Made by a program: the position numbers and the translations under genes. The notes under the pieces were generated by a model, which had not been told where the DNA came from, did not search any database, and saw nothing but the letters and a program-made list of their open reading frames with translations. Source: Isoetes taiwanensis (taxonomy: Eukaryota > Streptophyta > Lycopodiopsida > Isoetales > Isoetaceae). From it: a DNA stretch of 64,000 bases. This document shows, one piece after another, positions 1 to 64,000 of this stretch. The stretch covers positions 10,043,017-10,107,016 of the forward strand of contig JAJEKV010000025.1 of the NCBI GenBank assembly GCA_021234155.1. Reading direction: 5' to 3'. The stretch's first letter is position 1; every line of letters begins with the position of its first letter.

Positions 1-1690
1 GCCGGCGATTGACACTTTGGGCGTAGGATGGAGAAGTGTGGGCTCACGCAGTGGGAACCATGCGGGCATTCTACTATTGACCATATCTTCACTCTGCGAA
101 CACTCATAGAGGATAGCCTAAATCGGCCTTGAGACCGCATCGCTGTTGCTTTGTGGATTTCGCAGCGCTTTTTGACACGCTGCCTCTAGATAAGTTGTGG
201 GACGTGATTGGAGACAGCTAGGGACCCCCGTCAACTTGCGTAATGCTATATATAGACTATACGAGGCTTGCTCGGCCGCCTCACAATCGTCGGGGAGCCC
301 GTTGTTAGTAGCATTGGGGTGCCGTGGTTGCCCCTCTATCCCCGACGCTTCGGCTTGTACATTGACCAGCCTAGAAGAATGGCTAGTGAGCAATCGGGGG
401 AGGCGCCGATTGATGCACCACATAATCCGCAACTCATATATGCCGATGATGTTGACTGCCGCATATACCCCTGAGGGACATGCAACGCCACCGGATGCTT
501 TGGACACTTTCGCCAATTCACCGACATGAGAGTTAACTTGGCCAAGACAAGGGTGTCACCGTCCCATCATCCCGGCACCCCACGCCTTCCCTCATTCACT
601 TACCAGGCGTGGTAGTGGAGGTGGCTCGGGCCTTTATAAGTATTTGGGCATTGAGTTTTCTACTACCACACACCGGATGCATCCATCGTTTCACGGGTCA
701 CCGCAGTCGGAAAGCCCCTCAGATGCAATGCAAAACAACAAATACAAGGCGTAGTCAGATACATGGGGTCACCGTGCACACTTGTTCGTAGGCCTTGGTT
801 GAACCGGGCCCTCCTATAAAGCGAAGTGGGGCCGATATCCCTCACCACTTGGGAACGATCTAGAGCAGTACGAGAAGGCTTCTTGGCCCGCAATCGGGAG
901 TGAAATCCACGGTCCCATATCGATCTTGCTTCGTGAGACAAAGCTTCCTTCCATTACGAGGGGTCATACTGGAACGCCACATTATTTACTTCCGTAAGGT
1001 GGTGACTATGGATGAAGCCCTACCTGCCCAACCTTGCTTTGGCGGTGGCGATGGGCCCGCCAAACGACTCAAAGCCCGCTGGAAAGACAAAGCAAGCCCA
1101 AGGTTCTCGCTATGGAATGTGCGTGCACACAGATGTGGACCGCTGCATACACCGAAGGAACGCTACCGCCTTGAAGCGCATGCGGATGCTTGCTTCATGG
1201 CCAAGCTTTGGGATGCGAGGCCCCGGTCACATGTCAAGGTGGCAAATTATCGACAAAGAGTTAATCCCATGCTCACGAAATTCACCACTACCTGCGCACC
1301 CATCTACCCATGAAAAAGCGCAGGTGATTGCTTCCATTCGCGACAGTGAACACCACCTCCGCATTGAGACGCAGGAGATGGATTCGGAGCCGCGAGGAGG
1401 ACAGTCCGCCGCCGCCAACCAGCGGCCATTGAGGATGAAAGTCACGCCCAGGGGCGCGTCACGCATGACGAAAGCATATCCGTGCCTCGGTATGCTTTCG
1501 ATTAGTTGTGCCCCATTAGGCCTTGCATGAGATATCAGCACGGCCTCTGTGAGGGCTTGTTGGGATCAGACCTCGAGGTAATGGATCTGTGGACTTCGCT
1601 TATGCCCCCAACCGACATTAACCTCGGTTTGTACTTGTGATTATGTATATAATTGTGCAAAGATGTCGGCATCCTTATTGCTACTAAGGT
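1..1690 (+). mobile_element. Non-LTR retrotransposon (LINE) remnant, reverse-transcriptase part, copy A
   Basis: Pieces of a LINE reverse transcriptase read on the plus strand in shifting frames. The clearest are a PLYPRRFGLYIDQ stretch at about 330-372, which fits the PLSP.LF.LYID motif of LINE RTs, and the catalytic LIYADDV at 433-453 (YADD 439-450). A KYLGIEFS-like piece follows near 640. The rest to about 1,550 is probably the C-terminal part and has no clean frame. The 5' end lies outside the window. The text is corrupted by frameshifts in both this copy and copy B (25,252 onward), and the two copies disagree at many positions, so some of the damage may be sequencing error. The 3' limit is an estimate. 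Confidence 0.6.
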
Positions 1691-3195
1691 TTTTCCAAAA
1701 CCCTTCTAGGTGGGGTTTTTAATCCTCGTAGTAATATCACGCTTCTTTACTCTCTCTTTGTACTTGGGTCCCATAGGCCAGTTGGTCTCCGTGGACGATA
1801 AAATCATATTCTATTCTATTCTTAATGATTTGACTGACGTATCATCATTTGAATTAGAAAATGGTTTTTGTCCTCCATACAATAAAAATGCATTGTGAAC
1901 CTTAAAGTTCATGTTCGAATACAACCAGAGATATTGTTAGTGTCACGTGTTCAACATGCCATCCCGTAACTTAGTATGGCATACTCTATATAGATGTGAT
2001 ATAGGATAATCCAAGTTGAATGGTCCCCACAATTAGTTAGGAAGTACTCTCTTCTATCTGTTGCAAACTCTTGCAAGGTTTGTTGAAGAAAAGATACAAA
2101 ATATCTAATATAGATGATATGTTTAGAGCTCGACTTAAGGGCATGGTCCCATATCATAATTAGCCAAACAAAGATTCAAATAGCAATTAAGGCTGCAATT
2201 ATTTGGGTGCCAATCTTCGATACCATCAAATCTGCAAGCACATAACAATAATTGTCTTTCAATAACCGTTTTTTTATCAGGTTTACATGTAAATTACATT
2301 TGTTTGCAAATAATATAGGTGGCATTGGGGCAAGCCTTGCTCAATTTATTACATTATCCTTTTCCGTTTGTGACATCAACAACGAGGCTTGAGTTGATAT
2401 GCTCATTGCACATATTTGACAATTTAATTTTCCATGAGGCCACTTGTTTTTTTGGATGTCCAATTCTTAAACGGAATTGCTTTGAGAACTTGTTTGGGTA
2501 GAACTCTACAAACCAAATGATGTTCTATACCTCTACAAATCTACAATAATTTGACATAAGGGAAACCTTGTCTTTCTGTCTACCATGTATACAACTATTA
2601 AATATATCTATAAACAGCTTATTAAATATATCTACATGCCACTTTCAACATTCGTACCTAAACCTGTACCTCAAAAATTATGACAGCAAGCAATGTATTA
2701 TTACATGCAACTTCCTATTAGAATCCTATTACTCAATGCAGATAAGCATTCATAATTGCAAAGAAGAGTCACCTAACATGTCACCTAGCATATAGTAGCA
2801 GCTTATTTATTATATGCATACTCTAAATATATGGACATCTCAGTGAACTAGAGATTGACAACTACACATAACTTTTCTGTCAGGACTTGAGCAACAACCT
2901 TCTTGCAGGCAATCTTTGCAGACCTATATCCCAACTGTACAAGAACTACAGACATGATTTGTATTATTACTGTAGATACAATACATTTAGAAACAGGAAG
3001 AGGTAAATTTATTCATGTAGACAAATTTGTTGAAGCAAACTCGTTCATATAGACACTATTTCCTCATATTGCCTGTCAAAAACATATGAATGAATTAAAA
3101 AAAATTGTGTATGCAATCACATCATCACTAAAGCAATACACGCCACGTGCTCATGCGCACTAGCATAGCCAGCACCTATCATGCTTGTAAATAAA
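1690..3195. other. AT-rich spacer, no gene seen
   Basis: Only short chance reading frames occur. The stretch is repeated in copy B (26,660-28,030) with many small differences. I see no protein family, tRNA or tandem repeat. Confidence 0.6.
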
Positions 3196-3199
3196 CCAT

Positions 3200-3841
3200 C
3201 TAACAAGCCTTGTAAGCATTTAACTTGGTAAATGGCTCTATTCCACACATAGTTTGCATTTGAACAACCACCTTCTTGCAGGCAATCTCCCAAAGAGATG
3301 AATAGTCTAAAAAAGCTAGAAACTTTAAACTTTGAGCACGAGAATCGGTGGTTGGAAATGAGTAGCCAAAATAATTGGTCATTCCCTGCACAAGACTTGT
3401 GAATACAGACATGACATCATCGATTATGGGCATCAATCTTGCATTTCTGAACATGCACCTATATTGAATACACGCACATATCCTGCAAACTATTTCCTCG
3501 TATTGCCTGCAAAAAAAATTTGAATATGTAACAAAAAATTGAGAAGCATACAACAATGTGATAAGATGCCAAAAATTATAACCACCTTTAGATTTAGGCT
3601 TCCTTGCAACTGTCTTAGACTTCCTTCCAACCGTCGTCTTCTTACTAACCTTCCTTGCAATTGTCTTACACTTCCTTGCAACTGTCATCTTCTTACTGAC
3701 CTTCCTTGCAATTGTCTTCTTTTTTCTAGCTACTACCTTCTTTCACACATCATTTATAATCTCTTCTTTTCTCTCAATTTTCTTCTTGCTTGGAGCTGCC
3801 AGGGCTAATATCTCAGAATCTGTTGGTGGCAAGGAATCCAT
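3200..3841 (-). CDS. Unknown small protein with lysine/arginine-rich repeats, two exons
   Basis: Read on the minus strand from an ATG at 3841-3839 (MDSLPPTDSEILALAAPSKK). The first exon encodes a run of basic repeats of the form KK-TVARK / SKKTTVGRK / SKTVARK, ending near 3,585. A GT...AG intron of about 80 bases follows. The second exon starts after TTTGCAG near 3,508 with QYEEIVCRICACIQ and runs to a TAG at 3202-3200. It contains MPIIDDVMSVFTSLVQ and ends CGIEPFTKLNAYKAC. The first exon has one in-frame stop near its start, so the gene is either decayed or miscalled there. The basic repeats suggest nucleic-acid binding, but I do not recognise the family. It sits among transposon debris and may belong to an element. 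The copy B counterpart is at 28,032-28,660. Confidence 0.45.
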
Positions 3842-3844
3842 GAT

Positions 3845-4230
3845 ATGCTCAAGTGCCTTTGGCAATCTGATTACTCTGATTTGGAACAAGAAGACCTACA
3901 AGGATTTTAAGTCCTTTGCCAAGCCAGCCTTCTGTAGTTCTCGAGCAACTTAGCCGACTACAGCACGGGTGAACCTATAGCTATAGCCAAACCTTGTTTC
4001 TCTTCTATTCTATTATGTACAAATCGTGCACAAAAGCAATGCAATCCTTTGTGCATAGAAGGAGAAGGATACAAACGCCTAGGCCTAGTTGATATCCTTC
4101 GTCTTCCTCGAGATGGTTTGCTTGTTGAGCGGCAGCAATAATACGCTCCTCATCACCAGCTTGCTCGCGGTTTCACTTCGCATGCAGAGAGATACAATAC
4201 ATAGCGAGTTACTAGGTGGTTACTTCGTTC
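3845..4230. other. Spacer, no gene seen
   Basis: No coding or RNA feature recognised between the basic-repeat gene and the tRNA-like segment. Confidence 0.5.
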
Positions 4231-4233
4231 GGG

Positions 4234-4270
4234 TGTATGGCTCAGTTGGTAGAGCACTGGGCCCTTAGGT
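4234..4270 (+). other. tRNA 5'-half-like segment
   Basis: The bases GTGTATGGCTCAGTTGG followed by TAGAGCACTGG match the acceptor, D-arm and box A half of a tRNA gene. No anticodon arm, T arm or box B follows; LINE sequence follows instead. It looks like a tRNA-derived fragment, such as a SINE head or a template-switch product, and not a working tRNA. The copy B counterpart near 29,018-29,055 is badly degraded. Confidence 0.35.
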
Positions 4271-4394
4271 AGAGGTAAATGATAAACATTATCTTCACCT
4301 AAATCAGCAATCAATTCTACATTTGCAGATATTACAAGATGCAAATAGCAATTCGCATCTGGCATATGGGTTAACAGCTCGTACCTACCTTCTC

Positions 4395-4618
4395 CAATAT
4401 ACGCTTCTGTCGGCGGTATACAAGATAATCGCGAATGCTCTCTCGCTTAGACTGCACGTTGTCCTGAAGGAGGCTATTAGTTCCATGCAGTCTGGCTTCA
4501 TCCCGGGTAGACACATTCTTAATAACGTAGCGGCGGCATTCGAGGGCATTCATTGGGCACGTAGAACATGTCAGCAGATAGTGTACTTGAAACTGGATTT
4601 TGCAAAAGCCTATGATTT
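4395..4618 (+). mobile_element. LINE reverse-transcriptase fragment (N-terminal RT motifs)
   Basis: One open frame carries consecutive LINE RT motifs: LLSAVYKIIANALSLRL, then SGFIPGRHILNNV, and LKLDFAKAYD at its end. These correspond to the blocks just before and at the first catalytic aspartate of plant LINE reverse transcriptases (usually KLDFEKAYD). The frame then runs into unrelated Cys-rich sequence, so the LINE stops at about 4,618. It is a short 5'- and 3'-truncated piece. The copy B counterpart is about 29,160-29,380. Confidence 0.75.
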
Positions 4619-4621
4619 CAT

Positions 4622-6098
4622 TGTCCAAATTGTAAATGCAGTTGTGAAGTTTGTGGTCCTGGACCAACATGCATGGCAAAGAAGAGCACGTATGCTTCAA
4701 CAAGTGAGCTTTGGAGGTCTCTTGTTTGTCCAAGAGATGAAAGTGAAGAATGGTATGCACATGACTGTCTTACTCTTTTAATGTGATAATGTGGACCTAG
4801 CAAACTACCAACATGTCCAAAAGAACTATATTTCGATTCATTTTAGATTTTGTGTTTGTTGTAGGTTTATGAAACTGTAGAAGAATCTGATGGCAAAGGA
4901 GTTATTAAGCTGGATAAAAAAAACAGTCACTAAACTAGTTAACAAGACTACAAATACTGCTGAGATTTTTCAGAAAGGAATTCATTCCACACAACTATGA
5001 GGGTAGATGTCAAGCCAGGCAATTTAAAGAATGTTTGGAAACATTTCCAAAGGAAGTTTCAGTGATTGATTTTGCTGAAAATTACACCTGCAAGATTCAG
5101 CAAGAGATTCAAAGTCTGCATTGGAGGAATGATCAATGCACAATTTTAGTGCATATCATATACAGACATGCCACCAAATTTGATGGCCCTAAATTGGATA
5201 AAGATAAGAGAAGAATCATCAAAGAAACTCACTTCTACATCTCAGATGATAGGGAACATGACACTTTGTTTATGCAACATTGTTTTAACAATCATGCAAT
5301 ATTCTTGTCCAGCAAACAACACAAGTACCACATGCATATTGTCGAGTCTGATGGATGCTCCAGCCAGTGAAAAGGAAGTAGAACATTTCTTTCTAGGAAG
5401 AAATTATCAAAGTAGTGGCATCCCAATAATTTGAAATTATTTTGCTTCTTATCATGGGAAATGTAACTTTCATTTTCATTTAATTAGTGTTTATGTTCAT
5501 TTTCACTACAAAACTGATGGAGACACATGTGAACATGATGGTGCTGGGAACCTTAACTCATGAGATGTTAAAACGAAATTCCGTGCCACTTAGAAATGCA
5601 CATGATGTGGTAGTTTTTTGCATTAAACATTTCAGTGACAACACTACATTTGGAAGGCAAGAACAGACACAGGTATGCTGCTGAACTTATAGATTTGCAG
5701 ACATTCTAATTTGCTGAGCTTGTTAATGCTTATGTTTGACAGATATTTTTGGGAAATTGGCATAGGAGATGTTGATAGGAGTGAAAGATATGATTATGCA
5801 ACTTTATCTGGTTCTAGCAAGTTTCATTCCATCAGGCCTACTCAAAGAATTGACACTACTCAAGTGGCACATATGAACTTCACATGTTTCTGTCATAATT
5901 GTTGGTTAGGAAAGTGCAAAGTGTCCCAACAAGCCCAGAATAGGCATGCGGTCATACTCAGAATTAAAACCTGTGGGTGCTGGTTATGTTGAGGAAGTTA
6001 TTGAAGGCCCTGTTTTTGAAGGAGACCATGAGTGAAAATCAGATATCATTGCTCTTGAAGACAACTTTGCTGTCAATGTTGAGCCCAAAATCCAACAG
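4622..6098 (+). pseudogene. Transposase-like protein remnant (DFAENY / SDGCSSQ type)
   Basis: Coding pieces of one large protein, in several frames. They are: a Cys-rich start at 4,622 (CPNCKCSCEVCGPGPTC); DFAENYTCKIQQEIQSLHW at about 5,068-5,125; ISDDREHD near 5,245; VESDGCSSQ at 5,343-5,369; a TDG..EHDGAGN-like piece near 5,515-5,550; KFHSIRPTQ near 5,820; and FTCFCHNCWLG near 5,878-5,915. The last exon appears to end in front of a GTTTGT donor at 6,099. From memory, this motif order matches an uncharacterised family that is widespread in invertebrate genomes and looks transposase-like. I cannot name it. It is decayed. Gypsy pol sequence abuts its end. Copy B counterpart: about 29,385-30,835. 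Confidence 0.5.
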
Positions 6099-6100
6099 GT

Positions 6101-7600
6101 TTGTTATTTGGTAAGGCTACCTCTAAACCAAAAATTCAAAGGTGGGCTTGCAAGCTACAAACCTTTGATATTTCCATAAAAGAGTTACATCAGGTGAAGA
6201 GTCCCAGTCTTTATTTACCTTACATTTTCTTTGATCATGAGGATGTAGTAGAAGTTGTTGACTTTGTGGATGCCTTAGCTTATTTACAGGCAGATGATGA
6301 AGAGCGTAACCAACAGATTGGTAGCTACCTATAAAGAATTTTCTACAATTCAAGGAAATGCCCTCGATTGACCTCGAGCCAAAGAAAGGAGATTTAAAGA
6401 AAAGTGCAAAAAATTCAAAATGATTAATGATGTTTTATGTAAGGTCAACAGGATGGATTATTACCGAGGTGTGTCAATGAAGAGGAATCTACTTTGATCA
6501 TTAGAGAAATGCATCAAGGAGTATGTGGAGGCCATTTTGTTTGGAGATACTACCCAAGAAAATTCTCAAAGCCAGTTATTATTGGCCTACAATATTTAAA
6601 GATTGTTATATTGCTATAAAATCTTGCCACAAGTGCCAAATATTTAGTAAAAGGATCCTTCTCCCAAATGTACTAAACCCCATCATTTCTCCGTGACCTT
6701 TCCAAATGTGGGGATTAGATTATATTGGTCCTATTAACCCCCCTTCTGCAGGACAACATCAGCATATTATTGTAGCTACAGATTATTTTACCAAGTGGGC
6801 GAGGCAATTCCTTTAAGACAAGCTTAATGCCATCACAACAAAGAAAGTTCTTACATGAGTATATTTGTGCATCGGGCTTGGTATCCCTCTACAATTACAT
6901 TCTGATAGAGGTACTCCTTTTGTGAATGAAGTCATTTCTAATTTATTGACCATTCTTAAAGTCAAGCATACCAAGAGTTCCTCTTACTACCCCCAAGGCA
7001 ATGGTCAAGCAGAAGCTACTAATAAGGTTTTGAAAAGCATTTTGCAGAAAACAGTGGATGATAATCAAAAGGACTGGCATGTCAAACTGGTGGATGCTCT
7101 ATGGGCTTATAGAGTCACCATTAAAACAGCAACCACCCATACACCCTTTAACTTAGTATATGGCATTGAAGCTGTGCTTCCAGTAGAACTTGAGCTGCCA
7201 TCTCTGAGGTTGGCCCATAAGTTGTGTTTGCCTTTTGAGTATGCTTTGCAGGAAAGATTGGATACCCTTCTGCATTTAGAAGAATATAGAATGGAAGCTG
7301 AGAATGCTAATTTGCTAAAAAAAGCCAAGGATTTGGCTGCTTTCAAAGCTGCTCATAAAATACAAGGGACTTTCAAGACTGGAGAGTTAGTCCTAAAATG
7401 GAATAAATCAAGGGAAGACTTGGCTGGTAAGTTTGAAAACCTTTGGGAGGGCCCCTATGAGGTGTTGGAAGCTGCAGGTACCAATTCCTATTGGTTAAGG
7501 GAACTAACTTCAGGGATGCCACTTCCAAATCCTATCAACACTATTCACCTGAAAAGGTACTGGGATCAGCATATATGTTTGTCTCTTTTTATGTTCTAGA
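6101..7600 (+). mobile_element. Ty3/Gypsy LTR retrotransposon pol fossil (RNase H tail to integrase), copy A
   Basis: An old Ty3/Gypsy fragment. The parts, in order, are: the end of RNase H with the LFGKATSKPKIQRWA motif (from about 6,107), an H2C2-type integrase zinc-binding region (about 6,500-6,660), the integrase core with LHSDRGTPFVNEV and YYPQGNGQAEATNK (about 6,890-7,030), and the integrase C-terminal region ending near INTIHLKRYW (7,560). No gag, protease or reverse-transcriptase part and no LTRs were found around it. It is broken and incomplete. The integrase core and C-terminal part remain as one long open stretch of about 240 codons. Its duplicate in copy B is at about 30,838-32,285. 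Confidence 0.85.
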
Positions 7601-7740
7601 ACTTAGACAAGTTAGAATTAAAGTTAAAAATTAGAATAGGTTGGATTAGATTTCATTTTGTCTTAAATTTAGAACTAATGTTTTCATTGAGTTTATATTT
7701 GCAGAATTAGCCAGCACAACAAGGAAAAAATATACTTTTA

Positions 7741-8116
7741 TATTTAAGAATGCACTAGAACAAAGCATGTTATAGAACAAGCATACAAGGATCCTTGGGG
7801 GCAAAAGTTTAGCAGGAATGAAGTAGTTGTTACTGGAAAATATTACAAGTTAATTAATGGTAACTTGTATGAATTGCTAAAACATGAGCCAAAGTGCAGT
7901 GTATACAGCCATTTGGTTTTGGCTATTAATTTTGATATGACCAGATTGAGGAACAACCTATTTGAGCTCCCTAAAAGTGTGCAAGATCATATTATGGACA
8001 GCTTGCATCAAAGCACATCCATTTATGCTCAGGAGCTTCAGGATTCTAAAGGAAATAAGCTGAAAGGAAGGAAGAAGCCAAAAGCAAAAGTAGCAAAAGG
8101 CAAATATTGTACTTGA
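7741..8116 (+). CDS. Unknown reading frame with Lys-rich C-terminus
   Basis: Open frame just downstream of the Gypsy fossil, without a clear ATG. It reads AYKDPWGQKFSRNEVVV, then INGNLYELLKHEPK and LRNNLFELPKSVQDHIMDSL, and ends in a basic tail (KGRKKPKAKVAKGK) before a stop at 8,116. The even amino-acid composition suggests it was once a 3' exon, perhaps of the transposase-like gene upstream whose intron the Gypsy fragment may occupy. I do not recognise the family. Copy B: about 32,445-32,835. Confidence 0.35.
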
Positions 8117-8645
8117 TTCATACTGTAAATATTGTGAATAGATATTCATTTCATATGTTTATAGTTGTGAATACATTTTCAATTCACATTGATTCGAATT
8201 CATATGTAACCAATTCATACAATGATGTACTGAAAGGAAAGATTCATACAAAGATTGATTCATTGTAAAGATTGTAAAGAGATTGTTTCATATAATGTTT
8301 CATACATTGATTCCTATAATTATTGTAGTGGAAGGAATTGATTGTTGCAGATCATATTGTTATGTTTGAAAACACTGTTTGAATTTAGAAACATGAAGTG
8401 AATACTTGACAAAACAAAGGTAAACAAATTAAACTTAACCAAACAAAGATTAAGAAAAAGTCGTGATTGTATTGATTCAAAAAATTGTGAGAAAACATGT
8501 CAACACCAGAACACAAAATAATGTTGCATGTATACCTTTTGTACTTTATATTAAAAAAAGAGCAAGTCTGCTTCTTGCTAATAAACTGCTGGTTCTGTTA
8601 CAGATAGACTGCTGAAAGAGTGCTACTGAATTCCAGAAAGTCTAG
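8117..8645. other. AT-rich spacer with degenerate GATTCATAC repeats
   Basis: Many short copies of ATTCATAC/GATTCATTG occur at 8,140-8,320. No gene is seen. This is probably the shared 3' flank of the two convergent reading frames on either side. Confidence 0.5.
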
Positions 8646-8650
8646 CCTTC

Positions 8651-10620
8651 TTAAATGCAAGATAACCACCTGGAACTTGCTCCATAATCCAAGGCTATCC
8701 CTGCTAGAACTTCATCAATTTGGCTGGTAGCAAATTTTTGTTCAGCAAGCACCTCTTCAACATCCTTTTTTTCTACTATTTCTCCAGCATTTAGTTCTGC
8801 GTCAACATCCTGATCTTCTGTATGGTGATCTTCAGGCTCCTCCTTCTTTGCATCTTCTATTGATGCTTTTGCAGCAATCTTTGCCTCATTTCTTACAAAC
8901 ATTAAACATTAAGTGAACAAGAATTCAACATTAACTACAAACATGTTGAACATTAACTAATACTCAAGCTTGCACTCAGACTTACCAGTTTTCTCTTGCG
9001 TGCTCCATGTCTGTTTCTTGCTGACTGTCCAGTGCTGCCAGTCTGCAAGAATAATTGAAAGTTATTGTAACTTGAAGAAAAGTTATAATACTAAATCAAC
9101 CTATGTACCTTTTGTGCGAGATATATGAGCAAATTTAACAAAACTTAACTTTCAATATCTATAACTGTTGCAAAGAGAATTGAAGTTACCACCAAACAAA
9201 AATAGTGAAACATTAGAAGATATAATGAACAATAATACTTACTTGATACACCTATCTTGTCCTTCTTTGTGCTGGCCCTTGTCTTCCTTTTCTTAATTTT
9301 TGCAGTCCTTTCAGCTTTGAAATCACTACTTGCAGGCTTATTGTACAAAGTTGTGCTGCTATCAACTTCATCCTTCTGCTGCTTAACTTTCTTATCTTTA
9401 GCACTATCAGCTACTTCAGTTTCTTCTTCATCTTCATAGTTAGAGTCTTCTTCGTTAACAACTACGTATCTATTGAATCCCAGTTCCTGCAAAATACTGC
9501 TTGGAACTTCCTCTCCACAATAGCGAACCACACAATGCATAGTTTTCAGCACATTAGAGAAGCAAAAAACATGGTATTTATGTCCACATTTGTTTATTTT
9601 AACAAACAGGTCATAATCTTCAGGAAAACAAAGGCCACATGCCTGACATACATTACTAGTTAGCAAAGGCAAAGTATAAATACCCATACCCAACTCCATC
9701 CAAGATTTGGTATTCTCACTATCTTGTTGCATGGCTGAAACATACTTAGCCTTTGCATGCCACTTCATCATTGCTGTTTCAAAGGATGCTATTTCATCCT
9801 TCAGCTTAGAAATTTCAGCACGAATGTCTTCTTCCCCTTTAGAATCTATTTGCATAACTGACGTTTCCAAGAGTTCTCGCATAACTTCTTCATCGTTCTT
9901 TAGTTTTGCAATAGCAACCACCTCTAGAAAATCACGTTCAAGGTTTTCTCTGGCCTTTTCTTTGAACTGTATGTTCTTGCATATAGCTTTACAAGCTATG
10001 TCTGTGCCAGCAACACCACCTTCTTTTCTCAATAAAGATTCTTGTTTTGATAATAGCAACTCCTCTGCTTCTGTCTTCATTTCAGCAAGCTTACTCAAGG
10101 ATCCAAAATAGCATTGTTATTCAAGCAGTAAGTGCTGCACTTCCCCTTAGATATCTGACGCTCAAATGTCTGAAACGCTCTTGCAGCAAAACTAGCCTAA
10201 TTGACTTTGAACTGCTCAGGATTTGCCAAAGCTCATTGTGTATTACTCCAAGCAAAGGCTCGAGCAAATGTGACCCTAACCTCGATGTTGGTAGACTTAG
10301 TTTTTTGATAAATTCTTTCGAGCAGATCATGCAGCAGAGTGGCGAACTGGGGCCAAATAAATTTCATGTTTATCTTTCCTTTTCGAAGAGGGCACTGCCA
10401 GACATCAAAAAATTCTCGGTCGGAAACATCCTTGACCTTCAATTCCATCGGTTTCTTCTCCTCATTACACAAGCCTCTGCTTGTGTGAAATTCATAATCA
10501 GTTCTTGAAAAAAACAGTTCCTGTAAACATAAAACTGATTTTTTTTAGTTGAATTTGAGTAGATAGAACGAAAAGCATGACTTCTTGAAGGAAACTTACC
10601 TCGTCGGAGTTGATCGCCAT
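8651..10620 (-). CDS. Coiled-coil protein with RING-like zinc-binding segment, multi-exon, copy A
   Basis: Minus-strand gene model. Exon 1 is 10620-10600 (MAINSDE, then GTAAGT). Exon 2 starts at 10520 after TTTACAG and continues in frame (ELFFSRTDYEFH...KSTNIE) to a possible GTTAGG donor near 10,280. The middle part (10,280-10,120) has in-frame stops. The main exon (about 10,110-9,243) encodes a Glu/Lys-rich coiled coil, then VCQACGLCFPEDYD and KCGHKYHVFC (a C-x2-C...C-x-H-x2-H-x2-C RING-H2-like cluster), then an acidic tail and a KRKTRASTKKDK basic patch. Exon 4 is 9042-8986. The last exon, about 8,892-8,651, is acidic and ends RWLSCI-stop. An E3-ligase or chromatin role is a guess. The family is unknown and may belong to a transposon. 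Copy B is 33,357-35,280. Confidence 0.5.
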
Positions 10621-10639
10621 AGCTAGTTGTTGGAGTTCG

Positions 10640-10895
10640 TGAGTGTTGCAGAATAAGATCAAGCATTCAAAATCGAAATTATTTCGAACATCAATTATGC
10701 CTGCAACTTTTCGCGCGTAGGCCTGTGGACCTGCAAAACATCGAAGGGCGTCCTTAAAAAATGATGAAGGGCGTCCTTCACGTCACGAGAAAGTGCTGAA
10801 AAAAGGTGTTGAGCCGATGCTGAAGCGTCGTGAAATTGAGTAGGTCAAAAAAAAAAAAAAAGCCCACCAAAGAACATGGAAGTTCTCTCAATGAG
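10640..10895. promoter_or_regulatory. Upstream region of the minus-strand coiled-coil/RING-like gene
   Basis: About 250 bases ahead of the 10620 start. It contains GCGTCCTT repeats at 10,747-10,775 and an A14 tract at 10,849-10,862. No defined promoter element is recognised. Confidence 0.2.
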
Positions 10896-10899
10896 CCAT

Positions 10900-12800
10900 A
10901 ATAGAAAAACAAATTCGTATGCAGGCCAAGGAGTGGATGGACAAAATGGAGATCGTTTGGTGTCTTTTCATCTGATAGTGGTTTGGTACAAATCTTCCAA
11001 CATGCAATAGTTATGTGAGCAAGGCAATAGCTTGAAACTTCGCTAGGAAGACGTTAGTTTCTACTGCAATAATGGCAACAAGCAAATGATCTTGCAGCAT
11101 CTAACCTTTGTTTGGTTTTCATTTCAGAAGACCTTGCCCAACCACCACTAATTTGAGCAGCAACATTTTCGAAATAGGGGGTTCGTATGCGACTTAGCGT
11201 TCTATGATGCATGCAATGTTGCGGCGATGCTAGACATTGCGTGCATAGCGATCTGCCGCTGGCTATAGTGGAAAGCAATGACGTTGGTATGTTGGACATG
11301 GCAGCCATATTATGCTGAATAATAGGTTTTCTATGTTCTTGGCATCCATTCCCTAATTGCCTCTGAATCATTGTTGACTCTGCTACAATTTGCATTCTTT
11401 TAGAATAACCCTGTACAATAGCTAGTTGTGAATGCAAGTCTATTGAGTTCACATGGCCACAAACATCTAGTGGGCATGCTTCAAGGGCCTCATTTCTGGC
11501 TCTAGCACCAGAAATATAGAAGGTTGCTGTCGAGAAGCCATAACAGAACCACAAATTCGTATGCAGGATATGGAGTGGATGGACAAAATGGAGATCGTTT
11601 GGTATCTTTCCATCTGTTTGGTATCTTTCCAGACGAACTGACAAAGAAACGCAGAGCACTCTATGGGCCTAGAATGGTATTTGTGAAGTTGGTATCTATG
11701 AAGTTGCATGCTGTTAAAATATTGCATGTGGCTGTAAAGAAATATAAGCTTACCAAGGTATTAGTGCACGTAGCTATGCATGCTGGCTTCATCATGCTTG
11801 CCATTGGTTTATGTCGCGTCAAGCTTTGCATATGGCTGTAGGTGTTCAACATGATGGATGTCTAATCGGCATAGTTGCAAAGACGGGATGAAAGCATGAG
11901 ACTATAGACATCATTGCTAACATGCGGTGCCATCCAACAGACACAATCTGGGTGTCCATGCTCGCTGCATGCCAAGTGCATGATGATTTTGATGCAGGAT
12001 AGCGAGCTGCATTTACACAACTGACAACTATTAACTTATATTGATTTTTCTCCTATGGTCACATAATTAACTAATAAAAGGTATAGCATTTGGTATCATG
12101 CCATTCATTAGCATTCTATGTACCAGTTACACGTGGATTTTTCTGCCTTCAACTAAGATTGCCACGCTTGCACTTAAAGGACGTGGCCAATCTGTTAGAT
12201 CAAAATCAGTCATCAATTGCTTGTGGCTTGAAAGCTTGGAGTAACTTACAAAATATAAACATGCACAAAAAGTACATGCAGAACACGCATTAGAATACTT
12301 TGGACAAATGCAAGTAAAGGGGATACCTGCACAAGGGAAGTAACTAAACTAATCAATTTCATATTCGTTGTGTGTATAAGCAATAGGCAAGGCATTCCAA
12401 AATAGAATATTGTGCTTTTCTGATTTAAATGCTGCATGCATGCATGTGTATAGAGCTTAAAAGCAAGGGTTTTCTTGTGTTTTTGAGAAGGAGCCTTGCA
12501 AAGCTTTTGTAGAAGGCCAGAGACGACTTGCAGAGCATAGAAGGATTCTGTTGGAGACACCAAAGAGGCAAGAGCTTGGAGATCACATCAAGAACGACAT
12601 CAAACATCTTCTTACAGGTGGGGTTTTGTTGAGTTAATTTGAGGTACATGGGTTGATATCATTGGATTTATGCATGAATTGATAAGAAGGTTTGGCTATG
12701 TATGTTCGAGAAAGTATGCCATGCAGAAACATCCAGAGGAATGAAAGATGGAATAGAAGCTAATCTAGATGCATGGTAATTCCTAAAAGAGCCTGGAGTA
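10900..12800 (+). pseudogene. PPR-like gene debris, copy A
   Basis: Scattered plus-strand pieces resemble plant PPR (plant-combinatorial, E/DYW class) proteins. The best is at about 11,862-12,015: AKTG, then DIIANMRCHPTDTIWVSML followed by AACQVHDDFDAG. This matches the usual end of a PPR tract (IxxMPxxPDxxVWxxLLxACxxHxxxxxG). A second piece at about 12,670-12,760 (HELIRRFGYVCSRKYAMQK) resembles an E+ motif. A segment of about 85 bases (10,899-10,977) is repeated at 11,540-11,625. PPR proteins bind organelle RNA; this copy has no continuous frame and is decayed, miscalled, or both. The assignment rests on two short stretches. Copy B: about 35,530-37,440. Confidence 0.4.
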
Positions 12801-14740
12801 GGCCGAAATTGATGCAGGAGGAATCTAGTTGAGAAGTTATGGGCTGCAACAACGGTTTTTTCATGCAACAGACGGAATCGTCGCCGACAGAGCCAGAAGA
12901 TCTGGAAACATCCCGATATGACATGGAACAGGCCGATTTGGGCATTAGAACCCCGATGCATTGTGGGCAGCTCCGAAAAGTTGCAACCCGGTCTGTAACC
13001 CGATCTATTTGTTGGTTGTTTCGTTGTTTTATTTGTCCTTTTCCTTGATGTCTTGTTAATAAATGTCATGTACACCTTAAATAAAGTTATAAGAAGTGGA
13101 TAAATAAATGTACAAGGAGTATAGGGGAAACTATGGAAGTACAAGGGCAGGGATCTAGCACAGACTATCCACCATAGTAAGTTCAGTACAGATGCAGGAG
13201 ATAGGTCTGATTTGATTATTAGTTATTTAAGTATGCTTTGTTGAATTAAACAAGATAAGGTCCTAAAGTAACACGAGGCATTGAACGAGTGGTTCCTGGA
13301 GATGGGGCCTGGTTTTATGGTAAGTTGGCCGGCGGCAAGAGGCTATATCCGATTCAAACCTTAGGGTCATGAGGTCCCATGGTGGATTTTTAATACCGGA
13401 AATGCAAGATTTGGAGTTTCCACATTAAGACGCATTAATAAATCTTAAGCTATGGAAAGTGGGTTTTTAATTAGAATATTCAAAACCTTAGCTAACAATG
13501 GTTCAAAAAGAAATAGATGTTGGAACTTTGGAGATCTCCGGAGAAGTTGGGCATGAGAGCAATATGAGGGTATATGGAGTGTCCAATGATGAGGCTATGG
13601 TAGGGGGAGCACCGTGTTAGTCTAAGTGTATACATGTAAGTTTCTAAGTTGTTGCATTGTATTTTATCAAAGGCATCATAGCTAATGGATTATCCCCATG
13701 GGAGAATGGTTATGAGGCAAGTATTGCATTGTGTGGATTGGTAGTATCTTTCCTTGTATTGACGGCCAAATGCCACATGAGTGGCGCGGGAGCTACATCA
13801 ATGATAGCCATGCCTGATAATTTGCAATTGACTTCATCGGCCCTTGAGGCGTGATTAGATTGTGATCATCACCTTTTGGAAACCATGCTAATACCAAAGA
13901 TGTCGTTTAGCTACTCCGGAAAGGGCTAGCATGGTATTGGATGAGAAATTATATGTAAGAAGTATGGTAAGTTACTATATGACCAAGGCTGATGGCGGAT
14001 TTATCTTGGCCTTTGGGCCGTAAACACTTGTAAGCTAATGTGGAGTTGCATTCCTTTATCCCCAAAGGAGAATGGTTATGAGGCACAATATTGCATTGTG
14101 TGGAAGTATCTTTCCTTGTAAGTATTGTGAAAATGCTAAGTATGAGATATACTTCTATGTCATTGTAGGGTTCATTGGGGAAAATACTTTTGAACAAGTA
14201 TGGGCAACCTCGACAACGGTATGATCTAGGCACATGTATAGGGGTTTATTCTAATGAACTTCACATGTCTTGGTCTTGCCGTTGTTCCACCAAGTTTGTC
14301 TTGGTATTTGATCATGTCTATTGGAACCTCCTGGCCTGGGACTTCTAGGTTCTATGGGCCTAAGTTGCTCAAGCATGAATCATGTTCTATGTTCTTTTTG
14401 TATTCTTGTGCTCGCTGACACCGGGCTGGATTCTCCTGGCTTGGATTGCTACGCCACCAACTCTTGTGAACTCCCATAGTAAGAGGTCCTCGGGAAGGCG
14501 TGGGTGAGAGAGGGTATGCGCATATCTGACCACCCTCTGCTGCTTGGAATGTAAGTCGCACAGGCAACATGTCGCTAATCTGGGGCTGTATATAGGTACA
14601 TTTGAGTTTCCCATTGTCCTGAGCTATATTTATGATGATTTGGTATTTTGGCAATACCAATGCTATAACCTAGGTCTTCTTATTGGCAAAGAGACTTCTA
14701 GCTCATATTAAACTAAAATTAGATTTGCAATGGCAGAAGC
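12800..14740. other. Repeat-like spacer without a recognisable gene
   Basis: A 69-codon frame at 12,839-13,048 has no recognisable motif. A segment around 13,680-13,760 (GGAGAATGGTTATGAGGCA and its flank) recurs at 14,060-14,120, so an internal duplication or old terminal repeat is present. The copy B counterpart (37,440-39,150) is strongly divergent from it. Confidence 0.4.
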
Positions 14741-15770
14741 ATTAGAGTACGGGTTTGGGGCGATTTGGCTTTGAAAGACCCTGATCATTAGCCGAGATTG
14801 ACACTAACATCAGTTAAGGTGATTGATTTCTTAGGTGCCGCAGGAACTTCTTACATAAAACTTATGAAAACTAAAAAATTTCTCACAACCAATATATATT
14901 TGGATCCCACTCTTGGGATGCACGAGGCGCTGGCTCCACCACGCTAAATTCATTCTTGTTGTAGAATATGAAATAATTAGATGGGAAGAGATATACTGTG
15001 AAAGTCTTTTTTCTGACTTGGTAGTGGACCACTGTTTTAAGTGTAACGACAAAGAATTGCAATTCATGATGATTGAATACATGCGTCTTAAATATGCCAG
15101 TGGAATCAGATAATTCTTAATATAGCAGCATCATATATTATGCTGTTCTTCGTCTTGCTTTTAACTTACTTTTGGCTTGTTCACTGTAGGGCAGGATTAC
15201 AATGCCGACTGCAGGTCACCAAGAGCATATAACTAGAGACGACACAACATACGTACAGAACATGGTTAGGTACCCCAAAGATATTACCTTTGATAGTCGC
15301 GTTGGTTGATGATGTTTCAGCTTGAATGGTGTCTGGGTCCAAGTTCTCAAGGATAACAACCCGAAATAGAGCTTGTACACAGTTCATCCTGCTCACTCTC
15401 GTGAAATGTTTTGGTCTCTTCGAATTGACCTGGGGTCAAAAGCAACATCCATACATGTTGTCTACTGACCATTTTAGCTCTAGTCCACAATAGACAGCGA
15501 TTATATGATATGACTCTCTTCAGATCCTTCACAGTCTTCGTGAATCATACTGCTTACTTTACATCTTGAAAGATCTGTCATAAACTCCTTGTCCTGTTAT
15601 TGATCTTACACCACATCATCTTCAGCAGAGAAGGATTCTTTGGCAATAAAAGTTCGCATGTATGCCTCCACTATCAAAGTAGTCTTGCAATAAAATCTAT
15701 GTCATAGAAGCACTAGGTATCAGCTTGGTCTTAAACTCTAAAATGTATGCTTCAGCATTTTGTAACTTGA
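14740..15770. other. Spacer downstream of RuvX, nearly identical in both copies
   Basis: Identical or nearly so to 39,200-40,240. Frames of 60-83 codons exist on both strands (14,831-15,113, 15,181-15,396), but conservation between near-identical copies is not evidence of coding. It may hold the RuvX 3' end and UTR. Confidence 0.4.
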
Positions 15771-15780
15771 AAGTACGTAC

Positions 15781-17185
15781 CACTGCAGCATATGCATCAA
15801 CATTTGCTCTTCGGGAACGTTGGTTGCTCCCTCTGCAAGCTGAAAATGGTGAATAACTTGGATGCATTTCCAATAAATTAATCTGGACACCCTCACCTGT
15901 AAATCATAAGATCAAGCGCATCATCGGAGGTACCATATTCATCTTGAAAATAAACACGCCATCCTCTGCAGGGACTAATAATTAAAACACACAATTTCAA
16001 ATAAAAGGGACTATTAAATCACCGTTCAGCAGCACACTGAGCAAGTCGCCCGCAAAGCAGCGTTTTGATAGACTGAAGTGTTTCTTCCCATCAGAAGATC
16101 GTGGCAACCCAACAATAAACTCATCGGGCTTTCTGCATAATTGTTTTATTTAAGTGAATCACATAGACAGATGATGACATGGGATGACAGAATTATAGGA
16201 AGGCATATAGATCTGCTAATTCATGTTCGAATGTCGTAAGGATGAGAATAATCATATCTAGGTTATATTGCAAGCTACATGCTGGTTGAATTGGAGACGG
16301 AAAACATGTAATCAGCATAGGCGATGCAATGCTTAAGGACCGTATTCTCTAAAGCACCATACTCAAAGGGAATTAGAAAAGTGGTCAAAAGTTTTAACAC
16401 CTCTGCAGGCTTCCCATATGAAAATTAGTAGCCTTGAGAATAGCCTATCCTCCAAATAAAGAGAGTATAACACAGATTAGATAACTCATAGAAGATCTAT
16501 CTATGCTCATCAATTTCAACGCCACACATTTATGAAAAGTCCACCCCTTGCTCCTGCTTGGTTTGGCAGATTATATAGTGTTGTCGCTATATTGCAAATC
16601 CACATTTTTTTAAGCATGCAAATAGCATTCAAATAAAGAGTTAGCTTGTTTCCTGACCTCTACAGTAGCTAATTTCACAAGGTGCGACAATAACCTTTGC
16701 CCTTGCAATTTTACCACCTGACTACCATAAAATTCCGATTAGTTTAAGCAAAGAAAAACGTAATAAAACCATTCAGAGCTTACCGCAATGGGACGGGGAG
16801 CAAAACCGCATAAACTAGAGGCAACACCAGTTCTGGCATCTCCAAAATCAATTCCTAAACTATGGCGCAACTTATGAGCTCTTTCCCCAGCCTGTTTTCT
16901 GCGTGCATTTGACATGACACAACGCAATCTGGTCTTCAAATCATCTTTACTTAATTCGTTTTCTGTGTTCTCATTTGGCTCGGTCACATCAATCCCGGAG
17001 CCATATTCATCATCTGACTCTTCCTCTTCTTGGCGTTTTAAAATATGGTGCAGAAGCTCTCCGGTACCTTTTCGGGAAGCCAAGCTCGATTTTTCGAAGC
17101 TTAAGTGGGTGCATTTCGGAGCCGAGAAGCTGATTTGGGCATGTGTTGCAAAGAATGATGGAAGGCGAATTGACGATGCCGCCAT
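15781..17185 (-). CDS. RuvX/YqgF-type RNase H-fold nuclease, probably plastid-targeted, copy A
   Basis: Family of Holliday-junction-resolvase-like proteins and pre-16S rRNA nucleases. Minus-strand exons are: 17185-16784 (start MAASSIRLPSFFATHAQISF, Ser/Ala-rich and transit-like; acidic linker; then SLGIDFGDARTGVASS with the first catalytic Asp, and GFAPRPIA), 16717-16658 (VVKLQGQRLLSHLVKLATVE), 16132-16023 (DEFIVGLPRSSDG), 15965-15897 (GWRVYFQDEYGTSDDALDLMI) and 15832-15781 (SNQRSRRANVDAYAAV, with the last catalytic Asp). All introns are GT-AG. Exon 3 has three small indels that break the frame; copy B is in frame there, so these are probably sequence errors. A final exon below 15,781 is likely but not resolved. 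It is divergent from COQ4, with starts about 120 bases apart. Confidence 0.85.
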
Positions 17186-17308
17186 AGCCAGGCTCTTCCT
17201 TCGTCGTAAATTTTCCCGTGTAGCCAGGTAAAATTTGATTATTAGGGCTGAGCTGGCGTTCTGAACTGTGATATGTAGAACTCGTTTATTTGGGCACTGG
17301 AGCTTGAT
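17186..17308. promoter_or_regulatory. Shared bidirectional promoter region between RuvX and COQ4, copy A
   Basis: Only 123 bases separate the two start codons (17,185 minus and 17,309 plus). Both 5' UTRs and core promoters must overlap here or extend into each other's genes. No TATA box is evident. The copy B equivalent is 41,649-41,775 (127 bases). Confidence 0.5.
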
Positions 17309-19162
17309 ATGGCGGGAAACGCCTTGCATATCGTCCATGGAGGCTGCAGATCCGTGGCCACGAGAATTGGGCATCTGTAAATAATGGATCTGCAGAGCCC
17401 AATTCGCAGTGTCATCGCGTACCTTTTATCCCCTTGGCAAAAAGCAGCGGTGGCAATTGGTTCTCCCAATTGAGCAGCTAATAATCCTGCCAGAGCCGAT
17501 TTGGTTGCTGCTGCTGGAGAAACTACTGAGGTTTAGCATTCCAGCGTATGCTGCAAAGAATGAAGAATGATGAAGAAGGCCGGGTATGTCTCCTCTTATT
17601 CCACACAGTGAATCATACAAGTTGAAATTTGTTCCCTGAAAATTTGGGTGTCATTTTGTGTTAGAAAGATGTCCCTTTAAAAGCACATGTTATTCCTCCA
17701 CCTGATCCGCTGAGATGGTCTTTTGCTCTCAGACTCTCTTTTTTTCTTGTTTGTCAAGAATCTGGTTTATAAATCCAACACGCCATGGTTTCATAAGATG
17801 CAACATGCTAAGGATATATCGGTTAATACGATTGTCTTTGTGTTTTTGATATACTATTTCTATTTACATAATCTCTTGTGCTAGTCATATTTGCAATTCT
17901 AAATTAAGACATTCAATGAGACAGTAATATGTAGGCTGCAAATTCTATGATTTAATACCAGAATGTTTTCAAACCAAGTAGACTTGGTGAAGAAGCATAA
18001 ACATGTATGCTAGTAATCGTGCTTCATCTCATCTGAGTGAATGCCACTCTTGTCACACATGTTTGTTAACCTGCAGGATTAAGTTTAAGACTGCAGGATT
18101 GAAGTCTAAGAGTGCAGCATCAGTTGAAAATCTGATGCTGTGCTCTTGCAGCTTTTATACATTTCCAAGATATGCATAGTGTTTATTGATCCTATATTGC
18201 ATATGGGCTGTTTGTCTACTGAAATGTTATGATTTTACCTTTGTGATAATTGAAACAAATAATCTAACCTTCATATTTGTCCATATGCATAATAGCTGAC
18301 CTCATAGCTTGCATCAAACATACAGTAGTTTGACATGCATACAAATGTCTGTCTTGATTCTCGGCACATTTACATCTTCTCATGCCTTTATCAAAACATC
18401 TAGAGCTGCTGCATTGTGTCTGCAATCACCTATTGCACTCTGTCTGGTGATCCATCTTGCATGAACAAAATTGGATCATATCTACTTCCAGGAATAGTGC
18501 TCTGATTGTTTTGGAAGTGTTCTTCTCAAATTTGCACTTAAGTTCTGGATGGAATGTGCATTTACTGTTTTCTTATTTTTTGACTTGCAGGACTGCCATA
18601 CATGAATACTTTTTGTCTTTTTGTTGTGTTTTTGTCTGCTAAACATGCAGCTGATTTACAACAGGAAATCCTTTTGCACCGCCCAGAGTTGTCTCAGCTG
18701 CAGTTGAACATGCTTGGGATATGGTGAAAGACAACACCTTTGGTGCTGCATATGCAAAGTTTATGGGTTCCAGGAATTTCAACCGGATGATCGTCCCCCA
18801 GTTCGCTTTGTTGAGTCTGATGAGTTGGCTTATGGGCAACTCGTTATCGGTGAAGTCCATGATTTTGGCACGCTCTGTTTGACCTTCCTACAAATCTCTT
18901 AGGTGAAGCAGCTTTGAAAATGCTTGAATTTCAGGTGACATTGATGCCAATGTGTTTTATGGCAGTCTTGGCTGGAACTGCCAGGCTCAAATCACAACAA
19001 CAGTTGATGTTGTATAAGCATTATCTTCCATGGGCACTTTCAGCTGGAAGATCTTGCTCTGATTTAATGTGCATATACTATGAAAGGCATTTGACCTTGA
19101 TTTGAAGAAGTCCGCATAAATGGGGCATAATCACTGCCCCACCACTTAGACAGAAGACATAG
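17309..19162 (+). CDS. COQ4: COQ4, coenzyme Q biosynthesis protein, copy A
   Basis: Mitochondrial inner-membrane-associated scaffold/oxidative decarboxylase of ubiquinone synthesis. Exon 1 (17,309-17,583) encodes an Arg-rich presequence, then [25 protein letters not shown] and [14 protein letters not shown], and ends at a GTATGT donor. Exon 2 (18,665-19,162) starts after CAACAG with EILLHRP and carries [67 protein letters not shown]-like [34 protein letters not shown] and [14 protein letters not shown]-stop. This copy has several small indels relative to copy B (exon 1, the GHI-equivalent region, and near YYERHL), and one shared lesion in the HDxxH motif. Length and order fit the family (about 230-250 residues). 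Confidence 0.85.
17584..18664 (+). other. COQ4 intron 1, copy A
   Basis: A GTATGT...CAACAG intron of about 1.08 kb. It contains a GCATCAG-TTGAAAATC-TGATGC inverted repeat at 18,116-18,140 and two CTGCAGGATT copies (18,072 and 18,092). No nested gene is seen. Confidence 0.6.
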
Positions 19163-19533
19163 TGACAACCAAAGCGTAATGATTCAAAGAAGAAACAGGG
19201 AGTCGTTACTAACGCATTGCCAACTTAAGAATTATGAAAATGGTAATCATAATAATGACCTCCTTACGTGGAAACTTTGAAGTTTAATTTATTAGCTTGC
19301 AGCCTTTACCACTTTTTGTGCAAGGTTTTTGGCTGAATTCTGAAGATGTATTTGATGGCCATAGGGCTGATGAACGTCCAAACCATATCTATTATTGTAT
19401 GGCGAAGCGGCTGATAGTGCAGCGGGAGTGCATTTTCTGGTGTTTACTACATAGGAAACCAGGTCACATAGTTGAGATGTGCTATCATATAGAATGACTT
19501 GCGGATAAAGGATTCCAAATGTTGATATCGTCT
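19163..19533. other. COQ4 3' flank, no gene seen
   Basis: Shared with copy B 43,602-43,980. No recognisable coding or RNA gene. Confidence 0.5.
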
Positions 19534-20530
19534 ATATTCATCGATCATTTCTCTTTATTATTCATTCTCCGCCATTGATATGAGGAATATTCCATATCAT
19601 ATTTCAAATGGAGACACTATTGGGCTCGCCGGGCTTGACCCTTTGATGGGGTCAAACGCATTTCCATGTCAAAGATATGATTTCGTGCCAATGGTTCACA
19701 AGTCAGCTATGCAAATAAAACGAATTAAAGAAAAAATATTTCTAAGCTCCAACTTTGGTGGCCTTCATTCTAACGAATCAGAACTTGGGGGCCGCTTTCC
19801 AAATTCGGCCCACCAAGATATACTTGGGTTCCTTAAATAAGAAATCAGAATCTCAAGCCTCGCTGGTTGCCGAGAAAGCATGTTATGATTTGCCGACTTA
19901 ATCTGGTCCTAGATCTCTATTGCTCCCCTAAATCAAAAACTTGAAAAGATCCAGATAGCAGCCACAAATTTCATAACCCGACGTGGTACCCAAAAATCCT
20001 GTGAAATTTGCTTTGCACTTTATGTTTTGTTCGCACACTCAGATATCTTTAAACCCACGTAATCCATGATCTATGAGCCTATAGGAAAGAACTCCGTAAG
20101 TTATGACCAAATCATGCCTCCAATATCACATCTAATCAAGCAAATAAGGGAAAGAGAACCGATTCTAAAAACTCCTTAAAAATTTGAAGTCAGAGACCGC
20201 CCTCCTAAGCAACTTCAAAGCCATACTGCGGAGATCTTCCAAGAACTACACATCTTCCTCAAAAATAAATCCGAACCCTTCCCTTCCCATTAAAACCTAA
20301 AGTAGCATTGCTTCCAGTACCGCGCCACCGCCTAGAAGCTTGAGCATCGATCCGGAAAGCCCCCGCCGTAAATAAAATACCTAAACCACTCCCAAATAAA
20401 AAAATCAGTTTAACACGAAAATCGAATTCCATAAATCTAACCGTCGATTTCTAATGTATAAACATACTAATACCTACCAAAACCATTATAAATCTTAAGT
20501 TATAAAGTACCATTTCCACAACTTTTAAAC
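19534..20530. other. About 1 kb segment present in copy A and absent from copy B
   Basis: Copy A reads GATATCGTCTATA, then this segment, then ATCTGAACAAGTTA. Copy B (43,970-43,995) reads straight from GATATCGTCTATA into TCGGAACAAGTTA. No terminal repeat or target-site duplication is evident and the join shares only TAT. It looks more like a deletion in B than an insertion in A. The segment has no recognisable gene. Confidence 0.6.
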
Positions 20531-21198
20531 CTTATCTGAACAAGTTAAATAATACTTTTGAATTGCAAACAAAGCCTTCCACCCATCAATACTTTCTCAA
20601 GTTCTTTTAATTTAATTTTCTAGATTCATTACATGCTTGTTGCCTCAAAGGATGATTGTGTGATTTACATACCGGTAAGCAATTCATCACCAGAACTTCC
20701 TAGTGAAGTGCATCGCCGCTTTTCAAAGCATTCTAAATGCTACAAGAAGGACATCTATAGAAATTTCAAATTCCTATTTGCTTGTGTAACAAAAAATTGC
20801 CTTGTATTGTTGTTGCCGATTTGAATGCAGGGTTGCCTCTAAAACTATTCCTCCAAATAACTATAGTCTAACTATTTTGTAACTAAAAATATGCATCGAT
20901 CCACACCGTAGATAGAGATTCTCGTGGAGGGCTATAATATATATTCAAATTTTCGTGTTTCTTCTCATTCGCATTTTTCTCGAAGCAAAGCTATCTTTCT
21001 TCCCCTCCCCATATATCATTTTGGGTTCCTATTCCCGATCTCTTCTTCTATAGGATCCTATCCAAGCTCGCTTTTCTTTTCTTGCTTTTAAATATGTTCT
21101 GTTTATCCTATCCAAGCCTTTTTCTCTTGGCGATAAATATGTTCGAGCCATTCCTCTACAACAATAAGTCATTCGGTTGATCTCTCACCATCTTCTTG
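20531..21198. other. Spacer before the TRIM insertion, no gene seen
   Basis: Shared with copy B 44,015-44,640. A short frame at 20,633-20,824 has no recognisable domain. Confidence 0.4.
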
Positions 21199-21203
21199 AT
21201 GTA

Positions 21204-21536
21204 TGATATGGTCTCAGGGGTATGGGATAAAGCCCGAAAGGTTGGGGCCCATTGATAACGAGAGTATTTCTTTGAAGGATTCCCTTTTGGTGTGTGTGTT
21301 ATCACTAGGGGTACTAGTGCGTAACATTTGGTATCATCGAGCCAAGGTTCAATTCCTCGTATAAACATTGGTGTGTTCCACATGCTTGAGGGCAAGCATC
21401 TCTACGAGGGGAGGAATTGATATGGTCCGGCGGGGGTATGGATAAAGCCCGAAAGGTTGGGGCCCATTGCATAACGATTTCTTTGAAGGATTCGCCTTTT
21501 AGTGTGTTGGTTATCATTAGGGGTGCTAGTGTAACA
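21204..21536 (+). mobile_element. Complete TRIM (terminal-repeat retrotransposon in miniature), copy A only
   Basis: A small non-coding LTR element of 333 bases. The 5' LTR is 21,204-21,326 and the 3' LTR 21,418-21,536. Both begin TGATATGGTC and end GTAACA. A primer-binding-like site, TGGTATCATCGAGCC, starts at 21,329, two bases after the 5' LTR, and resembles the initiator-Met tRNA site TGGTATCAGAGC. A purine-rich tract, GAGGGGAGGAAT, lies at 21,406-21,417 directly before the 3' LTR. The five-base target duplication ATGTA flanks it (21,199-21,203 and 21,537-21,541). Copy B has the empty site with one ATGTA (44,640-44,644). It is structurally whole; the LTRs differ by several substitutions and small indels. 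It codes for nothing and would depend on enzymes from other elements. Confidence 0.9.
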
Positions 21537-21541
21537 ATGTA

Positions 21542-22100
21542 ACTCCTCTCAATCGCTCTTTTGAAGGTGCATCTTTTGACTCATGCAAGGGATTCATCTC
21601 AAAAATCAAGATGCATTTCGACTATGGCAGGGCTCTTAGATACATCTTTCACTCTTGAGTGCATGTCTATGCATGATGTCTACGTATGCTTTGAAATGCT
21701 TGAATCTATTGAATGATGGTGGTGTGGATATATTAATTGAACAATGTGCAACATTTCTTATTCCAGATTCCAAAAGATCCATGTTTGCAATTGCTGATTG
21801 GGAAAAACAAGAAGTTGTCCTTGGAAATCGTACATGGGCTAACTTCCAAAGGAGGTTGAGATGTGATTCTCTTACCCCTAGCTGCAAGCAGAGCATTTCA
21901 GAATTTTGGAAATAGAATAGCAGTCTCTCTCCTTGCAAGAAGGATGTTGTGAACTTTGTTGTAGACTCTAGCTTTCCAAATTTCTTATCCCTTGCACCTT
22001 ATGGAGGTCACACATGTATAAATTTCCATGGAAACATTCCTTGTTATTCTTAAATATTCCTAACAACCAAACCACTTTTTAGCTGCAACCTTTTCAACAA
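21542..22100 (+). pseudogene. Unknown coding remnant shared by both copies
   Basis: The plus frame at 21,655-21,915 reads DILIEQCATFLIPDSKRSMFAI..., and the copy B version (44,700-45,030) has TMHDVYACFEMLES and LIEQCATFLIPDSKRSM. The LxxLCxxFL-like pattern weakly recalls the helix after a BTB domain, but I would not name it. Small indels separate the frames. Confidence 0.25.
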
Positions 22101-24440
22101 TACAAAATGGCATACCTTGGATACCCTATTTGTGTGAAGGCTTTTGAGAAGCTTAAGCTTTTTTATGTTAAAAAAGTAAAGGGAAATCTATGGAGTATGC
22201 CACTGCTCTTGACCATAAATTATTAAGATCTAGTTTGCAAAATCGGAAAAATGCAAAATTATCATATCCCTTGTGTTGTGAAGTAGAGAAGCATCCATAT
22301 TACAACTTCAAACCTCGGCAATGCCCACTCCACAAAAATCATAGTATCGGATATGTGAATTAGGTACTTGTTTGCGCTTTTACAACATGGTATGTATCGT
22401 GGAGCAGATTTTTGTGGTATGTTCTCCTCTCTTTTTTTTAATGCTAGCACGCCATTTATGTTCAATACCATCAACTTTTGAAGGTTTCCATTCCTCAACC
22501 TCTGCGCCCTTTGCCAAGATGTGTTGTACAATGTCGACACGCGTGTTGTTGCTTTGCTAGTTGGTGATGGCAAGCTAAAAGCCTTGCTAAGGTGTACTCT
22601 GATTAGGACCTTCCCCGCTTCTAAAAATTGGTGTAACTTGGCTATTAGCAATAGTTAGATTTTCTCTCAGAGTTCATACATCACAAATTTGCAATTGTTT
22701 TATGATGTGTGACTACTTGATTAAGCCCGATTAGCTTGGAAGGCCGGGAAGTTTCCTGATGTTAGAGCTTTGTATTTGCTATAGCGCTTTGTGTTTTGCC
22801 ATAACACGTTGGATCCAAATGCTTTGGGCGCTTAATTGTGCTCCTATATTCTTTGTATCCGAAAGACTATCTCTTTCCCTCGATCTTGTTCATCGGGCCA
22901 GATGATGATGTCAGAATACAAGTTGATCTCGTTTATCTACTAAAAATATTATTTCAAGGCCATATAAACATCTAAAAGTTAAGAATCGTATCATCTACCA
23001 CTTGGGTTGTGGCATGGTCTTCTTCCTCAAGTTCACCAAGTACAACCGAAAGTGGACCTTCTTTTTGGTGCAAATTTTGATCCAAGCCTAAGTTGAAATG
23101 AAAACTCTAAATATACTTTACAATGACATTGTGCATGAAAAGCGAGTTGAAATATATTCATCGCTTAAACAAAAATCTTTGCCTCTTGTTTTTGACAACG
23201 GTGCAATCAAAATTGGATTGTTTGAAATAGTTACGCAAAAAACACATTAGAATAATTTCCATTTGGAAATAAGATGTTTATGGGCACGCATTCATCAACC
23301 AATCATCCGACTTACCCTCACCGCTCTTCTTCTCTAATCTTCTTGGACCTTGACCTTATCACCCTAGAGATCCCCGACAACAACCTTTGGTAACCCCGCT
23401 TGACATCATCGATATCCTTGTTTGTTCCTCGTGATCAACCATGTTAGAGGATGCCTTTGTAGAGGTCGGCCAGAATTTAGAACCACAATGTAATTAGGAG
23501 CATCATCAACACTACTTGAATCTCCTGAGATTTTGCAGGGTTTGGTCCGGTCAGCAATCGCTAATTGTCGCTAATTGCCGGCATCTTATCCGCTGTCTAC
23601 AAGATCTTCCGTTATTACCAAGTCAAATTGAGATCTAGAAAGCAAGCATGTACCCTTTTTAGCGCTTCACAAGGGAGTTTAAGCCCTTGTAGACTTGTGT
23701 TTTGTTAAACCTAGGGTCCTTTTTACTTGTAGGTGTTTTAACATGCTTCCTTTTCCTAGTGCTTTATGGAGTTGTAGCTCCGCTTCATATCAGCATTAGT
23801 CTTTTCAACCTTAGATATGTGGGGAATGCTCTAGCATATAAGACTTCCCCGCTTTTACTTAACTTTTGCTTCCTCAATTCTTGCACAAACCTTGTGGAAA
23901 TGCACTCCCGCTAAAACAAGCCAACTCTCAAGGCAATGTATTTTTGCCATCTAGCAAACTTAGGCAGCTTACATATATATACATGTATCCATATTTCATC
24001 TTCAAAGCTATGGGTGTAATCATTCTCAGTGGTTGGATCACATGTATGTAGAGCAATTTGTTCATCTCCAATTGGCAATCCGAATGGCATAGAGGAAATC
24101 AACAACATTTCTGGTCATTTCCCTCAAGTGGGTGACATTCTATAAATAACGTTGGGCTTTTGCAAGGTGCACTTCATTGATGGCAACCTCAGCAGTTACA
24201 GTAGCCACCTGTTACACTATCCCTTCATCTATTGGCCCACCCCCCATTTCAAGGAGGATTTGGGCATGTACTCCGCCATATCTTTCTCCTTCCCTAAACT
24301 CAGTAGGTCAGCAGAGGCAACTGCATTAGGATCTATCAGGGCTTGAAAACATGAAATATTGTCTTTTATGGTCTGCAACTTCTGTTGTGAAGCCAAGAAG
24401 AAAATGCCCTTTGCTTGATTATACAACTAGCTCCTACTTG
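22100..24440. other. Copy A unique tail, no gene seen
   Basis: Homology to copy B ends at about 22,100 (B 45,212). Only short frames occur and no family is recognised. Confidence 0.5.
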
Positions 24441-24445
24441 GACAC

Positions 24446-25235
24446 TTAATCAGCCTGTTGTGTGCTTATGGCATCCTGCTGACTTTTGATCATGCTTTTC
24501 AGATGTGTAATGTTTTTTCCATTACCTGAGTATGCAACAACCTCATGGACGTCCCTTCTAATTTTATCAGTATCTGCTGAAGCTTGCCTTTCTGCTATGC
24601 TTTCAGGTGTTGTTGTTTGTTGAGATCTGCCAGGCTCTGTTCTGCTTATAGCACCACTGTTGATGGTTTCACATTTAATCTTACTCAAATAGGCTCTACT
24701 CTTAGCTGCAAATGTTTCCTAATTGACCTTGAAATTCTCTGGATCCTGCTTGGCGCTCTGGCAATTGTTGAATGCAAATAGGTAGGGAACTTGTTTCCTT
24801 ACTTCTTTACTCTTCAATCCATCAAGAAATATTTTGTTCATAGTTTAATTAGAGTTTCTTCATGTTTTGGTCTTACATTGTCAGTGGAAGTTTGTTAGGA
24901 ATGATATCTTTGATATCCTACACTTCATTATACTCTGCAACAGAAATAAAATCTGTTCAAAATTGAGAGGAATGAATCCTCTCATTTGGCAGATCCGCAT
25001 AAGCATAAAAGTCTTCTTCTGTTTGGCAATCAGGCAAGTCTGGTCTTAAGGGCATATTCCTTATGGTCTGGTCTTAAGGGCAAGAAAAATAAAATAACCT
25101 GGCATCCTATAAATCCATATAAAATTTGGCAAAGCATTTTGCTTACCCTATGCATAGTATCTGTTACAATTATAGCTTGAGCTGGTAGATCAATCATCTT
25201 CTTGTACATAATGCATCTGTTTTTTAGAATGCTGT
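24446..25235 (-). pseudogene. Decayed multi-exon coding remnant, possibly transposon-derived
   Basis: Minus-strand pieces with exon character. MYKKMIDLPAQAIIVTDTMHR runs to a GTAAGC donor near 25,150. PDLPDCQTEEDFYAYADLPN, then SVAEYNEV and IIPNKLPLTM, fall at 25,050-24,880. From about 24,775, AKQDPENFKVN is followed by a stop, then ETFAAKSRAYLSKIKCET and a polar tail ending QDAISTQQAD. The DPENFKVN...FAAKS region matches a segment inside the coiled-coil/RING-like gene region (NPEQFKVN...FAARA, about 10,230-10,160), so the two are related. A loose resemblance to plant CACTA-associated proteins is possible but unproven. Confidence 0.35.
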
Positions 25236-25241
25236 AGAATG

Positions 25242-25251
25242 NNNNNNNNNN
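25242..25251. other. Assembly gap of ten Ns
   Basis: Ten Ns. Copy B begins immediately after it, at the point matching about position 371 of copy A. Confidence 1.
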
Positions 25252-26660
25252 AGAAGAATGGCTGGGCTGAGCAGAGCGCTCGGTTGATGCACCATAATCC
25301 GGCAGCTGCCATGCTGATGATGTTTGACCTGCTCATATACCCAGAGGACATTACAACGCCGCCTGGATACTTTGGACGCTTTCTGCCGGTTGCTGACGTA
25401 GGGAGTTAACTTGGCCAAGACAAGGGAGTGCACTGGTCCCATCATCCGGCACCCACGCCTTCCCTCATTCACTTACCCACCAGGGGCAGGTAGTGGTGGC
25501 TTCAGTCTTATAGTATTTAGGCATTGGAAGGTTTCTACTACCACACGGGGATGCATCCATGTCAGTTGTGGTCCTTTGCAGTAGGAAGCCACGTATGCAA
25601 TGCAAAACAACGGTCTGGCGGTGTACATGGGGTCACCGGGCACACTTGTTGAGACGCCCAGGACGGAGCGGTCCTCCCTCTATGGGAAGGCGGAGATTGT
25701 GGGGCCGGTGGTATCCCTCACCACTTGGGAGCGATCTAGGCAGTGCAGAGGCCTTCTTGGCGGGGCCTTTGGGAGGTGGAAATCCCGCGATCCCCATATG
25801 CTCCGGATCTTGCTTGGGAGGCAGGGCTTCCTTCCATTCTGGAGAACATGGGCGTCACGGTATTTGCTTCCGGGAAGGTGGTGACTATGGATGGCTTAGG
25901 CGCTAACAGCGTGGCGATGGGCCATAGCGATATCAAAACACAGCGGAAGAAGACAAGCAAAAACCCGGTGGTTCGCTATGGAATGCGAGCACACCTGAAT
26001 GTGAACCGATTACCATACAGAAAAGGCTTGCCAGAAGCTGATACCAAGATACTTGCTTCATAGCCAAACTTTAAGGATCTGAGAGCCACATCACACATGT
26101 CCAGGTGGCAAATTGCTCATTGACGGGTTAATCCCATGCTCCGAGGGGCCATACCACTACCAGCACCCATCTACCATGAAAGCGGGGTGATTACTTCGAT
26201 ATGCCGGTGAACACCACCTCCGCGTGAACGGAGATGGATTGGGAGCAGCGTGAGGGCAGTCCCGTGATCTTTGTCCGTAGAGCCATTGAGGATAGAAGTC
26301 CCAGCCCTCCGGGCACGTGAGTGCGAGGCATGTCGGGGCTCGGTATGCTCGATTGGTTGTGCCCCATTGGGCCTTGCGGCAGGATGCTGAAACCTGCGGC
26401 CTACGTAGGCTGTTGGGATCGTGCCTGGGGAGGTAATGGTCTGTGGACTGGGTTATACCCCGGTCAGGCAGTAGCCACCGGTTGTACTTGTGATTATGTA
26501 TATAATTGTGCGGTGTAATATCCCTTATTGCTACTAGGTTTTCCCGAAAACCACCAGGCGAGAGGTTTTAATCCACAGGTAGTAATCGCTGCTCTCTCTT
26601 TGTACTTGGGTCCCTTAGGCGGGTTGGTCTCAGGTGGTTGATAAAATCATATTCTATTCT
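25252..26660 (+). mobile_element. LINE reverse-transcriptase remnant, copy B
   Basis: Duplicate of 371-1,690. The catalytic region is corrupted here (around 25,300-25,330). A KYLGIE-like region lies near 25,510. Frames 25,559-25,906 are fragments of its C-terminal part. Confidence 0.5.
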
Positions 26661-28028
26661 ATTCTTAATATGTGGATTTGGTATTATCATCATTTGAATT
26701 AGAAAATGGTTTTGTCTGCTCCATACAATAAAATGCATTGTGAACCAAGTTCATGTTCAGGAATACAACCCGGAGATATTGTTAGTGTCACGTGTTCCCA
26801 ACATACCGTCAGCAACTTGGTATGGCATACTCTATATAGATGTGATATAGGATAATCCAAAGTTGAATGGTCCCCACAATTAGTTAGGAAGTACTCTCTT
26901 CTATCTATTTACAAACTCTTGCAAGGTTATTGAAAAGAAAGATACAAAATATCTAATATAGATGATATGTTTAGAGCTCGACTTAAGACATGGAGTCCCA
27001 TATCATAATTAATAGCCAAACAAAAGATTCAAAATAACAATTAAGGCTACAATTATTGGAGTGCAATCTTCAATCTATCATCTGCAAGCACATAATAATA
27101 ATTGTCTTTCAATAGCCAGTTTTATCAGGTTTAAATATAGAATTACATTTGTTTTGCAAAATATGCATAGGGTAGCATTAGGAGCAAGCCTTGCTCAATT
27201 TATTACATTATCCTTCCGTTTTGGCTGACATCAACAACTGAGGGCTTGGGGTTGATATGCTCATTTGCATATTTGACAACCATAGCAGGGCCACTTGTTT
27301 TTGGATGTCCAATTCTTGGGCGGAATTGCTTTGAGAACTTGTTTGGGTAGAACTCTACAAACCAAATGATGTTCTATACCTCTACAAAATCTACAATGAA
27401 TTTGACATGGGAGCAGCATGCTCTGTCTACCGGTAATGCAGCTATTGAAATATGTCTATGGCGACATTAAATATATCTACATGCCACTTTCAACGATAGG
27501 TACCTAAACCTGTACCTCAAAATTATGACAAGCAATGTATTATTATTACATGCAACTTCCTAATAGAATCCTATTACTCAATGCGGATGGCGTTTCACGG
27601 TACCGAAGGGGTCGCCTGTGTGCCTGGCATGTGGTGGCGGCATTTGTGTATGCGTACTCTAAATATATGGACATCTCCGATTGAGAACTGAATTGACAGC
27701 TTCTTATAACTTTTACGTGGGGACTTGAGCAACAATGCTTCTTGCGGGCAATCTTTGCGGACCTATATCCCAAGCGTACAAGAACTTCTGAGGACAGTTT
27801 GTATTATTGCGTAGATACAATACATTTAAACGGAAATTAGAATTTATTCATGTAGACAAATTTATTTGAAACAAACTGGTTCATAGACACTATTTCCTCA
27901 TGTTACTGTCAAAAACATATAGAATGAATTAAAAAAATTGCCAATACAATCACATCATCACTAAAGCAATACACACGTGCGTGCTCATGCGCCCTAGCAT
28001 GGCATTTCTCATATGCTGTAAAATAAAC
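26660..28028. other. AT-rich spacer, copy B of 1,690-3,195
   Basis: No gene seen. It shows clear CAG-to-CGG type differences against copy A, for example at 27,745, 27,758 and 27,774. Confidence 0.6.
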
Positions 28029-28031
28029 CAT

Positions 28032-28660
28032 CTAACAAACCTTGTAAGCATTTAACTTGGTAAATGGCTCTATTCCACACATGGTTGCATTTGAACAACC
28101 ACCTTCTTGCAGACAATCTCCCAAAGAGATGAATGGTCTAAAAAAGCTAAACTTTAAACTTTGAGCACGGTCGATTGGTTGGAAATGAGTAGCAGCAAAA
28201 TAATTGGTCATTCCACTTTGCACAAGACTTGTGAATACGGACATGACATCATCGATTATGGGCATCAATCTTGCATTTGAACATGCACCTATAGTGGATA
28301 TACGCGCATATCACCAAACTATTTCCTCGTATTGCACGCAAAAATTTAAATATGTAACAAAAAATTGAAAGCATGCAACAGTGTGATAAAAGATACAAAT
28401 TGTAACCACCTTTAGATTTGGGCTTCCTTGCAGCTGTCTTAAACTCCTTCCAACCGTCGTCTTCTTACTAACGCTGCCTGGTGTCTTACACTTCCCTTGC
28501 AAGCTGTCATCTTCTTCTTGACCTTCCTGCAATTGTCTTCTTTTTCTAGCTACTACCTTCTTTTCACATCGTTTATAATCTCTTCTTTTCTCTCATTTTC
28601 TTCTTACTTGGAGCTGGAGGGGCTAATATCTGGGAATGCGTTTGGTGGCAGGAATTAAAG
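28032..28660 (-). pseudogene. Basic-repeat small gene, copy B
   Basis: Counterpart of 3,200-3,841. MPIIDDVMSVFTSLVQ and CGIEPFTKLNAYKVC remain. The KR-rich repeats are partly scrambled, and the start codon region is altered. Confidence 0.4.
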
Positions 28661-29159
28661 CTCAAAGTGCACCGGGTCGATTACTCGGGTTTGGAACGGG
28701 GAGACGAGGATTTTAAGGTTAAACCCAAGCCGATATACGGCGGTTCTATATAGAGGGCAGCGGAGCTACGACGCGGGTGAATATAGCTATGTAAATATGG
28801 CCCTCTCTTCTATTCTATTATGTACAAATGCGTTACACAAAAGCAATGCAATCCCTTTGTGCATAGAAGGATAAAGCGCCTAGGCCTGGTTGATGTCAGC
28901 GGTCTTCCCTCGAATGGTTTTGCTTTGGTAGGCGGCAATAATGCGGCTCCTCATCACTGACTTGCTCGCGGTTTCATGGCATGGAGATTACAATACGCCA
29001 TGAAGTTACTAGGTGGTTACCGTTCAGTGTATGGCTTTCCGGTTGGTAGAAACGGAGCGCGCCGGTGGTGATCATTGTCTTCCTTCGTCGGCGGTCGGTT
29101 CTGCGTTTTGGGATGACAGAGATTGCGGAAATGGCGGTGTAATGCGGCTGTGGGTTGGG

Positions 29160-29380
29160 CTGGTGCCTGCAGCTTCTCCAATATGCGGCTTGCGTGTACG
29201 AATGTCGCTGATGCTCTGCGGCGGAACGATAGGAGGAGCTATTGGATTCCATGCGATTCGGCTTCATCGGGTAGACATTCTTAATAAATGCGTGGACGTT
29301 AGGGGTATTCATTTGGGCCGCGTGGAACGTAATGTCAGTGGATATAATTACTTGGATTTACAAGCCTATGATTTCGTTGT
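29160..29380 (+). mobile_element. LINE RT fragment, copy B
   Basis: Degraded match to 4,395-4,618. Recognisable bits lie near 29,260-29,365 (FGFIG.., DLQAYDF). Confidence 0.35.
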
Positions 29381-29384
29381 TGGG

Positions 29385-30835
29385 TGTGGAAATGGGTTGT
29401 GAAGTTTGTTAGTCTGGACCAACATGCATAAGCCAAAAGAGAACTGCATTATGCTTCAACAAGTGAGCTTTGGAGGTCTCTTGTTTGTCAAAAGATGATA
29501 AGTGAAAGAATGGTATGCATAATTTGTCTTACTCTTTTAATGTGATAATGTGGACCCTAACAAAGCTACCAACATGTCAAAAGAACACTCTTCGATTCAT
29601 TTTAGATTTTGTGTTTTTTTTGCTTAGGTTTATAAGCTAGAAGAAATCGATAGCAAAGAGTTATTAAGGCGGATGGAAAAAAGCAGTCCACTAAACTAGT
29701 TAACAAGACTACAAAATTCTTTGAGATTTTTGAAGAATTCAAAACTATGAGGGTAGATGTCAAACCGGGGCAATTTTAAGAATGTTTGGAAACATTTCAA
29801 AAAGGAAGTTTGATTGATTGATTTTGCTGAAAATTACACACAAAGATTGACAAAATTCAAAGTGCGCATTGGAGAATGATCAATGCACAGTTTTAGTGCA
29901 TATATCATATGAACACGTACCAAATTTGATTGTTATTTCGTTGGATGAGGATAGGAAGAATCATCAAAGAAACTCACTTCTACATCTCGTTGATGAGGGA
30001 ACTTGACGCTGTTTTATGCAACATTGTTTTTAACAATCATGCAATATTCTTGTCCGATAAACAGCATAAATTACCACATACATGTTGTTGGGTGGGTGGA
30101 TGCTCCGGCCCGTGAAAAGGAAGTAGAACAACGGAAAGAAATTATCAAGAAATGGTAGCATCCCAATAATTTAGCATTGTTTGCTTCTTATCATGGAAAT
30201 ATAACTTTTCATTTTCATTTAATTGGTGTTTATGTTCATTTTCACTAAAACTGATGGAAGACATGTGAACATGATAGTCTTTGAGGAACAACTCATGAGA
30301 TGTTAAAAGCGAAATTCCGTTACCACTTAGAAATGCACATGATGTGGTAGTTTTGCATTAAACATTTCGGTGACAACACTACTACATTTGGAGGCAGAAA
30401 CGGTGCGGGTATGTGGCGAACTTATAGATTTCTGGAGACATTCTAATTCCTGGAGAGCTTGTTGTGCTTATGTTTGACCGGATATTTTTGGAAATTGGCA
30501 TAGGGATGTTGATGGGGTGAAAGATATGATTATGCAACTTTTATGCGGTTCCTGTAAGTTTTTCATTTCCGTCGGGCCTACTCAAAGGGTGACTGCTGCT
30601 CGGGTGTGGCATATGGACTCCACATGTTTGTCATCGGTGTTTTGGTTAGGAAGAGTTAATACAAAGTGTCCCAACAAGCCCGAGAATAGGCATCTGGTCA
30701 TACTGGAAATTAAAACGTGGGTCTGAATTTATGTTGAGGTTATTAGAGCCCTTTTTTTGAAGGAGACCGCAAAGTGAAAATCGAGATATCATTGCTCGCA
30801 AAGTTTCTTTCATCCAATGTTGGGCAAATCAAGGG
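29385..30835 (+). pseudogene. Transposase-like remnant (DFAENY type), copy B
   Basis: Counterpart of 4,622-6,098. DFAENYT near 29,820, ETHFYIS near 29,965 and a KTDG piece near 30,248 survive. Reading frames are shorter than in copy A. Confidence 0.4.
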
Positions 30836-30837
30836 TT

Positions 30838-32285
30838 TGTTATTATTTGGTAAGGCTACCTCTAAACCAAAAAATTCCAGGGTGGGCTTGAACCAAAGCT
30901 ACAAACCTTTGATATTTCCATAAAAAGAGGTTACACAGTGAAGAGTCCAGGTCTTTGTTACCTTACATTTTTCTTTGATCATGAGGATGTAGTAGAAGTT
31001 GTTGACTTTGTGGATGCAGCAAGCTTATTCTGACGGTAGAAAAGCGCAGAACCAAGCGAGGATTGTGCTACCTATAAAAATTTTTCTACAATTCAAAAGG
31101 AAATGCCCTCGGAAGGATTGACCCTCGAGCCAACAAGGAGGTTTAAAGAAAAAGTCTCAGACAATTCAAAATGATTAATGATGTTTTATGTAAGGTCAGC
31201 GAGGGATGGATTAATGCGGGTGTGTGTCAATGAAGAGGAATCTACTTTGATCATTAAATGCATCCAGGGTATGTGGAGCCCATTTTCTTTGGAGATACTC
31301 TGAAAGAAAATTCCGGGGCAGGGGTTATTGGCCTACAATATTTAAATTTGTTATCTTGCTATAAAAATCTTGCCACAAGTGCCAAATATTTAGTAAAGGA
31401 TCCCTTCTCAGTACGCACTAAGCCCCATCATTCGACAGGACCTTTCCAAATGTGGGGATTAGATTGTATTGGTCCCTATTGCTTATACAGGGACAACATC
31501 GGACTTATTATTGTTAGCCTTCTGATTATTTTACCAAATTGGAAGAGGCAATTCCTTTAAGACAAGCTAATGCCATCTGTGACAAAGCAGTTCTTGTAAA
31601 GGTATATTTGATAGTTTAGTATCCCCTCTAATTATTGATACGAGGGAGGTACTCCCTTTGTGAATGAAGTCATTTCTAATTTATGAAAGCCATTCTTAAA
31701 GTCAAGCATACCAGGTTCTCTTACTACCCCAAAGGCAATGGTCAGCTACTAATAGGGTTTTGAAAGCATTTTTCTTGACTTGATTGGATGATAATCAAAG
31801 GTGGCATGTCCAGGCTGGTGGATGCTCTGTAGACATAGAGTCACCATTAAAACAACAACCACCCATACACCTTTATTAATTTGTATGGCATTGTTGCTTC
31901 GGTGGGAACTTGTTGCCATCTGGGTTTTTACATAAGTTGTGTTTGCCTTTTTGGTATGCTTTAGGAAGATTGGATACATGCGTTTGAAGGAATTATGAGA
32001 ATGGAGGAATGCTAATTTGCTAAAAAGCCAAGGATTTGTTTGCTTTCCAAAGCACTCATAAATCTGGGACTTTCCAAGGGAGAGTTAGTCTAAAATGGAA
32101 TAAATCAAAAGGGAAGACTTGTTTAGTAAGTTTGAAAACCTTTAGGAGGGCCCCTATGAGGTGTTGGAAATTGCGGTGCAATTCCTATTAGTTAAAGGGA
32201 ACTAACGGGGATACCACTAAATCCCTATCAACACTATTCTTTTGAAAAAAAAGTCCCGGATCAACATATATGTTTGTCTCTTTTA
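30838..32285 (+). mobile_element. Ty3/Gypsy pol fossil, copy B
   Basis: Duplicate of the RNase H to integrase fossil of copy A, with the same order of parts and the same limits. It is broken in more places than copy A, as read. Confidence 0.75.
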
Positions 32286-32444
32286 TGTTCTAGAGAACTT
32301 AGACAAGTTAGAATTAAAGTTAAAAAGGCCAGAATAGGTTGGATTAGATTTCATTTTGTCTTAAATTTAGAACTAATGTTTTCATTGAGTTTATATTTTG
32401 CGAGAATTAGCCTTACAAACAAGGAAAAAATATACTTTATATTT

Positions 32445-32835
32445 AAAGAATGCACTAGAACAAAGAATGTTATAGAACAACATACAAAAGGGACAGGGGG
32501 CAAAGTTTAAGCGAGGAATGAAGTAGTTGTTCTTTGGAAAATGGCCTGAGATTAATTAATGGTAGCAACTTGTATGAATTGCTAAAAACATGAGCCAAAG
32601 TCTAAGGGTGGCCCATCTGACCATTTGGTTTTGGCTATTAATTTTTGATATGACCAGATTGAGAACAACCTATTTGACTCCCTAAAAGTGTGCAAAGATC
32701 ATATTATGAACAGCTTGCATCAAAGCACATCCATTTATGCTCGAGGAGCTTGAGGAGTTCTAAAGGAAATAAGCTGAAAGGAAGGAAGAAATAAAACAAA
32801 AGTAGCAAAAGGCAAATGTTGTACTTGATTCATGC
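32445..32835 (+). pseudogene. Unknown Lys-rich frame, copy B
   Basis: Counterpart of 7,741-8,116, with indels. The KECTRTKNVIEQ segment is open at 32,440-32,480. Confidence 0.25.
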
Positions 32836-33356
32836 TGTAAATATTATTGAATAGATGTTCATTTCATGTTTATAGTTGTGAATACATTTTCAATTCCACA
32901 TTGATTGATTCATATGTAACAATTCATACAATGATATGCTTGAAGGAAAGATTCATACAAAGATTGATTCATTTGTAAAGATTGTAAAGAGATTGTTTCA
33001 TATAATGTTTCATACATTGATTCCTATAATTATTGTAGTGGAAGGGAATTGATTATTTACAAATCATATTATTATGTTTAAACTCTTATTGAATTTAGAA
33101 ACATAGAAGTGAATACCCACAACAAAACAAAGGTAAACAAATTAAACAACAACAAACAAAAGGTAAAAAAGTCATTGATTGTATTGATTCAAAATTGTGA
33201 AAAACATGTCAACACCAGAACACAAAATAATGTTACATATACACTTTTGTACTTTATATTAAAAAAACAGAATGCGCTTCTTTAATAAAAGCTGGTTACA
33301 TTACGGATAAAAGGCTGAAAGAGTGCTTTCTTGAGTTCGAAAGGTCTGGCCTTGGC

Positions 33357-35280
33357 AAATGCAAGATAACCACACAGGTTGCTCCATAATCAAAACTATC
33401 CTGCTGGAACTTCATCAATTTGGCTGGTAGCAAATTTTTGTTCGACAAGCACCTCTTCAACATCCTTTTTTTTCTACTATTTCTCCGACGTTTTGGTTCT
33501 TACGTCAACCATCGATCTTACGTATGGTGATGGGGCTCCTCCTTCTTTGCATCTTCTATTGATGCTTTTGCGGCAATCTTTGCCTCATTTCTTACAGCGC
33601 ATTAAATATTATGAACAAGAATTCAGCATTAACTACAAACATGTTTGAACATTGGCTAATCTCCAAGCACCGGGACTTACCGGTTTCTTGCGTTGCTCAG
33701 TGCGTTTCTTCGGCCGTCCGTCTTGCCGATCACAAAAATAGAATAATTGAAAGTTATTGAATCCTTGAAGAAAAGTTATAATACTAAATCAACTATAAAA
33801 AATTTTGTGAGATATATGAGCAAATTTAACGAGAATCCTTAACTTTCAATATCTATAAGCGTTGTAAAGAGAATTGAAGTTACCACCAAACAAAAATAGT
33901 GAAACATTAGAAGATATAATGAACAATAATACTTACTTGATAACACCTATCTTGTCCTTCTTGTGCTGGCCCTTTGTCTTCCTTTTCTTGGTACCACGGG
34001 TCCTTTCAAATTTTGAAATCACTTTGGGGCTTATTGTACAAAGTTGATGTCTGGCTATCAACTTCATCCTTCGCAACTTAACTTTCTATCTTTAGCACTA
34101 TCATTACTTCAGTTTCTTCTTCATCTTCATGGTTAGAGTCTTCTTTCAGGTTAACACTACGTGATCTATTGAATCCGGGCCTCGCAAAAATACGCTTTGG
34201 AACTTCCTCTCCACAATAGCTAACCACACAATGCATAGGTTTCAGCACATTAGAGAAGCAAAAACATGGTATTTATGTCCACATTTGTTTATTTTAACAA
34301 AACGGGTCATAATCTTCGGAAAACAAAGGCCACATGCCGACATACATTACTAGTTAGCAAAGGCAAAGTATAAATACCCTTACCCAACTCCATCCAAGAT
34401 TTGGTATTTCACTATCTTGTTGCATATTGAAACATACTTACTTAACCTTGCATGCCTTCATCATTTGTTGTTTCAAAGGATGCTATTTCATCCCATCAGA
34501 CTGAAATTTGTGCACGAATGTCTTTCCCCTTTTAGAATTTTATTTGCATAACCGACGCTTCCAAGCAGTTCTCGTGATAACTTCTTCATCGTTTTTAGTT
34601 TTGCAATAGCAAACCACCTCTAGAAAAATCACGTTCAAAGGTTTTCCGCCTTTTTTGAACGATAGCCTTTTGCATATAGTTTTGGCAGTTCTTTCGCTCT
34701 TTCACCTTTTTCAATAAAGATTCTTGTTTTGATAATAGCAACTCCTCCGTCTTCATTTCAGCAAGCTTACTCAAGGATCCAAAATAGCATTGTTATTCAG
34801 TAGTCTTTGCACTTCCCTTAGATATCTGACGCTCAAATGTCTGAAACTTCTTTAAAAGAAACTAGCCTAATTGACTGAGAACGCCAGGATTTGCCAAAGC
34901 TCATTGTGTATTACCCAAGCAAAGGCTCGAAAGCAAATGTGACCCTAACCTCGATGTTGGTAGACTTAGTTTTTTTTGATAAATTCTTCGAAGCAGGATA
35001 TGCAAACAGAGTGGCGAATCGGGCCAAATAAATTTCATGTTTATCTTTCCTTTTTCAAGAGGGCACGCCAGACATCAAAAATTTCTATCGAGCTTATCCT
35101 CTTGAATTCCTTCAATTCGGGTTTCTCCTCATTACACAAACCTCGCTTGTGTGAAATTCAATCAGGTTCTTGAAAAAACAGTTCTGTAAACATAAACTGA
35201 TTTTTTTTAGTTGAATTTGAGTAGATAGAACGAAAAGCATGACTTGAAGGAAACTTACCTCGGTTTGAGTTGATCGCCAT
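33357..35280 (-). pseudogene. Coiled-coil/RING-like gene, copy B
   Basis: Counterpart of 8,651-10,620. The MAINS start (35,280-35,278) and the donor pattern of exon 1 are preserved. Downstream exons carry many small indels. As most differences lie in the CAG/CTG-miscalled zone, calling it dead would be premature. Confidence 0.45.
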
Positions 35281-35529
35281 AGCTAGTTGTTGGAGTTCGG
35301 TGGAGTGTTGCAGAATAAGATCACATTCAAAATCGAAATTATTTCAACATCAATTATGCCCCGAACAACTTCGCTACAGAGGGCCTGCGGACCCGCAGAA
35401 AACATCGAAGGGCCCTTAAAATGATGAAGGCGCCCTTCACGCCACGCAGAAAGTGCTGAAAAAAGGTGTTGAGCCGATGTCAAGTGCCGGAAATTGAGTA
35501 GGTCAAAAAAAAAAAAAAGCCTACCAAAG

Positions 35530-37440
35530 AACATGGAAGTTCTCTCGCCAATGAGCCATTATAATAGAAAACAAATTGTGATGCAGGCCAAGGAGGATGG
35601 ACAAATGGAGATCGCTTTGGTGTCTTTTCATCTGATAGTGGTTTGGTACAAATCTTCCAACATGCAATAGTTATGTGAGCAAGGCAATAGCTTGAAACTT
35701 CGCTGTGAAGACGTTAGTTTCATCGCAATAATGGCAACAAGCAAAATGATCTTGCAAAAGCATCTAACCTTTGTTTGGTTTCATTTCCAGGAAGACCTTG
35801 CCCAACCACCACTAATTTGAGCAAAGAACATTTTTGAAATGGGGGTTGTGATGCCAAAGCGTTCTATGATGCATGCAATGTTGCGGCGATGCTAGACATT
35901 AAGGCATAGCAGATCTGGCCGGGCTATAGTGGAAAGCAATGACGTTGGTATGTTGGACATGGCAGCCATATTATCTTTGAATAATGGGTTTCTATGTTCT
36001 TGGCATCCATTCCCTAATTGCCTCTCAATCATTGTTGACTACGCTACAATTTGCATTCTTTTAGAATAACCACGCATAACAGCTAGTTGTGAATGCAAGT
36101 CTATTGAGTTCACATGGCCACAAACATCTAGTGGGCATGCTTCAAGGCCTCATTCTGGCTCTAGCACCAGAAATATAGAAGGTTGTCGAGAAGCCATAAC
36201 GTAAGAACCACAAATGCGTTATCAGGGATATGGAGTGGATGGACAAAATGGAGATCGTTTGGTATCTTTCCATCGTTTTGGTATCTTTCGAACGGCCCGA
36301 CAAAGAAACGCAGAGCACTCTATGGGCCTAGAATGGTATTTGTGAAGTTGGTATCTATGAAGTTGCATCTTTGTTAATTTGTATGTGGTCTGAAGAAATA
36401 TGCTTACCAAGGTATTAGTGATAGCGCTATGCATCTGGCCGGCTTCATCATGTTTGCCATTGGTTTATGTCGTCAAGCTTTTGCATATGGTCGTAGGTGT
36501 TCAACATGATGGATGTCTAATCGCATAGTTGCAAAGACGGGGATGAAAGCATGAGACTATAGACATCATTGCTAACATGCGGCCATCCAACGGACACAAT
36601 CCTGGTGTCCATGCTTTCACGCATGCCAAGTGCATGATGATTTTGATGCGGGGATAGCGAGCTGCATTTACAATAACCGACAACTATTAACTTATATTGA
36701 TTTTTCTCCTATGGTCACATAATTAACTAATAAAAGGTATAGCATTTGGTATCATGCCATTCATTAGCATTCTATGTACCAGTTACGTGGATTTTTACGC
36801 CTTCAACTAAGATTGCCGCTTGCACTTAAAGGACGTGGCCAATCCGTTAGATCAAAATCGGTCATCAATTGCTTGTGGCTTGAAAGCTTGGGTAACTTTT
36901 ACAAAATATAAACATGCACAAAAAGTACATGCGAAATTACGCATTAGCATTAGAATACTTTGGACAAATGCAAGTAAAGGGATACGCACAAGGGAAGTAA
37001 CTAAACTAATCAATTTCATATTCGTTATTAGTGTATAAGCAATAGGCAAGGCATTCCAAAATAGAATATTGTGCTTTTCTCGATTTAAATCTTGCATGCA
37101 TGCATGTATAGAGCTTAAAAGCAAGGGTTTTCTTTGTGTTTTTGAGAAGGAGCCTTGCAAAGCTTTTGTAGAAGGCCGAGAGGCGACTTTGAGAGCATAG
37201 AAGGATTCTGTTGGAGACACCAAAGAGGCAAGAGCTTGGAGATCACATCAAGAATGGCATCAAACATCTTCTTACAGGGGGGGGTTTGTTGAGTTAATTT
37301 GAGGTACATGGGTTGATATCATTGATTTTATGCATGAATTGATAAGAAGGTTTGGCTATGTATGTTCGAGAAAGTATGCCATGCGAGAAACATCAGGAGG
37401 AATGAAAGATGGAATAGAAGCTAATCTAGATGCATGGTAA
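35530..37440 (+). pseudogene. PPR-like debris, copy B
   Basis: Counterpart of 10,900-12,800, including the internal direct repeat (35,555 and 36,195). It has no continuous frame. Confidence 0.3.
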
Positions 37441-40240
37441 TTCCTAAAAGAGCACAGAGTAGGTCGAAATGCGAGGAGGAATCTAGTTGAGAAGTTATGG
37501 GCTGCAACAAGCGGTTTCATGCAACGAGGCGGAATCGCACCCGGTAAAACCGAAGATGCAGGAAACATCCGGATATGACATGGAACAGGGCCGATTTGGG
37601 CATTAGAATCCGATGCATTGTGGGCAGCTCGAAAAGTTGCAATCGATTACGTAACCCGATCGTTTTGTTGGTTGTTTCGTTGTTTTATTTGTCCTTTTCC
37701 TTGATGTCTTGTTAATAAATGTCATGTACACCTTAAATAAAGTTATAAAATTGGATAAATAAATGTACAAGGAGTATAGAAACTATGGAAGTACAACGGC
37801 GGGGATCTAGCTGAGACTATCCACCATAGTAAGTTCAAGATGAATCTGGGAGATAGGTCGATTTGATTATTGGTTATTTAAGTATGCTTTGTTGAATTAA
37901 ACAAGATAAGGTCCTAAAGTAACATGAGGCATTGAAGCAGTGGTTCACGGAGATGGGGCCCTGGTTTTATGGTAAGTTGGCGAGGCTATATCGATTCTTG
38001 GTCATGAGGTCTGGCCTGTGGATTTTAAGCCAAGTGCAAGATTTGGAGTTTCCACATTAGGCGCATTAATAAATCTTAAGCTATGGAAAGTGGGTTTTAA
38101 TTAGAATATTCAAAACCTTAGCTAACAATGGTTCAAAAAGAAATAGATGTTGGAACTTTGGAGATCCGGAGAAGTTGGGTAGGAGAGCAATATGAGGTAT
38201 ATGGGTGTCAGGATGAGGCTATGGCGTGGACCTTTGTTAGTCTAAGTGTATATACATGTAAGTTTCTAAGTTGTTGCATTGTATTTTATCAAAGGCATCA
38301 TAGCTAATGGATTATCCCCATGGGAGAATGGTTATGAGGCAAATATTGCATGAATGGATTGGTAGTATCTTTCCTTGTTCACCAAAGTGCACGTAGGCGT
38401 GAGAGCTACATCAATGATAGCCATGCTGCGACTTCATCGGCGTGATTAGATTGTGATCATCACGGGTGTCGAAAAACATGGTATTGGATGAATTATATGC
38501 TTAATGGTAAAGTTACTATGACCAGCTGGTTTATCGAAGCTAATGTGGAGTTGCATTTCTCATAATGGGGGAATCGCCTTTAGCGTGGTCGTAAGTATTG
38601 TGAAAATGCTAAGTATGAGATATACTTCTATGTCATTGTAGGGTTCATTGGGAAAGCTACGCCGACAAGTATGGGCAACCTACGACAACGGTATGATCTA
38701 GGCACATGTATAGGGAATATTCTAATGAACTTCACATGTCTTGGTCTTTGCATTGTTCCTTTCGTTGTCTTGGTATTTGATCATGTCTATTGGAACCTCA
38801 GAATTCCGGACTTCTAGGTTCGGTGGCTAAGTTGCTCGGCATGAATCATGTTCTATGTTCTTTGTATTCTTGTGCTCACGTGACACAGGCGTAGTTCTCC
38901 TGGCTTGGATTGCTACGTCCGGTCAACTCTTGTGAACTCCCATAGTAAGAGGTCCTCCAAAGTGCGGGGCGGTGGGAGAGGGTATCGATATCACGACCAC
39001 CCTTCTGAGGGCTTGGAATGTAAAGCTGCCACGGGCAACATGTCTAGCGGGGCCTGTATATAGGCTGGCTGAGTTTCCCATTGTCCCAGAGCTATATTTA
39101 TGATGATTTGGTATTTTGGCAATACCAATGCTATAACCTGGTCTTCATTGGCAAAGAGACTTCTAGCTCATATTAAACTAAAATTAGATTTGCAATGGCA
39201 GAAGCATTAGAGTACGGGTTTGGGGCGATTTGGCTTTGAAAGACCACAATCATTAGCCGAGATTGACACTAACATCAGTTAAGGTGATTGATTTCTTAGG
39301 TGCCGCAGGAACTTCTTACATAAAACTTATGAAAACTAAAAAATTTCTCACAACCAATATATATTTGGATCCCACTCTTGGGATGCACGAGGCGCTGGCT
39401 CCACCACGCTAAATTCATTCTTGTTGTAGAATATGAAATAATTAGATGGGAAGAGATATACTGTGAAAGTCTTTTTTCTGACTTGGTAGTGGACCACTGT
39501 TTTAAGTGTAACGACAAAGAATTGCAATTCATGATGATTGAATACATGCGTCTTAAATATGCCAGTGGAATCAGATAATTCTTAATATAGCAGCATCATA
39601 TATTATGCTGTTCTTCGTCTTGCTTTTAACTTACTTTTGGCTTGTTCACTGTAGGGCAGGATTACAATGCCGACTGCAGGCCACCAAGAGCATATAACTA
39701 GAGACGACACAACATACGTACAGAACATGGTTAGGTACCCCAAAGATATTACCTTTGATAGTCGCGTTGGTTGATGATGTTTCAGCTTGAATGGTGTCTG
39801 GGTCCAAGTTCTCAAGGATAACAACCCGAAATAGAGCTTGTACACAGTTCATCCTGCTCACTCTCGTGAAATGTTTTGGTCTCTTCGAATTGACCTGGGG
39901 TCAAAAGCAACATCCATACATGTTGTCTACTGACCATTTTAGCTCTAGTCCACAATAGACAGCGCATTATATGATATGACTCTCTTTCAGATCCTTCACA
40001 GTCTTCGTAATCATACTGCTTACTTTACATCTTGAAAGATCTGTCATAAACTCCTTGTCCTGTTATTGATCTTACACCACATCATCTTCAGCAGAGAAGG
40101 ATTCTTTGGCAATAAAAGTTCCGCATGTATGCCTCCACTATCAAAGTAGTCTTGCAATAAAATCTATGTCATAGAAGCACTAGGTATCAGCTTGGTCTTA
40201 AACTCTAAAATGTATGCTTCAGCATTTGTAACTTGAAAGT
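37440..40240. other. Spacer, copy B of 12,800-15,770
   Basis: Strongly different from copy A up to about 39,150, then almost identical. No gene recognised. Confidence 0.5.
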
Positions 40241-40247
40241 ACGTTAC

Positions 40248-41648
40248 CACTGCAGCATATGCATCAACATTTGCTCTTCGAACGTTGGTTGCTCCCCTCT
40301 GCAAGCTGAAAATGGTGAATAACTTGGATGCATTTCCAATAAATTAATCTGGACACCCTCACCTGTAAATCATAAGATCAAGCGCATCATCGGAGGTACC
40401 ATATTCATCTTGAAAATAAACCGCCATCCTCTGCAGGGACTAATAATTAAAACACACAATTTCAAATAAAAGGGACTATTAAATCACCGTTCAGCAGCAC
40501 ACTGAGCAAGTCGCCCCGCAAAGCAGCGCGTTTTGATAGACTGAAGTGTTTCTTCTCCATCAGAAGATCGTGGCAACCCAACAATAAACTCATCGGCTTT
40601 CTGCATAATTGTTTTATTTAAGTGAATCACATAGACAGATGACATGGGATGACAGAATTATAGGAAGGCATATAGATCTGCTAATTCATGTTCGAATGTC
40701 GTAAGGATGAGAATAATCATATCTAGGTTATATTGCAAGCTACATGCTGGTTGAATTGGAGACGGAAAACATGTAATCAGCATAGGCGATGCAATGCTTA
40801 AGGACCGTATTCTCTAAAGCACCATACTCAAAGGGAATTAGAAAAGTGGTCAAAAGTTTTAACACCTCTGCAGGCTTCCCATATGAAAATTAGTAGCCTT
40901 GAGAATAGCCTATCCTCCAAATAAAGAGAGTATAACACAGATTAGATAACTCATAGAAGATCTATCTATGCTCATCAATTTCAACGCCACACATTTATGA
41001 AAAGTCCACCCCTTGCTCCTGCTTGGTTTGGCAGATTATATAGTGTTGTCGCTATATTGCAAATCCACATTTTTTAAGCATGCAAATAGCATTCAAATAA
41101 AAGAGTTAGCTTGTTTCCTGACCTCTACAGTAGCTAATTTCACAAGGTGCGACAATAACCTTTGCCCTTGCAATTTTACCACCTGACTACCATAAAATTC
41201 CGATTAGTTTAAGCAAAGAAAACGTAATAAAACCATTCAGAGCTTACCGCAATGGGACGGGGAGCAAAACCGCATAAACTAGAGGCAACACCAGTTCTGG
41301 CATCTCCAAAATCAATTCCTAAACTATGGCGCAACTTATGAGCTCTTTCCCCAGCCTGTTTTCTGCGTGCATTTGACATGACACAACGCAATCTGGTCTT
41401 CAAATCATCTTTACTTAATTCGTTTTCTGTGTTCTCATTTGGCTCGGTCACATCAATCCCGGAGCCATATTCATCATCTGACTCTTCCTCTTCTTGGCGT
41501 TTTAAAATATGGTGCAGAAGCTCTCCGGTACCTTTCGGGGAAGCCAAGCTCGATTTTCGAAGCTTAAGTGGGTGCATTTCGGAGCCGAGAAGCTGATTTG
41601 GGCATGTGTTGCAAAGAATGATGGAAGGCGAATTGACGATGCCGCCAT
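40248..41648 (-). CDS. RuvX/YqgF-type nuclease, copy B
   Basis: Same gene as 15,781-17,185. Exon 1 is 41648-41248, ending at a GTAAGC donor. Exon 3 (about 40,595-40,485) reads in frame here as KADEFIVGLPRSSDGEET, then QSIKTRCFAGRLAQCAAER, an exact fit to the family pattern. Exon 4 (GWR..DEYGTSDDALDLMI) and exon 5 (RRANVDAYAAV, ending 40,248) each have a small deletion relative to copy A. Exon 1 also has small indels that shift the transit-peptide frame. The set of catalytic residues (Asp in GIDFG, Glu in DEYGTS, Asp in DAYAAV) is encoded. Neither copy is clean throughout. Confidence 0.85.
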
Positions 41649-41775
41649 AGCCAGGCTCTTCCTTCGTCGTAAATTTATCCCGTGTATAAGCCAGGTAAAA
41701 TTTGATTATTAGGGCTGAGCTGGCGTTCTGAACTGTGATATGTAGAACTCGTTTATTTGGGCACTGGAGCTTGAT
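41649..41775. promoter_or_regulatory. Bidirectional promoter region RuvX/COQ4, copy B
   Basis: 127 bases between the divergent start codons. It is nearly identical to 17,186-17,308. Confidence 0.5.
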
Positions 41776-43601
41776 ATGGTGAAACGCCTTGCATATCGTC
41801 CATGGAGGCTGCAGATCCGTGGCCACGAGAATTGGGCATCTGTAAATAATGGATCTGCAGAGCCCAATTCGCAGTGTCGTCGCGTACCTTTGTCCCCTTG
41901 GCAAAAAGCAGCGGTGGCAATTGGTTCTCTAATTGGAGCAGCTAATAATCCTGCTAGAGCCGATTTGGTTGCTGCTGCTGGAGAAACTACTGGAGGTTTA
42001 GCATTCCAGCGTATGCTGCAAAGAATGAAGAATGATGAAGAAGGCCGGGTATGTCTCCTCTTATTCCACACAGTGAATCATACAAGTTGAAATTTGGTAC
42101 CCTGAAAATTCTGGTGTCGTTTTGTGTTAGAAAGATGTCCCTTTAAAAAGCACATGTTATTCCTCCTCCTGATCCGCTGAGATGATCTTTGCTCTCAGAC
42201 TCTCTTTTTCTCGTTTGTCAAGAATCTGGTTTCTAAATCCAACGTCCCATGGCTTCATAAGATGCGACATGCTAAGGATATATCGGTTAATACGATTGTC
42301 TTTGTGCTCTTGATATACTATTTCTATTTACACAATCTCTCTTGTGCTCGAATGAGACAGTAATATGTAGGCTGCAAATTCTATGATTTAATACCAGGAT
42401 GTTTTCAAACCAAGTAGACTTAGTGAAGAAGCATAAACTGCAATGCTAGTAATCGTGCTCATCTCATCTGACTGTAGTGAATGCCACTCTTGTCACACAT
42501 GTTTGTTAACCTGCAGGATTAAGTTTAAGACTGCAGGATTGAAGTCTAAGAGTGCAGCATCAGTTGAAAATCTGATGCTGTGCTCTTGCAGCTTTTACGC
42601 ATTTCCAAGATATGCATAGTGTTTATTGATCCTATATTGCATATGGGTTGTTTGTCTACTGAAATGTTATTATTTTACCTTTGTGATACTTGAAACAAAT
42701 AATCTAACCTTCATGTTTGTCCATATGCATAATAGCTGACCTCATAGCTTGCATCAAGCATACAGTAGTTTGACATGCATACAAATGTCACCCTGTCTTG
42801 ATTCTCGGCACATTCACATCTCCTTTATCAAAACATCTAGAGCTGCTGCATTGTGTCTGCAATCACCTTTTGCACTCTGTCGGGTGATCCATCTTGCATG
42901 AACAAAATTGGATCATATCTACTTCCAGGAATAGTGCTCTGATTGTTTTGGAAGTGTTCTTCTCAAATTTGCACTTAAGTTCTGGATGAAATGTGCATTT
43001 ACTGTTTTCTTATTTTTTTGACTTGCAGGACTGCCATACATGAATACTTTTTGTCTCTTTTATTGTGTTTTGTCTGCTGAACATGCAGCTGATTTACAAC
43101 AGGAAATCCTTTTGCACCGGCCCAGAGTTGTCTCAGCTGCAGTTGAACATGCTTGGGATATGAAAGACAACACCTTTGGTGCTGCTTATGCAAAGTTTAT
43201 GGGTTCCAGGAATTTCAATCCGGATGATCGTCCCCCAGTTCGCTTTGTTGAGTCTGATGAGTTGGCTTATGTGGCAACTTCGTTATCGAAGTCCATGATT
43301 TTGGCACGTTCTGTTTGACCTTCCTACAAATCTCTTAGGTGAAGCAGCTTTGAAAATGCTTGAATTTCAGGTGACATTGATGCCAATGTGTTTTATGGCA
43401 GTCTTGGCTGGAACTGCCAGGCTCAAATCACAACAACAGTTGATGTTGTATAAGCATTATCTTCCATGGGCACTTTCAGCTGGAAGATCTTGCTCTGATT
43501 TAATGTGCATATACTATGAAAGGCATTTGGAACATGATTTGGAAGAAGTCCGGCATAAATGGGGCATAATCACTGCCCCACCACTTAGACAGAAGACATA
43601 G
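41776..43601 (+). CDS. COQ4: COQ4, coenzyme Q biosynthesis protein, copy B
   Basis: The better of the two COQ4 copies. Exon 1 (41,776-42,048) gives 91 codons in one frame, starting [16 protein letters not shown] (basic, free of acidic residues, like a mitochondrial presequence) and continuing [29 protein letters not shown] and [12 protein letters not shown]. The intron is GTATGT...CAACAG. Exon 2 (43,103-43,601) encodes [57 protein letters not shown], then, after small indels at 43,275-43,305, [51 protein letters not shown] and [10 protein letters not shown]-stop. The zinc-site motif HDxxHx11E is interrupted by the loss of one T (GATTTTGGCAC), as in copy A. Confidence 0.9.
42049..43102 (+). 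other. COQ4 intron 1, copy B
   Basis: About 1.05 kb and a close match to 17,584-18,664. It lacks a short piece near 42,349 that copy A has (17,884-17,918). Confidence 0.6.
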
Positions 43602-44700
43602 TGACAACCAAAGCGTAATGATTCAAAGAAGAAACAGGGACTCGTTACTTAACGCATTGCCAACTCAAGAATTATGAAAATGGTAACCATAGTAATGACC
43701 TCCTTACGTGGAAACTTTGAAGTTTAATTTATTAGCTTGCAGCCTTTCCCACTTCTTTGTGCAAGGTTTTTTGCTGAATTCTGAAGATGTATTTGATGGC
43801 CATAGGGCTGATGAACCGTCCAAACCCATATCTATTATTGTATGGTGAAGCGGCTGATAGTGCAGCAGGAGTGCATTTTCTGGTGTTTACTGCACAAGAA
43901 ACCAGGTCACATAGTTGACATGTGCTATCATATATAGAATGACTTGCTTGGATAAAGGATTCCAAATGTTGATATCGTCTATATCGGAACAAGTTATTTT
44001 AAGTCATTATCAAACAATACTTTTGAATTGCAAACAAAGCCTTCCACCCACCAATACTTTCTCAAGCTCTTTAATTTAATTTTCTCTAGATTCATTACAT
44101 GCTTGTTGCCTCAAGGGATGATTGTGTGATTTACATTACTGGTAAGCAATTCATCACTGTAACTTCCTAGTGAAGTGCATCGCTGCCTTTTCAAAGCATT
44201 CTAAATGCTACAAGAAGGGACATCTATAGAAATTTCAAATTCCTATTTGCTTGTGTAACAAAAATTGCCTTGCATTCTTAAATAAGTTGCTGACGCAACA
44301 GAGGGTTGCCCTCTAAACTATTCTCCTGTCTAACTATTTTATAACTAAAAATATGTAGATCGATCCACACCGGAGGATAGAGATTCTCGTGAGAGGGTGA
44401 GCAATATATATTAGGACTTTTCGTGTTTCTTCTCATTCGGCATTCTTCTTACAACAGTATAGTAGCATTGAGCAAAGCTATCTTCTTCCCTCCCCATGTA
44501 TCATTTTGGGTTCCTATTCCTGATCTCTGCTCTTCTATCGGATCCTATCCAAGCTCGTTACCTTCTTGCGATAGATATGTTCGAGCCATTCCTCTACAAC
44601 AATTAGTCATTCGGTTGGATCTTCTCAGCCATCTTCTTGATGTAACTCCTCTCAATCGTTCCTTTGGAAGGTGCATCTTTTTGACTCATGCAGTGGATTC
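43602..44700. other. COQ4 downstream flank, copy B
   Basis: No gene. It contains the junction of the 1 kb absence (about 43,983) and the empty TRIM target ATGTA (44,640-44,644). Confidence 0.5.
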
Positions 44701-45212
44701 ATCTGCAAAATCGAGATGCATTTTGACTATGGCAGGGCTCTTAGATACATCTTTCACTCTTGAGTGCATGACTATGCATGATGTCTATGCATGCTTTGAA
44801 ATGCTTGAATCTATTGAATGATGGTGGTTTGGATAGATTAATTGAACAATGTGCAACATTTCTTATTCCAGATTCCAAAAGATCCATGTTTGCAATTGCT
44901 GCATTGGGAAAATAAGAAGTTATCCTTGGAAATCGTACATGGGCTAACTTCCAAAGGAGGCTAAAATGTGATTCTCTTACCCCTAGCTGCAAGCAGAGCA
45001 TTTCAGAATTTTGGAAACAGAATAGCTGTCTCTCTCCTTGCAAGAAGGATGTTGTGAACTTTGTTGGAGACTCTAGCTTCCAAATTTCTTATTCCTTGCA
45101 CCTTATGGAGGTCACACACTACAGGTATAAATTTCCATAGAAACATTCCTTGTTATTCTTAAGTATTCCTAACAACCAAACCACTTTTTAGCTGCAACCT
45201 TTTCAACAATAT
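44700..45212 (+). pseudogene. Unknown coding remnant, copy B
   Basis: Counterpart of 21,542-22,100: TMHDVYACFEMLES and IEQCATFLIPDSKRSM are visible. The family is not recognised. Confidence 0.25.
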
Positions 45213-46361
45213 TACTTCGAACCTGTCAGACAACAGAAAATTGTTGAGAAGCCCTAGATGCTTCATTTTTTGCTCCTTCAAAAGTTCCTGGATAATCGCC
45301 GAAATAATCATATTGCCCAATAAACATCTAAGCCAATCAATGTTTAGGGCAATAGCTTGTAATAATGCCAAATAGCATTTGGATGTGTCTTCCATGCCAC
45401 ATGCATTCTTCGATTGCCAGAAAAGGAAATCCATCGAAAGAAAGACCCTGCACAAATCGTACTGAGGTTAGTTCTCTTAATTTTTAGTTGTCAGAAATAT
45501 CTTTCGGCGTCAAACATTCCCACAACCTTAGGCAAAGACGATTGAAGAAAAAATCCAAAAAGTCTTCCACTTGCCAGGAAAACCAAGTTTAAACAATAGA
45601 TCTAAGAAAGAAATTAACTACTAAGGACGTAACCAAGCATTCATAACAAAGAGTTGAAAAAATCACAAAGCACGAGTAATTAGTCTAAATTTGTAGGTAT
45701 GGCCACGAGTGTGAAGACACATATGCTTAGTGAGATTAGACGTGTGCTCATAAATGAGATATATGGCAACGAAAGTCCCAATAGAGAGATGTAAACTGGT
45801 CAATGAGTCGGCCATTTTGTTAGGCATGTCAAAAGGAAGTGCCAAAATGAGCTAGCACCAAAATGGCCAGGAGGAAATATTGAATTCTCTTTTGGACACA
45901 CATGTAAAGTCAATGATTGGAAACCCCATGGACGACACTGAAGACATATTCGAAGCATTCAGTGCAACTTAAAAGTCCCAATGCTGAGGTTCGTGGCAAG
46001 GAATGGATCGCTTTATAGAATTCCTAAAAAAAATGACGTGCAGATCACAAGAACATCATTAAGGATCTCAATGCACATCAGTTGGAGATAATAAAAAATG
46101 CCTTGCATCAAGAGGAAAGCTCTAGTGGAGCAAGGCCTAGCATGTCCCACTTTTCTTTGGAGATGTTGAACCCATACTCGTAGAGGCCATGGATACGATG
46201 TGCCTTATTGAAAAGAAAGCAACTCGTCGCACACATCAAATCAAGATCAATGGGACACAACACTTCCAAGATGATGAGCTCTATAGTGGATGGGTTTTTA
46301 AGGGCGAAGATAGGGCCATGCCATATGAGTTGGCTCAAAGATACATATGTTTCAAGAGCCC
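45213..46361. other. Single-copy spacer, no gene seen
   Basis: Short frames only. Sequence after the end of copy B is not found elsewhere in the window. Confidence 0.5.
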
Positions 46362-46802
46362 TGTAACGTCAACGTTCCTTAACCATCCTGGCCTAACCAA
46401 TTGGCCAAAACATCTGGATATTTATGGGATATACATCCCACCCTCTTATGGTGGTATCGGAAAATGCCACACCAAGATCTACTCGAGCGGTCTTTTATGG
46501 GTCTATTACAATCTGTCCCACTAGAATTATGCTCGTCCTCGAGCATCATGCTTTCATTGCAGACACAACTACATGGTACTTTCCCTCCAAGGTGGAATTA
46601 CGTATCATATGACATCCATGTCATTTGTGCCCCCATGAAAACTCGAACTCGAGCCCTGCTCTGATACCAAATGTAACATTCCTAAATCAACTGGGCAAAA
46701 CCGTCTAGACGTTTATGAGCAGTCGCTTCTACCCATTTATGCTGGTGTCTCGGGAATGTGGCACTAAGATCCACTCGAGCGTTCTTCCATGTGTCCATTA
46801 CA
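46362..46802 (-). mobile_element. TRIM element, minus orientation
   Basis: A small non-coding LTR element of 441 bases. Its LTRs are 46,362-46,510 (the 3' LTR on the minus strand) and 46,672-46,802 (the 5' LTR). On the minus strand the LTR begins TGTAAT and ends GTTACA. The primer-binding site TGGTATCAGAGC (minus) is at 46,669-46,658, just inside the 5' LTR, and a purine-rich tract TAGTGGGACAGAT lies next to the 3' LTR (46,523-46,511). It codes for nothing. Its right end joins directly to a second copy in the opposite orientation. The two LTRs are clearly diverged, so it is not recent. Confidence 0.75.
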
Positions 46803-47084
46803 ATAAGAACATGTCGATTAGGAATGTTACATTTGGTATCAGAGCAGGGCTCGAGTTCGAGTCTCCATGAGGGCATAAATGACATGGATGCGATAAATTC
46901 TATCTTGGAAGGGAAATACGGTGTGATTATGTCTGCAATGGAAGCATGATTCGAGGACCACCCGATACCCATGGTGGGCAAAACTATCTAGACGTTTATG
47001 AGCAGTCCATTCTATTCATTTATGCCGGTGTCTCCAGAACGTGACACCAAGACCCACTCGAGCATTCTCCATGGGTTCATTACA
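46803..47084 (+). mobile_element. TRIM element, plus orientation, joined head-to-head to the previous one
   Basis: Begins with only the last 29 bases of an LTR (46,803-46,831, ending GGAATGTTACA). The primer-binding site TGGTATCAGAGC is at 46,834-46,845. The internal region closely resembles that of the minus-strand neighbour (CAGGGCTCGAGTTCGAG, AATGACATGGATG, TCTGCAATG.AAGCATGAT). At 46,974-47,084 there is an LTR fragment, but in minus orientation. It is incomplete and rearranged. Confidence 0.65.
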
Positions 47085-47099
47085 ATATCTTTGGGTGTG

Positions 47100-47775
47100 A
47101 TAGAATATGAACTATCTTTGGAGTATCTTTGGTCCGTGGCGAGGAAGAGAGCACGAAGGAGCCATGATCGTTGTGAACGTTCACGTGGTCTTCTTTCCTC
47201 TTCAAGTTCTCTTAGAGATCGTGCACCACCTCCATGTGCGCATGTGCATGAGTTGGAGTGAGTTCCTTTTGAATTATGTCATTTTTTATTCACTAACACA
47301 TATTCGTATGTCTTAACTTTGAAGTTGCTCTCCTTTGTTGAATGTAGTCCAAAGAAGCAATTGCCATGCAAGACCACAGAAGATGGCAAGCTATTTTGGA
47401 ATAGGATCAATACTGTCACAAACAACATTTGCCGCAACATCCACAAGGGTGATTGAAATGAGCAATGCTTTGACTCAAAGAAAGAGGCGATCAAAGCAGT
47501 GCTAGAAGTATGCTTAGCTCAAAACAGGAGTCATGTTATGGAGGAAGGTCATGAAACGTTGTGGTCAACATGTTAAAAGCAACAGGTATTAGAGCCCCTT
47601 GTTCTTTATTGTGACCGACATTGTACTCGTGCTTGATTTATATCATCCAGAGATAATTGAAAGAAGCAATTGCTAAAGCTAGCAGAGGCTATGGACATTC
47701 CCATAAAACGAGATAGCTGTGTGTGGAAGCATTTGAAGTACGTCTCTAATGCTTGCCACAAATCGTATATCTAGT
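47100..47775 (+). pseudogene. Possible decayed coding sequence, unknown family
   Basis: Plus-strand pieces with coding-like composition: KRARRSHDRCERSRGLL (47,148 onward), then KKQLPCKTTEDGKLFWNRIN and SKKEAIKAVLEVCLAQNRSH (47,351-47,535), then AEAMDIPIKRDSCVWKHLK (47,683-47,740). Stops separate them. No family is recognised. Confidence 0.25.
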
Positions 47776-48194
47776 TCAATATAAGTGGACTAAGATATTG
47801 TGTTGTGTTGCAGTGTCTGAAGGCCAACATAACTGAAAAGAAAGGGGAATCTAGAACCGGCCCAGCTTTGAGAGCGAGGTATGACGAAGGGACGATCGCT
47901 ATATTGGGTCTGGCAGTTACGAGGTTACCAATAACATTTTTGTAAGTATAAATTTGGTCAGGATTTAGGGTACTCACATTCGATACTAACATCAATTTGG
48001 GTGGTCATGTTGAATAGAGGTCACTGTTTAGAAGAAATAGTAATAAAGGCGAACGTGAAAAGGCCTTTAAACAAGGCAATTGTGTGGTCAGACAATATGC
48101 TTATGCACGTGAAAGGGACGACATATGTAACATTAACTACATAATTATTTGCAACTATTAAACCTAAGTTTTGTGGAAGGAGAGGCCACGGATC

Positions 48195-48380
48195 TAGTAC
48201 GTGGCATGTGTCATTGCCATGCTAGCATCCACGTGGCGCAGATGACTCCGGCTACACTGGCATAACGATAGCCATGTAGTAAGCATCGTTAAAAGACATT
48301 GACTTCGTGATGCTACATTGGCATCCGCGTGGAGAGCACGATGCCGGCTGCACTGGCACACCCGTTGCCACGTGTACATA
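48195..48380 (+). repeat. Imperfect tandem duplication, about 100 bp unit
   Basis: GCTAGCATCCACGTGGCGCA followed by GGCTACACTGGCATAACG (48,220-48,270) recurs as GGCATCCGCGTGGAGAGCA followed by GGCTGCACTGGCACACCC (48,318-48,365). Both units carry CACGTGG/CGCGTGG boxes. Confidence 0.5.
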
Positions 48381-48399
48381 AAGTCATTTAACGATGGTT

Positions 48400-51300
48400 A
48401 AACCGCGTTTAAAAATGCCGCGATTGTGACGAGTATACGATGACTACACAAGGCCCCCAAAAATTAAGTCGCATTCATAATCATGATGGAAACCGGTATA
48501 AGAGTGATTTTAGTACATGTAATTCAAAATGTCAAGAAAACTACATGGCTTTCATAATCACTACTAGTATAATCATAGTTCTTATACTAATTTTATATCT
48601 AACAGTAGTTTCTTAAAATTATTACTAGTTCAGGAGGTGGTTCTTAAGCTTATATTGTTAATATTACAATTTAAGACGATTTTACATATTAGTTATCATC
48701 ATCATATATAGTTTTTTAACTAGTTTTAATCCTCCCAAGTTTTTGAACAACCATGTTTGATTTTGCAAGTGTGCTATGGTTTTTGGCACATGCTTATTTA
48801 CTATGCTTGTAAGCAATCTATTATGTTGGTTTATGTGGTTGTTTTTTTAATATACTTGTTTCAATCCTTAATGTCGCTACTGACTTTGAGCATAGTTTTA
48901 GAACGTTAACTAGTAATTCTGACTATTATATATATAATTTTGTCATGCTTTTAGAGCGTGATCCTTAATTGTAATTCTAAACTTATATTATTTTCATTGA
49001 GTTTTTTTACTGGTTGCATGGTGTCTATGCTTTGTTTCTTGTTTCCTACCATTATATGTAATGTAACAGCTTAAGCAACATTATATCAGTGTCAAGCAGT
49101 CTCCTCGAGCAACTATGTCAAATTCTCTCACTACCAACATGTATCATTTCATTATGATAAGGGGCAAGAGGGAGGCCATTTCATTTGTAGCAGGGCTTGC
49201 TGGCTACCGCCACCGCTAGCAACACAAGGTAAGAAATGAAATTGGATTCAAGCTCGGATTTTGATGGATTCAGACTTTGATTCTGCCCAAACAAAACGGA
49301 TTTAGGCTTTGATTCAAGTTTTGTGCTTCAGTTATGGTGCTTCAGCCAAGTTTTGTGCTTTAGCGATGGTGCATTTTCGGCGAGGTTTTGGAGCTCACCA
49401 TGGCATCTCCAGCTTCTTATGCCTGCCATATCCACCATAGCCACAACATGGGTTCGAAAATCCAGATCTAGCAACCATAGCTACAACAAAGTTTTTTAAG
49501 GTAGGTTGATTTATATTGAAACCATTTATGGTTTCATAGAATAACTTAAAATGTTTTGGAAGACGAAACACTAGTAATTTATACTAAAACCATTATGGTT
49601 TCGATCTAATAAACATGCAAGGCTTCAAGCCATCAAACAATCATGCCTTATGTCATCTAAGCGCATTGAGGACCATATAAATTTAACATATCATTCAAGA
49701 ATGCAGGTTTTCACTCCGATAACATGCTGTAAGAGGTCATTCAAGAATGTTGTACTCATTTGTCATTCTTGAATAGAATGGTCACCACATGGCGACCTCC
49801 CATTGGATTATAAACCAGAATGAATAGCAACTTACCTTGATGTATGGATAGAAAAATATGGTGGTGAATACATGATACCTTCTCCATCCTCATTTCCAAT
49901 CTTATTTTTGAAGTAACTTTAGCAAGCTCGGAATGGTGTTTTGACTTTGCACATGCGTCCAAAGGATCCAATTTACTCTAGGGACAAGCTATTATGACCA
50001 ACAAAACACAGAGGTAATTACTAGTCGACTTTTCGCTACACAAACACCTCGCATGTGTGTTTGACAACTTTTGTCATGCCGGTGTCGATTTTCTTTTATC
50101 CTAGAGGTAGCATAGTTGCTTTCTGAAGAGGGAGTATGAGAAGCAACCATAACGACTCTAGAACTCAAATCTAACTTTGTCAATAGGTCCGAAATGTCGA
50201 GGTTACCCATGGACACACGTTTGCAGCACATGTGGTTTTGAACTCTGAGCTTAAGGTATGTTGTTGCCTTTTTACTTGCCACATTAGGTATTCAGAGATA
50301 AAATATGCAATTAACTATCCTACTCTTCCCCGAAATTTGTAGTCATTAAACATGGCATGTATTTATTTGAATGACCACTTCTTTCCACATTTCAATATAT
50401 AGAATGAATTGGTGACCTCTCATAACAGGTACGTGGTTCACAAAACATGGCTACACATTTGCAACACACCTGAATGGATGAGCATATCATTGATATGCTT
50501 TTACCATACCTCGATCTTAGCAATTGAATCCTCTCCAAATTTAGGAAATAACTTTTACCTTATGCCTTCATTCCCAGCGTTGTGAGTTGTGCTTGCTTTA
50601 GAAGTTGCATCTTGCCCTGGTCACCTCGTTTAATTCTTATTATGCAAGTTGACCCCTATGCGTTTGTTGTGCTTATTTCGTGAAACGGGCTTTCTAGAAT
50701 CCTTCAAGCCCAGAGATCAAGCTGGATATGCAAAGTTAAGTTGGGTTTGGCTCGAAGGTTCGAATCCTCCAAGCCATGTTGTATCCTCCAAGCTCCAGTA
50801 GCCAGACCTTTGGGGATGTCTATGATGAGTCCGTCATGCTCTATTTTTGCGGCTGTCTATGATGAGTTCGGCATGTTTTCTTCCTGTTTATTTCCTTTGC
50901 CTAGACAATGGTTGGATTTGCCATTTTGCACCATTGCAACTTTCCGTGGAGTGAGGGTAGAAAACATTCAATCGGGACTATTGCAATTTGCCGTCATCTT
51001 TCATCTCAAAATCCTGGGGGGGCACAGATTTGGAATGACAAGCAGAATATTTCCTAAATCAGTAGCTCCCATGGCCTCCCACCATAAAATCCGATAATAT
51101 ACATATGGCATAAACTAAACTCACCTAGAGGTGAAAAAAATTCCAATGAAAATGAATTTCTAATGGTAAAATATGGAATTGTCCTAATATTTATGAAAAA
51201 ATTACATGAATCATACATGGGCTTTTCGGTACCGTGTAGTTTTTGGGACTCTAGGGGTATGGCGCCAAAATGGCCGCCTGTTTAAGATGCCGCTCCAACA

Positions 51301-52650
51301 CAGGTATGGCAGAGTCTACTGGATGGCCAAATATCTTTTGAAGCCCTAAGTGCATGCGGCTGCAAAACTATTGGCATTTGCTTATGCTATTTGATATTTC
51401 CATATTTGCAAAAGAATAGACCTATGACTTGCCATGCCGGGATAGGCCTTTTTATCTACTCATAAGATTTCAAGCTTGTTTTTTAGTTGCTGTGATGATA
51501 AAAGAGTTGAGATATGCCTCTCTAATGCTGGATGCGGATGGTACTGATGCATGTCATTTTGTTTTAGGTTGGAGCTGGCCGATTTGCTCTAAGGAGCAGT
51601 TAAAGCTGATAGATTTGCTCTAAGTTGGAGTTTACTAGGATATGAGCAAAGACGAATTTGCTCCAGCAAAGAAATCTGAAAGAAGACCTTGAAATAGTCG
51701 ACTGTACATCATAGGCTGGATACGAGCAAAGACGAATTTGCCCTTACATTTTGATGTTGAGATGCCGTGGCTTGAATGGCAGTGGCTTGAATGTTCTATG
51801 CTATCAGAATAGGAACATCTCTGCCACATGACAATATCAGACTGAGGTGTTTCCATACAGCAAGAATATCTAAATTTATTGTTTTCAATAAGTCCTTGAT
51901 CCTGCTATAGATGCCAAACTGCTGAAGGGATTATTTTTAAGTTGATTAGGCTATGCTCAAAAGGCCGCTCATTATGCTGACAATCTTCCTATTATGTAGT
52001 TGGGGAGAGGAAATTTTGGAATGCTGCATATACACCAGTGCTAAAGATCAAAGGCAAACTGTAGAAATATGGAGTGACATCAATCAGGTTAGATAGTGCA
52101 TGGTTGAAATACTTTAATGTAAGTAATTAGCTTATTATAAGCCAGATACAAATCGTTGTATGACCTTGCAAGGTTTCCACTGGCTGATTTATTGGGACTT
52201 GCTTTTGACCAAAATTAGCTGGCCATTTTAATGTTGCGTGGCAATATTCGATTATGGCAGTACTAGTTGCGACAAACTTTTTGTTTGTTTCCATATATGG
52301 ATAGAGCTTGCTTTGCATAACCAAGAACTTGTGTACAATGCCTTTGGGTCTAGATTCTGATTATCTTATCTCTGGGCTTGTGTACAATTGCCTTAGGTCT
52401 AGATTATGATTTTTCTATCTCTGGTTAATATGTTGGCAAAATCTCGGATATTTATACATAGAAATATTTTCTGCTTGTATCCATCTTACATAATAAAGCC
52501 AAAAGTTTGAAGTCAACTTTCATTTTGGACCGTTGGATCATGTGAATGCTTAGTTTTTAAAGCCCACAAAGGTGTCATTTTTTGTAAAGATTTCTTATGC
52601 TATCTTTGTTGATGTTTTGTGCACGTTTTGTATGCTATTCTGTTGATGTC
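48400..52650. other. Long gene-poor AT-rich region
   Basis: Only short chance frames occur; the longest, 50,741-51,097, lacks any domain signature. Small local duplications are present: a GAGCAAAGACGAATTTGC copy pair (51,643 and 51,723) and a GTGTACAAT..TCTAGATT..TCTCTGG pair (52,331 and 52,380). Confidence 0.5.
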
Positions 52651-52653
52651 AAA

Positions 52654-52811
52654 TGTAACGTTCCTAACCGACATGCCCTTAACCAACTGGGCAAAACCGT
52701 CTAGACGTTTATGAGTAGTCACTTCTACCCATTTATGCCGGTGTCTCGGGAACGCCCCACAGGCACATTCAAGGTTCGAATACTCGAGCGGTCTACCATG
52801 GGCCCGTTACA
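52654..52811 (-). mobile_element. Solo LTR of the same TRIM family
   Basis: 158 bases beginning TGTAACGTTCC and ending CCGTTACA on the plus strand. It shares GGGCAAAACCGTCTAGACG and CTCGAGCG with the LTR at 46,672-46,802, in the same orientation. No internal region or primer-binding site follows. The flanks TCAAA/TCCAA (52,649-52,653 and 52,812-52,816) match at four of five bases, which may be an aged target duplication. Confidence 0.75.
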
Positions 52812-53304
52812 TCCAAGATGGAAGAATAGTCGCCTCTAACCTGTTTGTTTCAATGCAAGATGCCTCCAACAATGCGAAGCTTATTTATCTACAAGTTTTT
52901 ATTGTTGTTTGTGTAAGAGAAGTCTTACCGCATTTCCATCACAAAGTGCAGCAAACCTATGGCCACATGGATTTGTAGAACAGTTGGTTTATTTTTTGCA
53001 TTTTTTTCCTCGGCTAGACTTGGACCAATTTCTGCTGCATTTGGGTCGTTAATGGGCTAAGATGCCATCCCATGTGCGATCTGTGACACTGCATCGGTTA
53101 TTACATGCCTTCAAGGCCCTGTCAGGTATATGCCATTGACTTTTCTGTTTATCAGAGGCAATGTTCACATATGGATATAATATGACGTGCATGCTTGAAT
53201 AAGAAATTTATGTGTTTCTATATATGTTTGGGATCTTGTTGCGAATAGTTTTCTTAAGAAGAATTTTGTTGTCGAAGACCTTTATGCCTTAGTTTTGTTT
53301 GCAG

Positions 53305-54290
53305 GATATTGAAGAAGCCAAGGAATGGAGCCAGAGCGTGGAACTGGTCTTTATATGCTAGGAGTAAAAGTGCTATGCAGAATGTTGCTATTGTTTTGTC
53401 AAAGGTAAGCTTCATCTGAGTTGCCACTTTCTGCCGTCTCTTTTTTTAATTTGAATGCAAGTTGAAGCTTATTGTAACTAATTATTTTAATTGTAATGCA
53501 GTTTATTTCGATCTGGCAGAGTCCAAGATGATGAATATGGTCACATATTTTAAAAACAAATGAACAAAACCCCATTAATTATTCTACATTATGTTAAATC
53601 AGGATATCTATAATGTTCTATGGATGGTTGAGTCTGCTAGTGTTAAACATGAAAGCTAGTTCAGTCTCTGTTAGACTTAGTTTAAGATTCACTACTTAAT
53701 GTTAGATTGCACACTATTGTTCAATGTTGCTCAGCCACTACTTGGAAGCTGATATTGACCTTTGCTATAATTCAGAATTTGTTTGCAATCTTTGCAAACA
53801 GATACTAAGCCTGCCAATGACCACTCCGTGTGGGCATAATTTCTGCAATGCATGCATGGATGTGGCTGCACTAGATTTGGCCTGGATGCGCATGCCTGGA
53901 TCTGGTGTCACCGAATTTTGTGTTAATGGCCACATTCAGAAAGTTGTAAAAGCTTGTCCTTAGGCATAGCTGATTTTCTTATCAATCCTCAGGTTTGTTA
54001 AACTTTATTGGTTGTATGTACTAATTATGGATTGTTGTATAGGTTAACATGCAGCTGGAAGAAGTTATACAATCACTGATGCAGCAAATAGAAGCCCAAA
54101 AGGGAATCCAGATGGTGCGATGGCAGATGATAACGCAAGTGGAGGAAATGAAAGCAGTTCAAACAAGGAGAACGAATATTTTGATAGGAACAAAGTTATA
54201 AAGGACACGCTTCAACTCAGACCTTTGCTATTCAATAAACTGACACGTTACTCCATGGGGAAGAAATTAAAGCTGTTCCAATCTCAGTAG
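53305..54290 (+). pseudogene. ORTHRUS/VIM-type RING E3 gene, 3'-terminal remnant
   Basis: VIM proteins are plant E3 ligases that bind methylated DNA (PHD-RING-SRA-RING) and help maintain CG methylation. Only the C-terminal part is here. Exon a (53,305-53,404) reads GARAWNWSLYARSKSAMQNV then AIVLSK to a GTAAGC donor, after a frameshift at its start. Exon b (53,735-53,993) carries the second RING, EFVCNLCKQILSLPMTTPCG then HNFCNACMD, followed by VVKACP and, one frame over, IADFLINPQ to a GTTTGT donor. Exon c (54,043-54,290) is VNMQLEEVIQSLMQQIEAQKG, then in another frame NESSSNKENEYFDRNK to a stop. Splice sites remain but at least three frameshifts and an altered distal RING are seen. No PHD, first RING or SRA domain is found upstream in this window. 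Confidence 0.75.
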
Positions 54291-54299
54291 CCAGAGCTG

Positions 54300-57140
54300 G
54301 GAAAGAAAGTCAGGCAGTGTAATCTAATTTGGTATATTGCAGGATTTATATGCTGCATAACTAACAATTTTTAACGAAGTATTCATTTTAAAATGCAGGA
54401 TGGCGCCCCTGAATGTCAGAGAACCTAGGAAAATAAATGGGTCACTAGATCTGGCAGCTAGATTAGAAATCATGGAAATTCAGTTGCAAAAGCTTAGGAT
54501 AGAATAAAAAGATCCAAGATCTAGCGTTCATCCAGAAAAAATTGACAAATCAAGTTTACCTTTTTTTCAGCTGGAAAGAGGTGCTGGCCAGATATTCTTG
54601 ATATTATTGTACTCTTTTGATAGCAAACTTCAATGGAAAAAGATTTGGACCATCTTTCTCTTCTATAATCTTTACTTTTGTAATCCCTCTCATAAATAAA
54701 AATACCGATAGTAAGCAAACTCCGATTTTGAAAAGAAATGTTCAATGCACAACATGCTGAAATATACCAATTAATCACTGTTGTGTGATTTATCTTGACT
54801 ATTTGTGCATGATGTGCTTAAATTGGTTAAATGTGTGCAAAAATGGAGAACATTATGGGTGTAATGTGGAGAAAATATAAAAAATGTGCAAATGCATTTA
54901 TGATGTATAGAAGTTTGAACTTATGGACTTGAAGGTGTATAAAAGTCCCTTTTAATGGTTGAATATTTAATAAGTGGCATGATCTCAAAGGGCACGTGGT
55001 TATTGAAGATCTAATGGTGAAGATTGCTTAAAGATGAATGGTCAAGATTTGTTGTGTAAGTTTAAGAGGAGGGGCACGTCTCCTCATTTTCTCTCTCTCA
55101 CTCTTGCTCTTTGAGAAGATTATCCATTTTGTATAGAGTGTTCCATGGAAGAAATAAATAATGAAGAGGAGGATGAACCTCCAGATTATCTAGATTATGA
55201 TTTGGTTGTGCAATTGAGGTGTCTTTGACCTCTCGTTCCATTCTTCATCCGCAATTTGTGTTTAATCTATTTGCTGGTAGAGTGTGGCGCAGCCTGATGC
55301 ACATATTTTGCATTCTGCTCAGCTTGGGGTTTGGTTCATTATGTTGGATTACAATCACTAGATATGACAATATGGAATCAAGTGGAAAAAATCATGCGCC
55401 AACCCTCAAAGTTTACCGTGTTAATATACTAAGGTAGAATATTATGGTCTTTTATCGTATCATCAAACTTGCCACATGAAGCATAGTTAGATATCAATAC
55501 TAAAATTATTACTAAAATTATGTATGTTTACAACCTTCTATAATCGTATTAAACTTGCCACATGAAGCATAGTTAGATATCAATACTAAAATTATGTATG
55601 CTTAGAACCTTCTATAATCGTATTGATATCATGAAAACAAAAGCACACTAGTTTTTCACATTCAAAATTAGATATATTTACGATATTCTTTAATTGTATT
55701 GGTACCATGGAAGAAAGAACATACTAGTATATCTAAACCAAACATAGTCTTATTGATAATTAAGCACAACAAAATATCATAATAACTAGGCACTTAAAGT
55801 TACGAAGATGATTAATCATTGTACAATATCTTACCAATTACGAACGCAAAATTCCAATGTCAATAAACAAAGGATAATAGATGTGATCAAATACTATTCC
55901 GATAAACTTGATACAATAAGTAGTAGCACACATCATACATTTAAGTTGTCATAAAAACTAACTATAAATTGTCGTCTTTAAATACCATGTGAAGAAACAA
56001 TATTTGTTTGTCACGTTGTGAAATTGCATTAATGAACTATATTGTATAACTCAATATGGTTTGTAAACTTTTTGGCCCACATACCGATATTGATTTTAAG
56101 AGTTGGTTTTCATTAAGTAATCATTAGAAAAAAATCATACTGATGAAATGAAAACTGGTGTAGCATTCCCAGTTTCCTAATGACCCACTCCTGACTACCA
56201 CTGGTTGCATGACCCGACCGACAAACTGGGAATGTTGTCTCAGTTTTATTTCCTCTATATATACACCCATGAGCAACATCTCAAGACAACCAACGTAGTA
56301 TCAATGCTTGCCCTAAGAGTGTTTGTCATTGTATTTTTTTCCCCCATGGGTGAAACATGTAAAGAAGGGGTAAAATTAAACTAAATGCTTCAAACAATGT
56401 CACTAAGAAAGAAGGACGTGTGAGAAGCCAATGGATACAAGAACCATGCCATCCATATAAGAAGACGACGCAATTTTACTTTCAATAAGGAAATTCTAAT
56501 GCAATGCTCTTAAATTCAATTCAAACAGGAAAGAGATAAAGTACAGAATTTTCTTTTTGATGTCATTCATTCAAGTACATTATGTATAATGTCAAAAACT
56601 TTTACACAAGTGTGGCTCTTACAAAGTGACAAACCTAAATATAGTTGACCAAACATGTGACCTCCACTACATACTCGTTACTAGTTATGGGAAATTTTAT
56701 AATTGAAACCTCTCGTCTATTCTCTCCATTTTAACTAATTTGACATTTAGGAAAACAAAATTCATATTTTTTGGCCTACAAGAACAAATTAAATTCACTA
56801 GGCTAAGACCTTAATGGTCCCCTATGAGATGAATGGAATTCTCACGTGGAGTGATGTATTAAAAATAATTATTATTGAATAGAAAAAGGAAGATAATCTC
56901 AAGATGAATGGTGGTATTCACATCTTTGCATGTACAATAGTGAGCCACAACTAGCTCATCACAGTATATAGAAAGTCAATAACATTGGAGAAAGAAATAA
57001 TACTTCTCCAAGAGTCCCCTTAAGCAAAACTTAAGCAAAAGGGAAAAATCCTGTACAAATAAAAATCTTAACATGTCCGAACAGAACAATAGGCTAACAT
57101 GTCTGAAACATTAACTTTTTCTTTGGATCAAAGAACCCAT
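54300..57140. other. Gene-poor AT-rich region with one tandem duplication
   Basis: An 86-base unit (AAACTTGCCACATGAAGC...) occurs at 55,465 and again at 55,551. A short frame at 55,219-55,437 has no recognisable domain. Nothing else is seen. Confidence 0.5.
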
Positions 57141-57220
57141 GTCAGCAAACTTTTGCAAGCAGAGGAAATTTGTCATTTACAATGGGAATAGCTTGCCATT
57201 CGCCATTTAATCTTTGGAGT

Positions 57221-57631
57221 TTAAGGACCACATGGGGCACAGCTGACTCTTGATTTTGTTCTTGACGTTGACGCTTGTTCCTGCAAATTCGTTTGCAGCC
57301 CACTGATTTGGTTTGCTTCAACACCCAGGGATGGGATAAAAATGCCGCTGAAGCGATATTCTTTTTCTCGGATTAGGTCAGCAAACATGGCGAGAACAAG
57401 ATCTTTTGCTTCGGATGATATAAGAACAGGGAAATTCAAATGGGAAACTGTGAGATCCTCCCCATTAAACGGAAGTCCGTATATCTCAAGCGGGATCTGG
57501 TTAATGTGGCCAGATTTCCCGTTATCAACCACTACATTGCCATGCCCGCCATCCATCCGATTGATGGCCATGGGGTTTTGGCGCATTAACCCATTCATGG
57601 GGCGAGGATGCCATGCGAGAGAAGCGACCAT
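57221..57631 (-). CDS. Unknown reading frame, possible exon
   Basis: Open frame with a coding-like composition: GGHGNVVVDNGKSGHINQIP, LEIYGLPFNGEDLTVSHLNF, SSEAKDLVLAMFADLIREKE and YRFSGIFIPSLG. No family is recognised. The opposite-strand frame (57,342-57,944) looks like its shadow. The GHIN codons of this frame are, on the other strand, the TTAATGTGGCC core of the nearby minisatellite. Confidence 0.35.
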   Translation of the reverse strand: MVASLAWHPRPMNGLMRQNPMAINRMDGGHGNVVVDNGKSGHINQIPLEIYGLPFNGEDLTVSHLNFPVLISSEAKDLVLAMFADLIREKEYRFSGIFIPSLGVEANQISGLQTNLQEQASTSRTKSRVSCAPCGP

Positions 57632-57979
57632 GCGGGATATCCCATGCTACTTGCCATGCCATGCCAAATCCGCGTCGCGCAACCGCCAACCGCATACTGC
57701 GAAGTCCCTTGAACAGAATCATTTACGTCCCCCGGTCATATCATCGCCGTCGTCCTTCAACTTCAACGGCCCGCCCCGCGACGTTTGCCATACAAAGCGA
57801 ACTAGACGATTTTATTTCACTTCCATTTCAGGTAATGTCACATGGTCACCCATGGTTAATGTGGCCATCAATCGAGGGATCAATGTGGCCATAGATTTTC
57901 AAAATGTCCACCACAACGGTCACTACAGCGGTCATGGGTTTTAGGGTATATATGGGATGTCGTGGGTTAGGGTTTAAGG

Positions 57980-58640
57980 CAATTCATTGGGTTTCAATTC
58001 GGGTTGAGATCAAGCAATCGAAGAAACATGGTGAGGACCGAGCAACGACTTGGCGAAAGTGCGGTGTCCCCAATGTTCACACTATTGAAGATGTCGTGGT
58101 TCACTTGAATTGGCCAGGGAGGACGTTGGAACAATTCTTGCAGAGAAGAATAATGGTATCCACACATTTACAAGTGAGCATCCGCTTTTTTTCCTTCATA
58201 TGAATTGTTTATTTGTGGTTGTGATTTGATTGTAGCTACACGTTTTATTTATCTGAGAGAGTGGAGAAAGGTGAGATCAACTTGAACCAGCCCGGCATTA
58301 CATAGATGACAATGATAGGCCCGACGGAGGGAGCAATGATAGCCGAGTTGAAAATGCGCATTATCAAGCCAAGGCATTGAAGAAATTGGCGGCTTTGGAC
58401 TTCCCTGTGGCGAGGGCAACACTCAAGCCCCCTTTTTGTTAAACCGTATGAGACACGCAAGTTGGAGAAGAAGCGTCTCATCGAAGATGTGTGCTGCAGG
58501 GTTTGATGCAAGTCTTTGCGAAGTCCTCGACCACATGTTGTGGTGGGAGTCCATATCGTGCCCCGGGGTTACCGTCGAGGCGTGCGGTGTGCAGAGGCCA
58601 TGCGGGGATCGAAGTTGTTTTGGATTGAATTACCATTAGC
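57980..58640 (+). pseudogene. Decayed coding remnant, unknown family
   Basis: Plus-strand pieces in changing frames: RVEIKQSKKHGEDRATTWRK then HTIEDVVVHLNWPGRTLEQF (58,003-58,140), LKKLAALDFPVARATLKPPF (58,373-58,435), KPYETRKLEKKRLIEDV (58,443-58,490) and SPRPHVVVGVHIVPRGYRRG (58,520-58,580). The composition is that of a real protein, but I do not recognise it. Confidence 0.35.
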
Positions 58641-58724
58641 CTTGTATTACCTTTGAAATATATTATATCATACTATTGAACTCTATTATTGTTGTAATTG
58701 TATGTTGACTAAACTCTGATGGCC

Positions 58725-60210
58725 ATTAACCAAAATGGGTTAAGGTGGCCATGGGTTAATGTGGCCATGGGTTAATGTGGCCATAGATTAATGTGGCAAT
58801 AGGTTAGTGTGGTCATGTGCCAACCATTGAATACCACACTTTATACCATGGTAGCACACTTTAAAGGAAAAGCCACTAACACTTAGGGTTAATGTGGCCA
58901 TGGGCTAAAGTGGTCACATTAACCATTATCGTTTAATGTGGCCATGGTTAATGTAGCCATGACTTAAGGTGGCCACATTAACCACTATGGTTTAATGTGG
59001 CCATGGGTTAATGTGGCCATGGTTTAATGTAGCCATGTTTAAGCGCCACATTAACCATTGGCCACATTAAGCCATGGCCACATTAACCCATGGTGGTTAA
59101 TGTGGCCAAAGGGTTAATGTGGGCAATGGGTTAATGTGGCCAATGGGTTAATGTGGACACTGTGTTAATGTGGCCATGTGGCAATAGGTTAGTGTGGTCA
59201 TGTGCCAACCATTGAATACCACACTTTATACCATGGTAGCACACTTTAAAGGAAAAGCCACTAACACTTAGGGTTAATGTGGCCATGGGCTAAAGTGGTC
59301 ACATTAACCATTATCGTTTAATGTGGCCATGGTTAATGTAGCCATGACTTAAGGTGGCCACATTAACCACTATGGTTTAATGTGGCCATGGGTTAATGTG
59401 GCCATGGTTTAATGTAGCCATGGCCTAAACTGGCCACATTAACCATTGGCCACATTAAGCCATGGCCACATTAACCCATGGTGGTTAATGTGGCCAAAGG
59501 GTTAATGTGGGCAATGGGTTAATATGGGCAATGGGTTAATGTGGCCAATGGATTAATGTGGCCAATGGGTTAATGTGGACACTGTGTTAATGTGGCCATG
59601 TGGCCATGGGTTTATGTGGCCATAGGTTAATGTGGCCATGGGTTAATGTAGCCTTGGGTTAATGTGGCCATAGGGTTAATGTGGCCATAGGGTTAATGTG
59701 GACACTGTGTTAATGTGGCCATGTGGCCATGGGTTTATGTGGCCATAGGTTAATGTGGCCATGGGTTAATGTAGCCTTGGGTTAATGTGGCCATAGGGTT
59801 AATGTGGCCAAAGGCTGCATTGGGGTTAATGTGGCCATTGGGTCATAGGGTCATGGGTTAATGTGGCCCTAGGGTTAATGTGGCCATATGGTTAATGTGG
59901 CCATAGATCATAGGGTCATGGGTTAATGTGTTCATAGGGTTAATGTGGCCATAGGGTTAATGTGGCCCGGGGGTTAATGTGGCCATAGGGTTAATGTGGC
60001 CCTAGGGGCCATAGGGTTAATGTGGCCAAAGGCTCATTGGGGTTAATGTGGCCATAGGGTCATAGGGTCATGGGTTAATGTGGCCCTAGGGTTAATGTGG
60101 CCATATGGTTAATGTGGCCATAGATCATAGGGTCATGGGTTAATGTGGCCATAGGGTTAATGTGGCCCTAGGGTTAATGTGGCCATAGGGTTAATGTGGT
60201 CATAGGTTGC
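58725..60210 (+). repeat. Minisatellite array 1, 16-17 bp unit GGGTTAATGTGGCCAT
   Basis: About 1.5 kb of tandem units with core TTAATGTGGCC, separated by ATGGG, ATAGGG, AATGGG, AAAGG and similar. Some units are inverted (GGCCACATTAACC, e.g. 58,960-58,985 and 59,045-59,095). A larger block of about 385 bases, starting AGGTTAGTGTGGTCATG and containing a non-repeat CCAACCATTGAATACC piece, occurs at 58,801 and again at 59,186. A further higher-order repetition is seen at about 59,590-59,800 and 59,810-60,190. Unit length is not a multiple of three and no frame is open. Confidence 0.95.
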
Positions 60211-60399
60211 ACTTAAAATCTTCGACAATGCATCCACGAAAATCATGGGTTAATATGCTCCTATAAGCCATGATTAATCCCCCAATATGTGGCAATCATT
60301 CTTTCGGGGTGGCTTAAACTGCTGTGCCAATCAATTCCTATGTCCAAACCATTAGGCTCAAATCTGGTAGGCCAAAAATTGGGGAAAAGGAAGAACTCG

Positions 60400-61770
60400 A
60401 TTTTCGATATCGGGCTTCAAGCGTAAAGCAGGGGCTCCATCTGCGCGATCGATTAGGGCTATGGCGAGTTCGATCGGTCAACCGCTGATTCTTGAAGAAA
60501 TGTCCGTGGCCGAGGCAAGTAGGTCGGATTTGCCGGATTAGCCCTGAGTTCGGGAGATGGAGATGAAGCTTTTTGCCTAATGTGGAAGAGCTACCAGCCT
60601 TTGAGGGATTTGAAGGAATCGGGGGCAGCAAAAAAATCCAAAGTGAGGTCGATTCCAAGCATCCCCGCTTTCCTCGAGGAAGCTCAAGAAGGCAGCGTCA
60701 AGAATCTTCGGCCGGGAAACCGGAGGCCCAACAACCCATGCATCACGCAGATTCCGAGGTGGATGATCAGCCCTGAAAGGGTTTTTTTTACAAAGAAGAA
60801 AAAGAAGCAAATGGTGTTGCCTCTCTCGATGATTGTGGGTAGAGCGGGAGGAAGAGGGCTAGACTAGAGGAGCATTTGAAGAGAAGGCATGGGCTGGTTG
60901 TGGAGGTTGAGCGGGCCTGGGCTTTGAGAATGCAGGAGCAAGTTGCTATCAGGAGGAGGCCAGGGCCGACCCGAGCCAATATGTTCAGAAGTATAGGCCG
61001 GATCCGTTCACTGTGTGGAAGGTAAACAGAGCCAGTTCTTGAGAAGGGCACGTTTGATTCAAAAGCAATTGCATATGCCCTACTTGTGGACATGCCGATG
61101 GCTGAGAGAAGGATTTGGAGGTGAAGAAATATGCGAGGATTATGTGCAAAGGAGGGCTTTGGAATGGGGACAGATCCAAGAACACTAAAATAGCTCTGTA
61201 CAAGAAGAATATCAAAAGAGTCTTATGCTTTTGATTGCAACGGAAGAACAATGGCGAGAGGGAGTTGGATGCCAATATGGCATCTGCATGGATGAGCCGC
61301 GGTCAGAACTTTTGGAGAACACATGGTATTTTGTGAGTCAAACACATGATGGGTGGAATCTAGTGAAGATGTAGCAGAGGAGAGTGCACTACCACCCCTG
61401 GAACCCACAGAACTAAGCTTTCAGCCAGATGCGGCCGGATTGAGCATTAATGCTCCAATTAAGACCTCCGGGTTGAAGCGGCCAGAGTTCTAGTGTAAAG
61501 GATGGGACTCCTACTGCGCCAAATGCCTCTTCATCTTATACCGATAGCCCAGGGAAGCGGAGCGAGGGGGTTAGAACCGCCCTCACCTTAGAAGCTGATT
61601 TTGTGCTCAATCGATTTCTTGCGAGAAAGTTGAAGACACGCACACCATGTTCCTATCTTCCAAGAAAAGAAAACTGGAAATCTAGCAGTCGAGAACTTCA
61701 CGAAGGTTTGTCATATTGTTGTCTCTGGCCACTGCACCTAAAGAGCCCCTTGTGGTCTTGGGGATCAGCT
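60400..61770 (+). other. Probable 5' part of the Ulp1-type gene, not resolved
   Basis: Short plus-strand frames with coding-like composition (SIGQPLILEEMSVAEASRSD near 60,465-60,530, frames at 60,573-60,867, KREAERGG-like near 61,550). No confident exon chain and no domain. It could be the N-terminal region of the protease gene downstream or unrelated debris. Confidence 0.3.
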
Positions 61771-61772
61771 CG

Positions 61773-62814
61773 GATGGGTGAGTTTGTGATAAGCAAGGAA
61801 GATGCAGCAGCATTCGAGCACCCGGGTACTGACAATCCAGAGAAAGTGGGTGCTTCTTGGGTGAACGAGGAGTCGGTCGGCTCATATTTTATGTAAGTTT
61901 ACTGTTCCTTTGGCTGCCCTTTTTTTAAATTGTGTTTTCAGGGCTGATTGTGCCCAAAACCCAGGATTCTTTCTCACTTCATACCCGTGGAGTCTCGTAA
62001 GTACCACCAGTTCTTTCATCCTGGTCTGTTTGGTCTATATTTGAGGCATGTTGATACCTTATGGAAGCGCTCCCTCGCACCAGAGCTCAGACTTGCTCTT
62101 CTATTGGCTGCCAATATGTGCCAAGTAAGTAGTCAATTTACATATTCTGCTTTTAATCTGAAATTGAACTCATTTCTTGCATTATTGCTGAAGTTCCCAT
62201 TGGAGTTTGTTTGTCTACTGTGGAGATGTAGACATTTGCAATTGTGTTGGAACAAGCTGCCCCAGTCTGCTTCATTTCGACTCACTTCGAAACTGGCATT
62301 CTGCTGGAGTCTACGCCCATTTGGCAGAGTAAGGCATCAATTCTGTGTTGCTTTTTTTAATGTAATTACAGGTGTTGCTTTAATGTAAGGTTCTGGTGTT
62401 ATACATCAGATTCATACAGCAGGTTCATGGCCACTGGGGGCCTGATTTCCCTGACTGGCTCTCAATACCAGTGGTTGAAATGCGCAATCCTGAACAGGAC
62501 AATGGTTCAGATTGTGGCATATTCACAATTCTTTGTGCACGCAGATTCATTGAGGATTTCATTGTGAATGACTGCACAAAGGAAGCTCGTGAGGTAAGCA
62601 ATTGTGTGGAATTGCAGATTCATTGTCTTGTGATTCATGAATTCTGATTCTTGAATTGTGTGCAATTGTGCAGGTCAGTCCGGAATGGTTCAGCAAAGTG
62701 CAAGTTGCAAATTGCAGGCAGACCTACAGTGTAGTATTGGGCAAATTGCAGGAGACCTTGGTGAGCACAAAGAATGTTAAGAAAGGCAAGGCCAAGGGAA
62801 GGCTGAATAAGTAG
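61773..62814 (+). CDS. Ulp1-type (C48) cysteine protease, catalytic domain
   Basis: SUMO-protease fold. Exon chain on the plus strand: an exon ending at about 61,891 (GTAAGT) with ASWVNEESVGSYF, matching the WLND.VIN.Y entry motif; 61,942-62,128 with HFIPVESRKYHQFFHPGLFG and DTLWKRSLAPELRLALLLAA to a GTAAGT donor; an exon from about 62,192 with SHWSLFVYCGDVD (catalytic His 62,198-62,200) and LLHFDSLRNWHSAG (Asp 62,279-62,281); about 62,421-62,593 with PEQDNGSDCGIFTILCARRF (Gln 62,495-62,497, Cys 62,513-62,515); and 62,674-62,814 with VSPEWFSKV and a basic KNVKKGKAKGRLNK-stop end. The full His-Asp-Gln-Cys set is present. The start is not determined, and one frame change lies near 61,985. Such proteases are often carried by plant transposons, and the flanking minisatellites leave that possibility open. 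Confidence 0.75.
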
Positions 62815-63725
62815 ACTATAATTTTTGTGGAAGTTTATCATAACAGAAATAGAAACATGGTACTTTTTTATTGCAGTAACTTTATTATAACAAAAACTTC
62901 TTTATAATAACTGAGACAGAAACATGAGACTTTTCTAGAACAGGAATTTCTTCATTACTGAAACTTTTTCATTGTACAAACTATTTCAGAACAGAAACTT
63001 TTTCATTACAGACTTTTGATTACATAAACTTTTTTCGCTACTGAAACTTCTTCACAAGGCCATGGTGCAATAGGCCTATGATGGTATGCCCGGGAAATGC
63101 ATACCCTATGTGTCTGTTGAGTCCTCCGACACACATCATCCGGACGACAGTCACTAACGGCGTGAGCGATCTTCATCTTCTTTGCTTCGGCTCCTCGCTA
63201 GTCTTTGGCTTCCTCATTGGGATGTGCTAGTCTTTGGTCTTTGGCCGTGTGCTTTCTCTTGCATACCTTTGCCTTCCTCCTCGAGTGGCGTAAGGGTGCC
63301 TTTGATTTCACCGCCGAAGACTGCGCCTAGAACCGGGCGGCCGCTTAGGAATCGCAGAAGAGGCCAGATCCTTCAACATTCGAAGGATTGGACATCGGCT
63401 TCGAGTTATGGCCATTGGAAGAAGAGGCGCCTGCAAGAACCTTGTCGCCTGACACTAGATCGAACGGGAGGATCAGGAAACTGTTCCTTTTTAACCCCGA
63501 AAGTTTAGGTATGCAATCCACGACGTTTTTAACCCGCGTGTTGATTGAATCATTAACCAACCATTGAATATTAACCACATTAACGAACCATTTAACCAAC
63601 CATTGAATATCAACCAATTAACCATTGAATATTAACCATTAATGGAAGCCTTGGCAAATTTTCACAATTCTATCTTAAAATAGCATGGAACATTCAATTA
63701 CCCTAATGTGGATGAAATTGAGACG
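62815..63725. other. 3' flank of the protease gene with degenerate repeats
   Basis: 62,840-63,060 holds loose repeats of AGAAACTTTTTCATTAC. 63,550-63,640 holds repeats of AACCATTGAATATTAACC, sharing AACCATTGAATA with the non-repeat part of array 1. Frames at 63,182-63,617 have no recognisable domain. Confidence 0.5.
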
Positions 63726-63727
63726 TG

Positions 63728-64000
63728 AGCCATGGGTCATGGGTTAATGTGGCCATGGGTTAATGTGGCCATGGGTTTATGTGGTCTTGGGTTAATGTGG
63801 CCCTTGGGTTAATGTGGCCATGGGTTAATGAGGTCTTGGGTTGATGTGGCCATAGTGTTGATATGCCCATGGGTTAATGTGGCCCTGGGTTAATGTGGTC
63901 ATGGGTTAATGTGGCCTTGGGTCAATGTGGTCATGGGTCAATGTGGCCATGGGTTAATGTGGACTTGGGTTAATGTGGCCTTGGGTTAATGTGGTCATTG
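63728..64000 (+). repeat. Minisatellite array 2, same unit, cut by the window end
   Basis: ATGGGTTAATGTGGCC units in the same orientation as array 1, with more CTTGGG and GTGGTC variants. It continues to the last base, so its true length is unknown. Confidence 0.95.

Follow-up and report, generated by a model that had tools for sequence, protein, structure and literature searches.

The window analysed here, a stretch of 64,000 nucleotides of Isoetes taiwanensis (contig JAJEKV010000025.1, positions 10,043,017 to 10,107,016), contains two copies of one long sequence on the two sides of a scaffold gap, and the differences between them were found to crowd at CAG and CTG. Do these differences belong to the DNA of the plant or to its base calls, and what places them at these two words? 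An earlier sequence-only reading had seen in them a possible imprint of CHG methylation, with methylated sites misread as CG.

Arrangement of the window

The following features were found.

373..22102, + strand, copy A, matching a third copy on scaffold C1068 in aligned blocks of 1.8-13.4 kb
13546..14790, + strand, patch of copy A with imprint and indels, left of the gene stretch
15000..18999, + strand, gene stretch of contig A, without CHG imprint (1/144)
16742..17425, - strand, putative RuvX/YqgF-like open frame of copy A, named by motif only
18655..19102, + strand, COQ4 exons of copy A (Pfam PF05019), in open frames shorter than those of copy B
19500..24000, + strand, contig A tail, showing this imprint too, chiefly CTG to CCG
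25242..25251, no strand, scaffold gap of 10 N separating two contigs
25252..45211, + strand, copy B, whose first base directly follows the 10-N gap
25252..39150, + strand, noisy part of copy B, with probable CHG/CG-centred miscalls over a baseline of about 8%
39160..41460, + strand, clean part of copy B, with CAG/CTG errors 0/62 at A 15-17 kb
43022..43598, + strand, COQ4 exons of copy B (Pfam PF05019)

The RuvX/YqgF-like frame is named tentatively, after a motif; a Pfam or NCBIfam match to this frame was not found. The Rfam scan (gathering thresholds) and the tRNA scan of the whole window returned 0 matches.

The copy that carries the changes

The unpolarised alignment of copy A to copy B, covering 14,313 bases of A, contained 954 substitutions, 1,023 deleted bases and 404 insertion events. 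The third copy on C1068 was found to be colinear and to side with copy A against copy B. Copy B had 535 private substitutions, at which two copies agree and one differs, against 88 for C1068 and 8 for A (A bins 1.5 to 13.0 kb). Since the third copy agrees with A, the changes belong to copy B, which is the erroneous copy. Other repeat copies, used as an outgroup at the CHG substitutions of B, gave too small a sample: 6 sites matched A, 1 matched B and 2 matched neither, L006 alone having aligned among the five loci given.

The A/B differences are no contrast of two equal copies, because copy B is a noisy contig start after a scaffold gap. The tail of copy A shows the same imprint.

Sequence context of the errors

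Errors of copy B were polarised at the 9,469 sites that have the same base in A and C1068, within A 1803-13,500; the polarised part of noisy copy B runs from B 26,646 to about 38,000. The middle base was found to be wrong in 51/110 CAG and 63/129 CTG, whereas the controls CAH (61/647), CTH (41/452), DAG (57/468) and DTG (31/610) were at 5-12%. The Fisher test of C_G against C_H contexts gave p = 1e-18 for middle A and 1e-21 for middle T. When all 64 trinucleotides were ranked, CTG was first and CAG second, followed by TCG, CGG and CGC; CG sites are also hit, after C_G. When spaced base pairs were scanned blindly, 'C at -1 and G at +1' came out on top (z 17.9, 44% of 272 sites). The errors thus centre on a methylation motif and not on neighbours of similar composition, and the concentration is wider than first claimed; the five examples of CAG and CTG changes quoted in support of it were all present in the sequence.

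The count of mismatches by trinucleotide context that had been proposed as a check was run on the unpolarised A-B alignment, in which the middle base was substituted in 0.369 of 160 CAG and 0.286 of 175 CTG, against 0.067 over all trinucleotides. A second aligner, also unpolarised, concurred, with CAG 91/159 and CTG 88/163 against 184/1532 for CAH/CTH and 223/1561 for DAG/DTG. As a negative control, ordinary window-private divergence at 45.2-48.4 kb (138 substitutions and 49 deleted bases) was found to touch only 2/38 CAG/CTG.

The text next to the CHG sites was not unchanged, as had been stated: outside CHG and CG windows 593 errors (substitutions and deletions) were found on 7,577 sites (7.8%), and they make up the majority of the 1,032 errors of copy B. 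This baseline is what would be seen if the whole were plain nanopore noise of a contig end, free of any special context, and the examples hand-picked. Such noise is nevertheless an extremely improbable account of the whole, in view of the context counts, of the recurrence at other places described below and of a shift control, in which 2,000 circular shifts of the error track gave a mean of 26.0 and a maximum of 41 against the 114/239 observed. The CHH cytosines were at about the overall error rate (127/1369), and the other errors did not cluster clearly with CHG or CG density (Spearman 0.22, p = 0.06; -0.15, p = 0.30).

The CAG/CTG error was 0.31-0.72 per bin from 1.8 to 9.8 kb, excluding one bin without sites, and 0.24-0.57 from 10.8 to 12.8 kb. 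Over the same bins the remaining error dropped from 0.06-0.18 to 0.014-0.042 while the CAG/CTG error persisted, which is the pattern as for systematic against random error.

New text containing CG was found in 29/86 changed CAG and 41/98 changed CTG (70/184 together), a count that skipped inserted letters and may be an underestimate. That the new text 'usually' contains CG was therefore too strong a wording, although the share exceeds that in the controls CAA (5/70), CAT (8/49), CTT (0/60), GAC (0/25), GTC (0/28), AAG (0/56) and TTG (0/53).

The CAG/CGG and CTG/CCG differences would also be the expected remains of CGG/CCG deamination if B were a real older tandem copy keeping the ancestral words, with A and C1068 sharing derived CA/TG. 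Natural C/T divergence between A and C1068 was indeed elevated at CG (17/537), followed by CHG (15/1055) and CHH (29/5500). Other TG/CA words should deaminate alike, yet the middle-base error was 4% in TTG and ATG, 9% in GTG, 8% in CAA and CAT and 17% in CAC, whereas CAG and CTG reach 46-49%. Deletions, insertions and transversions were frequent at CHG sites, open frames of at least 110 aa fell from 18 in copy A to 6 in copy B, and near-perfect identity to A follows immediately past the noise. A real older copy is thus very unlikely, and the word-specific error rates, indels and transversions led to the rejection of deamination as the source of what distinguishes B. The raised C/T divergence at CG and CHG may be a hint, independent of the errors, of methylation in this sequence; transversions between A and C1068 were raised at CHG too (13/1055 against 30/5500 at CHH), so the C/T count may include residual error besides deamination.

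The edge of the noise

Within A 14,000-15,200 no B-private substitution or deletion was found beyond B 39,045, indel differences from A continue to about 39,150, and beyond it identity is near-perfect; islands of perfect identity also occur ahead of this edge. The rest rate outside CHG fell from 0.070 in the bin that starts at A 13.8 kb to 0.003. The sequence-only reading had placed the end of the dense noise, near 39,150, correctly. A pure methylation edge was rejected: the non-CHG error falls to 0.3% there too, so the edge is also a general edge of quality.

Recurrence at other places

The same pattern was found at A 22-24 kb, with CAG/CTG 33/53 and controls 6/248 and 5/229, and in the patch 13546..14790 (bins 13 and 14 kb), with CAG/CTG 12/32 and controls 11/137 and 7/173. 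In C1029 left of the window, positions 10,036-10,038 kb contained CAG/CTG errors at 23/57 (controls 3/208 and 5/246), whereas the bin at 10,035.5 kb contained 1/7 (controls 8/51 and 12/62). In C1068 at 1,216.4-1,219.6 kb, where two copies served for polarisation, 46/60 substitutions adjoined a CG/CHG cytosine, on 534/3,024 sites, and A>G was found in 14/35 of A|CG against 0/111 of A|CHH. In C523:1-4985, CAG 16/25 and CTG 18/36 were found against CAH 35/307 and CTH 53/286; C523 was chosen for low CAG+CTG, a selection that favours the imprint, and is the sole one of six contig starts compared with a homologue. The composition ratio of CAG+CTG to GAC+GTC was used solely to choose C523 and C690 for searches and was dropped as a detector, as it ranged from 0.39 to 2.02 across loci and depends on the sequence. 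The errors are thus systematic, recur at independent places and endure as random error drops. Stretches without the imprint were A 7.7-11.6 kb (4/115), C1068 1,221-1,226 kb (1/120) and the final 1.2 kb of contig A (24.0-25.2 kb, 2/42).

The gene stretch

In contig A the CAG/CTG errors were 1/144 in the gene stretch against 58/144 in the right flank (p = 2e-19), a comparison confounded with read mapping and polishing, 22.1-25.2 kb alone having been tested as repeat in the flank. The control error was likewise lower in the gene stretch (10/848 against 36/1198, p = 0.006).

CAG and CTG may be hard k-mers regardless of methylation, short-read polishing clearing unique gene DNA and sparing repeats. 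The lower control error in the genes, the location of the errors where correction looks incomplete and the clean state of certain other stretches such as A 7.7-11.6 kb would agree with this. The gene stretch, however, keeps 18 A/B indel events and is thus incompletely corrected, yet contains no CAG/CTG error in the 62 sites of B. The effect also requires C and G jointly, in two k-mer families plus CG, which is a methylation rule. In two bacterial studies, errors at Dcm CCAGG/CCTGG were almost gone once the caller was trained on Dcm-methylated DNA (PMC6591954), and a GCTGG-centred Listeria strain went from 5,670 to 16 mismatches upon amplification (PMC10687267). Hard k-mers irrespective of methylation are therefore considered unlikely.

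Proposed origin of the errors

The errors of copy B very probably arose where methylated CHG, and to a lesser degree CG, was miscalled in nanopore reads and polishing failed to remove the mistake. What is seen directly is that they gather at C_G and CG, turn up again on further scaffolds and leave the gene stretch almost free; the deletions, small indels and context-bound substitutions point to the nanopore platform, and methylation as the cause, a gap in the training of the caller and the course of polishing are inferred. The core of the sequence-only reading, a CHG-methylation imprint in the base calls, was retained as the best explanation of the features tested, with misreading as CG as merely one outcome of several.

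Copy B is the start of a new contig, and its first 14 kb are probably a barely corrected nanopore consensus. Native plant DNA contains 5-methylcytosine at CG and CHG within repeats, and a caller trained without methylated CHG would misplace the signal of 5mC-A-G and 5mC-T-G, giving a wrong middle base, a deletion or an adjacent change, often CGG, CCG or CG. Rising depth would vote out the random errors, whereas the systematic ones would remain until fixed by accurate reads. Correction may have failed patchily, and in the gene stretch it may have succeeded or may never have been needed at CHG.

The artefact is of a known type. According to PMC6591954, on Klebsiella, Dcm places 5mC in CCWGG, a CWG context, and the default ONT models of that time put about 70% of consensus errors there, with almost none left after training of the caller on Dcm DNA. 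As here, 5mC-W-G was misread by default models and persisted into the consensus; that system is bacterial with a single fixed motif, whereas the pattern here extends to CHG and CG in general and occupies patches within a large assembly of a eukaryote. The modification-mediated errors at GCWGC and GCTGG in Listeria, as given in the available text of PMC10687267, are likewise consensus mismatches at motifs containing CAG/CTG, but arise from a bacterial modification whose type that text leaves unsettled, against putative plant CHG methylation here. Reduced nanopore accuracy on native plant DNA is reported in the available sections of PMC9749173 and PMC7501810, which, unlike the present case, describe no imprint in an assembly; CHG, CAG and k-mer each have 0 occurrences in the main text of PMC9749173. 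A limited literature search turned up no account of plant assemblies that bear a CHG imprint.

Such differences can be mistaken for duplicates that evolve fast, for new CpG sites, for genes with broken frames or for variants between haplotypes. Uncorrected nanopore sequence of plants can be recognised at little cost by a raised middle-base error in C_G beside normal values in C_H and D_G. If the imprint tracks methylation, archived assemblies would preserve a rough picture of where CHG and CG are methylated.

Residual indels at A 14,790-17,100

The residual A/B indels at A 14,790-17,100 were found to adjoin CG in 8/18 events (11.7% expected, p = 5e-4) and CHG in 1/18 (13.7% expected), in a small, post hoc count in which 10/18 also touch a run of at least 3 equal bases. 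Indels adjoining CG are what gene-body CG methylation would give. As a tentative suggestion, with rather less than an even chance of being right, an incompletely polished plant assembly may retain a readable methylome in its FASTA, with repeats erring at CG and CHG and gene bodies at CG alone; methylation could then be recovered, with no need of reads, from haplotype pairs in assemblies already archived.

Arrangement of the copies and origin of the errors

In the assembly (1.66 Gb, 1,110 contigs), the window occupies C1029:10,043,017-10,107,016. Copy A spans 373-22102 and copy B 25252-45211; the two were found to match at 82% across their initial 14 kb and at 95% across the 5.5 kb that follow. 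Ten N occupied positions 25242-25251 and the first base of copy B was the one directly after, so copy B is a contig start. A third, colinear copy was found on scaffold C1068 (2,214,326-2,237,014) and contained its own insertions and deletions, therefore the comparison was restricted to aligned blocks. Substitutions in which two copies agreed and one differed (A bins 1.5-13.0 kb) numbered 535 in B, 88 in C1068 and 8 in A, and open frames of at least 110 aa numbered 18 in A 373-13,500 whereas B 25,252-38,500 contained 6. Past the noise, A and B were nearly identical over 2 kb: a single substitution was found at A 15,000-17,000, and indel events within 14,790-17,100 numbered 18.

Eight of these 18 indels adjoined a CG and one a CHG, and ten also touched a short homopolymer; those next to CG may reflect CG-only gene-body methylation. 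At A 17,000-19,500 about 2% B-private substitutions were found with no CHG excess (CAG/CTG 1/95), perhaps true haplotype or paralogue differences. The right flank of B (45,213-48,447) was no longer homologous to A and matched C1029, the scaffold of the window, at 8,936,689 (93%) and C1068 at 1,216,421 (89%), at a distance of about 1.1 Mb and 1.0 Mb, respectively, from the A-like sequence of each scaffold. Either segmental duplication or a misjoin would give this arrangement.

Sequence context of the errors

Among 9,469 polarised sites at which A equalled C1068 (A 1803-13,500), 1,032 were substituted or deleted in B. The middle base was in error at 51/110 CAG and 63/129 CTG sites, as against 61/647 CAH, 41/452 CTH, 57/468 DAG and 31/610 DTG sites (H, not G; D, not C), which bears out the enrichment at CAG/CTG proposed in the sequence-only reading. 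CTG ranked first and CAG second among the 64 trinucleotides, followed by TCG, CGG and CGC, and the excess was upheld by a shift control and a second aligner. Cytosine errors numbered 30/129 in CG, 79/261 in CHG and 127/1369 in CHH. The text beside CHG sites had been described as unaltered, which did not hold: 593 errors were found at 7,577 sites beyond CHG and CG windows, thus the whole stretch was noisy and the CHG/CG contexts noisier.

From A bins 1.8-9.8 kb to bins 10.8-12.8 kb, the error rate of the remaining sites dropped from 0.06-0.18 to 0.014-0.042 while that of CAG/CTG persisted (0.31-0.72, then 0.24-0.57), as a systematic error would with a presumably growing depth. The noise did end near 39,150 in B, as had been claimed for a gene/transposon methylation boundary, but both error classes dropped to near zero there, which makes it a consensus-quality edge. 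Islands of perfect identity ahead of it in the alignment look like partial correction.

Recurrence of the imprint

The imprint, an excess of error at the middle base of CAG/CTG, was also found in the tail of contig A left of the gap (20.0-25.2 kb, 58/144; controls 36/1198). CAG/CTG errors reached 33/53 at 22-24 kb (controls 6/248 and 5/229) and only 2/42 in the final 1.2 kb. The gene stretch (15-19 kb) contained 1/144 (controls 10/848). Away from the tail, beyond the opposite end of this stretch, bins 13 and 14 kb contained 12/32 (controls 11/137, 7/173). C1029 contained 23/57 at 10,036-10,038 kb (controls 3/208, 5/246), 0/68 in bins 10,034-10,035.5 and 10,038-10,039 kb, and 1/7 with elevated controls (8/51, 12/62) in bin 10,035.5 kb.

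For C1068 against C1029 near 1.21-1.22 Mb, errors numbered 39/295 at CAG/CTG, 13/1351 at CAH/CTH and 15/1256 at DAG/DTG; the reverse direction gave 10/243 and 30/1367. Of the C1068-private substitutions, polarised with window 45.2-48.4 kb, 46/60 adjoined a CG or CHG cytosine, and an A preceding CG was read as G at 14/35 sites. In the same region, window-private changes affected 2/38 CAG/CTG sites and C1029-private ones 0/37. Scaffold C523 (1-4985), picked because of its low CAG+CTG, differed from scaffold C332 at 34/61 CAG/CTG against 88/593 CAH/CTH sites; in reverse, C332 gave 11/23 CAG and 8/32 CTG and may itself be noisy. Stretches without the imprint were A 7.7-11.6 kb (4/115) and C1068 1,221-1,226 kb (1/120).

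Cause of the imprint

The rule common to the affected sites was CHG plus CG. A and C1068 differed by C/T at 17/537 CG, 15/1055 CHG and 29/5500 CHH sites, the pattern expected of cytosine methylation in the course of evolution, but transversions were also elevated at CHG (13/1055, against 30/5500 at CHH). The C1029/C1068 count near 1.2 Mb (CG 32/1073, CHG 24/1216, CHH 41/7010) was less clean because the imprint itself adds to it.

Dcm 5mC sits in CCWGG, a CWG context, which contained about 70% of consensus errors with default ONT caller models and almost none with a model trained on Dcm methylation (PMC6591954). In Listeria, GCAGC or GCTGG were the centres of errors, and amplification cut mismatches from 5,670 to 16 in one GCTGG strain (PMC10687267).

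The imprint is real, strong and of technical origin. The CHG-methylation imprint first proposed is partly supported, by the C_G excess and by recurrence on other scaffolds, with methylation as the most likely cause. The artefact type is already known; no description of its CHG-centred form in a plant assembly was found among the matches listed in open-licence PMC. It is useful as a warning and possibly usable as a data source.

Genes, repeats and satellite

COQ4 exons were Pfam-supported in B (8.6e-31 and 3.4e-17) and in A (1.1e-24 and 1.3e-5), where a third at 0.0036 missed the cut-off. The open frames were of 80, 75 and 64 aa in A (18,655-19,102) whereas those of B (43,022-43,598) were of 100 and 98 aa, and the gene model of A may be broken by indels in A. 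The gene stretch also contained a putative RuvX-like frame, so named from a motif; it had zero Pfam or NCBIfam matches.

The repeat part was marked by a reverse-transcriptase stretch (PF00078, 4269-4778), the sole one above the cut-off among 12 open stretches tested from 0.6-13.5 kb. Copy-number evidence, which covers 14.9-17.9 and 22.1-25.2 kb, gave a low-copy former stretch (at least 23 matches) and a dispersed repeat in the latter, the tail (at least 57 matches). Another copy of the tail (window 22,201-24,953) was found at C1029:10,121-10,127 kb with 82-84% identity. The window also contained:

58,734-60,208, satellite-like array, unit of 16-17 bases (GGTTAATGTGGCCATAG), with longer-range periodicity at 217 and 385 bases

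Sequence related to this array was found to extend beyond the window end.
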